Source: Flavobacterium commune (lineage in GTDB: Bacteria > Bacteroidota > Bacteroidia > Flavobacteriales > Flavobacteriaceae). Taken from it: 64,000 nt of DNA. Positions 1 through 64,000 of this stretch are shown here, piece after piece. The first letter of the stretch is position 1; the number at the start of each line of letters is the position of its first letter. The notes under the pieces are model-generated. The model was not told the origin of the DNA, did not search any database, and saw only the letters and a list, made by a program, of their open reading frames with translations. The position numbers and the translations under genes are program-made. The DNA is taken from positions 3,782,001-3,846,000 of the forward strand of contig NZ_CP017774.1 of assembly GCF_001857965.1 (NCBI RefSeq). Reading direction: 5' to 3'.

Positions 1-35
1 TGCACCAACAAATAATAACTTTAAAAATAAATAAT

Positions 36-674
36 ATGTCTTTAGTAGGAAAAAAATTCCCAAGCATTACAGTTGACGCCATTTCTGAAATGGGTGATAA
101 TTTAAAAATCAACATCTTTGAAGAAGCAGTAAACAACAACAAAAAAGTACTTTTGTTTTGGTATCCAAAAGATTTTACTTTTGTTTGCCCAACTGAATTA
201 CACGCTTTTCAAGCTGCTTTACCGGAATTTGAAAAAAGAAATACTATTGTAATTGGTGCTTCTTGTGATACTAACGAAGTACACTTTGCCTGGTTAAACA
301 CTGCAAAAAACAATGGTGGAATTGAAGGTGTAACTTACCCACTTTTGGCTGATACTACAAGAAATTTATCTGCTGCTTTAGGAATCTTAGATGCTGAAGC
401 TGGTGCTTACAACGAAGATGCTGATACTTATTTAGTAGAAGGTTCAAACGTAACTTACAGAGCTACTTATTTAGTAGACGAAACTGGAAAAATTTTCCAC
501 GAAAGTGTAAACGATATGCCATTAGGTCGTAACGTAAACGAATATTTACGTTTAGTAGATGCTTACACTCACGTACAAACTAAAGGTGAAGTTTGTCCAG
601 CTAACTGGGAAGAAGGTAAAGAAGCAATGTCTGCTGACAGAATCAGTACTGCTGCTTACTTAAGCGCTAACTAA
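36..674 (+). CDS. 2-Cys peroxiredoxin (AhpC/Prx1 type)
   Basis: A 212-residue typical 2-Cys peroxiredoxin that reduces hydrogen peroxide and organic peroxides in the cytoplasm. The peroxidatic cysteine is C51 in FTFVCPTEL, and the resolving cysteine is C187 in GEVCPANW near the C-terminus. The length is normal for the family and the gene appears complete, starting at an ATG after an AT-rich leader. A thioredoxin-like protein follows at 824, a plausible electron donor, so the two probably work together in peroxide defence. The reductant is inferred from this neighbourhood and not from the sequence itself. Confidence 0.95.
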   Translation: MSLVGKKFPSITVDAISEMGDNLKINIFEEAVNNNKKVLLFWYPKDFTFVCPTELHAFQAALPEFEKRNTIVIGASCDTNEVHFAWLNTAKNNGGIEGVTYPLLADTTRNLSAALGILDAEAGAYNEDADTYLVEGSNVTYRATYLVDETGKIFHESVNDMPLGRNVNEYLRLVDAYTHVQTKGEVCPANWEEGKEAMSADRISTAAYLSAN

Positions 675-770
675 TTTTTTAAAATTGCTAAGATTCCGAG
701 TTACAAAGTCTCTAAGATTTATACCAGAATAAATAAAAACTTTTAAATTAAATATTTAATAACAAGTCAT

Positions 771-800
771 AAGGTTCTAAGAATCAAAACTTAGAACCTT
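771..800. repeat. intergenic inverted repeat
   Basis: AAGGTTCTAAG at 771-781 is exactly complementary to CTTAGAACCTT at 790-800, and a third partial copy (CTTAGAACCTC) follows directly. It lies between the peroxiredoxin and thioredoxin genes. It could form an RNA hairpin or be a dispersed intergenic repeat. There is no U-tract, so it is a weak candidate for a terminator. Confidence 0.5.
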
Positions 801-823
801 AGCGACTTAGAACCTCTAAAAAA

Positions 824-1132
824 ATGTTAATAGAATTAAACGAAGATACATTAGCCAATTTAGTTAATGAAAACGAAAAAGTAGTAGTTCAGTTTTCGGC
901 ATCATGGTGTGGTAATTGCCGTATTATGAAACCAAAATTCAAAAAACTGGCTACCGAAAATGAATCGATCACTTTTGCTCTAGTTGACGCTGAAAATTTT
1001 CCGGAATCCAGAAAATTAGCGAATGTGAGCAATTTACCAACCTTTGCTACTTTTGTAAATGGAAAATTGGTAAACGAAACCCAAACGAACAAACAAGAAG
1101 TCTTAATCGAATTGGTTAACGAAATCGTATAA
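824..1132 (+). CDS. thioredoxin family protein
   Basis: A 102-residue single-domain thioredoxin fold without a signal peptide, so probably cytoplasmic. The redox motif is WCGNC (an uncommon GN dipeptide between the cysteines instead of GP), followed by the usual cis-proline segment NLPTF. It lies between a 2-Cys peroxiredoxin and a small conserved protein, which suggests that it reduces the peroxiredoxin. The GN dipeptide would be expected to change the redox potential compared with classical thioredoxin; this is inference from the family. Confidence 0.9.
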   Translation: MLIELNEDTLANLVNENEKVVVQFSASWCGNCRIMKPKFKKLATENESITFALVDAENFPESRKLANVSNLPTFATFVNGKLVNETQTNKQEVLIELVNEIV

Positions 1133-1180
1133 AAATAGCGACAAAACACTTCTGACTTCCAACCTCTAATTTCTAACTTT

Positions 1181-1438
1181 ATGAAACTACCCGTAATAAA
1201 ACAACTGACTCAGTTTATCGAAGAAAACGACCAGGATTACATCATTGAAACTATAGAAGTTCTGGAAGCAATGACTGAGATTTCTTCACTTAAAGATGAA
1301 GAATTAGATGTTATTGGCGAATTAATTTCGAATATGTATGGTGCTCTTGAAGTTCATAAACTAATCAAAAACGGAACCGATAAAAAAGAAGCATTGAATA
1401 CTTTTATGAAAAGAGTATTAGGCTCTATCGACAAATAA
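1181..1438 (+). CDS. small conserved protein, DUF6952-like
   Basis: An 85-residue acidic, helix-rich protein with no cysteine, signal peptide or membrane segment. Genes of this kind often stand behind the peroxiredoxin/thioredoxin pair in Flavobacteriaceae; I assign it tentatively to the DUF6952 family from memory of such neighbourhoods. No catalytic motif can be seen and the function is unknown. A clear hairpin terminator follows at 1461-1490, so it ends this transcription unit. Confidence 0.75.
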   Translation: MKLPVIKQLTQFIEENDQDYIIETIEVLEAMTEISSLKDEELDVIGELISNMYGALEVHKLIKNGTDKKEALNTFMKRVLGSIDK

Positions 1439-1460
1439 AACTTTGATTTTATAAAAATAA

Positions 1461-1490
1461 AATGCACCTTTTAAAGTTGCATTTTTTTTG
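1461..1490 (+). terminator. rho-independent terminator
   Basis: AATGCA and TGCATT arms, extended by imperfect pairing across CCTTTTAAAG, are followed by a run of eight T. It closes the peroxiredoxin-thioredoxin-small protein unit. Confidence 0.8.
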
Positions 1491-1618
1491 CATTTACGGC
1501 TATTCCTCAAATAGACATTATGTTAAAAAATGATTCCGCAAAGATTTAAAATCTTAAATCAGAAATCCTAAATCTTAAATAATTTTCATACTTTTGAAGC
1601 TCATTAAAAAAATCAATT

Positions 1619-2116
1619 ATGGCTTCAATTACATTAGGAGGAAATCCAATAAACACTGCGGGAGAATTACCAAAAGTAGGTTCAAAACTTGCCGATTTTA
1701 AATTAGTAAAAAACGATCTTTCGGTTGCTTCTTTAAGCGATTTTAACGGAAAGAAATTAGTTTTAAATATTTTTCCAAGTATCGATACCGGAACTTGTGC
1801 TACATCAGTTAGAAAATTCAATGAGGCTGCTGCCAAATTAGAAAACACTGCTGTTTTATGTATCTCAAGAGATTTACCATTTGCTCAAAAACGTTTTTGT
1901 GGAGCTGAAGGAATCGAAAATGTAGTTAATTTATCAGACTTTCAGGAAGGAAGCTTTGGAAAAACAAACGGATTAGAAATTATTGATGGTCCTTTAGCAG
2001 GATTACACTCCAGAGTTTTAATTGTTACTGATGCTGACGGAACCATTTTGCACACAGAACAAGTGGCTGAAATTGCAAACGAACCAAATTACGAAGCTGC
2101 TTTAGCAGTGCTTTAA
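1619..2116 (+). CDS. tpx: thiol peroxidase (Tpx)
   Basis: A 165-residue atypical 2-Cys peroxiredoxin of the Tpx family. The peroxidatic cysteine lies in SIDTGTCATSVRKFN, and the resolving cysteine in DLPFAQKRFCGAEG. Both the length and the N-terminal ITLGGNPI segment are typical of Tpx. It reduces peroxides in the cytoplasm with thioredoxin as donor (family knowledge). The diacylglycerol kinase ATG begins two bases after its stop codon, so the two are very probably co-transcribed. Confidence 0.95.
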   Translation: MASITLGGNPINTAGELPKVGSKLADFKLVKNDLSVASLSDFNGKKLVLNIFPSIDTGTCATSVRKFNEAAAKLENTAVLCISRDLPFAQKRFCGAEGIENVVNLSDFQEGSFGKTNGLEIIDGPLAGLHSRVLIVTDADGTILHTEQVAEIANEPNYEAALAVL

Positions 2117-2117
2117 T

Positions 2118-2492
2118 ATGGCTTTTCAAAAAGACAATTCTTTTTTAAGCGGACGATTAAAAAGTGTTAACTACGCCTTAAAAGGTGCTGTTAAACTTAT
2201 CACTACTGAACATAGCATAATGGTTCAGTTCTCCATTGGGATACTATTAAGTATAGCTGGTTTTTTTATAGGAATAACAGCCACTGAATGGCTTTTCCAA
2301 ACTTTTGCTATCGGTTTAGTATTAAGCATCGAAGGACTCAATACCGCTATTGAAAAAGTAGCCGATTTTATTCATCCGGATTACCACGAAAGAATTGGTT
2401 TTATAAAAGATATTGCTGCCGGATCTGTGTTTTTTGCAGCAATTACGGCAATAATTATTGGTTTAATCATATACGTACCTCATTTTATTTAG
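2118..2492 (+). CDS. diacylglycerol kinase family protein
   Basis: A 124-residue integral inner-membrane protein of the DgkA/undecaprenol kinase family. The family motif EGLNTAIEKVAD is present, and KDIAAGSV precedes the last membrane segment. Three hydrophobic helices are visible. It would phosphorylate diacylglycerol or undecaprenol with ATP; the substrate cannot be told from the sequence. It starts two bases after tpx and is followed 20 bases later by ftsK. Confidence 0.9.
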   Translation: MAFQKDNSFLSGRLKSVNYALKGAVKLITTEHSIMVQFSIGILLSIAGFFIGITATEWLFQTFAIGLVLSIEGLNTAIEKVADFIHPDYHERIGFIKDIAAGSVFFAAITAIIIGLIIYVPHFI

Positions 2493-2512
2493 AGGTTTAG
2501 CTACATTATAGA

Positions 2513-4957
2513 ATGGCAAAAACAACAAAAAAAGAACCTTTAGACCCGAAAAATAATTCTAACCCTAAAGTCTTAAAATCATGGGAAATATCAAAGCAGC
2601 ATAAAACCATTTTAGGCTGTCTTTTAATATTATTTTCTGTTGCTTTATTAGTTGCTTTTGTTTCTTTCTATGTATATGGACAAGAAGATCAAAGTGCTGT
2701 TTTAGAATTAGCTAACAGAACAGAAACTGTAAAAAATTGGCTGGGAAAGTTTGGTGCTTTCCTGGCTGATTTAATTGTTTATCAAGGTTTCGGATTGGCT
2801 TCTTTCCTATTTGTTCGATTATTTTTCTTAACAGGAATCTTTTTAATACTTGGTCTTTCCAGCCGAAAACTCAAAAACATCTGGTTTTGGGATTTATTTG
2901 CCATGATTAATTTATCAGTATTATTTGGATTTTTTGCCACTTCACTACCTGAATTAGGCGGAACAATAGGCTACGAATTAAATTTATTTCTACAGGATTA
3001 CATCGGAAAAACAGGTGCCTTATTGTTGCTTATCTTTGGGATTCTAATTTATGTTATTTTCAAACTAAGATTATCTACTGAAAAAGTACAGTCCTTTTTT
3101 GAAAACAGCAAAAAAGAAAGCATCTCAGACACCAACGCTACTTTTGCCCCAAAAATCGATAGTGCTTATAACTTAGAGGAATTTGCAGTAACTGAAGAAG
3201 AGCCTGAAACTGAAAAAATCCCTGAATTTAAACCTTCTCAATTCGAAATCAATAAAGAAGCTTTAAAACCAACAATTAATAATCCATCCGAAATCAATTT
3301 AGATCCTATTTCGAAGCCACTTGCTGTTGAAAAAACTGCAGCAGTAGCAATGGCTGTTGCTAATGATGATTTTGTAATCGAAGCTTCCCCTGAAGAGGAA
3401 GTAATCGAAGAAAATCTGGCTGCCCGCTTAGTTGCTGATTTTGGATTATTTGACCCAACACTGGATTTATCTAATTATAAATTCCCAACCCTTGATTTAC
3501 TAAAAGAATATTCAACAGGAGGAATTACCATTAATCAGGAAGAATTAGAGGAAAACAAAAATAAAATTGTTGATACACTTCGCAATTATAAAATTGAAAT
3601 TGCCCAAATTAAAGCAACCGTAGGTCCATCAGTAACCTTATACGAAATAGTTCCGGAAGCCGGAATCAGAATATCAAAAATTAAAAGCTTAGAAGACGAC
3701 ATTGCCTTATCACTTTCGGCACTTGGAATCCGTATCATCGCTCCTATTCCAGGAAAAGGAACCATTGGTATTGAAGTTCCAAACAAGAATCCTACTATGG
3801 TTTCAATGAAAAGTGTTATTGGTTCTACCAAATTTCAAGAAGCTGAAATGGAATTGCCAATTGCTCTTGGAAAAACCATTTCAAACGAAACTTTTGTTGT
3901 TGATTTAGCCAAAATGCCTCACTTATTAATGGCAGGTGCTACCGGACAAGGAAAATCGGTTGGATTAAATGCTGTTTTAACTTCGCTTTTGTACAAAAAA
4001 TACCCGGCCGAAGTAAAATTTGTTTTGGTTGACCCTAAAAAAGTAGAATTGACTCTTTTTAATAAAATTGAGAGACATTATCTGGCAAAACTACCTGATG
4101 TTGAAGATGCTATCATTACTGATAATGCCAAGGTTGTGAATACTCTGAATTCACTTTGTGTGGAAATGGACAACCGTTATTCTTTGTTAAAAGATGCCAT
4201 GGTACGTAACATCAAAGAATACAATGAAAAATTTAAATCCCGAAAATTAAATCCTGAAAACGGACACCGCTTTTTACCCTATATCGTATTAGTAGTCGAT
4301 GAATTTGCCGACTTAATTATGACTGCAGGAAAAGAAGTAGAAGTTCCTATTGCGCGTTTGGCTCAATTAGCTCGTGCTATTGGTATTCATTTGATTATTG
4401 CAACCCAAAGACCTTCGGTAAATGTAATTACAGGTTTGATCAAGGCTAATTTCCCTGCAAGAATTGCTTTTAGGGTAACATCTAAAATTGATTCCAGAAC
4501 GATTTTAGACACTCAGGGAGCTGACCAATTAATTGGACGAGGAGATTTATTATATACAAACGGAAATGATGTAGTGCGTGTACAATGTGCTTTTATCGAT
4601 ACTCCTGAAGTAGAAAAAATTACTGATTTTGTTGGTTCACAAAAAGCCTACGCAACTGCATACTTACTACCTGAATACACCGGTGGAGAAGAAAATGGCA
4701 TTAATCTTGATATGGATATTTCCGAAAGAGACAGTCTGTTTAGAGAAGCTGCTGAAATTATTGTTAACGCACAACAAGGTTCGGCATCCTTATTACAACG
4801 AAAACTAAAACTAGGTTATAACAGAGCCGGACGATTAATTGATCAATTAGAGGCCGCAGGAATTGTAGGTCCTTTTGAAGGCAGTAAAGCCCGCAGCGTA
4901 AACATTCTGGACATGCACGCTCTCGATCAATTTTTTAATAATGAAGAAAATAATTAA
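2513..4957 (+). CDS. ftsK: DNA translocase FtsK/SpoIIIE
   Basis: An 814-residue septal DNA pump that moves chromosome ends during division. The first 190 residues hold about four membrane helices, followed by an acidic low-complexity linker (about 195-310). The RecA-like motor domain comes next, with Walker A GATGQGKS at 475-482 and Walker B VLVVDEFADL. The C-terminal gamma winged helix (RKLKLGYNRAGRLIDQLE), which reads orientation sequences in DNA, is intact. The length is normal for Bacteroidota. It lies in a tight + strand cluster with the LolA-like gene six bases downstream. Confidence 0.96.
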   Translation: MAKTTKKEPLDPKNNSNPKVLKSWEISKQHKTILGCLLILFSVALLVAFVSFYVYGQEDQSAVLELANRTETVKNWLGKFGAFLADLIVYQGFGLASFLFVRLFFLTGIFLILGLSSRKLKNIWFWDLFAMINLSVLFGFFATSLPELGGTIGYELNLFLQDYIGKTGALLLLIFGILIYVIFKLRLSTEKVQSFFENSKKESISDTNATFAPKIDSAYNLEEFAVTEEEPETEKIPEFKPSQFEINKEALKPTINNPSEINLDPISKPLAVEKTAAVAMAVANDDFVIEASPEEEVIEENLAARLVADFGLFDPTLDLSNYKFPTLDLLKEYSTGGITINQEELEENKNKIVDTLRNYKIEIAQIKATVGPSVTLYEIVPEAGIRISKIKSLEDDIALSLSALGIRIIAPIPGKGTIGIEVPNKNPTMVSMKSVIGSTKFQEAEMELPIALGKTISNETFVVDLAKMPHLLMAGATGQGKSVGLNAVLTSLLYKKYPAEVKFVLVDPKKVELTLFNKIERHYLAKLPDVEDAIITDNAKVVNTLNSLCVEMDNRYSLLKDAMVRNIKEYNEKFKSRKLNPENGHRFLPYIVLVVDEFADLIMTAGKEVEVPIARLAQLARAIGIHLIIATQRPSVNVITGLIKANFPARIAFRVTSKIDSRTILDTQGADQLIGRGDLLYTNGNDVVRVQCAFIDTPEVEKITDFVGSQKAYATAYLLPEYTGGEENGINLDMDISERDSLFREAAEIIVNAQQGSASLLQRKLKLGYNRAGRLIDQLEAAGIVGPFEGSKARSVNILDMHALDQFFNNEENN

Positions 4958-4962
4958 TTACA

Positions 4963-5604
4963 ATGAAAAAGTTTATCCAAATTGCATTTATCTTACTAAT
5001 TTGTTTTTCTGTACAAGCACAAGACAAAAAAGCAAAAACCCTTTTAGACCAAGTTACCGCTAAAGTAAAAAGCTATAATAACATTGTAATCGATTTTAAA
5101 TACTCCCTTAACAACAGTAAAGAAAATATCAATCAGGATAGTAAAGGCAATGTTACCTTAAAAGGCAATCAGTATGTTTTGAATTTCATGGGAATGACTA
5201 AAATATTTGACGGAAAAAAAACTTATACCATTGTTCCTGAAGATGAAGAAATAAACATTTCAACAGTTAACGAAAAAGATGACAGTGCTGTTACACCATC
5301 AAAAATGCTAACTTTTTTCAATAGTGGTTACAAATATTCGATGGATATTTTACAAAATGTAAGAGGTCGAAAAATACAGTATGTAAAATTAATTCCAACA
5401 AACCCTAAGGATCAAAGAAAAGAAATCCTGTTAGGAATTGATGTGCAAACCAAACACATTTACAACTTGATTGAAACAGGTAAAAAAGGGACAAAAACAA
5501 CTTTAACCGTTAATTCTTTTAAAACCAATCAACCTTTGTCAAAAAATCAATTTACCTTTGTAGCTAGCAAATATCCAAATTACTACATCAATAAATTAGA
5601 TTAA
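4963..5604 (+). CDS. LolA-like outer-membrane lipoprotein carrier
   Basis: A 213-residue exported protein with a clear signal peptide ending in SVQAQ (about residue 20). The rest resembles LolA, the periplasmic chaperone that carries lipoproteins from the inner to the outer membrane: DFKYSLNN and KGNVTLKGNQYVLNFMGMTKIFDGKKTY are typical strands of the half-barrel. It lies between ftsK and an LptF/LptG permease, a cell-envelope context consistent with this role. Bacteroidota carry several LolA-like paralogs, so the exact client is uncertain. Confidence 0.85.
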   Translation: MKKFIQIAFILLICFSVQAQDKKAKTLLDQVTAKVKSYNNIVIDFKYSLNNSKENINQDSKGNVTLKGNQYVLNFMGMTKIFDGKKTYTIVPEDEEINISTVNEKDDSAVTPSKMLTFFNSGYKYSMDILQNVRGRKIQYVKLIPTNPKDQRKEILLGIDVQTKHIYNLIETGKKGTKTTLTVNSFKTNQPLSKNQFTFVASKYPNYYINKLD

Positions 5605-5612
5605 TCCATTTC

Positions 5613-7082
5613 GTGAAAATCCTTGACAAATACTTATTAAAAACATTCCTGATTACATTTACTACGGTATTTGTAATCTTGTTTTTTATATTCATACTCC
5701 AAACTATCTGGCTTTTTATAGCTGAACTGGCAGGAAAAGATTTAGACTTTGGGTTAATTATCAAATTCTTACTCTTTTCAATGCCACGTATCATACCATT
5801 GGTATTGCCATTATCCATCTTGTTAGCATCGATTATGACTTTTGGTAATTTGGCTGAAAACTATGAATTTGCCGCCATGAAATCCTCAGGAATTTCTTTG
5901 CAAAGAGCCATGAGAAGCCTTACCTTATTCATTCTGTTATTGAGTATTGTAGCTTTCTTTTTTGCCAATAACGTAATTCCGTTTGCCGAATACAAATTCA
6001 TTAATTTCAGAAAAAGTATTGCCCAATTAAAACCTGCAATGGCTATAACTGAGGGACAATTTAGCGATGTAGGATACTATAACATCAAAGTCAATAAAAA
6101 GTCGGGAGAAAATGGTAATAAACTAACTGGAATTACCATTCACAAAAAATCAATGAACGGCGACGGTAGCAAAACAGTCATAAAAGCTAAAAAAGGAGAA
6201 CTAATAAGTAGCGAAAGTTCAAGTGTTCTTCAAATGATTTTAAATGACGGAAATTACTATGAAGATATTACTCCTAAAAAATTCTCTGACCGAAACAAAA
6301 TTCCTTTTGCCAAAAGTTCCTTTAAAAAATATACTATTAACATTGACTTATCACAACTAAACGAAGTTGATGTAGATAAAGAAAAAGTAGCCAATACAAA
6401 TACCATGTTAACGGTAAACGAATTAAATTACACCTTAGATTCTTTAAACAAAAACTTCAAAACTGAAGTCGCCTCTTATTCTGAAAACATTAATTTAAGA
6501 ACTGTTATTGAAAACAAAACTTTCAATGATATAGCTAACAAAGAAATGGTCAAAAAGAGAAAACCGCTTCCTTCGGACATACTTTCTTTGTATGACAACA
6601 AGAAAAAATCGGAAATTTTGCGAACAGCCAGCAGTAATCTCAGCAGTATCGGATACAGCATTGACGGTAGCAAAATCAATTTGCAGGCGAAACAAAAAAA
6701 CATCAATAATCACCTATTGGCATTTTATGATAAATTTGTAATCGCTTTTGCTTGTATTATGATGTTTTTTATAGGAGCACCACTGGGAGCAATTATTAGA
6801 AAAGGAGGACTTGGACTACCAATTATTTTTGCTGTACTAATATTTATTAGCTTCCATTTTATCAATACTTTTGGAAAAAGATTTGCGCAAGAAAACGGAA
6901 TAAGTCCATTCTTAGGAGCCTGGATGTCTTCATTTATCCTATCCCCTCTTGCTATATTATTAACCTATAGAGCTACAAATGATATTGGTTTAATCAATAT
7001 GGATGTTATACTGGCTCCATTTCAAAAAACACTACAAAAAATAGCACAAAAATTTACCACTAACAAAAAAACAACAACCTAA
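5613..7082 (+). CDS. LptF/LptG family permease
   Basis: A 489-residue membrane protein of the YjgP/YjgQ family, the permease of the LptBFG exporter that extracts lipopolysaccharide from the inner membrane. It has the expected layout of three N-terminal membrane helices, a large periplasmic domain (about 110-360), and three C-terminal helices. The start is GTG at 5613, eight bases after the LolA-like stop; no ATG fits better because homology begins at once (KILDKYLLKTFL). ribBA follows two bases after the stop codon. Confidence 0.9.
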   Translation: MKILDKYLLKTFLITFTTVFVILFFIFILQTIWLFIAELAGKDLDFGLIIKFLLFSMPRIIPLVLPLSILLASIMTFGNLAENYEFAAMKSSGISLQRAMRSLTLFILLLSIVAFFFANNVIPFAEYKFINFRKSIAQLKPAMAITEGQFSDVGYYNIKVNKKSGENGNKLTGITIHKKSMNGDGSKTVIKAKKGELISSESSSVLQMILNDGNYYEDITPKKFSDRNKIPFAKSSFKKYTINIDLSQLNEVDVDKEKVANTNTMLTVNELNYTLDSLNKNFKTEVASYSENINLRTVIENKTFNDIANKEMVKKRKPLPSDILSLYDNKKKSEILRTASSNLSSIGYSIDGSKINLQAKQKNINNHLLAFYDKFVIAFACIMMFFIGAPLGAIIRKGGLGLPIIFAVLIFISFHFINTFGKRFAQENGISPFLGAWMSSFILSPLAILLTYRATNDIGLINMDVILAPFQKTLQKIAQKFTTNKKTTT

Positions 7083-7083
7083 A

Positions 7084-8217
7084 ATGGTCACAGATAAAAT
7101 ACAACTCCACACGATTGAAGAAGCAATCGAGGATATTCGTCAGGGAAAAATAATCTTAGTTGTTGATGATGAAGACCGAGAAAACGAAGGGGATTTTTTA
7201 GCTGCGGCTGAAAAAGTAACACCTGAAATGATCAACTTTATGGCAACACATGGTCGTGGATTAATTTGTACTCCACTGACCGAAAAACGTTGTAAAGAAT
7301 TAGACTTAAAACCAATGGTCACAAATAATACTGACCACATGGAAACAGCTTTCACCGTATCAGTCGATTTAAAAGGAAACGGAGTTACCACAGGTATTTC
7401 TGCTGCAGATAGAGCAAGAACCGTACTTTCTTTAATCGATTCTAAAACAAAACCACAGGATTTAGCCCGACCTGGACATATCTTCCCTTTAATTGCTAAA
7501 GAAGGTGGTGTTTTAAGAAGAACGGGGCATACTGAAGCTGCGATAGATTTTGCCAGATTAGCAGGCTTTAAACCGGCAGGAGTTATTGTCGAAGTAATGA
7601 ACGAAGACGGTACTATGGCTCGTTTACCTCAATTGGTGAAAATTGCAAAAAAATTCGATATCAAAGTAGTTTCTATCGAAGCGCTTGTTGCTTACAGAAT
7701 GCAACACGATAGTATTATTGTCAAAAAAGAAGATTTTGATATCAATACCCGCTTTGGAACTTTCCGCCTAAGAGCTTACGAGCAAATTACTAATAAACAA
7801 ATTCATATTGCTTTAACAAAAGGAACCTGGAATACCGGAGAACCTATTTTGACACGTATTCACTCCTCTCAGGTAAATAATGATTTATTAGGTACTTTAA
7901 CTAATAACGTTGACCAGCAATTAGACGATATGTTTAAAATAATCAACGAAAACGGGCGTGGTGCAGTAATTTTTATCAATCAGGATATGTCGGCAGTAAA
8001 TCTCCTTAATCGTATTACAGAATTAAAAACACTTCAGGCCGAAGGAACAATGAAAGCTCCTAAAGTAGTCATTGACATTAAAGATTACGGAATTGGAGCC
8101 CAAATATTACACGATATCGATATTTCAAAAATACGATTGGTATCTAATAGTACACAAACCAAACGTGTAGGAATGATTGGTTATGGTTTAGAAATCACAG
8201 AATATGTACACTACTAA
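7084..8217 (+). CDS. ribB: 3,4-dihydroxy-2-butanone-4-phosphate synthase with degenerate GTP cyclohydrolase II domain
   Basis: A 377-residue RibBA-type protein of riboflavin synthesis. The N-terminal domain (about 1-205) is an intact RibB, with DDEDRENEGDF and HTEAAIDFARLAGF, and makes dihydroxybutanone phosphate from ribulose 5-phosphate. The C-terminal domain (about 206-377) has the fold signature of GTP cyclohydrolase II. However, the segment that should hold the zinc-binding cysteines reads RIHSSQVNNDLLGTLTNN, without any cysteine. That domain is therefore probably inactive as a cyclohydrolase, and a separate RibA would be needed. A terminator follows at 8268-8298. Confidence 0.9.
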   Translation: MVTDKIQLHTIEEAIEDIRQGKIILVVDDEDRENEGDFLAAAEKVTPEMINFMATHGRGLICTPLTEKRCKELDLKPMVTNNTDHMETAFTVSVDLKGNGVTTGISAADRARTVLSLIDSKTKPQDLARPGHIFPLIAKEGGVLRRTGHTEAAIDFARLAGFKPAGVIVEVMNEDGTMARLPQLVKIAKKFDIKVVSIEALVAYRMQHDSIIVKKEDFDINTRFGTFRLRAYEQITNKQIHIALTKGTWNTGEPILTRIHSSQVNNDLLGTLTNNVDQQLDDMFKIINENGRGAVIFINQDMSAVNLLNRITELKTLQAEGTMKAPKVVIDIKDYGIGAQILHDIDISKIRLVSNSTQTKRVGMIGYGLEITEYVHY

Positions 8218-8267
8218 AGAATTATTTCAAAAAACTAAAAAATTAACTCCCACAGAATAAAACAGTT

Positions 8268-8298
8268 AAATCAGCTATAAAAAATAGCTGATTTTTTT
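8268..8298 (+). terminator. rho-independent terminator of the core operon
   Basis: AAATCAGCTA at 8268-8277 pairs with TAGCTGATTT at 8285-8294 and is followed by a T-run. It ends the ftsK-ribBA transcription unit, just before the tRNA promoter. Confidence 0.85.
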
Positions 8299-8332
8299 GT
8301 TCAAATATATTTTTTTATCAATAAAAACCTCC

Positions 8333-8340
8333 TATATTTG
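8333..8340 (+). promoter_or_regulatory. -7 element of the tRNA-Ser promoter
   Basis: TATATTTG is a perfect match to the Bacteroidota sigma -7 consensus TAnnTTTG. It lies 33 bases upstream of the tRNA 5' end. No good TTG stands at the expected distance upstream. Confidence 0.6.
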
Positions 8341-8372
8341 CACTCGCAATCACAAAATGATAGCAACATACT

Positions 8373-8457
8373 GGAGAAATGGCAGAGCGGTCGAATGCGG
8401 CAGTCTTGAAAACTGTTGACTGTAACAGGTCCGGGGGTTCGAATCCCTCTTTCTCCG
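8373..8457 (+). tRNA. tRNA-Ser (anticodon UGA)
   Basis: An 85-base class II tRNA. The acceptor arm GGAGAAA pairs with TTTCTCC, with discriminator G; CCA is not encoded. The anticodon stem GCAGT/ACTGT encloses the loop CTTGAAA, which gives anticodon UGA. A long variable arm follows, as expected for serine, and the T arm contains GGTTCGAATCC. The last 20 bases plus one downstream base are duplicated at 55656-55677, so the tRNA is probably the integration site of the large island that begins directly behind it. Confidence 0.95.
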
Positions 8458-8458
8458 C
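8437..8458 (+). other. left attachment core (attL) at the tRNA-Ser 3' end
   Basis: This 22-base stretch, from the T loop to one base past the tRNA, is repeated exactly at 55656-55677 in the same orientation. The left copy belongs to an intact tRNA and the right one stands alone. That is the usual footprint of a tyrosine-recombinase element integrated at a tRNA 3' end. No integrase gene remains in the window. Confidence 0.65.
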
Positions 8459-8513
8459 TGAAGGCTAAAAAAGAGACTTTTCAAAGTTTTCAAAAAAGCG
8501 CTAAAAAAGCGGT

Positions 8514-8549
8514 AAACCCTGAAAATCAAACGATTTGCAGGGTTTTTTC
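8514..8549. terminator. hairpin at the island left end
   Basis: AAACCCTG at 8514-8521 pairs with CAGGGTTT at 8538-8545, with extra pairing of AAATC and GATTT inside, followed by T6. It probably ends tRNA-Ser transcription. Confidence 0.7.
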
Positions 8550-8561
8550 TTTTATACCACT

Positions 8562-8614
8562 TTTCAATATTTATAAAATCACGCAAAATCTTCATGGCGC
8601 ATTCGTGGCACAGC
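8562..8614 (+). repeat. island-end repeat, left copy
   Basis: A 53-base stretch that matches 55553-55605 at 45 of 53 positions without gaps and in the same orientation. One copy lies just inside each proposed end of the island. It may be an integrase arm-type binding region or the remains of an integrase gene end. The sequence between 8615 and 8749 holds no other recognisable feature. Confidence 0.6.
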
Positions 8615-8749
8615 GTGAGTGGAGTTGCCTCCAAAAGTGCTACAAAAAGTTAAGGCGAATTCTGTTTAGACCAGCTTAAAAATTGGAAAAATCTACGTTA
8701 TAATTCTTACTGCCCCCTGGGCAGAATAACGCACCTAACTTTTATCAGG

Positions 8750-9145
8750 ATGGGAAACAGCAGAAAAAAATACAGCATTGACTTTATTGATTTTAAAATC
8801 TGGGCCGTCAAGACCTGCATCGAGCACAAAAGCGTTCGGCTCGCTGCCGATAAGCTGCGGATCAACAAAAACAGCCTACAGCACTGGAAAAATCTGTTCA
8901 GAGACGGAAAGCTCACCCTGTACCAGAGAAGCGGCCCGGATTCAGACAGAAAGGAAACAACCGGACTTCGGAAGGAAATTAAAAACATTCGGATGGAGCG
9001 GGATATTTTACAGGAAGCTGCAGGAATTCTTCACAGGGACAGAAGAGCTGTTTACAAGTTGATAAGAGTAAATACTGATGATTTCCCATTGGGAAGATGT
9101 GCCAGGTTTTTCAGGCGACTCCCAGCTGCTATTATAAATGGCTGA
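8750..9145 (+). CDS. IS3-family transposase OrfA
   Basis: A 131-residue OrfA of an IS3-family element. It has an N-terminal helix-turn-helix (AADKLRINKNSLQHWKNLF) and a C-terminal leucine-zipper-like stretch (LRKEIKNIRMERDILQEAA) that usually mediates multimerisation. It overlaps the OrfB frame, as in IS3 elements that make OrfAB by -1 frameshifting. Its base composition is clearly richer in G+C than the surrounding DNA, which points to arrival from another host. Confidence 0.85.
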   Translation: MGNSRKKYSIDFIDFKIWAVKTCIEHKSVRLAADKLRINKNSLQHWKNLFRDGKLTLYQRSGPDSDRKETTGLRKEIKNIRMERDILQEAAGILHRDRRAVYKLIRVNTDDFPLGRCARFFRRLPAAIING

Positions 9146-9927
9146 AAAAGCTGTCTTCCGGAAGAGCTGCACATAAAGCATTGATCACCTCTGAAATTAC
9201 CAGAATCTATCACTGGAGCCAGTGCAGATACGGAAGTCCGCGAATTGCCAAAGAACTCTCCGCAATCGGTATTAAAGTCTCCAGAGCATTTGTTGCTAAA
9301 ATAATGATGGAAAACCATCTGCGCAGCATCGCAAAATCAAAATTCAGAAAAACGACAAGCTCCTCTCATAAACATTTCACGGCTCAGAACATACTGGAGC
9401 AGCATTTTAAAACATCCCACTGCAATGAAATATGGGTTTCGGATATAACCTATATAGAGACTGACGAGGGCTGGCTGTATCTCACTGTGGTAATAGACCT
9501 TTTTGACCGTAAGGTAATCGGATGGTCGCTCAGCGAAACACTTAAAGCAAAAGAAACAAGCATAAGGGCTTTTAAAAATGCAATACGGAATCGTCCTCTA
9601 GAGAGTAACCAAAAACTGCTGTTCCACTCAGACAGGGGAACGCAATACGCCTGCCTGTGGTTTGCGTCTTTACTTTAAGAAACCGGACAGATAACCCGGA
9701 GCATGAGCAGAAGAGGGAACTGCTATGACAATGCCGTGGCGGAAAGTTTTTTCAAAACGCTGAAAACCGAACTGGTCTACCATAACACATATGCCACAAA
9801 AGAAAAAGCAAATGAATCTATTTCAGGCTATATAGAAAATTTCTACAACAGACACAGGAGACATTCTGCACTCGGCAATTTGACAATAGAAGAATTTCAG
9901 AAACACAATATTTCTGTAAAAAAATAA
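9097..9927 (+). pseudogene. IS3-family transposase OrfB, interrupted by an in-frame stop
   Basis: The DDE integrase part of the same IS3 element. The first Asp is in IWVSDITY, the second in LFHSDRGTQY, and the Glu in NAVAESFF. The frame is open from about 9097, but a TAA at 9676-9678 interrupts it between the second Asp and the Glu. Reading continues in the same frame from 9679 (ETGQITRSMSRRGN) to 9927. This is a nonsense change and not a frameshift, so the copy is probably dead unless the stop is a base-call error. Confidence 0.85.
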
Positions 9928-9963
9928 ATTGCTTTTGTTTTACAATTATAATTTTTTACTAAC

Positions 9964-10889
9964 TAATTCAAGTTGCTAGTTTAAGTAGTATAAAAAACAA
10001 AGCAAAGGATAAGTAAATTTGTCTTGCCGACATAAAAACTTTACCAATGCTTTGCAAAGACAAAATTATCTCAATTTTTTGTTTAATCGATGATATTTTA
10101 CAAGGAATTGAACACAAAGAAGACAAAAGACGACAAGTAAGCGATAGTGAAATTATATTGACCGCTATTGTATCATCAACGAGTTTTTACGGGAATCATT
10201 CCTCTGCTATTCGGTTTATGAAACAATACGGATTTATTCCCAATACGCTCGATAAGAGCCGATTTAACAGACGAATTCATAAAGTCGGAAAACTTCTTTG
10301 TGAGTTATTTGAAATTGTAAGTTCTTATTTTAAACGCTTTTGTTGCGAAATGCAATACATTATAGATTCTTTTCCAGTTGCAATATGTAACAATATAAGG
10401 ATTCTTAATTGTAAAATTGTTAAAGATAAAAAGTGGAGAGGTTACACGGCAAGCATGAGAAACTATTTTTATGGAGTCAAAGTACAATTAGTTACAACAA
10501 AAGATGGTATCCCAATAGCCTTTCATTTTACTCCGGGAAAAACGGCTGATGCAAAAGCATTGGGAAAAATGATAAATAAATTGCCTGCAGAAGCATCAAT
10601 TTATGGAGATAGTGCCTATTTGGATTATGGTTTGAAAGATTTTGCGCGCGAACAAAAATGTATTTTCTTGAAGATTCAAAAGAAATCAAATTCTAAAAGA
10701 ATAGACACTTTGGAACAAAAAAAAGAAAAATTAAAAATGAGGAAAAGAATAGAAACAACTATTAGCGATATTAAAAAACTTTTCCCAAGAACGATACACG
10801 CGGTGACTTTGGAAGGTTTTCTAATAAAGCTAACTTTGTTTGTCTTCGGATTACAATTAAATAAATCGATTAACTAGCAACTTGAATTA
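9964..10889 (+). mobile_element. IS982-family insertion sequence
   Basis: The ends are given by a perfect 18-base inverted repeat, TAATTCAAGTTGCTAGTT at 9964-9981 and its complement at 10872-10889. Outside both ends stands ACTAA (9958-9962 and 10890-10894), a possible target duplication offset by one base. The element is 926 bp long and carries one transposase. It lies directly behind the IS3 remnant. Confidence 0.85.
10047..10877 (+). CDS. IS982-family transposase
   Basis: A 276-residue complete transposase. Typical IS982 segments are IDSFPVAICNNIRI with the first Asp, RNYFYGVKVQLVTTKDGIPIAF, the second Asp in IYGDSAY, and the Glu in MRKRIETTISDIKKLFPR. The length is normal for the family and the frame is intact, so this copy could be active. 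It fills most of the 926-bp element, which is bounded by 18-base inverted repeats. Confidence 0.9.
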   Translation: MLCKDKIISIFCLIDDILQGIEHKEDKRRQVSDSEIILTAIVSSTSFYGNHSSAIRFMKQYGFIPNTLDKSRFNRRIHKVGKLLCELFEIVSSYFKRFCCEMQYIIDSFPVAICNNIRILNCKIVKDKKWRGYTASMRNYFYGVKVQLVTTKDGIPIAFHFTPGKTADAKALGKMINKLPAEASIYGDSAYLDYGLKDFAREQKCIFLKIQKKSNSKRIDTLEQKKEKLKMRKRIETTISDIKKLFPRTIHAVTLEGFLIKLTLFVFGLQLNKSIN

Positions 10890-10907
10890 ACTAATCTTAA
10901 AAACTAA

Positions 10908-12277
10908 GGTAGTGTCTCACTAACTGTGTAAGTTGAAAAGTTATTCTGAAAAATATTTGAGCTCCTTTAAAAAGCTCAAAAATATTTTTCGGAAATAACT
11001 TTTTGTTATTTTTAACCTTACATAATTATGATTGACAAAGACGACTTATTAAACAACAAGGATTTCTATAAATCCTTCAAGAATGCAGAAGATTTAACCT
11101 CATTCTTTCAAACGATGCACAAACGAGCTGTTGAACATATGCTCGAAGCCGAACTTGATGCTCATTTAGACAATGAAAAACACGATAAAACCACTAAGGG
11201 TAATTATCGCAACGGACACGGAACTAAAAAAATAAAGACCTCTTTTGGTCAACAAGAAATCAAAGTTCCTCGTGACAGAGATTCTTCCTTTAATCCCCTG
11301 CTTGTTCCTAAAAGAGAAAATATAGCCCAAGGTATTGAAAATGTCATCATCTCACTTTATGCTAAAGGCATGAGTGTTAGTGATATTGAAGAACAGATCA
11401 AGGAGGTATATGATTTTGAAGTGTCTTCTTCGACTATATCACGTATTACCAACACAATTACAAATGAAGTAGTTACTTGGCAAAACAGGCCACTAGAAGA
11501 GCTTTATTTAATTGTTTGGATGGATGGTATTGTTTTTAAGGTTAGAGAAGGTTCGAAAGTTATCAATAAAACTATTTATTTAGCTGTAGGGCTTAACAGA
11601 GATGGTAAAAAAGATGTTTTAGGAATGTGGCTTGGTAAGAATGAAAGCAGTAGCTTTTGGATGAGTGTTTTGACTGATTTAAAAGCCCGTGGCGTTGAAG
11701 ATATACTTATTACAGCTACCGATAATTTAAATGGATTTACTCAAACAATCCGAAGTGTTTTCCCTGAATCTCAAACACAAATCTGCGTGGTTCATCAAAT
11801 TAGAAATGCTTGTAAATATGTCGTTTGGAAGGATCGAAAACAATTTACTGCCGATATGAAACATATTTATAACGCTCCAACAAAACAAGCAGTAGAGTTG
11901 GCTTTAAACGATTTTGCAGACAAATGGGAATCCAAATATTCTTATGCAATTAAATCCTGGCGAGATAACTGGGATGAATTGACCGTATTTTTTGATTTTC
12001 CAATTGAAATTAGAAAAATCATTTATACAACAAATTTAATCGAGAACTTAAACGGAAAAATTAGAAAATACACTAAAAATAAAATGTCGTTCCCAACAGA
12101 TGATGCTGTATTAAAATCGGTATTTTTGGCTTTAAGAGAAGCGACCAAAAAATGGTCAATGCCTATTCAAAATTGGGGAATTGTTTTAAACCAATTTACC
12201 CTTATATTTGAAAAAAGGCTCCGATTATAAAAACGAAGCCTTAACTTTTCAACTTACACACTTTTTGGGATAGTGTC
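10908..12277 (+). mobile_element. IS256-family insertion sequence, copy 1
   Basis: A 1370-bp element bounded by imperfect inverted repeats that share TGTGTAAGTTGAAAAGTTA. Its limits are fixed by comparison with the copy at 23581-24950, where similarity stops at the same bases. The flanks AAAACTAA (10900-10907) and AAAAATAA (12278-12285) differ at one position and may be a slightly decayed 8-base target duplication. Confidence 0.9.
11028..12230 (+). CDS. IS256-family (Mutator-type) transposase
   Basis: A 400-residue complete DDE transposase of the IS256 family. The first catalytic Asp lies in [13 protein letters not shown], the second in [10 protein letters not shown], followed by the family segment [13 protein letters not shown]. 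The Glu is in [17 protein letters not shown]. It differs from the second copy at two residues that I can see (D/N in EVYDFEV and V/A in KQAVELAL), so one copy arose recently from the other or both came from the same source. Confidence 0.95.
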
Positions 12278-12348
12278 AAAAATAAAAATTATGAATAATA
12301 TAGTTTGATTGGTTTTATCCTAAATTCTATTTAAATGCACCCCCCTCA

Positions 12349-12389
12349 ACAGTAAGAGCATTTTAAAAAAATGCTTTGACTGTTTTTTA
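12349..12389. terminator. hairpin with T-run
   Basis: ACAGT and ACTGT arms enclose an inner stem AGCATTTT/AAATGCT, followed by T6. It lies between the IS256 copy and the IS200-type gene. It may be a terminator or an end structure of the IS200-type element. Nothing else is recognisable between 12278 and 12500. Confidence 0.5.
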
Positions 12390-12502
12390 TCGTCTGAAAT
12401 TAGTGTACTTAGTCATCTAATTCGTCCTAATTTTGATACATTTAATAAACTAGCCTTCTTAAATGTTAAATTTATTTACAAAAAGTAAAAAAACCTGTTA
12501 CT

Positions 12503-12583
12503 AAACCACTCTGCACTGAAAGTGCAGAGGTTTGTTTTACGAGGGACTGAAAGTCCCTCATTTATTTCATTCGAGAATGAAAT
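12503..12583. repeat. three tandem hairpins behind the IS200-type transposase
   Basis: The first hairpin (12503-12533) has arms CTCTGCACT/AGTGCAGAG; the second (12541-12559) has arms GAGGGACT/AGTCCCTC. Both have a GAA loop and share the core ACTGAAAGT. The third (12564-12583) has arms ATTTCATTC/GAATGAAAT and overlaps the transposase stop codon. Hairpins at the ends of IS200/IS605 elements are the sites that TnpA recognises, so these may form one element end. Confidence 0.65.
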
Positions 12584-13004
12584 TTGAATTATCATCACTC
12601 TCTTTTCTTCTATGATGTTCCAAATATTCATTTACCATTTTATCGGTTATATTTCCAGTACTCCAAACACCATAACCACTTGCCCAAAAAAGTTGCCCCA
12701 AATAACGTTCTTTCAATTCGGGAAATTCCATCTGCAATTTTCTTGAAGTTCTTCCTTTGAAACTTTTTAAAATTGAGCTGACGTTATGCTTTGGAGCGTA
12801 TTCTATATGCGTGTGAACATGATCTGAACTAACAACTCCTTTTAAAATTTCAATTCCTTCAGCTTCACAGATCTGTATCAAAATCTCACGGCAACGCTTT
12901 TGAACATCTCCTTTGAAAACTTTAAACCTATACTTAGTAACCCAAACAACATGACATATTAATCTGCTGACTGTGTGCGAACCTTTTCTTAAATCTTTAC
13001 TCAT
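12567..13004 (-). CDS. tnpA: IS200/IS605-family transposase TnpA (Y1 HUH)
   Basis: A 145-residue single-strand transposase. The HUH metal motif is H62-V63-H64 (DHVHTHIEY), and the likely catalytic tyrosine is Y127 in VNEYLEHH. N-terminal CHVVWVTKYR is characteristic of the family. It works by a 5'-phosphotyrosine intermediate on hairpin-bearing element ends (family knowledge). Hairpins flank it on both sides: 12503-12583 behind it, and small ones at 13043-13070 in front. There is no TnpB gene beside it. Confidence 0.92.
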   Translation of the reverse strand: MSKDLRKGSHTVSRLICHVVWVTKYRFKVFKGDVQKRCREILIQICEAEGIEILKGVVSSDHVHTHIEYAPKHNVSSILKSFKGRTSRKLQMEFPELKERYLGQLFWASGYGVWSTGNITDKMVNEYLEHHRRKESDDNSNFILE

Positions 13005-13084
13005 AATCTAAAGGTAAAGATTTTTTCACATTACTAAAGTACTGCAATAAATTGCAGGGTTTTAGACCCTAAACTGAGACCAAT

Positions 13085-13115
13085 AAAAAAGCCTCAAGGA
13101 TTGATACTCTTGAGG
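13085..13115 (-). terminator. terminator of the amino-sugar operon
   Basis: On the - strand CCTCAAG (complement of 13109-13115) pairs with CTTGAGG (complement of 13092-13098) and is followed by a T6 run (13085-13090). It lies about 145 bases behind the nagB stop codon and ends that operon. Confidence 0.7.
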
Positions 13116-13260
13116 TTAAAAAAAAAAATAAAACCATTTTTTTTTTTTCAAAACAAACCTAATACATTCAACTTAAAAAATGCTTACAGAACTGCATAAT
13201 CAGACGTCCCAATTTCTTATATGCAGCAGCTTGTTTATCGATTATTAAGAAAATACCAAA

Positions 13261-15189
13261 TTAATACTCCCATCTTACAAAAGCCTCCATAGCAGCGTAA
13301 CTGGAAAGCCCTAATTTATCATATAAGGCTGCTGTTTCACTATTTCGGTCTTCAGCTCTTTGCCAAAATTCTCTGGCATCCGATCCCTGGAAAACAACCC
13401 CGTCTTTTTGAGATTGGTGTTTAAAAATACCATGTCTTTTAGCTAAAACCTGATCCGGACTCATTGGTACTGCCATTTCAATCTCATCAATTCCCCATTC
13501 CTGCCAGGCTCCTCTGTACAACCACAACCAACAATCTTTCATAAAATCCTTAGATTTTAAATTTTTCACAGCTTCAAAAATAGCATCCAAACAAACTTTA
13601 TGGGTACCGTGTGGATCGGCTAAATCACCAGCTGCATAAATCTGATGTGGTTTAATTTTCTCAATCAAATCCATCGTAATTTGGATATCATCCTGACCAA
13701 TAGGATTCTTTTTAATCGTACCTGTTTCATAAAACGGCAACTCCATAAAATGGATTTGGTCATCAGCTAAACCAACATAATGACTAGTTGCACGCGCTTC
13801 TCCTTTTCGAATTAAACCTTTGATATAACGAACTTCTGGAATGTCGATTTCACTGCTTTTTTTATTTTTAAGAAAAGTAATTGATTTTTTAAAAATAGTT
13901 TCAGCTTCAAGACTTTTTATACCAAATTTCTCATTATAATCGCAAACAAAATTGGCAAAACGTAATGCCTCATCATCGGCTACAGCAATATTTCCTGAAG
14001 TTTGATAAGCAACATGTACTTCATGTCCTTGTTCTTGTAAACGCATAAAAGTACCTCCCATACTAATGATATCATCGTCAGGATGCGGACTAAAAATCAA
14101 TACCTTTTTTCTTGAAGGTAAAGCTCTTTCAGGTCTGTTCTCGTCATTTGCATTAGGTTTCCCCCCTGGCCATCCAGTAATGGTATTTTGAAGTTTATTG
14201 AAAATTTTAATATTGATTTCGTAAGCAGGTCCTGAATCGGCTAATAAATCACTCATACCGTTTTCGATATAATCAGCATCAGTCAACATCAAAATAGGTT
14301 TCTTTAATTTTAATGCTAAACCTAAAACTGCTTTTCGGATTAATTTATCAGTCCAGACAATTTTTTCAACTAACCAAGGAGTATTGATTCTTGTTAGTTT
14401 TGAAGAAGCTTCTTTGTCTAAAACAAAAACCGCATTATCATGTTCCTGTAAAAAGGAAGCCGGTACCTGATTTGTTACCTCTCCTTCTACAGAGGCTTTG
14501 ATAATATTCGATTTTCCTTCGCCCCAAGCCATCAAAATAACCTGTTTAGCTTCCATTATTTTTTTTACTCCCAAAGTAATTGCTGTTCTTGGCGTATTAC
14601 TCAACCCTGAAAAATCTCCACTTGCCGCAACTCTGGTAATATGATCTAAGGCTACTAATCTGGTTTTTGAATTCTGTAAAGAACCTGATTCGTTAAAACC
14701 GATATGACCGTTACCTCCAATTCCAAGAATCTGCAAATCAATTCCTCCCAAAGATTCAATTTTAGCTTCATAATTAGCACAATAATCGGCTATAGCTTCT
14801 TTTGATAAAGTTCCATCTGGAATATTTACGTTTTCAGGCAGAATGTCAACATGGTTAAAAAATAATTCTTTCATGAATCGCACGTAACTGTTTATCGAAT
14901 CCGGTTCCATTGGGTAATATTCATCCAGATTGAAGGAAACCACATTTTTAAAACTCAAACCTTCTTCTTTGTGCAAGCGTACTAATTCAGCATATAACCC
15001 CTTTGGTGAAGAACCTGTTGCCAAACCTAAAATACATAATTCATTACTTACCTGTTTTGATTTGATCAATGAAGCTATTTGTTGAGCAACAGCCTTAGAA
15101 GCCTCCGTTGAATTTTCAAAAACTACTGTATCAATATTTTCAAATCTTTTTTCAAAACCTGTCGCTTTGTCTATATTACTTTTTAACAT
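13261..15189 (-). CDS. nagB: glucosamine-6-phosphate deaminase fused to PIG-L/LmbE deacetylase domain
   Basis: A 642-residue two-domain cytoplasmic protein. The N-terminal half (about 1-270) is a NagB isomerase-deaminase that turns glucosamine 6-phosphate into fructose 6-phosphate and ammonia. Seen motifs are ATGSSP (57-62), FNLDEYY with D89, and GGNGHIGFNE with H162 and E167. The C-terminal half (from about 360) is a PIG-L/LmbE-type zinc deacetylase with HPDDD at 369-373. Fusions of this kind occur in other Bacteroidota. No separate nagA stands in the window, so I infer that the second domain may remove the acetyl group from the HexNAc phosphate. It is the last gene of the operon. Confidence 0.9.
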   Translation of the reverse strand: MLKSNIDKATGFEKRFENIDTVVFENSTEASKAVAQQIASLIKSKQVSNELCILGLATGSSPKGLYAELVRLHKEEGLSFKNVVSFNLDEYYPMEPDSINSYVRFMKELFFNHVDILPENVNIPDGTLSKEAIADYCANYEAKIESLGGIDLQILGIGGNGHIGFNESGSLQNSKTRLVALDHITRVAASGDFSGLSNTPRTAITLGVKKIMEAKQVILMAWGEGKSNIIKASVEGEVTNQVPASFLQEHDNAVFVLDKEASSKLTRINTPWLVEKIVWTDKLIRKAVLGLALKLKKPILMLTDADYIENGMSDLLADSGPAYEINIKIFNKLQNTITGWPGGKPNANDENRPERALPSRKKVLIFSPHPDDDIISMGGTFMRLQEQGHEVHVAYQTSGNIAVADDEALRFANFVCDYNEKFGIKSLEAETIFKKSITFLKNKKSSEIDIPEVRYIKGLIRKGEARATSHYVGLADDQIHFMELPFYETGTIKKNPIGQDDIQITMDLIEKIKPHQIYAAGDLADPHGTHKVCLDAIFEAVKNLKSKDFMKDCWLWLYRGAWQEWGIDEIEMAVPMSPDQVLAKRHGIFKHQSQKDGVVFQGSDAREFWQRAEDRNSETAALYDKLGLSSYAAMEAFVRWEY

Positions 15190-15228
15190 TGTTAGTTTAT
15201 TTTTAAATTTTATATTGTATTTATTCGC

Positions 15229-16611
15229 TTATTTTCTTGACCAGCTGGTGTATTTATGCCCTTTATGTGCAAAGAAGAAAATCATTAAATAAGCAGGTAA
15301 AAGCATTAAATATGCTATTTGATTTCCTGTTTTTGCTGTGGATAAAGCTGCTGTAGCTTGATTAGACATATTGATACTTTCGGCTAAAAGCCCATATAAT
15401 AAAGGAAAAATTGCTCCACCTATGATAGACATAATTAGTATTGCTCCACCAATTTTTGTGTATCCTCCTAAATTCTGAAGAGCCAATGGCCAAATTGCCG
15501 GCCAACAAAGTGCATTGACCAAACCGAATAGTGCTACTAAAATAATTACCAAAGGCAAAGCGGGAATAAAAGGTAATTGAATCATAATACTCGGAGACAG
15601 CAACACAATGGAAATCACTAAAATCACTCCCAAAATACCTGAAATTTTTAATGCATTAACCTGAGATAAGTATTTAGGTATTAATGCGATTCCAACAATA
15701 TAACCTATCAACATTGCTGTCATGGTAAACGAGGTCAACTTAAGATAAAAATCCCCATTTTCACCATAAACTCCGAGCTGTTTTCCAAAAGTTCCTATTG
15801 TATCTCCCGCTATTACCTCTGCTGCAACATACAACATCAGAGTTATTGCCCCCAAAACAAGTTGTGGATACTTGAATGCATTACTAATTTGTTTATAGAT
15901 ACTCAAATGAGCTACATGGCCATCTTCATCTAAATCAATTTCAGGAAGAGGGGATAACTTCGCTAAGATTGCTAAAATTAAAATTACGATTCCCATATAA
16001 ATATACGGTGTTTGCAATTGAAGTGCCAGCGTATCCAATGCTTCTGATCTAGACACAGTGCCAAGCATAGCTATTTTTTCTTTAGTATAATCCTTCATGT
16101 TAGACAATACCAAAGCAGTTAATACTAAAGGTGCTATAAATCCGGCTAATTTGTTGGCAATTCCTAAAACACTAATTCTTGCCGCTGCACTCTCCCTTGG
16201 ACCAATTACAACGACATAAGGATTTGCCGCAGTCTGTAAAATGGCTAATCCTGTTCCCATTATGAACAAAGCTACTAAGAACAAAAGAAAAGTTCTCATT
16301 TCAGCAGCTGGATAAAACATGAATGCCCCAATAGCAATTACTATTAAACCGAGTGAAATACCATTTTTATACCCAACTTTTTCTATAATCCAAGAAGACG
16401 GAATAGCCATTACAAAATAAGCAATATAAAAAGCAAAAGCTACAAAATAAGCCTCTGATGGTGATAATTCACAGGCTATTTCAAAAAATGGAATCAAAGG
16501 TCCATTTAACCAGGTAACAAACCCTAATATAAAAAATAACAGAGTTAAAATAGCCATCGGTATTAAAACTTTACTTTGACTTTTTTCTAATGTGTTTTTA
16601 ATTTGTGTCAT
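15229..16611 (-). CDS. sugar MFS transporter, FucP/NagP type
   Basis: A 460-residue inner-membrane transporter with about 12 hydrophobic helices. QTAANPYVVVIGP followed by AAARISVLGIANKLAGF marks the FucP/NagP branch of the major facilitator superfamily, which takes up fucose, N-acetylglucosamine, glucose or galactose with protons. It stands between the epimerase and nagB genes of an amino-sugar operon. I therefore infer that it carries an N-acetylhexosamine, most likely GalNAc released from glycosaminoglycan. It would leave the sugar unphosphorylated, which fits the kinase in the same operon. Confidence 0.85.
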   Translation of the reverse strand: MTQIKNTLEKSQSKVLIPMAILTLLFFILGFVTWLNGPLIPFFEIACELSPSEAYFVAFAFYIAYFVMAIPSSWIIEKVGYKNGISLGLIVIAIGAFMFYPAAEMRTFLLFLVALFIMGTGLAILQTAANPYVVVIGPRESAAARISVLGIANKLAGFIAPLVLTALVLSNMKDYTKEKIAMLGTVSRSEALDTLALQLQTPYIYMGIVILILAILAKLSPLPEIDLDEDGHVAHLSIYKQISNAFKYPQLVLGAITLMLYVAAEVIAGDTIGTFGKQLGVYGENGDFYLKLTSFTMTAMLIGYIVGIALIPKYLSQVNALKISGILGVILVISIVLLSPSIMIQLPFIPALPLVIILVALFGLVNALCWPAIWPLALQNLGGYTKIGGAILIMSIIGGAIFPLLYGLLAESINMSNQATAALSTAKTGNQIAYLMLLPAYLMIFFFAHKGHKYTSWSRK

Positions 16612-16683
16612 TTTGCTTATCGTTAAATTAATTTATCATGCTTTAAATAATAACCAATTCGTCTGGAATCCCAAACCCTTCTT

Positions 16684-17607
16684 TTATTTTAGCAATTCCT
16701 GATGATAAAAAGCAATGGTTTCTTCTAAAGCTGTTTCAATAGAATGAGCTGGCTTAAAACCTAAATTATTGAATTTTGATGGATCTGCTTTCGAATGCTT
16801 AATATCACCTGAACGTTCTTCTAAGAATTGTATTTGGGATTTAGAATTTGTTATTTTAATTATTTTTTCTGCCAATTCTAAGATAGAAGTACTATACCCC
16901 AAAGCTACATTATAGGTTTCATTACCAATTTGAGATGCCAAAATATTGGCTTTCACAACATCTTTCACATAAATAAAATCTCTAGTTTGTGAACCGTCTC
17001 CATAAATAGTTATCGGCTGGTTTTGAAGGGCTTTATTAATAAAAATAGGCACTGCTGCCGCATAAGCTGATTGAGGATTTTGCCTTGGTCCAAAGACATT
17101 AAAATATCGCAATGAAGCTGTCGGAACATTCCATTGATCCTGATACATCTTTAAATAGAATTCTCCATCTAATTTTGTAATTGCATAAGGAGTCATTGGC
17201 TCAGGAATCATAGTTTCTACTTTAGGCAAAACAGGATTATTTCCATAATTAGCAGCTGATGAAGAAAGCACCACTTTGCAGCCATTGTTTTTTCTTGCTG
17301 CCTCCAGGATATTAATTGTTCCGATGGTGTTGATATCAATACATTCATCCAAACGCAATAATGATTCAGGAACACTAACTAAAGCTGCCAAATGAAAAAT
17401 ACTACTTGCTCCTTGAACTAACTCATCAACAAGCCCCTTGTCTCTAATATCTCCTTTAACAAACTGAACATTTAATCCGTCGAGATTTTTTTCGAATCCA
17501 GTTCTTAGACTATCTAACACAATAACTTGGTGTCCTTCTCCAGATAAATGTTCAGCAATATGACTTCCTATAAATCCCGATCCTCCTGTAATTACATATT
17601 TTTTCAT
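16684..17607 (-). CDS. UDP-N-acetylhexosamine 4-epimerase-like (WbpP/GalE type)
   Basis: A 307-residue extended short-chain dehydrogenase. It shows the NAD motif TGGSGFIG (7-14), SSS at 115-117, and catalytic YAITK at 141-145. The segment NVFGPRQNPQSAYAA (170-184) resembles WbpP-type UDP-GlcNAc/UDP-GalNAc 4-epimerases more than GalE for UDP-glucose. The open frame begins at 17655, inside the preceding gene, but the ATG at 17607 starts directly at the Rossmann fold and is preferred. In this operon it would link UDP-GalNAc and UDP-GlcNAc; this is inference, and related dehydratases cannot be excluded. Confidence 0.85.
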   Translation of the reverse strand: MKKYVITGGSGFIGSHIAEHLSGEGHQVIVLDSLRTGFEKNLDGLNVQFVKGDIRDKGLVDELVQGASSIFHLAALVSVPESLLRLDECIDINTIGTINILEAARKNNGCKVVLSSSAANYGNNPVLPKVETMIPEPMTPYAITKLDGEFYLKMYQDQWNVPTASLRYFNVFGPRQNPQSAYAAAVPIFINKALQNQPITIYGDGSQTRDFIYVKDVVKANILASQIGNETYNVALGYSTSILELAEKIIKITNSKSQIQFLEERSGDIKHSKADPSKFNNLGFKPAHSIETALEETIAFYHQELLK

Positions 17608-17645
17608 TTCTTTCTGTTTTTTTTTAAAATTGTTTATTAAGTTAT

Positions 17646-18524
17646 TTAATTCCAATCCAATACAGGAAAATGTTTTTTCAAATAAGCCTTTACTTCTACA
17701 ATATCTTCTTTTGCAGTTAAATCAGGCACATGTTCTGAAAAAGGAATTCCTAAAGCAGTATTAGGGAAATCCTGTAATAAGTTTAAAAGCACTGTTGGTA
17801 ATTCTTTTTCGTCCCTTTCAGGGTGAACCGGACAATTTTTAAGATAAGGATATAAAGTTTCACCTTTGAACTTAAAGGCATTCATACTTACCCTAATTTT
17901 TCCATCAGCATCCTTAAAGGATTCTACAACGTCAGCCTCTGGCTTTTCAATAATATCAAGAAGACAGCTGTTTTGATTCAATTTTGCAACTGCAAAACGG
18001 GAAATACGCTCAGCAGGAAATTCCATTGCATCACGATCATAGCTAATAAACGCATTAGGACTATTGGTTTCACGAAGTGCATACAATGCCTCAGCTGAAT
18101 ATAAATTATCACTATTACAAACCGAATAAAATTGGGTATTTAATTCAGGATATTGCTCAACTGCCTGAAATAAAGCGTCGGCAGTTCCAAATGGTTTGAC
18201 TCTTCCTTCTGGAACGTATTGAACAGCAAAAGAAATATTCAATCCGTGAAAATCATTGTTCTTATCCTTATTACCATAAAACGATTTAAACAACTCTCCC
18301 TGTTCCCCTATAATGATATAGATGTTTTTATATCCCGCTTTTTTTGCATTTACTAAAAGATAATCCATTAAAGGTCTTCCATTAGGACCAACTCCTATCA
18401 AACCTTTACTTCTTTCGTTTGCTTGTGCGATTTCCTCTTCTGTCAAATTTTCAACTATCGCTTCTTTTTTCATTCTTGAAGAAGCTCCCCCTGCTAAAAT
18501 TATTAAATTAGTATGCATATTCAT
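17646..18524 (-). CDS. sugar-phosphate nucleotidyltransferase
   Basis: A 292-residue protein of the NTP-transferase fold. The pyrophosphorylase signature LAGGASSRMKKE (10-21) is at the N-terminus, and VCNSDNLYSAE holds the likely metal-binding Asp. No acetyltransferase repeat domain follows, so it is not a GlmU. It lies directly behind a GHMP sugar 1-kinase, with only 14 bases between them. I therefore infer that it converts the hexosamine 1-phosphate to a nucleotide sugar, perhaps UDP-GalNAc. Sugar and nucleotide specificity cannot be read from the sequence. Confidence 0.85.
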   Translation of the reverse strand: MNMHTNLIILAGGASSRMKKEAIVENLTEEEIAQANERSKGLIGVGPNGRPLMDYLLVNAKKAGYKNIYIIIGEQGELFKSFYGNKDKNNDFHGLNISFAVQYVPEGRVKPFGTADALFQAVEQYPELNTQFYSVCNSDNLYSAEALYALRETNSPNAFISYDRDAMEFPAERISRFAVAKLNQNSCLLDIIEKPEADVVESFKDADGKIRVSMNAFKFKGETLYPYLKNCPVHPERDEKELPTVLLNLLQDFPNTALGIPFSEHVPDLTAKEDIVEVKAYLKKHFPVLDWN

Positions 18525-18538
18525 TTTTATTAAAAAAT

Positions 18539-19624
18539 TTACAATGTTTTTACTATTCTTGCTCCTGGATCTACATTTACAGCATAAGCAGCAACTGCTC
18601 CAGCAGCCAACATTGCTTCTACCACCTTAGATTCTTTTCCTGGTTCAGCTATCGCTACAATACTGCCTCCACCTCCTGAACCAACAATTTTAGCTCCATA
18701 AGCGCCTGCCTCTAGTGCAGCATTAATCATAGCATCAATTCTTGGAACTGTTATTTTTAGTAAATCTCTCAAAACAGCATGATGACAGTTCATTAATTCG
18801 CCAATCTTTTTTAAATCAAGAGAAGGTTTTTGAAATTCAATTAAAGCCATTTTAGTATAATGGTGATTCTTGATTGCTGCTTCAAAATAAGGAATCAATC
18901 GGTCTGGCAAAAAGTTGCAGTACTGCTTTAAATCCTCAATTTCAGTCTTATTCAAATCGAAGTTTTCAAAATGACTTTTTACAATTTCTATTGCCAATAA
19001 TGCATTTGCTTTTAATTCCCCTATTAAACCAATGGTCTCTTTTGGAACTCCTGAAACCCCCGTTACCAGACCATCTAAGCCTTTTCCTATGACCGTAACC
19101 GAAAATGGATTTACAGTATTTATATGTACCACATTGCCAACACCGATACTAAAATGATCCATCATACCTCCAGGCTCACCGTGCTCCACAACTTCAGACA
19201 AATAACCTATTTTAGAAATAAATTCCGGTGTTACTTCTTCATTAACACCAAAAGCTTCGACCAAAAAATTAATCCACGCCAACAATAAAGCTGATGAACT
19301 TGATGTCCCAGAATTGATTGGAATATTACCAGTTATAGTAATATCATATCCTACATTAGGTACACAACCATACCTTCTTAAAACCCTTAACGAAGAAGCA
19401 AAATAATCACGAGGTTCTAACTCCGAAAAAACCTCATTGATATCTATCACTCTAAGCTGATTAATATCGACCATATCCAACTTGAATACACCTGTTTTAT
19501 TTTGTACTGCAGAAAGCTTTATATTTCTACTTATTGCACAAGCAATAACAGGCAATCCAAGATAATCCTGATGATCTCCAAAAAGGCAAGTTCTCCCTGG
19601 CGCTAACGATACAATATTTTTCAT
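18539..19624 (-). CDS. galactokinase-type GHMP kinase
   Basis: A 361-residue GHMP-superfamily sugar kinase. The three family motifs are present: PGRTCLFGDHQDY (9-21), SGTSSSSALL (105-114) and GSGGGGS (315-321). The first one resembles the galactokinase signature, with Asp replacing Glu before His. The family phosphorylates the anomeric hydroxyl. As first gene of the operon with a nucleotidyltransferase, an epimerase and NagB, it is a candidate N-acetylgalactosamine 1-kinase; galactose or another hexosamine remains possible. Its promoter and two regulator sites lie at 19709-19792. Confidence 0.88.
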   Translation of the reverse strand: MKNIVSLAPGRTCLFGDHQDYLGLPVIACAISRNIKLSAVQNKTGVFKLDMVDINQLRVIDINEVFSELEPRDYFASSLRVLRRYGCVPNVGYDITITGNIPINSGTSSSSALLLAWINFLVEAFGVNEEVTPEFISKIGYLSEVVEHGEPGGMMDHFSIGVGNVVHINTVNPFSVTVIGKGLDGLVTGVSGVPKETIGLIGELKANALLAIEIVKSHFENFDLNKTEIEDLKQYCNFLPDRLIPYFEAAIKNHHYTKMALIEFQKPSLDLKKIGELMNCHHAVLRDLLKITVPRIDAMINAALEAGAYGAKIVGSGGGGSIVAIAEPGKESKVVEAMLAAGAVAAYAVNVDPGARIVKTL

Positions 19625-19708
19625 TTTAACAAATTAAATAACTAATAAACAATACATTAAACAACTTAAAACTCAAAACATCAACCCCATTTTTTAAGTT
19701 TTATAATG

Positions 19709-19739
19709 CGAAACTATAGATTTAATTTAAGTAAAACAA
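19709..19739 (-). promoter_or_regulatory. promoter of the amino-sugar operon
   Basis: On the - strand TTG (19737-19739) and TAGTTTCG (19709-19716) are 20 bases apart, close to the Bacteroidota -33/-7 pattern. The operators at 19756-19792 lie just upstream. The spacing is the same as in the susC and PL8 promoters. The rest of the 398-base gap up to the lacI start holds nothing else recognisable. Confidence 0.6.
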
Positions 19740-19755
19740 GAAAAAACAATAAAAA

Positions 19756-19769
19756 TGTGCTCGAACACA
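19756..19769. promoter_or_regulatory. LacI-type operator, site 1
   Basis: TGTGCTCGAACACA matches the palindrome TGTGCTCGAGCACA at 13 of 14 positions. It starts 17 bases upstream of the -33 element of the amino-sugar operon, between that operon and the divergent lacI-type gene. Confidence 0.8.
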
Positions 19770-19778
19770 CCAAAACAA

Positions 19779-19792
19779 TGTTCTCGAGCACA
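19779..19792. promoter_or_regulatory. LacI-type operator, site 2
   Basis: TGTTCTCGAGCACA matches the palindrome at 13 of 14 positions. It begins 23 bases after site 1, about two helical turns, so both could be bound on roughly the same face of the DNA. Confidence 0.8.
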
Positions 19793-20022
19793 AAAAATAC
19801 GTTTTTTACTACTAAATTTCTATAAAACAAAAAAAAAGTGTATAATTGGATGCTAAAACAAATTTTATTAAAAAAGTAGAACTCTTAAAAGCAAAAACCG
19901 ATTTTGATATTAAAAATCCATTAATAAATTTACACTTAATATTAAAAATAACTTTACTATAAGAACTGCTAAAAAAAATAAATTGAAGCATAAAACAGAT
20001 TAAACCTGATATATTAGCATCT

Positions 20023-21063
20023 ATGAATAAAAAATATACTATAAAAGACATTGCACAATTAGCAGGAGTGTCTAAAGGCACAGTCGATAGAGTTTTACAT
20101 AACCGAGGAAAAGTTTCTCCAAAGGCGCTTGATAGTATAAATGCTGTTTTAAACGAAATAGATTATGAACCTAATCTAATTGCCCGAAATCTAAAAAACA
20201 ATAAAATATACACTATAAGTGTAGTACTCCCTGATCCGGCATACGATTCATACTGGAAGCCTTGTATCAAAGGGATTCAAGATGCCATAAAGGAATTTAA
20301 AGCTTTTAACTTATCGATTAAAGCACATTATTTTAATCCCGAAGACACAAATTCCTTTATAGATATAAATGAAAACGTATTGCAATTAAAACCAGATGCC
20401 GTACTATTAGCGCCTTTATTTTTCCATGAAGCCTTGACTGCAATTGAAAACTATAATAAACAGGGAACGCTAGTTAATGCATTCAACAACCAAGTACCAT
20501 CTGAAGAAATCAGAAATTTTGTAGGACAAAATCTTTATCAAAGCGGTAGAGTCGCAGCTAAATTAATGGAAGTTATAACTCAAAATGGACAAATTGCAAT
20601 TATTCATATTGATGAAAAATTCAAAAATGCTATACACATGCAGGAAAAAGAAAAAGGTTTTAGAAATTATTTTCTTGAAAATAAAAAATCAGATCAGGAT
20701 ATAACAACTTTAAAATTAAAAAAATCAACTTACGAAATAAAATTTACTGCTTTTTTAAAAGAAAATCCAAATCTATCTGGTATTTTCATAACTACTTCTA
20801 AGGCTTATCAAGTTGCTAGAATTATTAATGAAACTAACAATAACAAGATCTCAATTATTGGTTATGACCTACTAGAAGACAACATCAATTATTTAAACAA
20901 AGGAACAATAGATTTTCTAATTAATCAAAATCCAAAACAACAAGTATACCTAGGAATCTGTTCATTGGTAGATCATTTTATATTTGGAAAAAACATCACT
21001 CCCGAAACACTCTTACCTATAGACATAGTTAACTCTGAAAACGCCAGTTATTACATGGAATAA
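20023..21063 (+). CDS. LacI-family transcriptional regulator
   Basis: A 346-residue regulator with a LacI helix-turn-helix at residues 5-27 (YTIKDIAQLAGVSKGTVDRV) and a hinge segment ending in NLIARNLK. The C-terminal two-lobed sugar-binding domain runs from about 60 to 340. It is divergent from the amino-sugar operon. Six palindromes with a central CG, the form that LacI-family proteins usually bind, lie in front of four operons of this island, and it is the only DNA-binding regulator in the window. I infer that it controls all of them. The effector may be a hexosamine or its phosphate. Confidence 0.92.
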   Translation: MNKKYTIKDIAQLAGVSKGTVDRVLHNRGKVSPKALDSINAVLNEIDYEPNLIARNLKNNKIYTISVVLPDPAYDSYWKPCIKGIQDAIKEFKAFNLSIKAHYFNPEDTNSFIDINENVLQLKPDAVLLAPLFFHEALTAIENYNKQGTLVNAFNNQVPSEEIRNFVGQNLYQSGRVAAKLMEVITQNGQIAIIHIDEKFKNAIHMQEKEKGFRNYFLENKKSDQDITTLKLKKSTYEIKFTAFLKENPNLSGIFITTSKAYQVARIINETNNNKISIIGYDLLEDNINYLNKGTIDFLINQNPKQQVYLGICSLVDHFIFGKNITPETLLPIDIVNSENASYYME

Positions 21064-21067
21064 AAAT

Positions 21068-21718
21068 TTAAAACATTAAATGCAATACTCCAAAAGAAGA
21101 TGGAATATGAAAATCAGGAGTCTCAGTATTAGGATTTACCCAGGAAATCCAAGTTGGCTCAAAATTAATTCCATCTTCAGAATTATATTTTGCTCTAAAA
21201 ATTCCAGCTTCAATCTTATTATCTTTAATCAAATTAAACTTATTAAAAGAATCGATACTAATAGCTCCTTCTACTGTAAAACTCTTATCATTTTTTGATG
21301 ATTTTACTTTGATATCATTTTTTGGCCAGTTCCAGTTAAAATCAAATTTTTTATCAGGATAAGCTATAAAATCCATTATTCTTGCAGCAGTATCGATTTC
21401 TAAACAGTAATAAGGATTTAACGAAGTATCAGGTCTAAAAAAAAGTTCAACTCTGTCAGAATCATTGATACTGACAAAACTGTCGTCTTTGGCTACGATA
21501 TGGATTTTAGAATCAAAAACTCTAAAACAAAAAAAGAAATACACTCCATCCCATAAGGCTCTAAATTCTATTTTTGAAGGCTCCTTTATATCCCAAGGAG
21601 AAAGAAACTGAGTCAATACTTCTGCTTTATCCCAGACACCCCCCTCCCCTTTTCCTGTAATTTCCAACTCCAATTTCTCTATCAAATTAACCCTGTAAAT
21701 ATTGCTCTCTCTTTTCAT
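21068..21718 (-). CDS. carbohydrate-binding family 9-like protein
   Basis: A 216-residue protein resembling CBM9-like beta-sandwich domains: WDKAEVLTQFLSPW, the strand WDGVYFFFCFRVFDSK, and the acidic DRVELFFRPD segment are typical. No signal peptide is present, so it would act in the cytoplasm or be exported in some other way. The frame opens at a GTG (21766), but that codon lies in the promoter -7 box, so the ATG at 21718 is preferred. An operator sits inside the promoter at 21775-21788. The role is unknown; binding of a sugar ligand is inference. Confidence 0.8.
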   Translation of the reverse strand: MKRESNIYRVNLIEKLELEITGKGEGGVWDKAEVLTQFLSPWDIKEPSKIEFRALWDGVYFFFCFRVFDSKIHIVAKDDSFVSINDSDRVELFFRPDTSLNPYYCLEIDTAARIMDFIAYPDKKFDFNWNWPKNDIKVKSSKNDKSFTVEGAISIDSFNKFNLIKDNKIEAGIFRAKYNSEDGINFEPTWISWVNPNTETPDFHIPSSFGVLHLMF

Positions 21719-21765
21719 ACTATTTTTTATTTTAATGCTAATAGAACTCTTATTTCTTTTAAACA

Positions 21766-21795
21766 CAAATATAGTGTGCTCGAGAACATTTTCAA
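21766..21795 (-). promoter_or_regulatory. promoter of the CBM9-like gene with embedded operator
   Basis: On the - strand TTG (21793-21795) and TATATTTG (21766-21773), a perfect -7 match, are 19 bases apart. The spacer contains the palindrome at 21775-21788. Binding there should block RNA polymerase. No clear promoter for the divergent mutase gene is visible in the rest of this 346-base gap. Confidence 0.75.
21775..21788. promoter_or_regulatory. LacI-type operator, site 3
   Basis: TGTGCTCGAGAACA matches the palindrome at 13 of 14 positions. It lies between the -33 and -7 elements, the only one of the six sites placed inside a promoter. Confidence 0.8.
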
Positions 21796-22064
21796 TACAT
21801 TTTCTTGGAATTTTATTATCATATAGCTACTTTTGGCCTTCAAAAGAGTAAGAACACCAGAGCAACAAAAAACAACAAGCTGATTTTAAACAAAAATAAA
21901 GAAAATCATTCTCTTAAATCTTTTTGGTCTAATACTTTTATATTTCTCAAAAAGTAAAAAATCAATTCACCTCTTCAATCTACATTTTCTTTTGAAAAAC
22001 TCCATCATCAAAATAATTTTATGTATAAAATAAACACAAGTAATTTTAATAAAAATCAATAATT

Positions 22065-23438
22065 ATGACTTTAATAAAATCCATCTCAGGAATAAGAGGA
22101 ACCATTGGAGGAACTACAGGAAATGCTTTTACCCCAAATGATATTGTCACTTTTACAGCAGCTTTTGGTTTTTGGCTAAAATCTAAAGACACTACAAGAA
22201 AAAAAATAGTAATTGGTAGAGATGCCCGCCTTTCAGGAGAAATAGTTTCTAGGATTGTAAGTGGCACGCTACAATCAATGGGGTTAGACGTTGTTGATTT
22301 AGGATTATCTACAACACCAACTGTAGAAATGGCAGTAGTTGCCGAAAAAGCTTTAGGAGGTATCATCCTGACAGCCAGTCATAATCCTAAGGAATGGAAT
22401 GCCTTAAAATTACTAAATGAAAAAGGAGAATTTATTTCGGCCAAAGACATAACAACTATTTTAAAAAGTATTGAGTCTGAAAATTATGAATATGCTGATG
22501 TAGACCATTTAGGTAATTATACTATTAATACCGATTATTTTAACTTCCATATCGAAGCCATTAAAGCTTTGCCTTTAATTAATACGGAAGCTATTCAGAA
22601 AAGGAAATTCAAAGTAGTCATTGATGCGGTGAATTCTACCGGAGGAATTGCTGTTCCTTTATTATTGAATAGTTTGGGAGTAGATCAGATTGAACTATTG
22701 AATTGCGATCCCACAGGCCAATTTGCACATAACCCGGAACCACTCACAGAAAACTTAACCGAATTAATCGCAAGAATGAAAGAGGGTAATTTTGATATTG
22801 GTATTGCAGTAGATCCAGATGTCGACAGATTGGTTATTATTTGCGAAAATGGTGAGCCATTCAATGAGGAATATACGCTGGTAGCCGTATCGGATTATAT
22901 ATTATCGCACCAAAAAGGAAATACAGTTTCAAATTTATCCTCTACCCGTGCCCTAAAAGATATTACGGAAACAAGAGGAGGAAAATATTATTCAGCTGCT
23001 GTGGGAGAAGTAAATGTGGTTGAAAAAATGAAAGAAGTCAATGCCATAATTGGCGGAGAAGGAAACGGCGGAGTAATCTATCCTGAATTGCATTATGGAA
23101 GAGATGCCTTGGTTGGAATTGGTTTTTTACTAAGTTATATGGCTGAATCTGGTCTATCATTATCTGTATTAAAAGAAAGATTCCCATTATATGCTATGTA
23201 CAAACACAAAATAGATCTTCCTGACAACTTATCAATGGATAGAATTTTGGAAAAAATAAAAGCAAAATTTTCCAATTATCCTATAATTACTATCGACGGA
23301 ATCAAAATTGAAATGGATAACAGTTGGGTTCACCTAAGAAAATCAAATACCGAGGCTATTTTACGTATCTATTCAGAAGCCAACACCTATGAAAAAGCTA
23401 AGGGAATTGCGTTAGAAATTAGCGATTTAGTTCTTTAA
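22065..23438 (+). CDS. glmM: phosphoglucosamine mutase family protein
   Basis: A 457-residue alpha-D-phosphohexomutase. The catalytic phosphoserine is S105 in TASHNPKEWNAL, the metal loop DPDVDR is at 250-255, and the sugar-binding loop GEGNGG is at 331-336. It interconverts hexosamine 1- and 6-phosphates. A housekeeping GlmM would be expected elsewhere, so a copy beside the amino-sugar operon probably serves catabolism (GlcNAc-1-P to GlcNAc-6-P); this is inference. A strong inverted repeat ends the gene at 23464-23513. Confidence 0.9.
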   Translation: MTLIKSISGIRGTIGGTTGNAFTPNDIVTFTAAFGFWLKSKDTTRKKIVIGRDARLSGEIVSRIVSGTLQSMGLDVVDLGLSTTPTVEMAVVAEKALGGIILTASHNPKEWNALKLLNEKGEFISAKDITTILKSIESENYEYADVDHLGNYTINTDYFNFHIEAIKALPLINTEAIQKRKFKVVIDAVNSTGGIAVPLLLNSLGVDQIELLNCDPTGQFAHNPEPLTENLTELIARMKEGNFDIGIAVDPDVDRLVIICENGEPFNEEYTLVAVSDYILSHQKGNTVSNLSSTRALKDITETRGGKYYSAAVGEVNVVEKMKEVNAIIGGEGNGGVIYPELHYGRDALVGIGFLLSYMAESGLSLSVLKERFPLYAMYKHKIDLPDNLSMDRILEKIKAKFSNYPIITIDGIKIEMDNSWVHLRKSNTEAILRIYSEANTYEKAKGIALEISDLVL

Positions 23439-23463
23439 ACATTACTTACAAACCCGATAAAAG

Positions 23464-23513
23464 AAACCGTAAACTCAAAGATTAAGAATACAATCTTTGA
23501 ATTTACGGTTTCA
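23464..23513. terminator. long inverted-repeat terminator
   Basis: GAAACCGTAAA-TCAAAGATT on the left pairs with AATCTTTGA-TTTACGGTTTC on the right around a short loop. It lies just behind the mutase gene and before the IS256 insertion. The stem of about 20 pairs is unusually long. Confidence 0.75.
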
Positions 23514-23580
23514 ATTTAAAGAGATTTGACAAAAATAAATTGGTTACATATCGTTTTTTGTATTCTATTTACATAAAAAA

Positions 23581-24950
23581 GGTAGTGTCTCACTAACTGT
23601 GTAAGTTGAAAAGTTATTCTGAAAAATATTTGAGCTCCTTTAAAAAGCTCAAAAATATTTTTCGGAAATAACTTTTTGTTATTTTTAACCTTACATAATT
23701 ATGATTGACAAAGACGACTTATTAAACAACAAGGATTTCTATAAATCCTTCAAGAATGCAGAAGATTTAACCTCATTCTTTCAAACGATGCACAAACGAG
23801 CTGTTGAACATATGCTCGAAGCCGAACTTGATGCTCATTTAGACAATGAAAAACACGATAAAACCACTAAGGGTAATTATCGCAACGGACACGGAACTAA
23901 AAAAATAAAGACCTCTTTTGGTCAACAAGAAATCAAAGTTCCTCGTGACAGAGATTCTTCCTTTAATCCCCTGCTTGTTCCTAAAAGAGAAAATATAGCC
24001 CAAGGTATTGAAAATGTCATCATCTCACTTTATGCTAAAGGCATGAGTGTTAGTGATATTGAAGAACAGATCAAGGAGGTATATAATTTTGAAGTGTCTT
24101 CTTCGACTATATCACGTATTACCAACACAATTACAAATGAAGTAGTTACTTGGCAAAACAGGCCACTAGAAGAGCTTTATTTAATTGTTTGGATGGATGG
24201 TATTGTTTTTAAGGTTAGAGAAGGTTCGAAAGTTATCAATAAAACTATTTATTTAGCTGTAGGGCTTAACAGAGATGGTAAAAAAGATGTTTTAGGAATG
24301 TGGCTTGGTAAGAATGAAAGCAGTAGCTTTTGGATGAGTGTCTTGACTGATTTAAAAGCCCGTGGCGTTGAAGATATACTTATTACAGCTACCGATAATT
24401 TAAATGGATTTACTCAAACAATCCGAAGTGTTTTCCCTGAATCTCAAACACAAATCTGCGTGGTTCATCAAATTAGAAATGCTTGTAAATATGTCGTTTG
24501 GAAGGACCGAAAACAATTTACTGCCGATATGAAACATATTTATAACGCTCCAACAAAACAAGCAGCAGAGTTGGCTTTAAACGATTTTGCAGACAAATGG
24601 GAATCCAAATATTCTTATGCAATTAAATCCTGGCGAGATAACTGGGATGAATTGACCGTATTTTTTGATTTTCCAATTGAAATTAGAAAAATCATTTATA
24701 CAACAAATTTAATCGAGAACTTAAACGGAAAAATTAGAAAATACACTAAAAATAAAATGTCGTTCCCAACAGATGATGCTGTATTAAAATCGGTATTTTT
24801 GGCTTTAAGAGAAGCGACCAAAAAATGGTCAATGCCTATTCAAAATTGGGGAATTGTTTTAAACCAATTTACCCTTATATTTGAAAAAAGGCTCCGATTA
24901 TAAAAACGAAGCCTTAACTTTTCAACTTACACACTTTTTGGGATAGTGTC
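23581..24950 (+). mobile_element. IS256-family insertion sequence, copy 2
   Basis: A 1370-bp element flanked by an exact 8-base target duplication, ATAAAAAA (23573-23580 and 24951-24958). It is nearly identical to copy 1, and transcribed in the same direction. It separates the amino-sugar genes from the polysaccharide-degrading genes. No other feature is visible up to 25122. Confidence 0.95.
23701..24903 (+). CDS. IS256-family (Mutator-type) transposase
   Basis: A 400-residue intact transposase, the second copy of the one at 11028-12230. The same DDE residues are present (WMDGIV, TATDNL, NLIENL). The nucleotide differences noticed are scattered single substitutions such as GTG/GCA-type changes in KQAAELAL, which are too few to suggest old divergence. 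Because the target duplication is perfect, this insertion is probably recent and the element may be active. Confidence 0.95.
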
Positions 24951-25122
24951 ATAAAAAAACAGCTTACAAAAAATATTATTCAGATAGATTTTTTAGAATA
25001 AATTGTTTTATTGTTTATACATCTAATATCATTATCAAAATAAGAGCTTAATAATATTGTAAACTAATACAAATAATTATCGTGAAAACCAAAATAAATT
25101 CATTAACTTGGTTGTAAATATA

Positions 25123-26697
25123 TCATTCTTCTCTTGTAGCTGAAATTCGTTTCAACCTTACTTCTAACTCAGGAGATAACTTTCCTGTTTTATAATAATC
25201 CCCCAAAGTATTTAACATCCATTTAGGAATCACTTGTTCAATACTAAGCGGTTTTTGCATAGTAGAATTACTTACAGCCTCATCAAAATTCAGCTCAATA
25301 CCTTCAATATTATTATAAAAGTTAGGCAATCCTGCAAGACTACTTTGAGCATTTTTGTTTTTCAAAAAATAAAAACCATTTTGTAAAACCATTTCAAATT
25401 GCTTTTCTTCAAGACCTAACAATGGAGTAAGACCTGTTTGTTTACCCCAATAAATATTTTTATTCCACTGATTATTCCTATTCAAATCTTTATAATCATC
25501 TTTAAAAAAAGTGTAACCATACTTTTTATTGTCAAAAAAGGTGTTATCACTAAGCGTAATATGGTGAGGCACATTGTAGGGAAGGTTTTTCTCTTTTGAA
25601 AAATTCTTTCTAAGCTCTTCTAAAGGATTAAAATGGATGGTGTAACCATTGTTATTAACAAACATATTTTTAGCAATAATGCTTCCAAATGCAAGCGCAT
25701 GTTCCGTTCCCTCAGCGCCAGTATTAAGATAAATAGCGGCATTACCCCTAGATTCAATTGTTTTTGACAAACTAAAATAATTCCCGGCTATAATGTGTTT
25801 GCTACCCCATATATACATGCCTCCATAGCCTTTATATTTTTCATCATCTGATAAAAAGAAATTATTAATCGCTACTTGTTTGTCACCATGACGAAAATTA
25901 AGAGTTCCTTGGCAATTTAAAACTGTATTGGCATAATATACATTTTCCATTGACTTGCTGGTTACTATTTCTGATTCCGAATCCTGACGAATAAAAAGAT
26001 TTGAATCAACTAAACAACGACCAAGTGCATTTCGGTAATACCCTACACGGATAGCACCTCCGGCATTACCTTTCTTTTTGGGATTCGAGAAAAAGCAATG
26101 ATCCACACGATGGTACATTGGTGGTGCAATTACCTGGCTTGTTTTGTCTGGAGCTTTTTGATTGTTTAAGTTAATAACCTGATCGAAGGTAAGTTTATTC
26201 GTAAAACTACAATGGTCAATGCGACAATGTGTGGGGACATTTCCGTTTTCGTCCAATGATGTAGTAATGTATGCTGAATTAGCTTCATCGAAATTGTTAA
26301 ATGCACAATTGGAAACCCTGCAATAGCTGGCATACATAGCAATAAGTCCGGGTCCATGTGACTTCCATTGATTTGGATTACGGTTTCCATTGGTAAAATA
26401 AATGCCGTTAAGCTCTGTGTATGTACCATACATAGCCACTTTCACGTCTCCACAGAAAATTACACTACCTGGTGTTTCCGCAATTAAAACAATTGGTTTA
26501 CTGCTGCTTCCATTTTGTTTAAGCAATAATTGAATATCCTTATATTCTCCCTTTTTAAATACCAGGCTGTCTCCGGGTCTCAAATTATTTAAGACTTTAT
26601 ATGTTTGAGCAACATTATCAACATAGATTTTTTTGGCAAAAATGTTAGTGTTAATACCAATTAATACAACGAAAGATAAAAAACATTTAATGCGCAT
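25123..26697 (-). CDS. polysaccharide lyase family 6, chondroitinase-B-like
   Basis: An exported right-handed beta-helix lyase of 524 residues. The ATG at 26697 is preferred over 26790 because it starts the signal peptide (MRIKCFLSFVVLIGINTNIFA). The PL6 catalytic pair is visible as K248 in VTSKSMEN and R269 in LNFRHGD, with calcium-binding acids in DSESE just before. The spacing matches the Lys250/Arg271 pair known for Pedobacter heparinus chondroitinase B. It would cleave dermatan sulfate by beta-elimination; alginate lyases share this family and cannot be fully excluded. It is the last gene of the island's lyase/sulfatase cluster. Confidence 0.85.
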   Translation of the reverse strand: MRIKCFLSFVVLIGINTNIFAKKIYVDNVAQTYKVLNNLRPGDSLVFKKGEYKDIQLLLKQNGSSSKPIVLIAETPGSVIFCGDVKVAMYGTYTELNGIYFTNGNRNPNQWKSHGPGLIAMYASYCRVSNCAFNNFDEANSAYITTSLDENGNVPTHCRIDHCSFTNKLTFDQVINLNNQKAPDKTSQVIAPPMYHRVDHCFFSNPKKKGNAGGAIRVGYYRNALGRCLVDSNLFIRQDSESEIVTSKSMENVYYANTVLNCQGTLNFRHGDKQVAINNFFLSDDEKYKGYGGMYIWGSKHIIAGNYFSLSKTIESRGNAAIYLNTGAEGTEHALAFGSIIAKNMFVNNNGYTIHFNPLEELRKNFSKEKNLPYNVPHHITLSDNTFFDNKKYGYTFFKDDYKDLNRNNQWNKNIYWGKQTGLTPLLGLEEKQFEMVLQNGFYFLKNKNAQSSLAGLPNFYNNIEGIELNFDEAVSNSTMQKPLSIEQVIPKWMLNTLGDYYKTGKLSPELEVRLKRISATREE

Positions 26698-26808
26698 GGT
26701 TATTCTACTTTGGATGTTATATGCCTTTAATTTGGAGTTGAAATATAAAAATGATTCTGGATTTAATGACCTAATATCCTTTTTGTTCATTTTTATGAAA
26801 ATTATGAT

Positions 26809-28161
26809 TTACTCTTCCTGTTTATCTGTTTTTCTAATTGGATACCATTTGAACGGAGGTAACTGTTTTTTCCAACGCATGTATTCTTTGGTCATGGCAT
26901 CAGAAATTATTATTTCAGTGCCAAGTAAATCTTTAGTTTCAGAAATATCATTTTTCAAATTATACAATTGAGGCTGCTGATTTGGAAGAAAAACCATTTT
27001 AAAATCTCCTTTACGCATACATCCTCTATTGGTATTTACATACCAGAAAAGGGAACGATTATAATCCTTATCCGTAGGTGAATTAATCATTCTTATGAGA
27101 TTCCTACCTTCAAGCCTAGCGTAAACACTATCTTTCAATTTGGCTCCTGCGGCAGTTAAAAAGGTAGGTAAAAAATCAAGTGTGGTAACTGGTATTTCGA
27201 ATACAGTCCCCGGCTGTATTTTACCCTTCCAGCTCATAGCCATTGGCACTCGAATACCTCCTTCATACACATCACTTTTCATTCCACGCAATGGATAATT
27301 ATCAGCAAAACTATGTTCTACCTGTCCACCGTTATCATTCGTAAAAACAATAATAGTATTTTCTAATAAATTCAATTGTTCAAGTGCTCTATATATTTTA
27401 CCCACGTTTTCATCCATATTGTAAGTGAGAGCGGCATTTAATGCGCGGTTACGATTGTTTAATTCTTTAGTAAACCTCTCCAACAATTCCGGTTTAGCTT
27501 GCATAGGTGTATGCGGTGCATTGAATGACACATAAAGATAAAAGGGTTTATCCTTATTCGCTTTAATGAACTCTACCGATTTATCTCCAATTGCATCTGT
27601 CGTATATGGAATGGTTGAAGCATCCAGTTGATTCCCGTTTTCTTCAATAAACCGTTTTTTGGTTACATCATAAGCACTGCTACCCCAGAGAAATCCCCAG
27701 AAATAATCAAAACCTCTTTTATTGGGATGAAAAGGAGCAGACAATCCCAAATGCCATTTACCAACAATACCTGTAGTATATCCCAAAGGTTTTAGATAAT
27801 CACCAACTAATTTTTGTTTTGTTGGTAAACCAAGGCTATCAAGCGGAAGGTTATATTTTACCCCTTGAATAAAGTTTGTAGTGTGACCAAATTTTGCCTG
27901 ATACACTCCTGTAAGCAAACCTGCCCTCGATGGACTACAAACAGCACCCGTAACATATCCATTAGTAAATTTTACACCTTCCTTCGCTACACGATCAATG
28001 TTTGGAGTAGGTATTAATCGTGAAGATTGAAAACTAAAATCGGCATAACCAGCATCATCAGAAAGGATAAAGACAATATTAGGCTTTTGCTGCGCAAGGG
28101 AGCAATTAAAAATTAAGATACAACAGCTAATAAAAACTATATGAAATAATTTAGAACTCAT
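26809..28161 (-). CDS. exported sulfatase (S1 family)
   Basis: A 450-residue type I sulfatase with a signal peptide ending in CSLAQQ. The formylglycine site is C75 in CSPSRAGLLTG, and the metal-binding N-terminal DDAGYAD and FTNDNGG segments are present. After conversion of C75 to formylglycine it would release sulfate from a sugar in the periplasm. It is one of four sulfatases in the cluster, which fits a polymer with sulfate at several positions. Which position it attacks cannot be judged from the sequence. Confidence 0.93.
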   Translation of the reverse strand: MSSKLFHIVFISCCILIFNCSLAQQKPNIVFILSDDAGYADFSFQSSRLIPTPNIDRVAKEGVKFTNGYVTGAVCSPSRAGLLTGVYQAKFGHTTNFIQGVKYNLPLDSLGLPTKQKLVGDYLKPLGYTTGIVGKWHLGLSAPFHPNKRGFDYFWGFLWGSSAYDVTKKRFIEENGNQLDASTIPYTTDAIGDKSVEFIKANKDKPFYLYVSFNAPHTPMQAKPELLERFTKELNNRNRALNAALTYNMDENVGKIYRALEQLNLLENTIIVFTNDNGGQVEHSFADNYPLRGMKSDVYEGGIRVPMAMSWKGKIQPGTVFEIPVTTLDFLPTFLTAAGAKLKDSVYARLEGRNLIRMINSPTDKDYNRSLFWYVNTNRGCMRKGDFKMVFLPNQQPQLYNLKNDISETKDLLGTEIIISDAMTKEYMRWKKQLPPFKWYPIRKTDKQEE

Positions 28162-28286
28162 GATTATTTGTTTGGTTAATGGATTAATACTTTACTTACT
28201 ATACAAGAATATTATCTACACTAAAAGCATAAATAATAATTTAAAACTGTTAAAGCGATACTCTTTTTCTATATTCTATTGTACAA

Positions 28287-29396
28287 TTACTTGACATCTG
28301 CCACACATCTAAAACCAGTGTGTTGCAAACCAGTATCGGGTGATGACTTCATTCTTGCCGTAACGCGGTATCCTTTACAGTAAGAAGCATTACAAAGAAA
28401 CGATCCTCCTCTAACCACTTTTTTAGGAATAGTAGGCTCCATTGGGTCATGACTCTTTGAAGGTCCTTTGGGATTTTCTGAGACAGATTGTGTTAATTCT
28501 TTATAATACTCAGGCGTGTACCAATCACTACACCATTCCCAAACATTTCCTGCCATATCATACAAACCATAACCATTAGGCGAAAATGATTTTACAGGAG
28601 CTGCTACTGTAAATTTATCAACAGCAGTATTCAAATAGGGAAATTTTCCCTGCCAAATATTTGCCTTGGGTTTCGCTTTTTCGGGCTCTTCATTTCCCCA
28701 AAAATATTTTTTATCAATCAATCCTCCTCGAGCTGCAAACTCCCATTCAGCTTCGGTAGGTAATCTTTTGCCAGCCCATTTTGCATATGCATTTGCATCG
28801 TCCCATGAAATGTGTACTACAGGATAATTTTCTTTTCCATTAATAGTACTTTCAGGTCCGTGCGGATGTTTCCAGCTAGCCCCTTTAGTCCATGTCCACC
28901 ATTGGGATGCATCATTTAAATTAACTGCAGTAGTAGTAGGCGTAAAAACCAATGATGCCGCAACTAATAAACTTTCATCAGGTTTTGGAGTACCTGGAGG
29001 TAATTGTTTTTTTATTTCTTCCCAATTGGGTTTTATTTCAGCAGTTGTGATATAGCCTGTTGCCTTTACAAATTTCTCAAATTGGGCATTAGTTACTTCG
29101 GTAGCATCCATCCAAAAACTTTTGACAATAACCTTATGTTGAGGATACTCATCGGATCTTCCTTCTTTATCCGAAGCCCCCATCAGAAATTCACCTCCGG
29201 AAATCTTCACCATCCCTTCGTAAGAAACTTTTTTTGATTTATTAACTGTATCTGAAGTTTTTCCAACAGAAAAACGAGCTGGTAAAGAAGCTTCACAACT
29301 CATTGTTTCATTAATAGCTTTTTTATCATCCTGCTTATTTTTACAAGCAAAAAAGAAAAAAGATAATAATCCAAAAATGGCAACATTAGATTTCAT
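28287..29396 (-). CDS. exported formylglycine-generating enzyme-like lipoprotein
   Basis: A 369-residue SUMF1/FGE-fold protein with a lipoprotein signal (FFFFAC, C18). The fold runs from GGEFLMGASDKEG (about 50) to HTGFRC near the end. The two copper-binding active-site cysteines of true FGEs are both present as C335 and C340 (SFLCNASYCKGYR), with the family spacing. It should therefore be able to activate the neighbouring sulfatases, all of which are Cys-type. Its export would place sulfatase maturation outside the cytoplasm. It is the last gene of the susC operon. Confidence 0.85.
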   Translation of the reverse strand: MKSNVAIFGLLSFFFFACKNKQDDKKAINETMSCEASLPARFSVGKTSDTVNKSKKVSYEGMVKISGGEFLMGASDKEGRSDEYPQHKVIVKSFWMDATEVTNAQFEKFVKATGYITTAEIKPNWEEIKKQLPPGTPKPDESLLVAASLVFTPTTTAVNLNDASQWWTWTKGASWKHPHGPESTINGKENYPVVHISWDDANAYAKWAGKRLPTEAEWEFAARGGLIDKKYFWGNEEPEKAKPKANIWQGKFPYLNTAVDKFTVAAPVKSFSPNGYGLYDMAGNVWEWCSDWYTPEYYKELTQSVSENPKGPSKSHDPMEPTIPKKVVRGGSFLCNASYCKGYRVTARMKSSPDTGLQHTGFRCVADVK

Positions 29397-29412
29397 TAAC
29401 TATAATTGAATT

Positions 29413-30543
29413 TTATTTTAAAATTACCAACAATGGATTCTTTAATCCCTGAGAAAAATGATTGAGATACTCAAACCATTGCGCTGAATTTGTAATTTTC
29501 CCTGCCTTATCCCAAACAGCTCCTGCATAATAAACTATTGGCTCACTATTTTTTGCCTCGGTTAGAGCTAATAATTGATTATTTCCTACCAACATATTCT
29601 TGACTTCAGTAGTTAAAACAGCACCAACCCCAGTCGTACCATCATTACCATGAGTAGGTTCCCAATACCCTATAATTCCTTGTTGCTCATTTAACAAAAG
29701 TACTCCACTTTCAGGTCTTTTACTTATACCAACTGCAACTGGTAATACTTTACTATCCACATAAGTGTAACTATTTTCTATTCGATTCAGTTGTAAACCT
29801 GCATCTAATGAAATTATTCGAGTACATCTAACTTTGATACCAACTGCATCCCAAGTATCGTACTCCAATTGAAAAGTAGAACGTAAAGGACCATTATCCA
29901 GTAATTTCCATCGATTGTAATTTCCGGAATAACGCACAGTATCTTTAATATAAGGTGCCATACTGCCTGCTCCTAAAGTAAAACCGACTTTGTAGTAATC
30001 TAATCCATTCCCGTGATCAACATGATACTCTCCTACCTTGTAGCGTTCATTTATAACCATTTTATCCGTTCGCTTTACCCAAACATCTAAACCATAAGCA
30101 TCATCTCTTTTGCCTTCCAATGCTCTACCATAAGCTCTAAATGCAATACGGTCATTTTCCCAAGCAAAATCATCCAGTCTCTCAGGAACATAACGGGCAA
30201 AGGTTTTGGTTTGCAATACCATTGGTTTTCCTTTTTGTATAGATAGACCAACTGTTGTTTTGGCTTTGATACTTACTTGCACAAGTAAATTTTGAATTCC
30301 CGGAAGTCCTTTGTGTTCCAATTGATAGGGAATCTGCTTTTTAGTCTTAGCATTAATCACAACAAAATTTAACGTATCTATTTGAGGATAATGAGATAAG
30401 ATGGTTTCCCATTTGATTGCTATAACAACTTCGTTTCTTTCTAAATTCGAATTATTCTGTATTTCAATAATTCTTTTTGTTTGGGACAAAAGTAGTAATG
30501 GAAAAAAAAGAAATAATAAGCAAGCACTCTTAATGTATTTCAT
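29413..30543 (-). CDS. DUF4861-like exported protein
   Basis: A 376-residue exported protein with a signal peptide ending in LLLSQ. The all-beta sequence with YGRALEGKRDDAYGLDVWVKR and VGEYHVDHGNGLDYYKVG resembles the DUF4861 family, which is common in uronate-rich polysaccharide loci of Bacteroidota. The activity is not known; a lyase or hydrolase role on uronic-acid sugars is only inferred from the neighbours. It lies between the KduD-like gene and the FGE gene in the susC operon. Confidence 0.75.
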   Translation of the reverse strand: MKYIKSACLLFLFFPLLLLSQTKRIIEIQNNSNLERNEVVIAIKWETILSHYPQIDTLNFVVINAKTKKQIPYQLEHKGLPGIQNLLVQVSIKAKTTVGLSIQKGKPMVLQTKTFARYVPERLDDFAWENDRIAFRAYGRALEGKRDDAYGLDVWVKRTDKMVINERYKVGEYHVDHGNGLDYYKVGFTLGAGSMAPYIKDTVRYSGNYNRWKLLDNGPLRSTFQLEYDTWDAVGIKVRCTRIISLDAGLQLNRIENSYTYVDSKVLPVAVGISKRPESGVLLLNEQQGIIGYWEPTHGNDGTTGVGAVLTTEVKNMLVGNNQLLALTEAKNSEPIVYYAGAVWDKAGKITNSAQWFEYLNHFSQGLKNPLLVILK

Positions 30544-30630
30544 GATAGTATTTTAGATTTTGTTCTGATATTTATTTCCACTAACACTGCTTTTTGAAAC
30601 AGTATTAGTGGAAATAGCTTAAAATATTTA

Positions 30631-31413
30631 TTATTCATTAGAAGGTTTTCCAATGGTAGCAAGAATTCCTCCATCTACATAAAGGATGTGTCCGTTTACA
30701 AAATCACTCGCTTTTGAGCTTAAAAATATTGCCGCACCCTGTAAATCTTCTGGATCTCCCCATCTATTAGCAGGAGTTCTACTGATGATAAATTCATTAA
30801 ATGGATGTCCGTCAACTCTGATTGGAGCTGTTTGGCTGGTTGCAAAATAACCTGGACCAATACCATTAGTTTGAATATTAAATTTGGCCCATTCAGTTGC
30901 CATATTTTTAGTTAACATTTTCAAACCTCCTTTAGCTGCAGCGTAAGCACTTACAGAGTCTCTTCCTAATTCGCTCATCATTGAACAAATGTTAATGATT
31001 TTACCTCCTCCGCGTTGAATCATCCCTTTGGCAACATTTTTTGAAACAATAAAGGGACTTATTAAATCTACATTTATTACCGCAGCGAAATCCTTAACCT
31101 CCATTTCGATAATAGGAGTTCTTTTGATAATACCTGCATTATTAATTAAAATATCAATTGGAGCCACTTCAGATTCTATTTTACTGATGCTGGCAATTAC
31201 TGCTGCTTCATCAGTTACATCAAATACATATCCATAAGCTTCTATTCCTTCCGATTTGTATTCTGCGATAGCTTTGTCTATGTTTTCTTGCGAAAGATCG
31301 TTTACTACAATTTTTGCTCCGGCATATCCTAATCCTTTTGCCATAGCCATTCCTAAACCGTGAACTCCTCCTGTAATTAGTGCTGTTTTCCCTGTTAAAT
31401 CAAATAAATTCAT
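30631..31413 (-). CDS. KduD-like SDR (gluconate/2-dehydro-3-deoxygluconate 5-dehydrogenase)
   Basis: A 260-residue short-chain dehydrogenase with TGGVHGLG cofactor loop, catalytic Ser in ICSMMSELG, and YAAAKGG. It belongs to the KduD/IdnO group, which reduces the diketo uronate made from unsaturated glucuronate after GH88 action. An ATG two codons upstream (31419) is also possible; 31413 matches the start of the paralog at 56705-57487 (MNLF). It is cytoplasmic and connects the uronate half of the polymer to KDG metabolism. KdgK/KdgA-type enzymes are not in the window. Confidence 0.88.
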   Translation of the reverse strand: MNLFDLTGKTALITGGVHGLGMAMAKGLGYAGAKIVVNDLSQENIDKAIAEYKSEGIEAYGYVFDVTDEAAVIASISKIESEVAPIDILINNAGIIKRTPIIEMEVKDFAAVINVDLISPFIVSKNVAKGMIQRGGGKIINICSMMSELGRDSVSAYAAAKGGLKMLTKNMATEWAKFNIQTNGIGPGYFATSQTAPIRVDGHPFNEFIISRTPANRWGDPEDLQGAAIFLSSKASDFVNGHILYVDGGILATIGKPSNE

Positions 31414-31439
31414 TGTCATTTTTTTTATTAAATACTTAA

Positions 31440-32918
31440 TTATTCTAAAATAAAGCCATCTTTAGTTTTTTCAAGCCATTGCTTTAAAACGGGCTGTAAT
31501 TTTTTTACAATTGGTAAATCTGGTTTATAAATATTAGTCAATTCAAAAGGATCTGCTTTTAAATCATATAATACATATTCCCCTTTCTTTTTTTTCTTTA
31601 CAAACGAAAGTTTATAATCTTTAGTTCGGATTCCCCTAAAACCAGTATTCATATCAACATTGTCACTAATAATAGCACCTAAAATATATTGCTCGGTTGG
31701 CTTTTTCCCTTTACCGTTCAGATAATATTGAGCATAACTTTTACCATCTAAATTTTTAGGTATTTTATTTTTCAACCCCATAAGTTCTAATAGTGTTGGA
31801 TAAATATCAGGCAAACTTCCTAAAAAAGTACTGTCTTTTCTTGGAACAATATGGTTTTTCCAACGAACTATGAATGGTATTCTTAATGATTCCTCAAAGA
31901 TGTTATTTTTTGATATTTCCGAATGTTTACCTAAACAATTACCATGGTCAGCCATAATCACTACGATAGTATTGTCGTCTAATTTCATATCTTTAAGACC
32001 ATTCAAAATACGTCCAATTTGTTCATCAACTCCCGTAATATTTGCATAATAATAACGAATATCTTTTCGATAAGTATCTCCCATTTTTGTCCCTGCAGCA
32101 GGAATATTGGGATCTTTAATAAGGTCTTCTAATGGAACATCTTTATAAAGCTGATAATATTTTTCAGGAACTCTTTGGTATTCTGAATGGGGTGGATTCA
32201 TAGATACTACTAAAGAAAATGGCGCATCCGAATTTCTGATTTTACCTTCTTCATTTTTCATATATGCCAATGCTTTATCAGCTTCATGTATTGGTCCCCA
32301 TTCATTTACATATTTAAATTCATCTCTTTTATCATAGGTATCCCAATACATTGGTCTATCGTGCTCATCATAAGTTCCATAAGCATACCAATAATCAAAA
32401 CCGTGTCTTTTATCAGGTGAAGTCCATTCGTTCCATGCCACTGATCCTACATTATTAGATGTTGGCACATAAGGTTTATATGGTGAATCCAAATGCCATT
32501 TCCCAATATATCCATTAGAATATCCATTTTCTTTTAAAATATCAGACCAACATATAGCATTCTCCTGCAATTCAATTCCAAAAGGAGCAGATGCAGAATT
32601 TACATTACTGTAAACCTTATTTTTAATAGGATATTGACCAGTCATGAGCATAGCCCTGGCTGGCGAACAAACAGGATAATTACTGACCATCTGTTCCAAC
32701 ACTAAACTTTCCTTAACGTATTGATCTAAATAAGGAGTCATAACTGGCTCTCTCCCTTCAAAACCTACTGCTTGAGCTCTCCACTGATCAGCAAGAATAA
32801 TAAGTAAATTTGGTGCTTTTTTATATTTAACATTATTTTGAGCATCACAAGAAATTCCAAAAACTATTGAGAGTAAAAGGAAAAATTTTGTACAAATACT
32901 ATATCTTATATATTTCAT
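31440..32918 (-). CDS. exported sulfatase (S1 family, CSPAR variant)
   Basis: A 492-residue sulfatase beginning at the ATG at 32918, where a signal sequence starts (MKYIRYSICTKFFLLLSIVF); the open frame begins at 32939. The maturation site is C84 in VCSPARAML, with Ala in place of the usual Ser. VVIMADHGNCLG and GKWHLDSPYKP are typical active-site segments. GISC at the end of the signal may be a lipobox. It overlaps neither neighbour if the later start is used. The sulfate position attacked is unknown. Confidence 0.9.
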   Translation of the reverse strand: MKYIRYSICTKFFLLLSIVFGISCDAQNNVKYKKAPNLLIILADQWRAQAVGFEGREPVMTPYLDQYVKESLVLEQMVSNYPVCSPARAMLMTGQYPIKNKVYSNVNSASAPFGIELQENAICWSDILKENGYSNGYIGKWHLDSPYKPYVPTSNNVGSVAWNEWTSPDKRHGFDYWYAYGTYDEHDRPMYWDTYDKRDEFKYVNEWGPIHEADKALAYMKNEEGKIRNSDAPFSLVVSMNPPHSEYQRVPEKYYQLYKDVPLEDLIKDPNIPAAGTKMGDTYRKDIRYYYANITGVDEQIGRILNGLKDMKLDDNTIVVIMADHGNCLGKHSEISKNNIFEESLRIPFIVRWKNHIVPRKDSTFLGSLPDIYPTLLELMGLKNKIPKNLDGKSYAQYYLNGKGKKPTEQYILGAIISDNVDMNTGFRGIRTKDYKLSFVKKKKKGEYVLYDLKADPFELTNIYKPDLPIVKKLQPVLKQWLEKTKDGFILE

Positions 32919-32931
32919 AATTAGTTTTTTT

Positions 32932-34498
32932 TTATTCAAGTTCCTTAATCCATTTTGGTAACTTATCCAATCTTAATTTTAATTGAGCTAAATACAAAGA
33001 AGCAGGCTCTACAGCTTTTCCTATTGATTCTGATTGTCCTAGTTGATCCATTCTAAAAGTTGTTCCCTTACTGGTAAATCCAACAATAACAGGTTTAGGA
33101 ATTTTCCAATATTCATATACTTTAGATGATGGCCAAAACTCAAAATCTTTTACCGGTTCATTAGTTTGTTTATAATTCCATAGAACTAAACCTTGCATAT
33201 GATTAGGCATATTTTCTAATGCACCTCCTCCTCTATTTTTCATCAAACCGCCTTCAACACCATCTAATAATGTATTTCTTGGCTGGCTTGCGTGAGATTC
33301 AAAACAAGTTGTCGAAGGATAAGTACAATTTAAAATTACAGTATTCATTGATCCATGTGATGAACCAAAGGAATGCCATTGGGATGCTTCATCAACACAA
33401 TTCGCAATTAATACATTGGTAGAACCATTAGAAGTAATGGCTTCATGACCACTGTTGCCGTCAATTTTACAATTTAATACAGAAATATTAGCACTTTGTA
33501 AAACTATTGCTGCAACACTACAATCGGTTAAAACGACAATTTTTCATCCATGAATTTGTTGTTCTATTGATTCGCAACATCGTATAGCCACTATCATCTT
33601 GCCATGAACGATGATGAACAAATTTTTCTTTCCAATTGCCCACAAATGCAACATCCTCTATACCAATCTCTTCACTATTAGCAAATTTAGAAACTTCCCA
33701 TTTGTATTTTGGATCAATAGTATACGAAACAGGTGCTTTAAGAATGAGCTTATTGTTTTTAATACTTTTGATTTGATAATAAACCTTAACATCAATTCCT
33801 TTATTAACCAGATAACTCCATGTTGGTTCAACTTGTTGAGTCTTCAATTCCGCTACAATTAAATCTTTATTATTATCTAATAATTTTAAAACAATCCAAT
33901 CTCCTGACTCTAAACCTTCAATCGTATTTAACTCAATAGTACAATCTCCAACTGCTGCTGCTTTAGTAATAAATCCTATTTTTTTATCAGCACCTCCGCT
34001 AGTAAAAAGAAATAATGGTGGAACGGTCCACATTTTTGATGGATCTGCTGGCGGAAGTGTATTTTTCATATACAATTCAGTACCATTCAAACCAGAACCA
34101 CTTCCTCTAAAAATGATATTGCCTTTCTTTGATATAATAGAATTTGTTGCATCACTTTCTTCATTCACTAAAAATCTTCCTTTAGGGAAAAAAACAATTC
34201 CAGAACCATTTTTATTAGCCGCATCTATTGCTTTTTGTATGGCAATTTTATCTGAAATATCATCATTAGGCTTTGCTCCAAAAGTGGTGACATCAAAAAT
34301 CTTATAATTAGTAACATTGGGAATTTCTTTTTCTCCCTGATGATAACCTACATAAGAGAAATCAGGTAAAAGATTTCTATCTTTCTTATAATCTTCAAAT
34401 ATTTTAGATTTATCTTGAGCAAAAACATCTGTTAAAGCTAATAAATTCAGACAGACAATTAATATATTTTGAATAGGGCTTTTATTACAATTATACAT
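32932..34498 (-). pseudogene. frameshifted exported beta-helix protein (pectate_lyase_3/DUF4955-like)
   Basis: An exported protein of about 520 residues split in two frames. The first piece (33518-34498) has a signal peptide ending in DVFAQ and the TTFGAKPNDDISDKIAIQKAI start of pectate-lyase-3-type beta-helices. The frame breaks near 33528, where one extra base changes NCRFTDC to NCRFNRL-stop. The rest continues in another frame to 32932 (CTYPSTTCFESHASQP, KPVIVGFTSKG). It resembles the DUF4955 family, with moderate certainty. Activity on the glycosaminoglycan is possible but not shown. Confidence 0.75.
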
Positions 34499-34538
34499 TT
34501 TAATAGATTTTATTTAATTCATTAATGAATATTCTTTT

Positions 34539-35753
34539 CTACAAATACCAATCTTTGTAACGTAATAATGCTTCTAGGAAATAATAATCGGCATAAGTAA
34601 GAGGTACATCAATTTCACTTTTATGAGGAATTGATCCTACACTATGCTTCAAAAGAAAACCACCATTAGAACCTAATTGTGCTCGATATTTAGGACTAGA
34701 TAATGACTTTAAAATAATTTTAGCAACATCAACATAATTTTGTTTTTCTTTTCCTGAAGTATATTGTCCTAATTCCAGCAAGGCTGAGGCAAACACGGAT
34801 GCCGCTGATACATCTCTTAGCGCATCAGGGATTTTAGGGTCATCAAAATCCCAATACGGAATTTTATCGGCGGGTAAATTAGGATGGTTCAATATAAATT
34901 TTGCAATTCCTTGTGCCTGATTTAAGTAAACAGGATCTTTTGTAAAACGGTACATCATAGTATAACCGTAAAGTGCCCAACCTTGACCTCTACTCCATGA
35001 ACTAGAATCTGAATACCCTTGAGCGGTAACTTTTTTACGAACTTCTCCAGTATTTAAATCATAATCTAGTACATGGTAGCTACTATAATCAGGTCTAAAA
35101 TGATTTTTAATTGTGGTATTAGCATGATTTCTTGCTATATCGGCAAAACTTTTATCAGTACTATTTTGGCTTGCCCATTCCAGCATTTCAATATTCATCA
35201 TATTATCAATAATAACCGGACCTACAAATCCTTTTTGTCTCAAGCCTCCATCGGTAATTTCCCAAGATTGGATCACTTTGGCATTAGGACGGTATCTTGT
35301 TGCCAATGATTTAGCCGATTCCAGAATTACTTTTTTATACTCTTCATTTTTAGTTAATCGAAACGCATTCCCATAACTGCAAAACATCATAAAACCTAAA
35401 TCATGGTTTTTAGTGAAATACTTTACTGTATCTAAAATCGCTAATCTTTTTTTAGCATCTTCAAATACCCATGGTTTTTTAGTATATTCATAAATATATA
35501 GAAGCGTTCCCGGATAGAAACCACTACACCACCAGTACACATCAGAATTAATATGCTTGTTATTACTAAATGTTCTTGGCATTGAATCCAAAGGAGTCGC
35601 TTTCTCCAAATATTTATATTGCTTTGCTGCAAATACAAAATTATCCTGAATCATTTTTTTCATTACTGTCTTTTCTTTCTTATTAGCTTTTTGTGCAGAA
35701 ACTGACAAGCTATAAAAAGATAGCAGTAATAAAAGATATTTAAGTATTTTCAT
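34539..35753 (-). CDS. GH88 unsaturated glucuronyl hydrolase
   Basis: A 404-residue exported enzyme with signal peptide ending in LSVSAQ. The GH88 aspartates are D118 in NHDLGFMMF and D183 in IIDNMMNIEML; GYSDSSSWSRGQGWALYGY is characteristic. It hydrates the enol ether of delta-4,5 uronic acids and so removes them from the disaccharides released by PL8/PL6 lyases. It lies in the susC operon between susD and the beta-helix gene. A second GH88 stands at 58927-60125 outside the island. Confidence 0.92.
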   Translation of the reverse strand: MKILKYLLLLLSFYSLSVSAQKANKKEKTVMKKMIQDNFVFAAKQYKYLEKATPLDSMPRTFSNNKHINSDVYWWCSGFYPGTLLYIYEYTKKPWVFEDAKKRLAILDTVKYFTKNHDLGFMMFCSYGNAFRLTKNEEYKKVILESAKSLATRYRPNAKVIQSWEITDGGLRQKGFVGPVIIDNMMNIEMLEWASQNSTDKSFADIARNHANTTIKNHFRPDYSSYHVLDYDLNTGEVRKKVTAQGYSDSSSWSRGQGWALYGYTMMYRFTKDPVYLNQAQGIAKFILNHPNLPADKIPYWDFDDPKIPDALRDVSAASVFASALLELGQYTSGKEKQNYVDVAKIILKSLSSPKYRAQLGSNGGFLLKHSVGSIPHKSEIDVPLTYADYYFLEALLRYKDWYL

Positions 35754-35839
35754 AAGTTGTTATTTATTGTTTTTTTTAAAGAAATATAATATCACCATGA
35801 TTCATTATATACAATGAATCATGGCAATTTGATAATTTA

Positions 35840-37501
35840 TTAATTTAACCAAGGCTCACTTTGTGTTAATGCTTTATTTGACAATATTTCTACTGAAGGG
35901 ATAGGGAATAATACGTTTCTTGCAGTAACATTTCTCCCTCCTAAACCTCCATACTGTTGGTTTGCTGGAGTTGGGGCTGCACTCATTTCAGCACCTACAG
36001 CATTCATTGTGCTAACAAATTTATTCCAACGAATTAAATCAGAACGACGTGTACCCTCAAAACACAATTCACGCATACGTTCATCTTCAATAAATAGTTG
36101 AAAAGCACTTTTAGACGCTGCTGCCGTTGCTGTTGCTACATCAGATGTTGGATAAGCTAGTGTCAAATTAGTTTGTCCATATCCTCTACGACGTACTTTA
36201 TTAACTGCTTCAACAGCTTCTTCAGTTGGCCCATTTACTTGATTTTCAGCTTCCGCATACATTAAAAGAACATCCGCATATCTCAAAACAGGAAAATTAA
36301 TAGGAGTATGATTTTTATTTTTAGGTGTTAGAATTTCATACTCTCTTCTCCATTTTCCACAATCTCTACCATAAGCCATTGTTTTTGCAATAGCAGTTTT
36401 GGCTCCAGTATTATTATTAAAAGTATAAGTTGTTAAGACCCAATCACGACGTAAATCGCCAGTGCCATATTTATTAAATAATCGACCTGTACCTTTAATA
36501 AAACCATAACTATATCCTATTGTTGATTCAAAATTAACTCCAGTCATAGTAATTCCATTGGTGTTTCCCACACGACCAGTTTCAGTATAGGAGTCAGTAC
36601 GATTTCCTTTGAAATCAATTTCCCAAATACATTCTTTTACATCATAGATATCCTGTGCTTGGTTGATAAATATTTGACGGTATCCATTATTAGAGGTATT
36701 AGCTGTTATAGTTGGGTTAAAAGGTGCTAAAGCAGGATTAGTATCAAAACTAACATTCAAAGAATGTTCTCCTGAATCTATTACTTTTTTAGACCAAGCT
36801 AAAGCATCTGCATACTTTGAACTATCCATTAAAGGATAGCCAGCCATTTGCAAACAAACCCTAGCAAGAATACCCTGTACTGCTGTTTTAGAAATTCGAC
36901 TAGAGTATCCATAAGAGGTAACAGTTCCAACTTTTGCTTCAGCTTCTGTCATATCTTTTAATATTTGAGCATACACTTCAGCAATTGAAGATTTAGCAAT
37001 TTGAACCCCATTAGGACTAGTTGTAGGTGTAGTTTTTAAAGGTACTTCTCCAAATCTAGTTACTAGCATAAAGTAATAATAGCCTCTCAAAAATAAAGCT
37101 TCGCCTAAAATAACCTCACGTTTATTTTCATCCATCTTAGGAACATTTATATTTGCGATTAAATCATTAGCCCTATTTATTCCATTGTAGAGTTCACTCC
37201 ATAATCCAGCCACATCAGCTGCAGTAGGATCAAAATTATACACCTGTGTACCTGTTACTTGAGCAGAACGAGCATAATAACCTTCATCAGTACAAGCCTC
37301 TAAAGTTGTATACATTGCATTTCCATACAATTTATCTGAACCTAAAGGATCATACACTCCAGCTAGAGCCTGTGTTAATCCTTCTTCATCTGTATAATAT
37401 TGTTCTAAAGCAATTTTATTCTTTGGTTCGGTATTTAAAAAATCCTCGCATGAACTAGTGAAAATTGAGACCAGTAATAATCCTATATATATATTTTTCA
37501 T
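35840..37501 (-). CDS. susD: SusD/RagB-family outer-membrane lipoprotein
   Basis: A 553-residue surface glycan-binding partner of the SusC transporter. It starts at the ATG at 37501 (MKNIYIGLLLVSIFTSSC), giving a lipobox with C18; the frame opens at 37543 inside the susC tail. The typical C-terminal RagB segment is present (EDERMRELCFEGTRRSDLIRWNKF). It captures oligosaccharides and closes the SusC barrel (family knowledge). It is intact, unlike the susC gene in front of it. Confidence 0.93.
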   Translation of the reverse strand: MKNIYIGLLLVSIFTSSCEDFLNTEPKNKIALEQYYTDEEGLTQALAGVYDPLGSDKLYGNAMYTTLEACTDEGYYARSAQVTGTQVYNFDPTAADVAGLWSELYNGINRANDLIANINVPKMDENKREVILGEALFLRGYYYFMLVTRFGEVPLKTTPTTSPNGVQIAKSSIAEVYAQILKDMTEAEAKVGTVTSYGYSSRISKTAVQGILARVCLQMAGYPLMDSSKYADALAWSKKVIDSGEHSLNVSFDTNPALAPFNPTITANTSNNGYRQIFINQAQDIYDVKECIWEIDFKGNRTDSYTETGRVGNTNGITMTGVNFESTIGYSYGFIKGTGRLFNKYGTGDLRRDWVLTTYTFNNNTGAKTAIAKTMAYGRDCGKWRREYEILTPKNKNHTPINFPVLRYADVLLMYAEAENQVNGPTEEAVEAVNKVRRRGYGQTNLTLAYPTSDVATATAAASKSAFQLFIEDERMRELCFEGTRRSDLIRWNKFVSTMNAVGAEMSAAPTPANQQYGGLGGRNVTARNVLFPIPSVEILSNKALTQSEPWLN

Positions 37502-37520
37502 CTGAAAAGAATTAATGTTA

Positions 37521-40500
37521 TTAAAATGAAATATTTGTACCAAAAACTATAGTTCGTGCACGAGGATAGGATGAGAAATCGAATCCTGGTGTTAATGCTG
37601 AACTATAGGTATTTACCTCCGGATCTGGACCGGAATAATCAGTCCAAGTAATTAGATTTTGTCCTGACACATAAAATCTTAATGATTTTAAACGTAATTT
37701 TTTAAGAAAACTAGCATCAAAATTATAACCTAAAGAAACTGTTTTTAATCTTAAATAAGAACCATCTTCTACAAAATTAGATGAGTAACCTCCACCAAAG
37801 TAACCTCTGGTACGAAAAATATCTGAATCTGAATTCTCTGGTGTCCATCTATTTTCATAGCTGGCAAATTGATTTAAATAACCTTGGTTTTTTGTATTCC
37901 CTTCAAATAAAACACGATTAGCATTCAAAATGTCATTTCCATAAGACCACTGAAAAAAGATATTCAAATCAAAACCTTTATAAGTAAAGTTATTAGAAAA
38001 TCCACCTGTATGAACAGGTAATCCTTTCCCAATTACAGTATAATCATTAGAATTAACTACTAAATCACCATTTTGATCTTTGTATTTTATATCTCCTGGT
38101 TTAATATTAGCTCTTGTATTACCGTTAGTTGTAACATCTGGCTTTAATGTATAAATACCTGTAGTTGTATCTAAATTAAAATCTTCATATTTGTAAGTTC
38201 CCAATGACTCATAACCATACATCAAACCCAAAGGTTGTCCTATTTTAGCTATGTAAGCACTTGTAGTATTCCATTGATTATCCCAATTTACAGTACTCTC
38301 AAGAGATTCTTGATCCTCACCTAAAGCAATTAACTTATTTTTATTAAAAGCTATATTAGCACTAGTAGTCCATGTAAAATCTTTTGTATTAATATTTTTA
38401 GTAGTTAAAGTTAACTCCAATCCTTTATTTTCAACACTTCCAATATTTTTTATTGCTGAACCAAATCCAGAAGAAGGAGGGAGTTGAGTATTTAATAATA
38501 AATCTTTTGTTATCTTCCTATATATGTCAGCAGTCAAAGTAATTCGTTGATTGAAAAAACCTAAATCAATACCTGCATCAACTTGCTCAGTTGATTCCCA
38601 TTTTAAATCAGAATTTCCAAGATTTGTAGCAACAACTCCGGGTACATATTCATTATTAAAAACGTAACTATTCCCTATTGGGTTAAAATAAGTCGAAAGG
38701 TAATCAAAGTCTCCTACTCTATTATTTCCTGTCACACCATAACTTACTCTTAATTTACCCTCAGATAAAGTTTTATTATTTTTAAGAAATTTTTCTTTAT
38801 CAAATCTCCAAGAAGCAGCAGCTGAAGGAAAGTAACCCCAATGGTTTTTAGAAGGAAACTTTGATGAACCATCTGCTCTGAACGATGCTGTTAAGAGATA
38901 TTTAGAATCATAATTATAGTTAATCCTACCTAAGAAAGATGACATTGTCCAAACTGATGCCAAAGAATCTACACGTTGGGCTACTCCTTGATCTAATCCT
39001 GCTAATCCCAAATCTTCATTTGGTAATTGAGTAGCCGAACGACCATAAGACCATGAATCTCGTTTTTGGATTGTAAATCCTCCTAAAACATTAATTTTTG
39101 ATTTTTTAGAAACTTTTTATCCCAGGTTAATGTATTCTCATTTAACCAATTGCTAGAATTACTGTGTAAAATTCTTCCGTTTACTCCATTTGTATTTCCT
39201 GGAAATCCATATTGAGTCTTTGAATTATTAAATTGATCTTGTCTTAACCTATTTTCAATAATTCCAAACGAAGTTCTGAGTTTAAGGTCTTTTGTAAACA
39301 AATATTCTAAATATCCATTAGCATTAATATTTTTAGTAGTGTTCAAACGATACAAATTTTGTAAATTTAAAAGTGGATTCACTCTATAATCATTTGCTGA
39401 ATTAACATCCGGATCCTGAAGTAAATCAAGTACTGAAGAATCAGTTGCAATTGGTCTGTATCCCCATACCGAAACCATAATATTTGTAGTAGCACTTCCT
39501 GTTGACATGGCTGGATTAATTCCTGATTGTTCTAAATGGCTATAATTAGTATTAATTCCTATTTTCAATTTATCGGTAATTTTATAATCCAAAACTGCAC
39601 GACCTTGATATCTTTTATAATTGGAATTCAATAAAATACCATCTTGATCACTTGTCGAACCAGAAAATGCGTATTTTAATTTTTAGTCCCACCTCTTACA
39701 GAAAAATCATTATTTTTAAACAAAGCAGTTCGAGTAGTCAAGTCTTGCCAATCGATACCTTTCTGCGTTTTATAATAATCTAGGGTTTTTCCATCAGAAA
39801 GATAAATCTCTGTCGGTGAACGCGGTATTGACGTTTCAGCAGGATTAAGCTCTAGTTGATATTTCACAAATTCATAAGGACTCATCAATTCCATTTTACT
39901 TATATTATTTTGAACCCCTACTGAACTTGAGAAACTAAATACCGCTTTGCCAGCCTTACCTTGTTTTGTAGTAATCACAACAACCCCATTAGCTCCTCTA
40001 GCACCATAAATAGCAGTAGCCGATGCGTCTTTCAAAATATCAATCGATTCAATATCACTTGGATTCACAACATTATTATCAGGATCTTCAATCAAAAAAC
40101 CATCCACAACATATAACGGACTATTAGCCTGTGTAACTGAGTTATTCCCTCTAATTACTATATTAATACCTGCTCCAGGTCTACCATCTGAAGATGTGAC
40201 CTGAACTCCCGCTACTCTACCAGCCAATGCCTCATCAAAAGAGCGAACAGGCGCTTTATTTAAATCACTCATAGCTACGCTAGAAACTGCCCCTGTCAAA
40301 TCTTTCTTTTTAACTGTTCCATATCCAATTACAACAACTTCCTCCAAAGCACTGGTTGTCGATTTTAAAGTAACAGCTACAGTTGTTTTATCTTGAACAG
40401 CAAGAGTACTGGTTTCAAAACCGATGTAAGTAAAAATCAATTGATCTTTTGATGCAGCGGTTATTTTAAATTGACCATTTCCATCTGTTAAAGTAGCTAC

Positions 40501-40684
40501 TTTAGTCCCTTTTACAGAAACTGTAACCCCAGGAAGAGGTTCATTTAGATTATCATTTACTGAACCTGATATTATTCTGTTTTGTGCATGTATAAATGCT
40601 GGAGCAATCATACAAAAAAACGCCCATTAAAAACTGCTTTAAAGCAATATTAAATATTGGGAATTTCAATTGGTAATTTTTCAT
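37521..40684 (-). pseudogene. susC: frameshifted SusC/RagA TonB-dependent transporter
   Basis: A transporter of about 1050 residues, read in three long frames plus a short start. The ATG at 40684 (MKNYQLKFPIFNIALKQFLMG) leads into the signal. A T7 run (complement of 40614-40620) shifts the frame before MIAPAFIHAQNR. The carboxypeptidase-like domain (SGSVNDNLNEPLPGVTV), the TonB box region (EEVVVIGYG) and the plug follow. Further shifts lie near 39678 and at 39102-39107. The barrel ends normally at 37521. All three breaks can be repaired by one base in a homopolymer, so sequencing error is as likely as a dead gene. Confidence 0.85.
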
Positions 40685-40723
40685 AAGCCTCTATTTATAT
40701 GGTTAATATGTTAGTTTATACTA

Positions 40724-40754
40724 CAATATTATGCAAACGTTATTATATAAACAA
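40724..40754 (-). promoter_or_regulatory. promoter of the susC operon
   Basis: On the - strand TTG (40752-40754) and TAATATTG (40724-40731) are 20 bases apart. The -7 box, the TTG and most of the spacer are alike in the promoter at 52539-52569. The start codon follows about 40 bases after the -7 box. Confidence 0.7.
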
Positions 40755-40771
40755 GATAAAGCATGAAAAAA

Positions 40772-40785
40772 TGTGCTCGAGCACA
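40772..40785. promoter_or_regulatory. LacI-type operator, site 4 (perfect palindrome)
   Basis: TGTGCTCGAGCACA is a perfect 14-base palindrome with a central CG. It begins 18 bases upstream of the -33 element of the susC promoter. Confidence 0.85.
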
Positions 40786-41010
40786 AAAAATTAACTAAAA
40801 TGTAATAAAATGACCCTTGTTTTAATTTTATTTTTTTTATTAGCTTAAAAAAAACCATATTATTAACTATAAAAAAGTCATTTAGTTAGAATTATTATTT
40901 TTAAATTTTATTGTGGAAATAAGAACTAAAAAGTTGCTGAAATTAACTTAAAGAAAACCAACAATGTAAAATCTTAAAAACTAAAAAAGAATTAATTTAA
41001 TAAATAAAAA

Positions 41011-41061
41011 ATTGCATTCATAAAGCCAATTTCGAATTGGAAAATGAATGCAATTTTTTTT
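41011..41061. terminator. bidirectional terminator between sulfatase and susC promoter
   Basis: ATTGCATTCAT at 41011-41021 pairs with ATGAATGCAAT at 41044-41054, with an inner CCAATTTCGAATTGG palindrome, and T-runs on both strands. It ends the PL8-sulfatase operon. The remaining bases between 40786 and 41010 are AT-rich with nothing recognisable. Confidence 0.8.
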
Positions 41062-41077
41062 AAAATTATTTTCTAAT

Positions 41078-42626
41078 TTACTCTTTTATCTGAGTCTTTT
41101 CTTTTAACAACTTGGCTAACTCATTAACTTTATTTGGAAATTTTTAGCTAAATTATTTTTTTCACCTAAATCTTCGTTTAAATCATACAATTGGGGTTCA
41201 TTCGCATTACCTGTTTCAATACCCACTAATTGATCATAAGAAATTCCATCATTAGCAGGGATAAATTTCCAATTGTCTTTTACTATAGCAAGAGTTCCAC
41301 CTTTACCTAATGTGTTTCCTCCTTGTTCTATTAAAATAGTTCTTCCTTTTTCTGATTTACCAAGAAAAGTTTCTAATGTATTTTCACTGTCTGGCGCATC
41401 TTCTTTTAGAATAGGTTGTTCCAATAAATTAGAAAAAGATGCTAATAAATCCATTTGACAAACCATTCCAGAAGATACTTTTGGTTTTACAACATCCGGC
41501 CAACTTAAAATAAATGGCACTCTTGTTCCCGCTTCCAGAACACTATACTTTCCACCTCTTAAAATTCCATTTGGGGTATGTCCATTTAGTTGACTTACTG
41601 CTTCATCTTGATAGCCATCATCCAAAACTGCACCATTATCACTTGTAAAAATAACCATCGTATTTTGGTTAATTCCCAATGTTTCTAGCTGTTTCATGAT
41701 TTGACCTACCGTCCAATCTAACTGCAAAATTGCATCTCCACGATAACCCAGACCACTTTTTCCCTTAAACATCGTGGCAGGCATACGCGGAACATGAGGT
41801 TCAGTAAGAGCAAAATACAGAAAGAATGTTTTCTTATGATTCTCCTCTATAAATTCTTTTGCTTTTTCTAAAAAAGTTGTAGAAACTTCCTCATCAACCC
41901 ATCTTGCTTTATTACCACCACTCATGTAACCGATACGTCCAATACCATTAACAATTGTATTGTCATGTCCTTGTCCTGGAGAAGATTTCATTTTTAATAA
42001 TTCAGGATGCTCTTTCCCCGTAGGATCATTACCTACTTTACTACTGTAATCTACTTGAATTGGATCATTAGTATCTAAGGCAACAACCTTGTGATTTTCC
42101 ATAAAAACGGATGGTACCCTATCAGCCGTTGCAGGGAAAATAAAGGAATAATCAAAACCAACTTCATTTGGGCCTGGCTTTATTTCTCCATTCCAATTTT
42201 TAGCTACCTGATCTCCTAAACCTAAATGCCATTTACCTACATTGGCTGTTCTATAACCTGCCTGCTGAAATAATTTTGGCAAAGTCATTTTATTGTTGGA
42301 ATAATTAAAGCTGCATCTCCCGGTAAAATCCCCGTTCCTGATTTTCTCCATGGATATTGCCCCGTAAGCAATGCGTATCTGGAAGGAGTACATGTTGCCG
42401 AAGTACAATGAGCATTGGTAAAACGTACCCCTTGATTAGCCAGTTTATCCAAATTTGGAGTTTTAAGCTTAGTTGCTCCATAGCAGCTTAAATCACCATA
42501 TCCAAGATCATCTGCGTAAATAAAAATCACATTGGGTTTGGCTGAAATTTGTTTATTTTGAGACTCTTGGGAATAAAAACTAAAAGTTATTAAAGTTAAA
42601 CAGCCAGTAATAATTGATTTTATCAT
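41078..42626 (-). pseudogene. frameshifted exported sulfatase (S1 family)
   Basis: A sulfatase of about 515 residues whose signal peptide is followed by IYADDLGYGDLSCYG and the formylglycine site C79 in TCTPSRYALLTG. The frame is broken twice. Near 42293, IIPTNKMTLPKLFQQ is split between two frames. At 41141-41145, one missing A turns KKFPNKVNEL into KNFQIKLMS-stop. With both repaired the protein ends at 41078 (KTQIKE). GKWHLGLGD and FTSDNGAVLDDG are typical of arylsulfatase A-like enzymes. It is the last gene of the PL8-sulfatase operon. Confidence 0.85.
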
Positions 42627-42651
42627 TTTTAAAATTTATTTAAAGTTATTA

Positions 42652-44073
42652 TTAATATGGCTTGTCAAAAAGAGCACTAGAAGACAATTTACTGTTACTT
42701 GGTAAGATTACTTTTTTTAGAAAAGAGGCGTCACCTGTAGATTTACACCAATCTAATAAATACTCTCGGTATTGATCTAAAATTTTTGAATGGGATTTAG
42801 AATCAGTTAAATTATTCATTTCTAAAGGGTCATTTTCAAGATCAAATAACTGTTCTCTATTTTTACCCCAACTGTATAAAACATATTTAAAACGTTTCCC
42901 AACAACCGCTCTACCACTTGAACCAAAAGCATTCTTACCTTCAAATTTAGTCTCAACAACAATAAAATCTCTATCTAAAGTACTATTTGATATTTCAAAA
43001 ACCGTTTTTAAACTTTTTCCGCTTAATTGTCTTGGTACTTCAACACCAGCATATTCACAAATGGTAGGATACAAGTCAAGTCCATTCGAAATCAAAGTAG
43101 TATTGACTTGATTGGTTTTAATTTTTCCTTTATAACTAGCGATAAAAGGCACTTTAACAGACTCTTCAATAAGTGCCGTTTTTTGATTCCATCTGTGTGA
43201 AGCATTACCATCACCGTGGTCACTTGTAAATAGTATTAAAGTATTTTCTCTAAGATTAAGTTTATAAATAGCATCTAGAATTTTTCCAATTTCCAAATCT
43301 ACTTTTTCAATCAATTTATAATAAGTATATCTATATTGACGCCAGTCTTCTTCTGTATAATTAGCAGTTGGATAAACTTTTTTGTTAGCATCTTGTTCCA
43401 TTTTAAGAACTTCTGGAAATGAGTTCCCTTGCTGATAATTTTTAGGTAACTGTGGTGTCTCATATAATGGTACACTCAAAATATTTCCATAAGGTAATGG
43501 CTCATTTCTTGCCCATTCGCATATATTATGAGGATTATCAAAAGACACCGTCAAAAAAAATGGCTTTTTTGATTCTTTTTTTGCTTTTAAATAATCAATA
43601 CTTTTTTCAGCTAAACCAATGTCTCCCATAGGAGCTATCATATCAAAACCATTACCGGCAACCATACTTGATTCATGTGCGTGCCACTTTCCTCCGTATG
43701 CACAATCATAACCTGCAAGCTGTAGTGCTTTAGCAAGCATCAATTCTTTTTCAGATGATTTTATAATATTATCTCCAACTTCATTCGAATTTACGCCTAA
43801 ATTATGAGGCATTTTACCTGTAAAAATGCTTGACCTTGACGGAGTACACAAAGGAAAAGTTACATACGTTTTTTCAAATCGCATACCACTTCTTGCTAAC
43901 CTGTCTAAATTAGGAGTTTTTACATCTGCATTACCTGCAACACTCAATGCTTCTGCCTGATGTTGATCCGTCATTATTAATATAATGTTCGGTTTTTCTT
44001 TTTTTTGGGCATTAACTCCAATAAAAGCTCCAACAAACATTACAAAAAATAATATTTTAAATTTAGTAATCAT
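42652..44073 (-). CDS. exported sulfatase (S1 family)
   Basis: A 473-residue sulfatase with signal peptide ending in GVNAQ. The formylglycine site is C76 in PLCTPSRSSIFTG; the metal ligands are in IMTDQHQAEA and FTSDHGDG. The form with TDQ instead of DD at the first metal site resembles choline-sulfatase/heparan- and chondroitin-type sulfatases of the S1 family. It starts eight bases before the preceding PL8 stop region, so the two are one operon. It is intact in a region where neighbours are frameshifted. Confidence 0.93.
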   Translation of the reverse strand: MITKFKILFFVMFVGAFIGVNAQKKEKPNIILIMTDQHQAEALSVAGNADVKTPNLDRLARSGMRFEKTYVTFPLCTPSRSSIFTGKMPHNLGVNSNEVGDNIIKSSEKELMLAKALQLAGYDCAYGGKWHAHESSMVAGNGFDMIAPMGDIGLAEKSIDYLKAKKESKKPFFLTVSFDNPHNICEWARNEPLPYGNILSVPLYETPQLPKNYQQGNSFPEVLKMEQDANKKVYPTANYTEEDWRQYRYTYYKLIEKVDLEIGKILDAIYKLNLRENTLILFTSDHGDGNASHRWNQKTALIEESVKVPFIASYKGKIKTNQVNTTLISNGLDLYPTICEYAGVEVPRQLSGKSLKTVFEISNSTLDRDFIVVETKFEGKNAFGSSGRAVVGKRFKYVLYSWGKNREQLFDLENDPLEMNNLTDSKSHSKILDQYREYLLDWCKSTGDASFLKKVILPSNSKLSSSALFDKPY

Positions 44074-44080
44074 AATAAAT

Positions 44081-47000
44081 TTATTTGGTCAAATTAATTT
44101 TATTAGAAAATCCATGTCTACACTCTATAGTTATTAGTGTATTGTTACCCGCAATCACAATAGATTTGACTACTGAATTAGCTGCAAGTTTCCATTGCCC
44201 TTTTAAAGTAATACTCAATTCAACAGGCAAGCTATAGCCACTAATTGTCTTATCTTTTACTTCAGAAAAATTAAGATCTGGCTGAACCGCACTTATGGTA
44301 ACATTTTCTCCTTTGTTTTTAATCATCAAAAGCGAAGGGACTGAAACACCTTTCAAAATAGAATTATCCAACTCTTTACTCGAATCAAATATTACGAAGC
44401 CTGTTGTTGAACTCTCATTATCTCTTACAATATGAGCCGTGTTATCAGCTCTCAAAATCTGATAGGATTTATCTTTTTCAATTTTATTTTCAAAAGAATT
44501 AATATCTTCCTTTTGAAGACCGGGATAAATAACATACTGATAAGAGGCGTCTTTAGGAGCTTTACCGTGTTCAATCCATGAAGAAGTAAAATTGCCTCTA
44601 GTAACGCTAATTCCTTTGTTTATTGAATTAATCTCTTTTGTTCTTATAGAATAACTATTAATATAAGATTCTTGAGTTTGTCTTCTAATTTCAATTGTAT
44701 TGGGGGATAAAATATAGTATCCATTTTGATAAGCATCAATTAACCATTTTCGGGAATTACCAACTACTTCTATCTTCGATTGATAAGGAAACGTCGAAAT
44801 GTCTTTCTTTTCAGATAAATAAATAGGCATCGAAGTACTACTCAGGAAATTTTGAAATAAGTTTGTTTGTATTGGATTTACAGTGTCAACGCTTGAAATT
44901 CCTGTTCCAATACAAATTAATTTATCTCCAAAAGAAAAAACAGATTTATTAGCCTTAAGTTTTCCTGGAAATCCTATATTTTTTTCTGGTCCATCTGCAT
45001 TAGAACCTTTTGATTCATTTAATTTCATTCCAAAAACACCATTATTATCTAAAATTACTGCTCCTGCAAAAGTCTCCTCAGACCTAAACATTAACAATGG
45101 TGTATTAGGCTCTAATTCTTTAAACGGAAGATTTACAACTGTTGTTCCCGGATAACGATTCCAATCCCAACCTTCTTGCTTAAAACCACTCGCTTCATCT
45201 CCTCCAATATTATTTATCTGAATACTCCCATTTGCAGGATATCTTCCATATCTATTGGCATCAACATATATCTCTGAGGCCCAAACATATTTACTGTATC
45301 CTTTGATAAATGCGGCCCAATCATTTCTCCTATGAATAGCAGTTGCTGCATAAGTGAGTACATGATACCCCGGCAAAGTATCCTTTCCAACATTATCTAT
45401 ATCTGCAAATAAAGTAGTATTTAATTTATCGCTTTCGCCCCACAATCTTAAATAAGCAGCTGCCACTTCATTATCTATTTTGGAAGTACCTTCAGGATTT
45501 CCTGAACGAGCCATTAACAAAAATGAATTTTTCAAGGACTTAATAGAATAGTCTTTTAACGGATGGCGCCCTGCATTTCCAAAACCAAAATCCAACAATT
45601 GACTGTACAACCTTGTTGTCATTAATGCTTTCTTAAAGTTTTTGTGCCCGGCCTCGTTAATTCTAAATTGAGTTCCGGAAAGTGTAAAAATCACAGGAGG
45701 TATACTAGTAAAAGCTCCTAATCCATAAGCTGGATAATGCCCATTGTGATGCCATGAAGTACCATCTATCTTAAACACACCTATTTCGTTGTCCTGAGCC
45801 AGAGTTTTTGATATATAATTAGAATAAGCCTCTAATAATGCTGTTTGTTTTTCAACATTATCCGACATAAAAATTAGCATCAAATGATAAAAAGATTGAG
45901 TATTAAAATAATCAATATTAGCTTCAAATTCTTCTTCTGGTCCCAAAATCTTACCCAAATTAAAAATCCATTGTAGACTATTCCCCACCTCATTTAGTAA
46001 ACCTGCATTCTTTAATGGTTCTTTCATCATATAAAAAGCATCTGTAAGCTCTCGAACATTATACCCTATATGATGTCTGGTACCTCCTGACGCTCCTTCC
46101 TGCCAACCTTGATCTAAAAAATATTGGGATGCAGTAATAAACATTTCTTCTATTTGAGCCTTATTTTCATCAGTGCTTTGAAGGTAATAACTAGCTATTT
46201 TCTTTAAAACTTTACCAAAATCTTGAATTTCTAAAAAATTTTTCTGATTTACATCTTCTCTATCAAAGTAAACCTGTTCAATTTTAAATGTCAAAGGAGC
46301 TCCTAAAACAGTCTCATTTTTCACCAGATTTAATTTAGCATATTCTTTTTTCGCTTTTAATAAATTATCACTCTTTTCAGTACTTTTATCAAAAGTATCA
46401 TCAATACGTTGTTTAATAATCCGTATTTCTTCTTTTTGTAGATTTGAAACTGGTTTTACAAGCATTTCCTGAATGCGTTTCATATCTCGAATCAAAGGCA
46501 TCCAATGATCTTTTCCTTCTTCTATATCTTTTTTAATAAAAGGTACCATCACATCTGGATAAGAGTGACGATCATCTTGATATTGAGAAAACACAATATC
46601 ATCAAAAAACAATTTCCCTTTGCTCCTAATAGAACTACAACTTACTTTAAAAGTATCATAAGCTATAGCATCTCCTTTTTTGGGCGGATTACCATTCATC
46701 TCATAAAAAGGAACCCAAATAGTACGCCATCCAGTAAAATTTAATTTGATAGAAAACCAAACTTCTTCTTTACCTTCTTTTTCATAAGAAATTTTAATGA
46801 TTTCATCCTGAGATTTTTCATTATACAAAGACATTACCAAAGTTGGGCTCGCAGGAAAATGATCTCCATATTTCAAAGGGCTATCCTTTTTACTCAATAT
46901 TCCAAAATTAGAAGTTTTAAAAAAACTCACTCCTGACCATTCCCATTGTAATGATGATTTCCCAAATTGATGGTGTTTATTACTAATTGATAAACTACTC

Positions 47001-47149
47001 GACTTATTTTTTTTGAAATTGATTATCGAAGATTCACTCTCAAAGGATTCTTTAGCCGGATTACTTTCTTTTAGCTGCGCAAAAGACAAAACCCCTGTTA
47101 TAAGAGTTATGGCTGTAATAAACTTTTTAGTCATTTTGATTCTTTTCAT
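44081..47149 (-). CDS. PL8-type chondroitin sulfate ABC lyase-like
   Basis: A 1022-residue exported lyase. The ATG at 47149 is preferred; the frame opens at a TTG (47170). A signal peptide (about 7-25) is followed by a carbohydrate-binding-like beta domain, an alpha/alpha toroid, and C-terminal beta domains. The catalytic His and Tyr are in SWHHNGHYPAYG (about 467-474) and the Arg in GNAGRHPL (about 527), as in chondroitin ABC lyases. It cleaves chondroitin or dermatan sulfate by beta-elimination. No T9SS tail is seen, so it probably stays in the periplasm or is released there. Confidence 0.9.
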   Translation of the reverse strand: MKRIKMTKKFITAITLITGVLSFAQLKESNPAKESFESESSIINFKKNKSSSLSISNKHHQFGKSSLQWEWSGVSFFKTSNFGILSKKDSPLKYGDHFPASPTLVMSLYNEKSQDEIIKISYEKEGKEEVWFSIKLNFTGWRTIWVPFYEMNGNPPKKGDAIAYDTFKVSCSSIRSKGKLFFDDIVFSQYQDDRHSYPDVMVPFIKKDIEEGKDHWMPLIRDMKRIQEMLVKPVSNLQKEEIRIIKQRIDDTFDKSTEKSDNLLKAKKEYAKLNLVKNETVLGAPLTFKIEQVYFDREDVNQKNFLEIQDFGKVLKKIASYYLQSTDENKAQIEEMFITASQYFLDQGWQEGASGGTRHHIGYNVRELTDAFYMMKEPLKNAGLLNEVGNSLQWIFNLGKILGPEEEFEANIDYFNTQSFYHLMLIFMSDNVEKQTALLEAYSNYISKTLAQDNEIGVFKIDGTSWHHNGHYPAYGLGAFTSIPPVIFTLSGTQFRINEAGHKNFKKALMTTRLYSQLLDFGFGNAGRHPLKDYSIKSLKNSFLLMARSGNPEGTSKIDNEVAAAYLRLWGESDKLNTTLFADIDNVGKDTLPGYHVLTYAATAIHRRNDWAAFIKGYSKYVWASEIYVDANRYGRYPANGSIQINNIGGDEASGFKQEGWDWNRYPGTTVVNLPFKELEPNTPLLMFRSEETFAGAVILDNNGVFGMKLNESKGSNADGPEKNIGFPGKLKANKSVFSFGDKLICIGTGISSVDTVNPIQTNLFQNFLSSTSMPIYLSEKKDISTFPYQSKIEVVGNSRKWLIDAYQNGYYILSPNTIEIRRQTQESYINSYSIRTKEINSINKGISVTRGNFTSSWIEHGKAPKDASYQYVIYPGLQKEDINSFENKIEKDKSYQILRADNTAHIVRDNESSTTGFVIFDSSKELDNSILKGVSVPSLLMIKNKGENVTISAVQPDLNFSEVKDKTISGYSLPVELSITLKGQWKLAANSVVKSIVIAGNNTLITIECRHGFSNKINLTK

Positions 47150-47225
47150 TTTTTTTACTATTAATTTCAATACTAAGCTGGTTCTATTTTTATTACCTAA
47201 ACTAAAACTTAAAATCTATATGTTT

Positions 47226-47270
47226 AAAATTCCTAATCAAAATTTAAAACTTATTTTGATTAGGAATTTT
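47226..47270. terminator. terminator behind the multi-domain PL8 gene
   Basis: AAAATTCCTAATCAAAAT (47226-47243) is perfectly complementary to 47253-47270. It separates the long PL8 gene from the next PL8 gene, which must then have its own promoter; none is clear in the remaining 75 bases. Confidence 0.8.
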
Positions 47271-47286
47271 CATGTTTTCTAATCAC

Positions 47287-50200
47287 TTATTTTTTTATAA
47301 TGGTGTACTGCGCTATTTGATTTCCATTTTGAATCACTACAAAATAAGTTCCAACAACCAGATCGCCAACATATAAATTTTGAGGTATAGTAGTAAATGC
47401 TATTTCCCTCATTTTATTTCCGTAAAAATTATACAAACTTATTTTTGCATTTACCGCTAATTCAGTTACACTAACATTTAGAAAATCCTGAACCGGATTT
47501 GGATAAACAACAACTGGTGTTGATCCATCTAAACCATTACCCGAACAAGTCCCCAAATGATCACCATGATCCAGATGTGATTGAACTGCTGATTTGGCTA
47601 CACAAATGATTTTTCCGTTATGACAAATTTGTACTTTATCTGTATTATTACCACAGGATACATCCAAAGTATTAATAGTAATGGAAGCCGATGCATGGCC
47701 CCCCCCTGCATAAGTTATTGTTACGGTATAAGTTCCTGCTTCTGAAACTTCAATAGTAGCTGTTTTCGCTCCCGTATTCCAGCTATATGCCTCAGCCTGA
47801 TTATCTAAAACCAAGGCTGTTAGTGTCAATGATGATGGGCCATAACCGATATAGAGTGTGTTTTTCAAATCTACACTTGGATCCATTGCATAAACATCTG
47901 GAATTAACAATTGTACAGGAGGACATGCTACATTTACATTAACTATTTCTGATGTACTAACCGCATTATCATTATCAGTAGCTTTAGCGGTTATCGAATA
48001 ATTTCCTGCCAAAACATTATCCCATTCAAAACTATACGGTCCAGTTACAACTTCTCCTAACTTATTCGCTTCATTAAAAAATTCAACCTTTGTAATTGTT
48101 CCATCTGCATCTGATGCATCTGCAGTAAGAATAATTTTTGCAGGAGCATAAAAACTTTTATTTGACAAAGACGAATCTATTGTTACCAGTGGTGCGACAG
48201 GCTGCGGATCAATCACGGCATTAGTTCCTGAAGAAATACATCCATCGGCATTTTTAGCATATACCGTATAATTACCCGGTGACAGATTCTCAAAAAGACC
48301 TGTAGTATTATCAAATGTGATTTCATCCAAACTAAAACTCAAATTAACAATTGTACTGCTAACCTGAATACTTCCTGCTTCAGTATACGTTGGCTGTGTA
48401 ATATCTAAAATGGGGGCTTCAGGCGTTCCGTTTAACAGTGCACATGGATTTTCTAAAGCCAATTTTATTTCTACCGGAAGTCCATCAGAAGTAGTAAATG
48501 CAATTGTTGTAGCTGTTTCAGTTGCCGAAACAATATTGGCATTAGGATTAGTTTCCAGTAAATTCCATTTATTATTTAATGTTAGTGTGATTACTTTAGG
48601 AGAAGAAGGTGAGGCACCTAAATCAGGATTACTTACTGACAAAACAATTTGAGAATAGTTTTGATTTAAAGACCGATACATAACCAAACAAGGAGTATCA
48701 TTTGCGTTAACAAAACCATTTGTTATGTCTGTATTTGCAGCTGGCAAAGCATAAGCCCAGGTCTTAGAAGTTATATGTTCGATTATTTGTTGGTTAGTGT
48801 TATTCTGATAAACTTTATAAGGTTTGTCCTCTGCTGATTGCATTTGCTGTGCAAAGTTGGTCATTTGAGATGAATTTGTAGCAGGTACACAAACAAACTC
48901 ATACGAGTCATTTGCAGGAGCATTTCCATGATCAAGATAAGCCAGATGGTAATTATTTCCACTATTACTTGCGATAGTCTCATCCGATGGATTAACTTGA
49001 TTTTGATAAGGAGTAATTTGGTTAGAATTTCTAATTTTTAAAGTTCCGGAATTAGGTAAGATGTAATAACCCGTGTTATAATTATCAATTATCCAGTTAG
49101 CCGAAGTCTCTCCAAATGATTCAGCACTTTGGTTGGTTTTTACCGCTCCATTAACCAAAATATCAGCTGAATTATTATTGAGTCTTTGAAACAAGGTTGT
49201 TACAGTCGAATTAACATCATCATTATTTTTAATACCATTTGCCAGACAAATAATGTAATTATCAATTGCAAAATAGGTTTTTGTAAACTCAAATGTAGCA
49301 TTATGAGTTATAGTTCCATAAGAAATTCCAAACCCTAAATTATTACGCTCTTTAAATTTCATAGCAAACAAACCTGATTGTCCAACAGTATTAGACAAAA
49401 CATCATTATTGATCTGATTTAAAGCTAATGAACCTGCAAAGCCATAGGTATTATATTCATCTACACGTTCTCTTTCGGCATGTAACTTATTCCAAGGTAA
49501 AACAATCGTTGTTGTACCCGGATTATAATTCCAGTCCCATCCTATATCACTATATCCATTTCCGGTTGTACTATTTCCTGGATATATAATTTCTAAAGCA
49601 CCGTAGCTTTGATATCTTCCAAATCTATTTTGACCGGCATAAACCTCAGACCCCCATAAAACATCAGACTGTCCTTTCATGGAAGCAATCCAGTTATTTT
49701 TTCTATACACTCCTAAATTACCCGAGTTAAACTGAATGTAACCTTCTTCAAAAGGAGTAATTGTATTGTTGTTGAATTGGCTGTTAACACCATACTTTCT
49801 ATTGTAAATTCCTACCAAAACCGGATCTGCACCACCTAATCCTAAAATTTTACCTCCAGTTATTGCTACATTGGATAATGTTTGTGAGGATAAGGAAGTA
49901 GTTTTAATTTGTGGATTTCTTCCTGCCAAAGCAAAAGGTTTAACACCTGTGTCATTGCTATACATCGCTTGTGCATAAACGGCATCCCTAAATCTCTGAT
50001 AAGTAGGTTGATCTATTTGAAAATTAGTTCCTTCTAAAGATTTCAATGCAACGGAAATTGTATTAAAGGCATACATATAACCGTCATAACCAACCCCATG
50101 ATGATATGATAAACCATCTTTTTTCAAACCATCTTCCTGACCATAAGTATATATTAAAAAACGATCTAAAAATCTTTTTACCGTTTTTAAATAGCGTATT

Positions 50201-51819
50201 TTTTCATCATTAGTTTTAAACCAATCAGCATAAGCAAACAAGACATCAATATCCAAATACATTATATCAGTAAGAATAGCTCCGTTACTTTGTGTAGTAC
50301 TAAAATCATAACTTGAATCAAAAAGATATTTAAATGAATCAGTCTCTATAGAAAGAGTATTCCCAAACAAATCTTTCACATTGTCGGGAAGAAAATTATT
50401 CAGAAAAATTGCAGGACGGGTAAATGTGGGATAATCATAAAAATCAACTGCAGAATAAGCACTCGTTCCGTTATTACAAAACAAGCTTGATATATACCAA
50501 ACAGTTTTAACTGCCTTATCGCTAATATTGGTATCGCTTGGATTGAATTTTAAATATCTGGCAAAAATTTTCAAGAAACCAATCTGTGCAGCACTTGTTA
50601 TAGGATTTCCTGTTATAACATTCCCTGAAGCTGTAATATTCAACGCGTTATAATCACTAATTGCAGTATTTAATTGAGCCATTGTTGGAGCAGATGTTCC
50701 TAAAATCTGATTAGACAAACTCGCACGGATAGCTGCTAAATCATCTATTTCTGAAGTGGTAGCAGCTGTAAGTGGTAAATCGAAATTAAAGACAGGCTTA
50801 CATACCGGAAGCATATTTATGAATTGTCCATTCACTTTTACATAATCTAAACCAGCCTGACGAACAGGATTCAAATCATCGGCACGAACAAATTGTATCC
50901 TAATTTGATCTCCATCACTTGATGCAGTAAAAATATGATTTAATGTAAGTGTTCCCACACTACCTGACGAGGTAGTAACTGCAGCAGTTTCTGCTAAAAC
51001 AACATTATCAGTTACATTATAAATCTGCAACTTGAATTTGCAGTAAGAAACTGCGGTTTGCCAATATTTAGTTTCAATTGTAATTTGACCATTTGCAAAA
51101 GGGCTTCCAGTCAACAAATATTGAATTCCCTGTAAAGCAGGTGTATTGGAAGTTCCTTTAATAAGTACAGCCCCATCATTAAGACCATCTCCATTATCAG
51201 CATCAGTTTTAACGGTAGAAACAGGAGTAGTATCTTCAATTTTGGACCAGGAAAAATCACTTACATCGAAGTTAATCTGCGGTGCCTGCATACTAATAAA
51301 TTGTCCATTTACTTTTAAATAGTCTATACCTGCCTGACGAACAGAATTTAAGTCATCGGCACGGACAAATCGAATTATAATTTGGTCACCAACACTTGAA
51401 GACGTAAAAGCATAAGATAATGGAGTTGTGCCTATACCTCCAGTTGTTGTAGTAATCACTGCTGATTCTGCCAAAACAACATTATCGGTTACATTATAGA
51501 CCTGCATTTTAAATTTCAAAAACGAACTCCCTATCTGATAATAATTTAGCTCAAGATTAATTTGTTCACCAACAACAGGACTTCCAGCCAGTTGATATTG
51601 AACTCCTTGTAACGCAGGTGTATTTGCAGCACTTTTTAGCAACATTGCCCCATCGTTAAAACCATCGCCATTATCGGCATCAGTATTAACCACAGTTACG
51701 GGAGTAGTATTTTCAATTTTAGACCAATTAAAATGAGTAATGTCAATTGTAATTTGTCCTTGCATAACGCTTGAAATTAAAATCAAGCAAATGATTAAAT
51801 GAGTAATTTTAATTTTCAT
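47287..51819 (-). CDS. multi-domain PL8 lyase with duplicated N-terminal modules and T9SS tail
   Basis: A 1510-residue secreted lyase. After the signal peptide come two similar modules of about 165 residues (about 25-180 and 183-340; FNWSKIENTTPV and FSWSKIEDTTPV at their starts). A PL8 catalytic part follows, with HHGVGYDGYMY near 571 and AGRNPQI. Behind it are Ig-like domains, a short Cys-rich CHNGKIICVAKSAVQSHLDHGD segment, and a type IX secretion sorting domain (VVYPNPVQDFLNV). It is probably exported to the cell surface or medium to start polymer breakdown. The start overlaps the stop of the 180-residue gene. Confidence 0.92.
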   Translation of the reverse strand: MKIKITHLIICLILISSVMQGQITIDITHFNWSKIENTTPVTVVNTDADNGDGFNDGAMLLKSAANTPALQGVQYQLAGSPVVGEQINLELNYYQIGSSFLKFKMQVYNVTDNVVLAESAVITTTTGGIGTTPLSYAFTSSSVGDQIIIRFVRADDLNSVRQAGIDYLKVNGQFISMQAPQINFDVSDFSWSKIEDTTPVSTVKTDADNGDGLNDGAVLIKGTSNTPALQGIQYLLTGSPFANGQITIETKYWQTAVSYCKFKLQIYNVTDNVVLAETAAVTTSSGSVGTLTLNHIFTASSDGDQIRIQFVRADDLNPVRQAGLDYVKVNGQFINMLPVCKPVFNFDLPLTAATTSEIDDLAAIRASLSNQILGTSAPTMAQLNTAISDYNALNITASGNVITGNPITSAAQIGFLKIFARYLKFNPSDTNISDKAVKTVWYISSLFCNNGTSAYSAVDFYDYPTFTRPAIFLNNFLPDNVKDLFGNTLSIETDSFKYLFDSSYDFSTTQSNGAILTDIMYLDIDVLFAYADWFKTNDEKIRYLKTVKRFLDRFLIYTYGQEDGLKKDGLSYHHGVGYDGYMYAFNTISVALKSLEGTNFQIDQPTYQRFRDAVYAQAMYSNDTGVKPFALAGRNPQIKTTSLSSQTLSNVAITGGKILGLGGADPVLVGIYNRKYGVNSQFNNNTITPFEEGYIQFNSGNLGVYRKNNWIASMKGQSDVLWGSEVYAGQNRFGRYQSYGALEIIYPGNSTTGNGYSDIGWDWNYNPGTTTIVLPWNKLHAERERVDEYNTYGFAGSLALNQINNDVLSNTVGQSGLFAMKFKERNNLGFGISYGTITHNATFEFTKTYFAIDNYIICLANGIKNNDDVNSTVTTLFQRLNNNSADILVNGAVKTNQSAESFGETSANWIIDNYNTGYYILPNSGTLKIRNSNQITPYQNQVNPSDETIASNSGNNYHLAYLDHGNAPANDSYEFVCVPATNSSQMTNFAQQMQSAEDKPYKVYQNNTNQQIIEHITSKTWAYALPAANTDITNGFVNANDTPCLVMYRSLNQNYSQIVLSVSNPDLGASPSSPKVITLTLNNKWNLLETNPNANIVSATETATTIAFTTSDGLPVEIKLALENPCALLNGTPEAPILDITQPTYTEAGSIQVSSTIVNLSFSLDEITFDNTTGLFENLSPGNYTVYAKNADGCISSGTNAVIDPQPVAPLVTIDSSLSNKSFYAPAKIILTADASDADGTITKVEFFNEANKLGEVVTGPYSFEWDNVLAGNYSITAKATDNDNAVSTSEIVNVNVACPPVQLLIPDVYAMDPSVDLKNTLYIGYGPSSLTLTALVLDNQAEAYSWNTGAKTATIEVSEAGTYTVTITYAGGGHASASITINTLDVSCGNNTDKVQICHNGKIICVAKSAVQSHLDHGDHLGTCSGNGLDGSTPVVVYPNPVQDFLNVSVTELAVNAKISLYNFYGNKMREIAFTTIPQNLYVGDLVVGTYFVVIQNGNQIAQYTIIKK

Positions 51820-52358
51820 TTCTTGCTTTTTTTGAGTTCAATAAACTGATCATTTATCTTTAAATAATCTAAAGCTACTACTCGTACTATATTTAGATCA
51901 TCAGCTCGGACAAATCGAATAACAATTTTATCTCCTACGCTAGTATCAGTAAACTTATAATCCAAAGAAGCCGTACCTACTACTCCAGTAGAGGTGGTGA
52001 TTACATCTGTCTCAGCCAATACAAGATTCTTAGTTAGATCATAAAGCTGCATTTTAAATTTCACATATGATGCTGCATTTTGGTAATATTTCGCTTCAAG
52101 GCTAATCTTTTCACTATTATGCGGACTTCCCGATAAAGAATATTGTATCCCTTGGAACTCTGGCGTGTTTGCAGTCCCTTTAATAACAATTGCACCATCA
52201 TTAAGACCGTCTCCATTGTTGGCATCATTATTAACAATAATAACTGGGGTTCTATTTTCAATTCTAGACCAATTATATCCGACTTTGTCAATAGTAATTT
52301 GTGCTTTAGTAAAAGTTGTTATCAAAAACAAACAAATTGTGAGATGAGAAATTTTCAT
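51816..52358 (-). CDS. stand-alone copy of the PL8 N-terminal module
   Basis: A 180-residue exported protein with signal peptide ending in TFTKAQ. The remainder is a third copy of the module found twice at the start of the downstream PL8 lyase: VGYNWSRIENRTPVIIVNNDA against FNWSKIENTTPVTVVNTDA, and later IRFVRADDLN-VR near the end in all three. It overlaps the lyase start by four bases (ATGA), which indicates translational coupling. The module is probably a carbohydrate-binding beta-sandwich; this is inference. It is the first gene of the operon behind two operators. Confidence 0.85.
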   Translation of the reverse strand: MKISHLTICLFLITTFTKAQITIDKVGYNWSRIENRTPVIIVNNDANNGDGLNDGAIVIKGTANTPEFQGIQYSLSGSPHNSEKISLEAKYYQNAASYVKFKMQLYDLTKNLVLAETDVITTSTGVVGTASLDYKFTDTSVGDKIVIRFVRADDLNIVRVVALDYLKINDQFIELKKSKK

Positions 52359-52538
52359 TTTGTGATTTTTGGTTATTTTTTAGTAAATGTTTCTTCAAAA
52401 TCATTTCAACATTTAAATTCGAGTTCTAAAATGTTGTACAAACCATTTTATCATTTTTTTAATCTTGTAATTAAGAAAACAAAAGAATCTATTCAAATCA
52501 AAATGCTAATCAGATTAATTATAAAGGCTTAAGCTATA

Positions 52539-52569
52539 CAATATTATGAAAACGCTTTTATAAGAACAA
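52539..52569 (-). promoter_or_regulatory. promoter of the PL8 module-lyase operon
   Basis: On the - strand TTG (52567-52569) and TAATATTG (52539-52546) are 20 bases apart, as in the susC promoter. The long leader (about 180 bases to the ATG at 52358) shows no clear riboswitch. The 584-base gap up to 52942 holds only this promoter and two operators. Confidence 0.7.
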
Positions 52570-52583
52570 GAAAAAAAACAAAA

Positions 52584-52597
52584 TGTTATCGAGCACA
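52584..52597. promoter_or_regulatory. LacI-type operator, site 5
   Basis: TGTTATCGAGCACA matches the palindrome at 12 of 14 positions. It starts 15 bases upstream of the -33 element. Confidence 0.75.
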
Positions 52598-52603
52598 TAA
52601 TTA

Positions 52604-52617
52604 TGTTTTCGAGCACA
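52604..52617. promoter_or_regulatory. LacI-type operator, site 6
   Basis: TGTTTTCGAGCACA matches the palindrome at 12 of 14 positions and begins 20 bases after site 5. The paired arrangement is like that in front of the amino-sugar operon. Confidence 0.75.
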
Positions 52618-52942
52618 TTTCAATAAATTCAGGGCTTAAAGAGCTAAAAAAAAATCAGAAAAAATAAAAAAATATGTAATTTCTTTCTAAAATTAAGACA
52701 TATGTCAACAAAATAAATTAGAAATTAGTATTATAAAACCTTTTGATTTTTTACAATGATTATTCAACCATTTTCAGTATTCAAAAAAACTTCTCAAATT
52801 GTAAGTGGTTAAATAAACTAAATACTTTTCCAAACGAGCAAGAAAATTATAGAAAATAAGATTATAATCTTTAAATACCAATATCAGGTATATTCATCAA
52901 AAGAATGAAGTATTGAAAACTATATTTTATTTATAATTCTAA

Positions 52943-53938
52943 TTATCCTACAAATATTTTCAAAATCCAATTAATACACGAATCAATCCAATTGATATCA
53001 CTTGTTGGATTAACTATACCATAACCATGTCCCCCATTAGCATAGAAGAAAGATTCGACAGGAACTCTATTTTTTTGTAATGCAGCAATAAATAAAATTG
53101 AATTCTGTACTTTGACTGTATTATCATCAACAGAATGGGTAATAAATGTCGGAGGAGTTTCCGAAGTTACTTGAAGTTCATTCGAATATTCATTAATCTT
53201 TTGAGGATCTATAGATAAATTTGCTAATTTTTGTCTCGAGGTTTTCTTATCCATCAGAATTAGATTTAATTCTTTTGGGGATAACCCTTCTCCAATCAAA
53301 TTGTATCTTGAAACAAAATCAGTTAAACTATCTGCCATGCTGATAACTGGATAATTTAAAATCATAAAATCAGGACGCAAACTTATTTTTAAAGGATTGT
53401 CAATAAATTCTTTATTAAAATGTGTGCCTGCGGTAGAAGCCAAATGACCTCCGGCAGAACTTCCAGCAATTCCAATTTTATTGGGATTGATACCAAACAT
53501 TTTAAAATTTCTCCTTACTATCTGAATAGCACGTTGAGCATCTTGTAAAGGAACAATTTGTTTATTGATAACATACTCAGTATTGGGTAAACGATACTTT
53601 AAAACAAAAGCTGCAATACCTTTTTCATTTAATTTTTTAGCTATATCATAACCTTCGTGATTAATTGCTAAACCCAAATAAGCCCCACCAGGACAAATAA
53701 TAACTCCTATTCCTGTAGATTTACTTTTATCGGGTAAAAAAACTGTTAAATCTGGAGTATGAACTCTTGTAACAAATGAAAATTCTTCTGTTTCTGTCGA
53801 AAAAATGTCGGTGGTATCTACATCTTTAGAATTAGGTATTTTTTCATCATAAAGTGGAATCACTTTTTGTACATTACTAATTGTAAAACACGATAATTGG
53901 TCTATATTTAAAGATTGTTTTTTCATTTTTGAAATCAT
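52943..53938 (-). CDS. alpha/beta hydrolase (esterase/acetylxylan esterase-like)
   Basis: A 331-residue alpha/beta hydrolase. The oxyanion strand VIICPGGAYLGL, nucleophile GSSAGGH, acid in THSVDDNTV and histidine in GGHGYG form a complete catalytic set, as in BD-FAE/acetyl-esterase-type enzymes of polysaccharide loci. Unlike most of these, no good signal peptide is seen: the N-terminus reads MISKMKKQSLNIDQLSCFTIS. Either it works in the cytoplasm or the leader has decayed. It would remove acetyl or similar esters from sugars; the substrate is not known. It is the last cargo gene before the right IS3 element. Confidence 0.82.
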   Translation of the reverse strand: MISKMKKQSLNIDQLSCFTISNVQKVIPLYDEKIPNSKDVDTTDIFSTETEEFSFVTRVHTPDLTVFLPDKSKSTGIGVIICPGGAYLGLAINHEGYDIAKKLNEKGIAAFVLKYRLPNTEYVINKQIVPLQDAQRAIQIVRRNFKMFGINPNKIGIAGSSAGGHLASTAGTHFNKEFIDNPLKISLRPDFMILNYPVISMADSLTDFVSRYNLIGEGLSPKELNLILMDKKTSRQKLANLSIDPQKINEYSNELQVTSETPPTFITHSVDDNTVKVQNSILFIAALQKNRVPVESFFYANGGHGYGIVNPTSDINWIDSCINWILKIFVG

Positions 53939-54191
53939 TTAGAGAATAAAAATATACTAAAACTACAAAATTTCATTTAGCGTACTTCAAAATCAAAACC
54001 AAAAGTACTATAATTCAAGTCTATTAAATATCTATGATCGCAGTAATACGCCCCAATTAATCAAATTTTCTTCAAAGTATATATCAAAAATTACGTCTTT
54101 TATCAAACTATCCGAAAGCTAATTATCGCAAAAGTGGATGTACTAATTTAGCTTACAGTGTTAGTTAAGACTAAAATCTTAATTTTAACAC

Positions 54192-54491
54192 ATGAAACAA
54201 GAAAGAAAAATTTACGATGCAGCCTTTAAGGTTAAAGCTGTAGAATTAAGTAACGAAAGAAGCAATTTGTCAGAGTTAGCCAGAGAACTTGGAATAAAAG
54301 TTTCTTTACTTTATAAATGGCGCAAAGATTACCAAGAATATGGTGAAGGCAGTTTCCCTGGAAAAGGAAATTTAAAATTGACACCTGAACAGGAACGTAT
54401 TCACGAATTGGAGAAAAAATTGAAAGATGCAGAAATGGAACGTGATATATTAAAAAAAGCAATCAGCATTTTCTCCAAGAGCGGTCGATGA
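54192..54491 (+). CDS. IS3-family transposase OrfA
   Basis: A 99-residue OrfA with an N-terminal helix-turn-helix (LSELARELGIKVSLLYKWRKD) and a C-terminal zipper-like helix (HELEKKLKDAEMERDILKKA). Its TGA stop overlaps the OrfB ATG (ATGA at 54488-54491). The two proteins could be made separately or, as in other IS3 elements, also as a fusion by frameshifting. Composition is like the surrounding host DNA, in contrast to the IS3 at 8750. Confidence 0.92.
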   Translation: MKQERKIYDAAFKVKAVELSNERSNLSELARELGIKVSLLYKWRKDYQEYGEGSFPGKGNLKLTPEQERIHELEKKLKDAEMERDILKKAISIFSKSGR

Positions 54492-55366
54492 AATACAGGT
54501 TCATTAAGAACCATGAAAGCCAGTTTACGATTGAGAAAATGTGTTTGATTTTAAAAATCAGTTCAAGTGGCTATTATAAATGGAAAAGCAGGGTTGTTTC
54601 AGAAAGACTACTAAAAAAGAATATGCTGAAAGAAAAAATAAAAGCTCTTTATTTTGAATTTAAGCAACGTTATGGTAGTCCAAGAATAACATCTGAGCTA
54701 CATGCTTTAGGATATCGAATATCACGATTTACTGTCGCAAAATACATGAGACAACTTGGCTTACGGAGTAAAGTAAGTAAGAAATTTAAAGTTACAACCA
54801 ATTCAAAACATAATTATCTAATTGTTGATAATGTGCTCAATAGAAACTTTATGGTAACTAAACCTTCAGAAGTATGGGTGTCCGATATTACCTATATTCA
54901 AACAAAAGAAGGTTTTTTGTATTTAACAACTGTAATTGATTTATATGACCGAAAATTAATTGGCTGGAGTTTGAGCAATACAATGAGCACGAATGACACA
55001 TCACTAGCTGCTTGGCGAATGGCAATAAAAAACAGAGCTATCAAAAAAGGATTAATATTTCATTCCGATCAAGGTGTACAATATGCTACTAAGAGATTTG
55101 CTAATACTATTAAGTCTTATGGAGTAATCCGGAGTATGAGTAGAAAAGGGAATTGCTGGGATAATGCAGTGGCTGAAAGTTTCTTTAAATCTCTCAAAAC
55201 AGAACTTATCTACGGAAATAAGTTACTATCAAAAGAACAAATGAAACTTGAAATATTTGAATATATTGAAATATGGTACAACAGAAAAAGAAGACATCGT
55301 GCTTTGAATTATAAAACAATAGAGGAGTTCAATTATCAAAACGATATTTACAAAAATGTAGCTTAA
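54488..55366 (+). CDS. IS3-family transposase OrfB
   Basis: A 292-residue intact DDE integrase. The Asp residues are in VWVSDITYIQT and IFHSDQGVQYA, and the Glu is in NAVAESFFKSL, with normal spacing. The N-terminal HTH_21-type segment (LFEFKQRYGSPRI-like) is present as YFEFKQRYGSPRITSEL. The element may be active. It sits between the esterase and the right attachment copy, a common place for insertion elements at island borders. Confidence 0.95.
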   Translation: MKYRFIKNHESQFTIEKMCLILKISSSGYYKWKSRVVSERLLKKNMLKEKIKALYFEFKQRYGSPRITSELHALGYRISRFTVAKYMRQLGLRSKVSKKFKVTTNSKHNYLIVDNVLNRNFMVTKPSEVWVSDITYIQTKEGFLYLTTVIDLYDRKLIGWSLSNTMSTNDTSLAAWRMAIKNRAIKKGLIFHSDQGVQYATKRFANTIKSYGVIRSMSRKGNCWDNAVAESFFKSLKTELIYGNKLLSKEQMKLEIFEYIEIWYNRKRRHRALNYKTIEEFNYQNDIYKNVA

Positions 55367-55552
55367 CTTAAACTGTAATTTTTATTTGCATATCCACCGT
55401 AATCAACTAAAAATAATAAATTCCTTAATCCAATTTTCAAAATTTGTTTTCAACATTTTTTGTACTAGTTTGTCATAAAAAAGCATACCTTTGTCTTTGA
55501 ATTAATTAAGAATTATAACTTAAATTTAAGCGGATTTAAACCAGCCTAGAAC

Positions 55553-55605
55553 TTTCAATATTTATAAAAATAGCGAAAATCTTTATGGCACATCCGTGGC
55601 ACAGC
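55553..55605 (+). repeat. island-end repeat, right copy
   Basis: Partner of 8562-8614 (45 of 53 identical). It stands 50 bases in front of the right attachment copy. The bases between 55398 and 55552 show nothing else. Confidence 0.6.
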
Positions 55606-55655
55606 AATTAAAAAAATATTAGAAATGCAGTATAAAAGTGGGATGTAACTGTTTT

Positions 55656-55677
55656 GTTCGAATCCCTCTTTCTCCGC
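55656..55677 (+). other. right attachment copy (attR), tRNA-Ser 3' fragment
   Basis: An exact 22-base copy of 8437-8458, that is, the tRNA-Ser T arm and acceptor end without the rest of a tRNA. It marks the right end of the proposed island. The terminator that follows at 55684 probably belonged to the tRNA before integration. Confidence 0.7.
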
Positions 55678-55683
55678 GGAATC

Positions 55684-55722
55684 AAACCCTAACAACTACA
55701 AATCAGTTGGTTAGGGTTTTTT
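55684..55722 (+). terminator. terminator behind the right attachment copy
   Basis: AAACCCTAAC pairs with GTTAGGGTTT and T6 follows. Because it directly follows the tRNA fragment, it is probably the original tRNA-Ser terminator. Confidence 0.75.
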
Positions 55723-55798
55723 ATTTACAATATATCCTCACATTATCCCCACAATTTTCATGAAAAATAATTACTAATTTTACATTAAAACAGTAATT

Positions 55799-55996
55799 AT
55801 GAAAACTCAAGTATCCGTAAAACATATAGTTATTGATTTCATTTACCTTAAAAATCAATTAAAAGACTTGTTTAAAGACAAGAAAGAATACCAACCTATC
55901 ATTGATTTTCTTTACGATAAAGATTATTTAGACGATGAATTAGACTTTCCTTTTCCAAAACTAAAAGATATATATCTAACAAGCTACTGGACTTAA
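55799..55996 (+). CDS. small hypothetical protein, possibly truncated
   Basis: A 65-residue acidic protein with no recognised family (MKTQVSVKHIVIDFIYLKNQ). After its TAA the same frame stays open for about 40 codons (IYPIEGGFYASLINIGKAVPKL). It may therefore be the front part of a longer gene broken by a stop. It lies beside the island border, where remnants of older integrations are common. No function is suggested. Confidence 0.45.
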   Translation: MKTQVSVKHIVIDFIYLKNQLKDLFKDKKEYQPIIDFLYDKDYLDDELDFPFPKLKDIYLTSYWT

Positions 55997-56165
55997 ATCT
56001 ACCCTATCGAAGGTGGTTTTTACGCAAGTCTTATTAATATTGGAAAAGCCGTACCAAAGCTCATTAAAAAACTTGTATTCTTTTTTATAAATTTAATAAC
56101 TCACGATCTCTTATAATAATGATTAGACATTTATTTGATTTCAATTAAACTTATTTCACCATTTA

Positions 56166-56681
56166 CTACCTCCCAAAATCATCCTGTAAACGAACGATAT
56201 CCTCTTCATCGGAAGGATTTTCTCGATCGGTGTGCTGCCAGATTTCAGCAACAACTCCCCATGAATCCAAACCAATTAGACGATGGCGTTCTCCTTTATT
56301 CATTTGAATAAAATCTCCGGGGGTAAGCTGTTGAATTTCTCCTTCTTCATCTGTTGAACTTGTTTTTACACCCACAATACCGGCTACAATTTTCCAGATT
56401 TCAGCCCTGCGAAAATGATATTGCCATGACAATCGCTTATCTGGAGCAACAACTAATATTTTAGGGCTTAGCTTATTTGTTATCTTTATTTTATCCATTT
56501 CAAGATGAGGAAAAAATTTTGCGGCAAAAACAGCTGCCTGATTTTCATCAATTACGAAAAAACCGCCCCAGGGTCTTGTTGCATCTTGTTGAACAATAGT
56601 AAAATTCTGCTTCTTTAATTCTGCTGCAATCTGTTCGAAAATTACTTTTTTATCAATAGTATTAGATATATTCAAATTCAT
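56166..56681 (-). CDS. cupin, type II mannose-6-phosphate isomerase-like
   Basis: A 171-residue single-cupin protein. ATRPWGGFFVID followed by KILVVAPDKRLSWQYHFRRAEIWKIV and LTPGDFIQMNKGERHRL is the pattern of type II phosphomannose isomerase-like cupins, with histidines that can bind a metal. In this operon (SDR, sugar porter, GH88, GH127) it is probably a sugar or uronate isomerase, but the substrate is unknown. It is the last gene of the second sugar operon and starts 23 bases behind the SDR stop. Confidence 0.8.
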   Translation of the reverse strand: MNLNISNTIDKKVIFEQIAAELKKQNFTIVQQDATRPWGGFFVIDENQAAVFAAKFFPHLEMDKIKITNKLSPKILVVAPDKRLSWQYHFRRAEIWKIVAGIVGVKTSSTDEEGEIQQLTPGDFIQMNKGERHRLIGLDSWGVVAEIWQHTDRENPSDEEDIVRLQDDFGR

Positions 56682-56704
56682 TTTTAATTTCTTTAAAACA
56701 ACTA

Positions 56705-57487
56705 TTATTCGTTAGAGGGTTTTCCAATAGTAGCCAAAATTCCTCCATCTACATAAATTACCTGACCGTTCACAAAATTGCTGGCTTCAGATGCTAAGAA
56801 AACTGCTGTTCCGGCTAAATCTTCCGGATTTCCCCAACGTCCTGCTGGTGTCCTGCTAATGATAAAATCGTTAAACGGATGACCATCCACGCGAATTGGC
56901 GCTGTTTGTGACGTAGCAAAATAGCCTGGTCCAATAGCATTTATCTGAATATTATGTTTTGCCCATTCAGTAGCTAAATTTCTGGTTAGCATTTTTAATC
57001 CTCCTTTGGCCGAAGCATAAGCACTCACATTATCACGACCTAATTCACTCATCATTGAACAGATATTGATTATCTTACCCGACTGACGCGCAATCATTCC
57101 TTTGGCAACCAATTTAGACATGATAAATGGTCCCACTAAATCTACGTCAATTACTTTACGGAAATCAGAAACCGGCATATCGATAGCTAAAACACGTAAA
57201 ATAATTCCGGCATTGTTAACCAAAATATCAATTTTACCATGATTGGCTACCATGGCAGCCACTTGCTTTTCGGCTTCTACCTCATCAGTTACATCAAAAA
57301 CATAGCCTGTAGCTGTAAAACCTGATTTTCTATAGTGCTCAATAGCCACATCCAAAGGTTCCTGAACATTATTGGTAATGATTAATTCTGCTCCGGCTTT
57401 GGCTAATCCTTCAGCCATTGCCATTCCTAATCCGTGAATTCCTCCTGTTATTAACGCTGTTTTACCTTCAAGGTTAAATAAATTCAT
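56705..57487 (-). CDS. KduD-like SDR (gluconate/2-dehydro-3-deoxygluconate 5-dehydrogenase)
   Basis: A 260-residue paralog of the protein at 30631-31413, very similar along its whole length, with an identical GGILATIGKPSNE end. It has TGGIHGLG at the cofactor site and YASAKGG at the active site. It probably reduces the ketouronate made after GH88 in the second operon. Its start overlaps the end of the sugar porter gene by 14 bases. Two copies, one inside and one outside the island, may allow separate regulation. Confidence 0.9.
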   Translation of the reverse strand: MNLFNLEGKTALITGGIHGLGMAMAEGLAKAGAELIITNNVQEPLDVAIEHYRKSGFTATGYVFDVTDEVEAEKQVAAMVANHGKIDILVNNAGIILRVLAIDMPVSDFRKVIDVDLVGPFIMSKLVAKGMIARQSGKIINICSMMSELGRDNVSAYASAKGGLKMLTRNLATEWAKHNIQINAIGPGYFATSQTAPIRVDGHPFNDFIISRTPAGRWGNPEDLAGTAVFLASEASNFVNGQVIYVDGGILATIGKPSNE

Positions 57488-58853
57488 TTTGTTCTACTTT
57501 AAAATTATTTTGATTACGATTTAATTCACTTTGTGTCGAAAGACTTTCTGATAATTCTTCCAGGGTTCTTCCTTTGGTTTCCGGCATTTTAAAGAAAACC
57601 CAAAGCAATTGCCAAACCATCATCAGACAAAAAATACTAAAAACGGTTGTTGCTCCAATTTCTTTAAACAAAAACGGAATAAAAGAAGGAATCAAGGCTG
57701 CCAAAACCCAATGAACGGATGTTCCAAAAGAAGTTCCTGCTGCTCTGAGTTTGTTAGGAAATAATTCGGAAATAAATACCCAAATTACTGACCCCTGACC
57801 TACAGCATGTGATGCTATGAATAAAAAGAAAAATAACGGTACAGCCATCCCTTTCCATTCAAAATAAAAAGCCATAGTTACTAATCCTAAAGAAATCACA
57901 TATCCAACAGAACCTAAATACATCAGGGTCTTTCTTCCATATTTGTCAATCAATGAAATTCCAATCAGCGTAAAAATTAGGTTTACTACGCCAATCCCGA
58001 TGCTACTGAAAAAAGAAGCCGATTTTTCAAGACCCGCCAATTCAAAAATACGCGGCGCATAGTATAAGAAAGCATTAATTCCTGAAAACTGATTGAATAA
58101 GGCAATAAAGAAAGCTAATAACAATGGCTTTCTATATTTTTTCATAAAAATAGACTCATCGAGTACTTCATGCTGTTTTTCATTTTCCATTGCTGCAATT
58201 TCTGATGCTACTTCTTCATCTGAATTGACTTGTTTTAAAATAGCAATCGCTTTTTCACGGTCTTTTTTATACTCAAAAATCCAACGCGGACTTTCCGGAA
58301 TTCCGAAAACCAATAAAGTATATATTAAAGCCGGAGCAGATTGTACTCCTAACATCCATCGCCAGGAATTCTCGCCAATATCCTGTAATAAATAATTCGA
58401 TAGAAAAGCTATCAAAATACCAAATACGATATTGAACTGATACAATGCAACTAATTTCCCTCTGTCTTTTGCCGGAGCAATCTCAGAAACATAAGTTGGT
58501 GCTGCAATAGTTGAAGCTCCAATTCCAAGTCCTCCTAAAAATCGGAAAATTGAAAAAACAACAGCATCATTTGCAAAAGCAGTTCCTACAGCCGAAAGAA
58601 AGAACAAAACACCTATTAATACTAATGTTTTCTTTCTTCCTAAAATATTGGTAGGAATAGCTCCAAAAACAGCTCCAATTACTGTTCCCCAAAGTGCCGA
58701 AGACATAACCACCAATCCATGGTACAAATCTGAAGATCCCCATAATTGCTGCAATTGTTTGTCGGCTCCCGAAATGACTACGGTATCAAAACCAAATAGA
58801 AATCCGGCCAATGCTACAACTATAGACCAGTATATTATTTTTTTGTTTTTCAT
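57474..58853 (-). CDS. MFS sugar porter (XylE/AraE type)
   Basis: A 459-residue transporter with 12 predicted helices. Motifs of the sugar-porter family are visible: GYVGFDTVVISG-like GFLFGFDTVVISGA, PESPRWIFEYKK, and PETKGRTLEELSE at the end of the last helix. It imports a hexose, pentose or uronate with protons. In this operon arabinose (from GH127) or an unsaturated uronate product are the likely cargoes; this is inference. It lies between the GH88 and KduD-like genes. Confidence 0.92.
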   Translation of the reverse strand: MKNKKIIYWSIVVALAGFLFGFDTVVISGADKQLQQLWGSSDLYHGLVVMSSALWGTVIGAVFGAIPTNILGRKKTLVLIGVLFFLSAVGTAFANDAVVFSIFRFLGGLGIGASTIAAPTYVSEIAPAKDRGKLVALYQFNIVFGILIAFLSNYLLQDIGENSWRWMLGVQSAPALIYTLLVFGIPESPRWIFEYKKDREKAIAILKQVNSDEEVASEIAAMENEKQHEVLDESIFMKKYRKPLLLAFFIALFNQFSGINAFLYYAPRIFELAGLEKSASFFSSIGIGVVNLIFTLIGISLIDKYGRKTLMYLGSVGYVISLGLVTMAFYFEWKGMAVPLFFFLFIASHAVGQGSVIWVFISELFPNKLRAAGTSFGTSVHWVLAALIPSFIPFLFKEIGATTVFSIFCLMMVWQLLWVFFKMPETKGRTLEELSESLSTQSELNRNQNNFKVEQNEFI

Positions 58854-58926
58854 TTTAATTTTTGTTTGGTTAATTTTTATTCTTTCTAATTGAATTTATA
58901 AGTCAATAATGGTTTCTCACCTGCTT

Positions 58927-60125
58927 TCAGTTTTTATACCTTAACAAAGCTTCTACATAATAGTAATCGCCATAAATGATGGAAGCATCAATTTCTGAAC
59001 CGGCAGGTTTGTGTCCTGTTGAATGTAGTAAAAGTGCGGTATTCGTATTTTACTTTGATAATTATCCGAAAGCTCTTTTAACATTCCTTCGGCCTTATCC
59101 AAATATTCTTTGGCCAACACGCTATCCTGGGTATAAGTTGACAATTCCAAAAGAGCCGAAGCTACAACTGCAGCTGCCGAAGCATCTCTGGGCGCATTTG
59201 GTATCGCTGGATCATCAAAATCCCAATACGGAATCAAATCCTTTGGCAATCGGTCTAAATAAACACGGCTAACCTTATGCGCAAAATCTAAAAATTTAGG
59301 ATCTTTTGTTTCTCTGTAAACCATCGTATAACCGTATATAGCCCAGGATTGACCGCGAGCCCACATACTGCTATCACTATAGCCCTGATGTGTTACCCCC
59401 TTTATTTTTTTGCCTGTTTCTTTATCATAAACTACTACATGGTACGAAGTATAATCAGGTCTGAAATGATTCTTCATCGTGACTGTAGCATGACTAACAG
59501 CCATATCATACAATGATTTACTACCTCCATTTTTAGATGCCCAAAACAATAGTTCCAGATTAATCATGTTGTCCATGATCGTATTATGTTGTGGCCATTC
59601 CATATTAGGGACTTCACGAGGCCAGGACAAGATTGTACCCACTTTTAGATTGAAAAGTGTAGCCAGAGTATCGGCTGTTTTTAAAATCACTTTTTTGTAT
59701 TCCGGATTTTTTGTCAAACGATAACCATTCCCATAACTATTGAAAACCTGAAAACCTAAATCGTGATCTAATGCAGGAGTGACAGCAAGTGGTGCTAAAT
59801 AATTGGTGAATTTATCTGCAGCGGTTTCCCATTTATGGTCCGCCGTAGATTCATATAAATACCAAAGTTGACCCGGCCAAAAACCACTTGTCCAATCCTT
59901 ATAATCTACAAATTTCCATTGCTTACTTTCAAATGGAATACTCCTTGGAATCGAACCATCATTGGGTATTAATTTTAAGGCATTCGACGATTGTTTCACA
60001 CAATAAGCTAATTGTGCATCCACATCCAATTTATCATCCAATTTAGTATTAGTAATAGTACTTCCACAGCCCACCAGCATTAAAGTTGCAACAATGGAAC
60101 CTAAAATTTGTTGTTTAATATTCAT
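58927..60125 (-). pseudogene. GH88 unsaturated glucuronyl hydrolase, C-terminal frameshift
   Basis: A GH88 lipoprotein (lipobox LMLVGC, C20) with D122 in HDLGFQVF and D185 in IMDNMINLEL, related to the enzyme at 34539-35753. The last 30 residues are out of frame. At 59048-59051 a run of four A (on the - strand) needs one more base to restore the usual LLLHSTGHKPAGSEIDASI ending, which then stops at 58927. As it stands the protein ends at 58953 in unrelated sequence. Catalytic residues are in front of the break. Confidence 0.85.
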
Positions 60126-60145
60126 AGTAAATTATATATAAATCC

Positions 60146-62076
60146 TTATTTATTTAAATTCCAATAAACGATGTACCTTTCACGGTGTATATCATAAATT
60201 GGTTTCAAAGTATTCGCTGTTCCTTTTATTTTAAACTTTAGAACATTATCATTCTCCTTAACAATGCTTTTTTCTAATTTTTTTCCATCCAGATTCAACT
60301 GATTAGAAACACTTCCAGGAACATGGTAATCATAGGTATAATAATCATTATATAGCTTTGGATTACTATAAGGTCCTGGTTCAAGCATGCCTTCTGTTCC
60401 CATTGCACCAGCCAACACTATAGGTCCATAGGTTACAGCCGCAACTTTGGGATTATCAGATGTTGGATTGACTTTGATTTGCATATCAAATGAAATTTCA
60501 ATTGTATCTCCATTATCCCATTTACGGTCTAATACTATATAATTCCCTGGCTTAGCTTTAATGGTTTGCTTTTTTTCCGTTTATTTTCACTTCAGCATTA
60601 GCTGCCCATGATGGATATCTAATACTAATTGGCATACTAACCGGATTAGCAGTACTAAGAGTGAGTTGGGTATTGCCTAAATTTGGAAAATTGGTTTGCT
60701 GTTTTACGACAATTCCTTTTTCCTTCCAGTTCAATTCTGACGGAATAAAAAGATTTACATACAAACCTTTGTTATCATGGTAATAGATAAATTCCCCATA
60801 TTTTGCCTGATTTTCAAAACCACTTCCCACACAACACCAAAATGAATTTTCGGGCGTACTGTAAACTTTATGTGCACCGGGTTTCATAGGCAGGAAATAA
60901 GCAATCATTCCCGTTTAGGATCCTGTTGCCCTAAGATGTGATTGTAAAGTGCTTTTTCATAATAATCCACATATTTTATTTGTGGGTTATAGCCATATAA
61001 ATGGCGGGTAAGTTTTAACATATTATACACATTACAAGACTCTCCCGTATAACCGCTTAGATGTTCAGAAAGATGATCCGGTTCAAAAAATTTCTCCTTA
61101 TCACTATTGCTACCCGTAATAAATGAGTGATGATTAACAACCGTATTCCAGAAGAATTCAGGAATCTCACGATTTTTGTCACCCCCTTCTAGTTCATAGT
61201 TACGGGAAAGCCCTATCAATTTAGGAATGTAAGTATTGGCGTGTTTTTTATTGAGATTGTCTACTTTACTCAAAAGCGGATCCAGTGCTTCTTCATGATA
61301 AAAAAATTCGGCAAGAAATTTATATTTATTGTCTCCCGTAATTTCATATAGAGTATAAAAAGAGTCATTCATTCCGCCAAACTCATTTTTAAGCATTCTT
61401 TTACGCTCTTCATCAGTCAAAGGCTTCAGCTTTTCATAAGCCCAATCAGCCATTCCTTTAACGATTTCCAATGCTGGTTTACTATCACAATAAAGATATT
61501 GATCCATTAAACCCGAAAAAAGTTTGTGCTGGGTGTACCATGGCGCCCAAACACTTTTTCCTGCAATAGCTCGATCTATTAAGTTTTGAGGAAACGCACT
61601 TAAATAACCTTTTTGATTCAACACTTTTTGTACCTCAACTAATCCTGTAACTAAGCTGTCACTCTTAATTTTATACTTGTTCTCTCCCGTAGCAGCATAT
61701 AATAAAGCCAAACCGGAAAGGATATGCCCGGTACTATGCCCCTAAGATCACAATCCAAAGATTCCCAACCGCCTAATTTATCAACCTTAAAATAACCTCC
61801 TTCCAAATCACTAAATACACCTGCATTGGTTTTAAAACTGTGTAACAATCGCTTGGCATCAATACTCAAAATCCATTTACTTTCGCGCAGCATATTATCC
61901 TTAAATGGGCTGTCCAGTAATTTTACATCTTGGAGGTTAAATCCCAAAACCTTTGCATTTTTGGTATCATCCAGTTTTAATTTCCCCTCGTGTTGTCCGG
62001 GATAGTGCGATTGCCCATTCATATTTATTGACAATCCAACAACAAGAACTAAACATTTAATTGTACCGTATTTCAT
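60146..62076 (-). pseudogene. GH127 beta-L-arabinofuranosidase-like, frameshifted
   Basis: A GH127-family (former DUF1680) protein of about 640 residues in four frames. The zinc-site Glu/Cys ESCNVYNMLKL and the second cysteine pair FWCCVGSGFENQAKYG are both present. The signal peptide ends in NMNGQ. Breaks lie at 61739-61742 (G run), 60910-60912 (G run) and 60570-60576 (A7 run), each repairable by one base. If functional, it would remove beta-L-arabinofuranose or a related sugar. It precedes the GH88 gene by 20 bases. Confidence 0.85.
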
Positions 62077-62508
62077 ATATTTTTTAAATTATTTTAGTTC
62101 TAATTTTAAGCTCTAAATAGTAACATTTATTAATTTTTGATTCGAAATTTTCTCCCTCTAAAATTCATTCAGCCGAATGATTTTCTCCCTTGATTTATAC
62201 GCTGTTTTATTAGCATCATAAAAACATTCAATGTTAGTCAGAATTAAAAACTTAATAGATAAATTATGATGCAAACACTATAAATTATAGTTCTTATGAG
62301 ACAAAAACTAAGGAATGCTACTCTTAACAGATTTTTTATCTTTTGGCTATCAAATACATGAGTAAAAACTATTATTTTCACTCCTATTTTATAGCTCCTT
62401 TTATTCTGAAAAACAGAATCGAAATTTTAAATAAAAGTTCCATTTAAAATGAACTCATAACACCGTTAATTGACTTTTTAAAACAGAACGAATATTGTCC
62501 CTAAAAAC

Positions 62509-62543
62509 AAAAAAAGCAGCTAATCTAACTAAGATTAACTGCT
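62509..62543 (-). terminator. terminator of the hydrolase gene
   Basis: On the - strand AGCAG-TTAATCT pairs with AGATTA-GCTGCT and a T-run follows. It lies 25 bases behind the hydrolase stop. The rest of the 490-base gap to 62076 shows no gene; the GH127 promoter should be there but is not clear. Confidence 0.75.
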
Positions 62544-62566
62544 CCTTTAAATCATTTCGAATCGGG

Positions 62567-64000
62567 TTATTTTACAATAAAAAAACTTTGTTCGACTGAC
62601 TGAGCTGACTGTAATGTTCCCGCTATTCCATATTGCCATGCCACGACAGTAACTTTAATTGGAAACTTTGCCTTCGGTGGAATTTTAGTAAAATGCAGTT
62701 TATTGTCTTCCACATAAGCAGGACCTTCTTTTACATAATAGCTTACTTTAGTTCCTGCACTCGATGGGCATTCAATGCAATTGTTTCTACACCTACTTTT
62801 ACATTAGCTATTGGAGAAAAATCAATCGTTTGTGGTTTTCCTTCTTTATTAACGATAGGAAATCGCAAATGCAGTTGTTGGACAGCGCTTTTATAAATGA
62901 CATCGCCATTATTGTGAGCCAAAAGCCAAATATCATTACTGCGTTTGTATTATTGAAACCCAGTTTATCAAATCTAATTTGAAAAGTGGTATCGTTTATT
63001 TTTTTCACCGGACCACAAATCCGGTCAATCAGAAGTTTAGTTTGGGCAAAATCACTAACTGGTTTTAATCTTAAACTATCCGAGGAAAAAGGCGTTACTA
63101 CAAAACTTATTCCGTCACTTAATGGCTGAAAATCTAACTGAAAATTAGCATGACTTTATCTGGTTTTACTATTTCTCCATTTTGTTTAAAACCAAAATGT
63201 TGTTTTTCTTTCCACGGGCCTGAGCATAAAAAACTTCGGTTGCATTTGCTGTTTTTTCATCAAAAACCCAGGGAAGCTGTATTCTATCACCAACAAATTG
63301 GTTAAAAGGGGCAGGCTTGAATTTTGGAACCGAATCCTTTCTCCATTTATCCATTAACCAACCCGAATCCGGTTTTACTTTTTTAAGATTTGGATAATTT
63401 GCCAAAGGCATTTTAGCAGGAAGTCGCCTTTAGCAGCTTCACGAATGTAATCTGCAACATATTTAACCATTCCATCCGAATAATCAAAATGACCATGTCC
63501 TGCATCGGCAAATAGGGTAATTACACTCTCAGGATGTTTTGCAATATAAGCATAAGCAGGCTGTATCCTTTTCTCCCACCATTCGTACTCTCCCATTACA
63601 AACAACGACGGAATTCCGTCAATATTTCGATTGCCCCAATCAGGATTGGGTTTACCACTTCCTGTCAAATTACTTTGGGGTGCATCTCCGTGTACAGAAA
63701 CCAAGGCAAGGGTTCTATCCGGATTAAAAGCCGCAAAATTCCAAGGAAAACTCGCCATTGCCGAATGCCCAATAGGAACAACCGGTGCGTAAGCCAACTC
63801 CTGATAACCCGAAACCTCAGCCAATGATTTGAACATTGCATCAATGATCTTTTCTTCATTTTTGCTGGTATCATAAGTCCAACTAACTACAGGAGTTACC
63901 CAAACCTCAGCAAAACCAAGTTCAGTCATTACTTTTCTGAAATAGGAATTTTCTAGCATCCCTTCTTCTATCATGTTGTGTTGTCCAAACACTACCCCTT
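62567..64000 (-). pseudogene. alpha/beta hydrolase-like, frameshifted and cut by the window end
   Basis: An open frame from the window edge that contains a GHSAMA nucleophile motif, LFVMGEYEWW and DAGHGHFDYSD, as in exported alpha/beta hydrolases. It continues through five more reading-frame segments to a stop at 62567 (VEQSFFIVK). Breaks lie near 63411, 63180, 63151, 62942 and 62765, all repairable by one added base. The N-terminus is outside the window. The C-terminal part (PIANVKVGVETIALNA) looks like a beta domain. The substrate is not known; an esterase of plant-like polymers is possible. Confidence 0.7.

Follow-up and report, generated by a model that had tools for sequence, protein, structure and literature searches.

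A Flavobacterium commune operon predicted to catabolise GalNAc through a Leloir-style nucleotide-sugar loop, and the palindrome it shares with a chondroitin/dermatan locus

GalNAc makes up half of chondroitin and anchors the O-glycans of mucin. In a 64,000-nucleotide stretch of the Flavobacterium commune genome, referred to here as the window, a group of sugar-phosphate genes lies beside a chondroitin/dermatan locus. The Aga pathway runs by way of AgaA/AgaS and tagatose-6-P, and a 2017 survey that screened human gut genomes for the AgaS/AgaA route places it in 76 genomes, from Actinobacteria, Firmicutes and Proteobacteria only (PMC5583593). A preliminary description of this DNA had stated that AgaS and AgaY were missing, and wider searches bore this out. 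AgaS had no match in any of 11 genomes, that of F. commune included, while 7 of the 14 control genomes gave a match; tagatose-bisphosphate aldolase (the AgaY kind) exceeded its cut-off in 0 of 11, each genome giving one weak match (~100 against 443.55 bits). With neither AgaS nor an aldolase over the cut-off, the Aga route was rejected: it has GalNAc catabolism in common with the function predicted for the operon, but AgaS is absent from the operon's genome.

Judged from genome comparison, the operon probably catabolises GalNAc by a Leloir-style nucleotide-sugar loop that would lead to fructose-6-P. The NagP-type carrier, a FucP/NagP-type MFS protein and predicted GalNAc importer (15229-16611, minus strand), would bring in GalNAc, which a GHMP-family sugar 1-kinase, the predicted GalNAc 1-kinase (18539-19624, minus; PF00288, PF08544, PF10509), would convert to GalNAc-1-P. 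A sugar-1-phosphate nucleotidyltransferase, predicted to be a UDP-GalNAc/UDP-GlcNAc pyrophosphorylase (17646-18524, minus; PF00483), would form UDP-GalNAc and PPi, and a predicted UDP-HexNAc 4-epimerase of the WbpP/WbgU type, an SDR protein (16684-17655, minus; PDB matches including WbgU and WbpP), would turn UDP-GalNAc into UDP-GlcNAc. Within this route, we moderately favour the same nucleotidyltransferase acting as a reversible pyrophosphorylase, which would use PPi to return UDP-GlcNAc to UTP and GlcNAc-1-P; as UTP and PPi would be recycled, the cost of the route would be one ATP. An accessory GlmM-type phosphohexosamine mutase (22065-23438, plus; TIGR03990) would make GlcNAc-6-P from GlcNAc-1-P. 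In a fusion of NagB deaminase with a PIG-L deacetylase domain (13261-15189, minus; NF002557), the PIG-L domain would then take the acetate off GlcNAc-6-P, and the NagB domain would yield fructose-6-P and ammonia.

The kinase, nucleotidyltransferase, epimerase, transporter, NagB-PIG-L fusion and mutase had all been named previously, and open reading frames and domain matches located every one of them. The single regulator amid the group is of the LacI family by domain match (20023-21063, plus), and this protein would coordinate the operon with the lyase and SusC/D genes. The interval also contains a gene for a CBM9-like protein (21068-21766, minus; domain match) that the earlier account had passed over.

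The kinase has a galactokinase-type fold, with galactokinases as its nearest fold matches, and it lay under the cut-off of every NCBIfam model that it matched, among them galactokinase TIGR00131 (101.8 bits; cut-off 226.65). The human GalNAc kinase GALK2 (PDB 2a2c), which is also a GHMP protein, gave a weak sequence match (E 4.2e-16); the two are distant in sequence, with chains of 478 residues for GALK2 and 361 for the operon kinase. The nucleotidyltransferase, of which the genome has one good copy, adopts an RmlA/GlmU-type fold (pLDDT 93). Because the kinase and the transporter (448.6 bits against the NagP model NF046060; cut-off 625) both fall below model cut-offs, the sugar assigned to them rests on context. 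Galactose, which had been raised as an alternative substrate, was set aside since a full galactokinase is encoded at a separate site (C1:1262590; 319 bits).

Part of this context comes from gene replacement within the genus. In two genomes, G206 and G174, the kinase/nucleotidyltransferase pair is replaced by a NahK-type (APH-family) kinase and a different nucleotidyltransferase, and the clusters retain the CBM9, LacI, epimerase, MFS, NagB-PIG-L and mutase genes. The APH-family kinase of G206 matches the N-acetylhexosamine 1-kinase 4ocu (E 1.9e-67), and its nucleotidyltransferase matches 3pnn (E 8.3e-94); the F. commune genome gave no match to a NahK-type (APH) N-acetylhexosamine 1-kinase. Among 395 genomes of the phylum, the NahK-type front end was found in 56 (E up to 1e-30) and the GHMP-type in 30 (E up to 1e-20), the latter count including the nucleotidyltransferase homologues of L181-L183 (G013, G034 and G131); both front ends occurred together in 0 of 395 (p 0.008, kinship ignored). 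The L181-L183 homologues have a short SDR as partner and no GHMP kinase detected next to them; they are probably something else.

Within the genus, GH109, a GalNAc-releasing family, was present in 9 of the 10 genomes that have the module and in none of the 14 that lack it (Fisher 7.6e-6, kinship ignored). The only module-positive genome of the genus that lacks it is that of F. commune, which has the chondroitin locus. With G304 counted, the distance between GH109 gene and module is about 11-30 kb in 8 of 10 cases. The GH109 search matched 0 of 14 control genomes, so that its sensitivity can be gauged only within the genus. Of 20 neighbourhoods of the kinase pair in other genera, at least 4 contain GH123 or GH109. 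Both the exclusivity of the two kinases and the co-occurrence with GH109 are partly phylogenetic. The predicted GalNAc route and the order of its steps gain support from the NahK-type replacement of the GHMP pair in the same cluster and from the association with GH109, GH123 and PL8.

The count of conservation covers 68 named loci, each holding a gene for a nucleotidyltransferase relative; some are truncated by contig ends. The GHMP kinase adjoins this gene in 66 of them, NagB-PIG-L is present in 59, LacI in 58, an MFS gene in 49 and the CBM9 gene in 46; the recurrence of kinase, NagB-PIG-L, LacI and MFS genes indicates clustering beyond chance. The preliminary description had looked to the same gene set beside PL8 loci in other genomes. 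The set does recur, but PL8 was found in only 5 of the 68 loci, and GH109 in 10, with many flanks ending short of hydrolases; PL8 was thus rejected as a general partner of the module.

A close epimerase accompanies only 12 of the 68 loci. Elsewhere its work would fall to a homologue of 36-40% identity, for which 18 of the 19 other genomes searched gave a match; G304, a carrier of the kinase pair, gave none at the same threshold. The operon epimerase has HexNAc-type pockets (Ala200 in the C2 pocket, Ser288 in the C5 pocket), residues that fit the description available for group 3 epimerases (PMC6668579). The same residues occurred in 54 of 54 homologues examined, so that as a test of specificity they gave no discrimination.

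At the exit of the predicted route, the fusion protein matched NF002557 over its full length (1062.5 bits; cut-off 384), the NagB domain passed the nagB model (249.5 bits; cut-off 236.9), and the HPDD and HGTH motifs were intact in 71 of 71 compared sequences. No NagA exceeded the cut-off in the F. commune genome. Since 6 of the 11 module-positive genomes do have NagA, the role of PIG-L is argued from the remaining ones, and the domain is likely a deacetylase acting in place of NagA. The mutase passed the GlmM model (497.8 bits; cut-off 439) and is 55% identical to another GlmM of the same genome (G000:C1:3327747-3329114). A housekeeping GlmM function for the operon mutase was set aside, since a GlmM-type match was found in 20 of 20 genomes and two copies only in G000, G174 and G206.

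The operon also shares a 14-base palindrome with the chondroitin/dermatan locus. On the minus strand, this locus encodes a chondroitinase B family protein (predicted dermatan lyase; 25123-26790; PF14592), a GH88 family protein predicted to release GalNAc from unsaturated disaccharides (34539-35753; PF07470), a SusD-like protein (35840-37543), a SusC-like receptor (37521-40611) and two PL8 family lyases (44081-47170 and 47287-51819; span 44081-51819). In the window, the SusC-like gene is divided into three open reading frames with domains in the outer two, and a second copy elsewhere in the genome is one long frame; the division may be an assembly fault or decay. The genome has six exact matches to the palindrome, given here without strand, and all of them belong to the GalNAc/chondroitin system: two in the gap between the LacI and kinase genes (19756-19769 and 19779-19792; span 19756-19792), one between the CBM9 and mutase genes (21775-21788), one upstream of the PL8 genes (52604-52617, paired with a one-mismatch copy at 52584-52597), and one at SusC in each of the two locus copies, which are nearly identical and show single-base gaps, the perfect palindrome of the window copy lying upstream of the SusC region (40772-40785). 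With one mismatch, four more places outside the system were found.

The palindrome was recognised in the same intergenic regions whose conservation it accounts for, and the other sites alone are independent. The exact motif is missing from nine of the 58 LacI-kinase intergenic regions. In a scan of 19 genomes, nine of them module-negative, the matches listed for seven of those nine included no exact motif; the listing leaves out rows of G154 and G257 (module-negative) as well as of G222, G245 and G285 (module-positive). G154 had 15 motif matches at up to one mismatch. The LacI regulator is 59% identical to that of the NahK-type cluster in G206. The repeated palindrome is likely a control site, a putative operator, common to the operon and the chondroitin-lyase genes; together with the accessory second mutase, this common motif adds support to the GalNAc route.

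Among the alternatives, one keeps the same route and assigns the return of UDP-GlcNAc to GlcNAc-1-P to another enzyme, either the housekeeping GlmU running backwards or a GalT-type enzyme that exchanges uridylyl groups, leaving the operon nucleotidyltransferase to work forward only. The bifidobacterial cluster with its NahK, GalT and GalE speaks for this variant (PMC6668579), and GalT is plausible in this genome because a galactokinase is present. However, each front end carries its own nucleotidyltransferase, next to the kinase in 66 of 68 loci of the GHMP type and in 16 of 30 NahK loci examined, and we regard the variant as possible but doubtful. The remaining alternatives depart from catabolism through the loop. 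Salvage of GalNAc into UDP-GalNAc for surface glycans, not for carbon, would need only the kinase, nucleotidyltransferase and epimerase, and eukaryotes do have GHMP-type GalNAc salvage kinases; yet the presence of NagB-PIG-L in 59 of 68 loci, of the importer, regulator and accessory mutase, and of a motif common to the operon, PL8 and SusC genes makes salvage very improbable.

Scarcely more probable is a kinase acting on another galacto-configured sugar, galactose or otherwise, with an accidental link to GalNAc. The galactokinase fold and the galactose-binding signature PF10509 would suit such a substrate, whereas the separate full galactokinase, the substitution by a NahK-type kinase and the nearby GH109, GH123 and PL8 genes would not. 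We give least credence to a path from GalNAc through GalNAc-6-P and GalN-6-P to tagatose-6-P, in which the mutase would shift the phosphate and the NagB domain would be a galactosamine-6-phosphate isomerase. NagB is akin to AgaI and matched NF007291 at 110 bits, but that score misses the cut-off of 271, unlike the score against the nagB model; the path would have no use for the nucleotidyltransferase and epimerase, and AgaS and an aldolase over the cut-off were absent from the 11 genomes.

The loop has parallels in known systems. In the Isselbacher (pyrophosphorylase) route for galactose, described mainly in eukaryotes, a pyrophosphorylase both activates a sugar-1-phosphate and returns it, and an epimerase acts between the two steps; the operon route would differ in its N-acetylated sugar and bacterial PF00483 enzyme. 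The bifidobacterial GNB/LNB pathway, made up of a phosphorylase, NahK, GalT and GalE, exits as GlcNAc-1-P, as the operon route would. Also alike are the 1-phosphorylation of GalNAc and the conversion of UDP-GalNAc to UDP-GlcNAc, both predicted in the operon (PMC6668579). In contrast to that pathway, the operon has a GHMP kinase for NahK and a PF00483 nucleotidyltransferase in the place of GalT, and its cluster includes the mutase and NagB-PIG-L. We regard the operon as a variant on the Leloir-type GalNAc route of bifidobacteria; it is also a candidate answer to the steps after the Bacteroides GalNAc kinase.

That kinase, BT4240 of B. thetaiotaomicron, shares 39% identity with the enzyme of B. 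longum and favours GalNAc ~275-fold over GlcNAc. Growth on GalNAc requires it, as does about half of the growth on chondroitin sulfate (PMC11992087). At its locus, the GalNAc 1-kinase gene neighbours GH109 and an MFS carrier gene, as in the module, the kinase being of the APH family in BT4240 and of the GHMP family in the operon. The main text of this 2025 study mentions no UDP, Leloir or epimerase; the operon supplies candidates for the steps after BT4240. Among the open-licence papers listed in literature searches, none describes, by its title or abstract opening, an operon with a bacterial GHMP-type GalNAc 1-kinase.

We see an even chance that a GalNAc loop of this kind extends across the Bacteroidota, with two kinase front ends that are unrelated yet interchangeable, a bidirectional pyrophosphorylase, and an exit through the mutase and NagB-PIG-L that could replace NagA. 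In the present lineage, the LacI operator would tie the loop to chondroitin, GH109 and GH123 loci, and the NahK-paired nucleotidyltransferase would be the step after the Bacteroides GalNAc kinase. The operon offers ordered candidates after the kinase step, an unrelated kinase that would do the same work and a likely replacement for NagA, and the regulator motif can be used to find further members of the system. The operon route would likely fill gaps in how a large bacterial phylum uses GalNAc.

Genome comparison makes it quite probable that the gene cluster at 13.2-23.5 kb of the window encodes a whole route from GalNAc to fructose-6-phosphate (Fru-6-P). The minus strand carries genes for a GHMP kinase, a PF00483 nucleotidyltransferase, an SDR epimerase, a FucP/NagP-type carrier and a NagB::PIG-L fusion, and the plus strand those for a LacI regulator and a GlmM-type mutase. 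The gene set claimed in the preliminary description was thus all present, although its list had missed a CBM9 gene in the same interval. GalNAc would be converted to GalNAc-1-P, UDP-GalNAc and UDP-GlcNAc in turn; pyrophosphorolysis by the same nucleotidyltransferase would then yield GlcNAc-1-P, which would pass through GlcNAc-6-P and GlcN-6-P to Fru-6-P. The bifidobacterial GNB/LNB route works in the same manner, but its defining kinase differs, which places the operon outside that group. The Aga route was set aside as the operon's identity because, in the 11 genomes searched, AgaS gave no match and tagatose-bisphosphate aldolase none that reached the cut-off. A literature search of titles and abstract openings found no description of this operon type.

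Within the predicted route, we lean slightly towards the operon nucleotidyltransferase as the enzyme that returns UDP-GlcNAc to GlcNAc-1-P. Clusters of this kind have either a GHMP-type or a NahK-type (APH kinase) front end, and a dedicated reversible enzyme is favored because both bring their own nucleotidyltransferase, and because the cluster's accessory hexosamine-phosphate mutase points to a 1-phosphate exit from the loop. That GalT or GlmU performs this step instead seems unlikely.

The predicted structures of the nucleotidyltransferase and the kinase had mean pLDDT values of 93.1 and 92.9, and resembled RmlA, AGPase and GlmU nucleotidyltransferases (TM ~0.7) and galactokinases (TM ~0.83), respectively. 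The F. commune genome (G000; 3.85 Mb, single contig, 99.99% complete) encodes a full galactokinase away from the operon (G000:C1:1262590, a position on its contig; 319 bits), so the GHMP kinase is dispensable for galactose. Epimerase matches include WbgU and WbpP. Its pockets, at positions placed by motif and partly by WbpP and GalE numbering, hold Ala at C2 and Ser at C5. Both residues are common to 54 of 54 epimerase homologues examined, and therefore a plausible substitute exists in genomes that lack the operon epimerase. WbpP is described as having Ala at C2, and groups 2 and 3 as having small Cys or Ser at C5 (PMC6668579). These residues argue against a pocket like that of E. coli GalE and do not single out the window's protein. 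NagA (TIGR00221) scored over the cut-off in 7 of 20 genomes; it stayed below it in G000 (best 24 bits) and in module-positive G285, G304, G206 and G174, whereas the 6 others of the 11 genomes with the module exceeded it. The PIG-L domain of NagB::PIG-L, of which G000 has three genes in all, is the likely deacetylase of the route; its HPDD and HGTH motifs are intact in 71 of 71 proteins.

At E values up to 1e-20, matches to the nucleotidyltransferase came from 30 of the 395 phylum genomes searched, representing 16 of 170 genera, and Flavobacterium was the source of the named proteins and genomes closest to it. Among 68 named loci encoding a relative, scanned with 10-kb flanks and many shortened by contig ends, the GHMP kinase adjoined it in 66. 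NagB::PIG-L was found in 59, LacI in 58, MFS in 49, CBM9 in 46, GH109 in 10, the mutase in 7, and the epimerase in 12, adjoining in all 12. PL8 was present in five of the 68 (L032-L035, L046). In L046, a Flavobacterium chondroitin-type cluster, the nucleotidyltransferase has no kinase of the usual kind next to it; a more distant GHMP kinase (6231-7316, 37% identity) is encoded on the opposite strand. Across 20 extra-genus neighborhoods (L160-L175, L181-L184), 15 had a GHMP kinase of the window's kind and 8 a related epimerase. In L164, a locus from a distant family, the kinase, nucleotidyltransferase and epimerase are followed by a 781-aa protein (6156-8501) with partial NagB-like similarity and no Pfam hit at 1e-5, possibly a divergent deaminase.

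In a 20-genome search, a close epimerase and two GlmM-type genes were each confined to G000, G174 and G206, and the window-type nucleotidyltransferase was not found in G174 or G206 in the 395-genome search (E up to 1e-20). Their clusters (L156, L157) read CBM9, LacI, nucleotidyltransferase (302 aa), APH kinase (367 aa), epimerase, MFS, NagB::PIG-L, mutase and SusC. In G206 the kinase matches 4ocu, an N-acetylhexosamine 1-kinase (E 1.9e-67), and the nucleotidyltransferase matches 3pnn (E 8.3e-94). This nucleotidyltransferase shares only 23% identity with that of the window across 253 columns; the LacI regulators of G206 and the window are 59% identical. The related kinase BT4240 of B. theta, an APH protein, is reported to share 39% identity with its B. 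longum counterpart and to prefer GalNAc ~275-fold over GlcNAc; growth on GalNAc reportedly depends on it, as does roughly half of that on chondroitin sulfate (PMC11992087). NahK-type kinases (E up to 1e-30) occurred in 56 of 395 genomes, with no overlap with the 30 that have the GHMP-type nucleotidyltransferase (hypergeometric p 0.008, counting genomes as independent despite kinship). Within 1.5-kb flanks of the best 30 of 57 NahK matches, a nucleotidyltransferase of this same second kind accompanied 16, and a GH109-like gene 8.

Footprinting of the LacI-kinase intergenic region yielded the palindrome TGTGYTCGARMACA, which we infer is bound by the LacI protein. Of 58 such regions in the named loci, 49 contain it exactly; these matches are not independent, because the motif was derived from those regions. 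As independent evidence, scanning the window with up to 2 mismatches gave 12 matches (both strands counted) in six places; the expected number was 2.3, and none of 100 shuffles reached 12. Throughout G000, exact sites number just six: a pair ahead of the kinase, and single ones in the CBM9/mutase gap, ahead of SusC, ahead of the PL8 genes, and ahead of SusC in a second chondroitin-locus copy. One mismatch added one place near PL8 and four outside the system; in this genome scan a reversed control pattern gave 3 matches. In G206 and G174 the exact motif precedes the NahK-type operon and also SusC. Module-negative G154 had 15 matches with up to one mismatch.

The neighboring chondroitin/dermatan sulfate type locus (25-52 kb) comprises chondroitinase B, four sulfatase genes, a sulfatase-modifying enzyme, GH88, SusD, SusC fragments and two PL8 lyases; beyond it, 57474-60125 holds a second sugar transporter and a second GH88-like gene. 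The locus occurs twice (window 30051-48722 and G000:C1:4001-22672), and the compared stretch differs only by ten single-base gaps and zero substitutions, a pattern more suggestive of an assembly error in one of the two than of decay. SusC is one long ORF in the other copy, whose distal PL8 ORF stops just short of an rve-type integrase element (G000:C1:22671-24000) identical to that at 54135-55464. Two IS-like copies (10906-12287 and 23579-24959; 99.6% identical, same orientation), whose transposase is presumably IS256-like, flank the GalNAc operon and mutase as in a composite transposon. In F. palustre (L032) the GalNAc block directly adjoins PL8 instead.

The substrate assignment draws on the company of GalNAc-releasing enzymes. 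Earlier characterized GH109 enzymes are described as all classed as N-acetylgalactosaminidases (PMC12269599). Among same-genus genomes, GH109 (PF21252) occurred in 9 of the 10 that carry the module (7 of 8 GHMP-type, 2 of 2 NahK-type) and in 0 of the 14 that lack it (Fisher 7.6e-6, counting same-genus genomes as independent despite kinship); a separate set of 14 control genomes in the search had none. The sole module-positive exception is G000, which carries the chondroitin locus. Ten module-positive genomes, including G304 of another genus, have one GH109 apiece, ~11-30 kb from the module in eight and on another contig in two. At least 4 of the 20 neighborhoods from outside the genus (L161, L163, L168, L170), some of whose proteins were scanned, have GH109 or GH123 no more than ~7 kb away from the kinase pair, and same-genus L185 has a GH123 gene in an adjoining SusC/D cluster. 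DUF3472 proteins, present in 21 of the 68 named loci, and DUF5107 proteins turn up repeatedly beside GalNAc clusters (L158, L161, L185 and others). These DUF3472 and DUF5107 proteins may be unrecognized parts of GalNAc-glycan breakdown.
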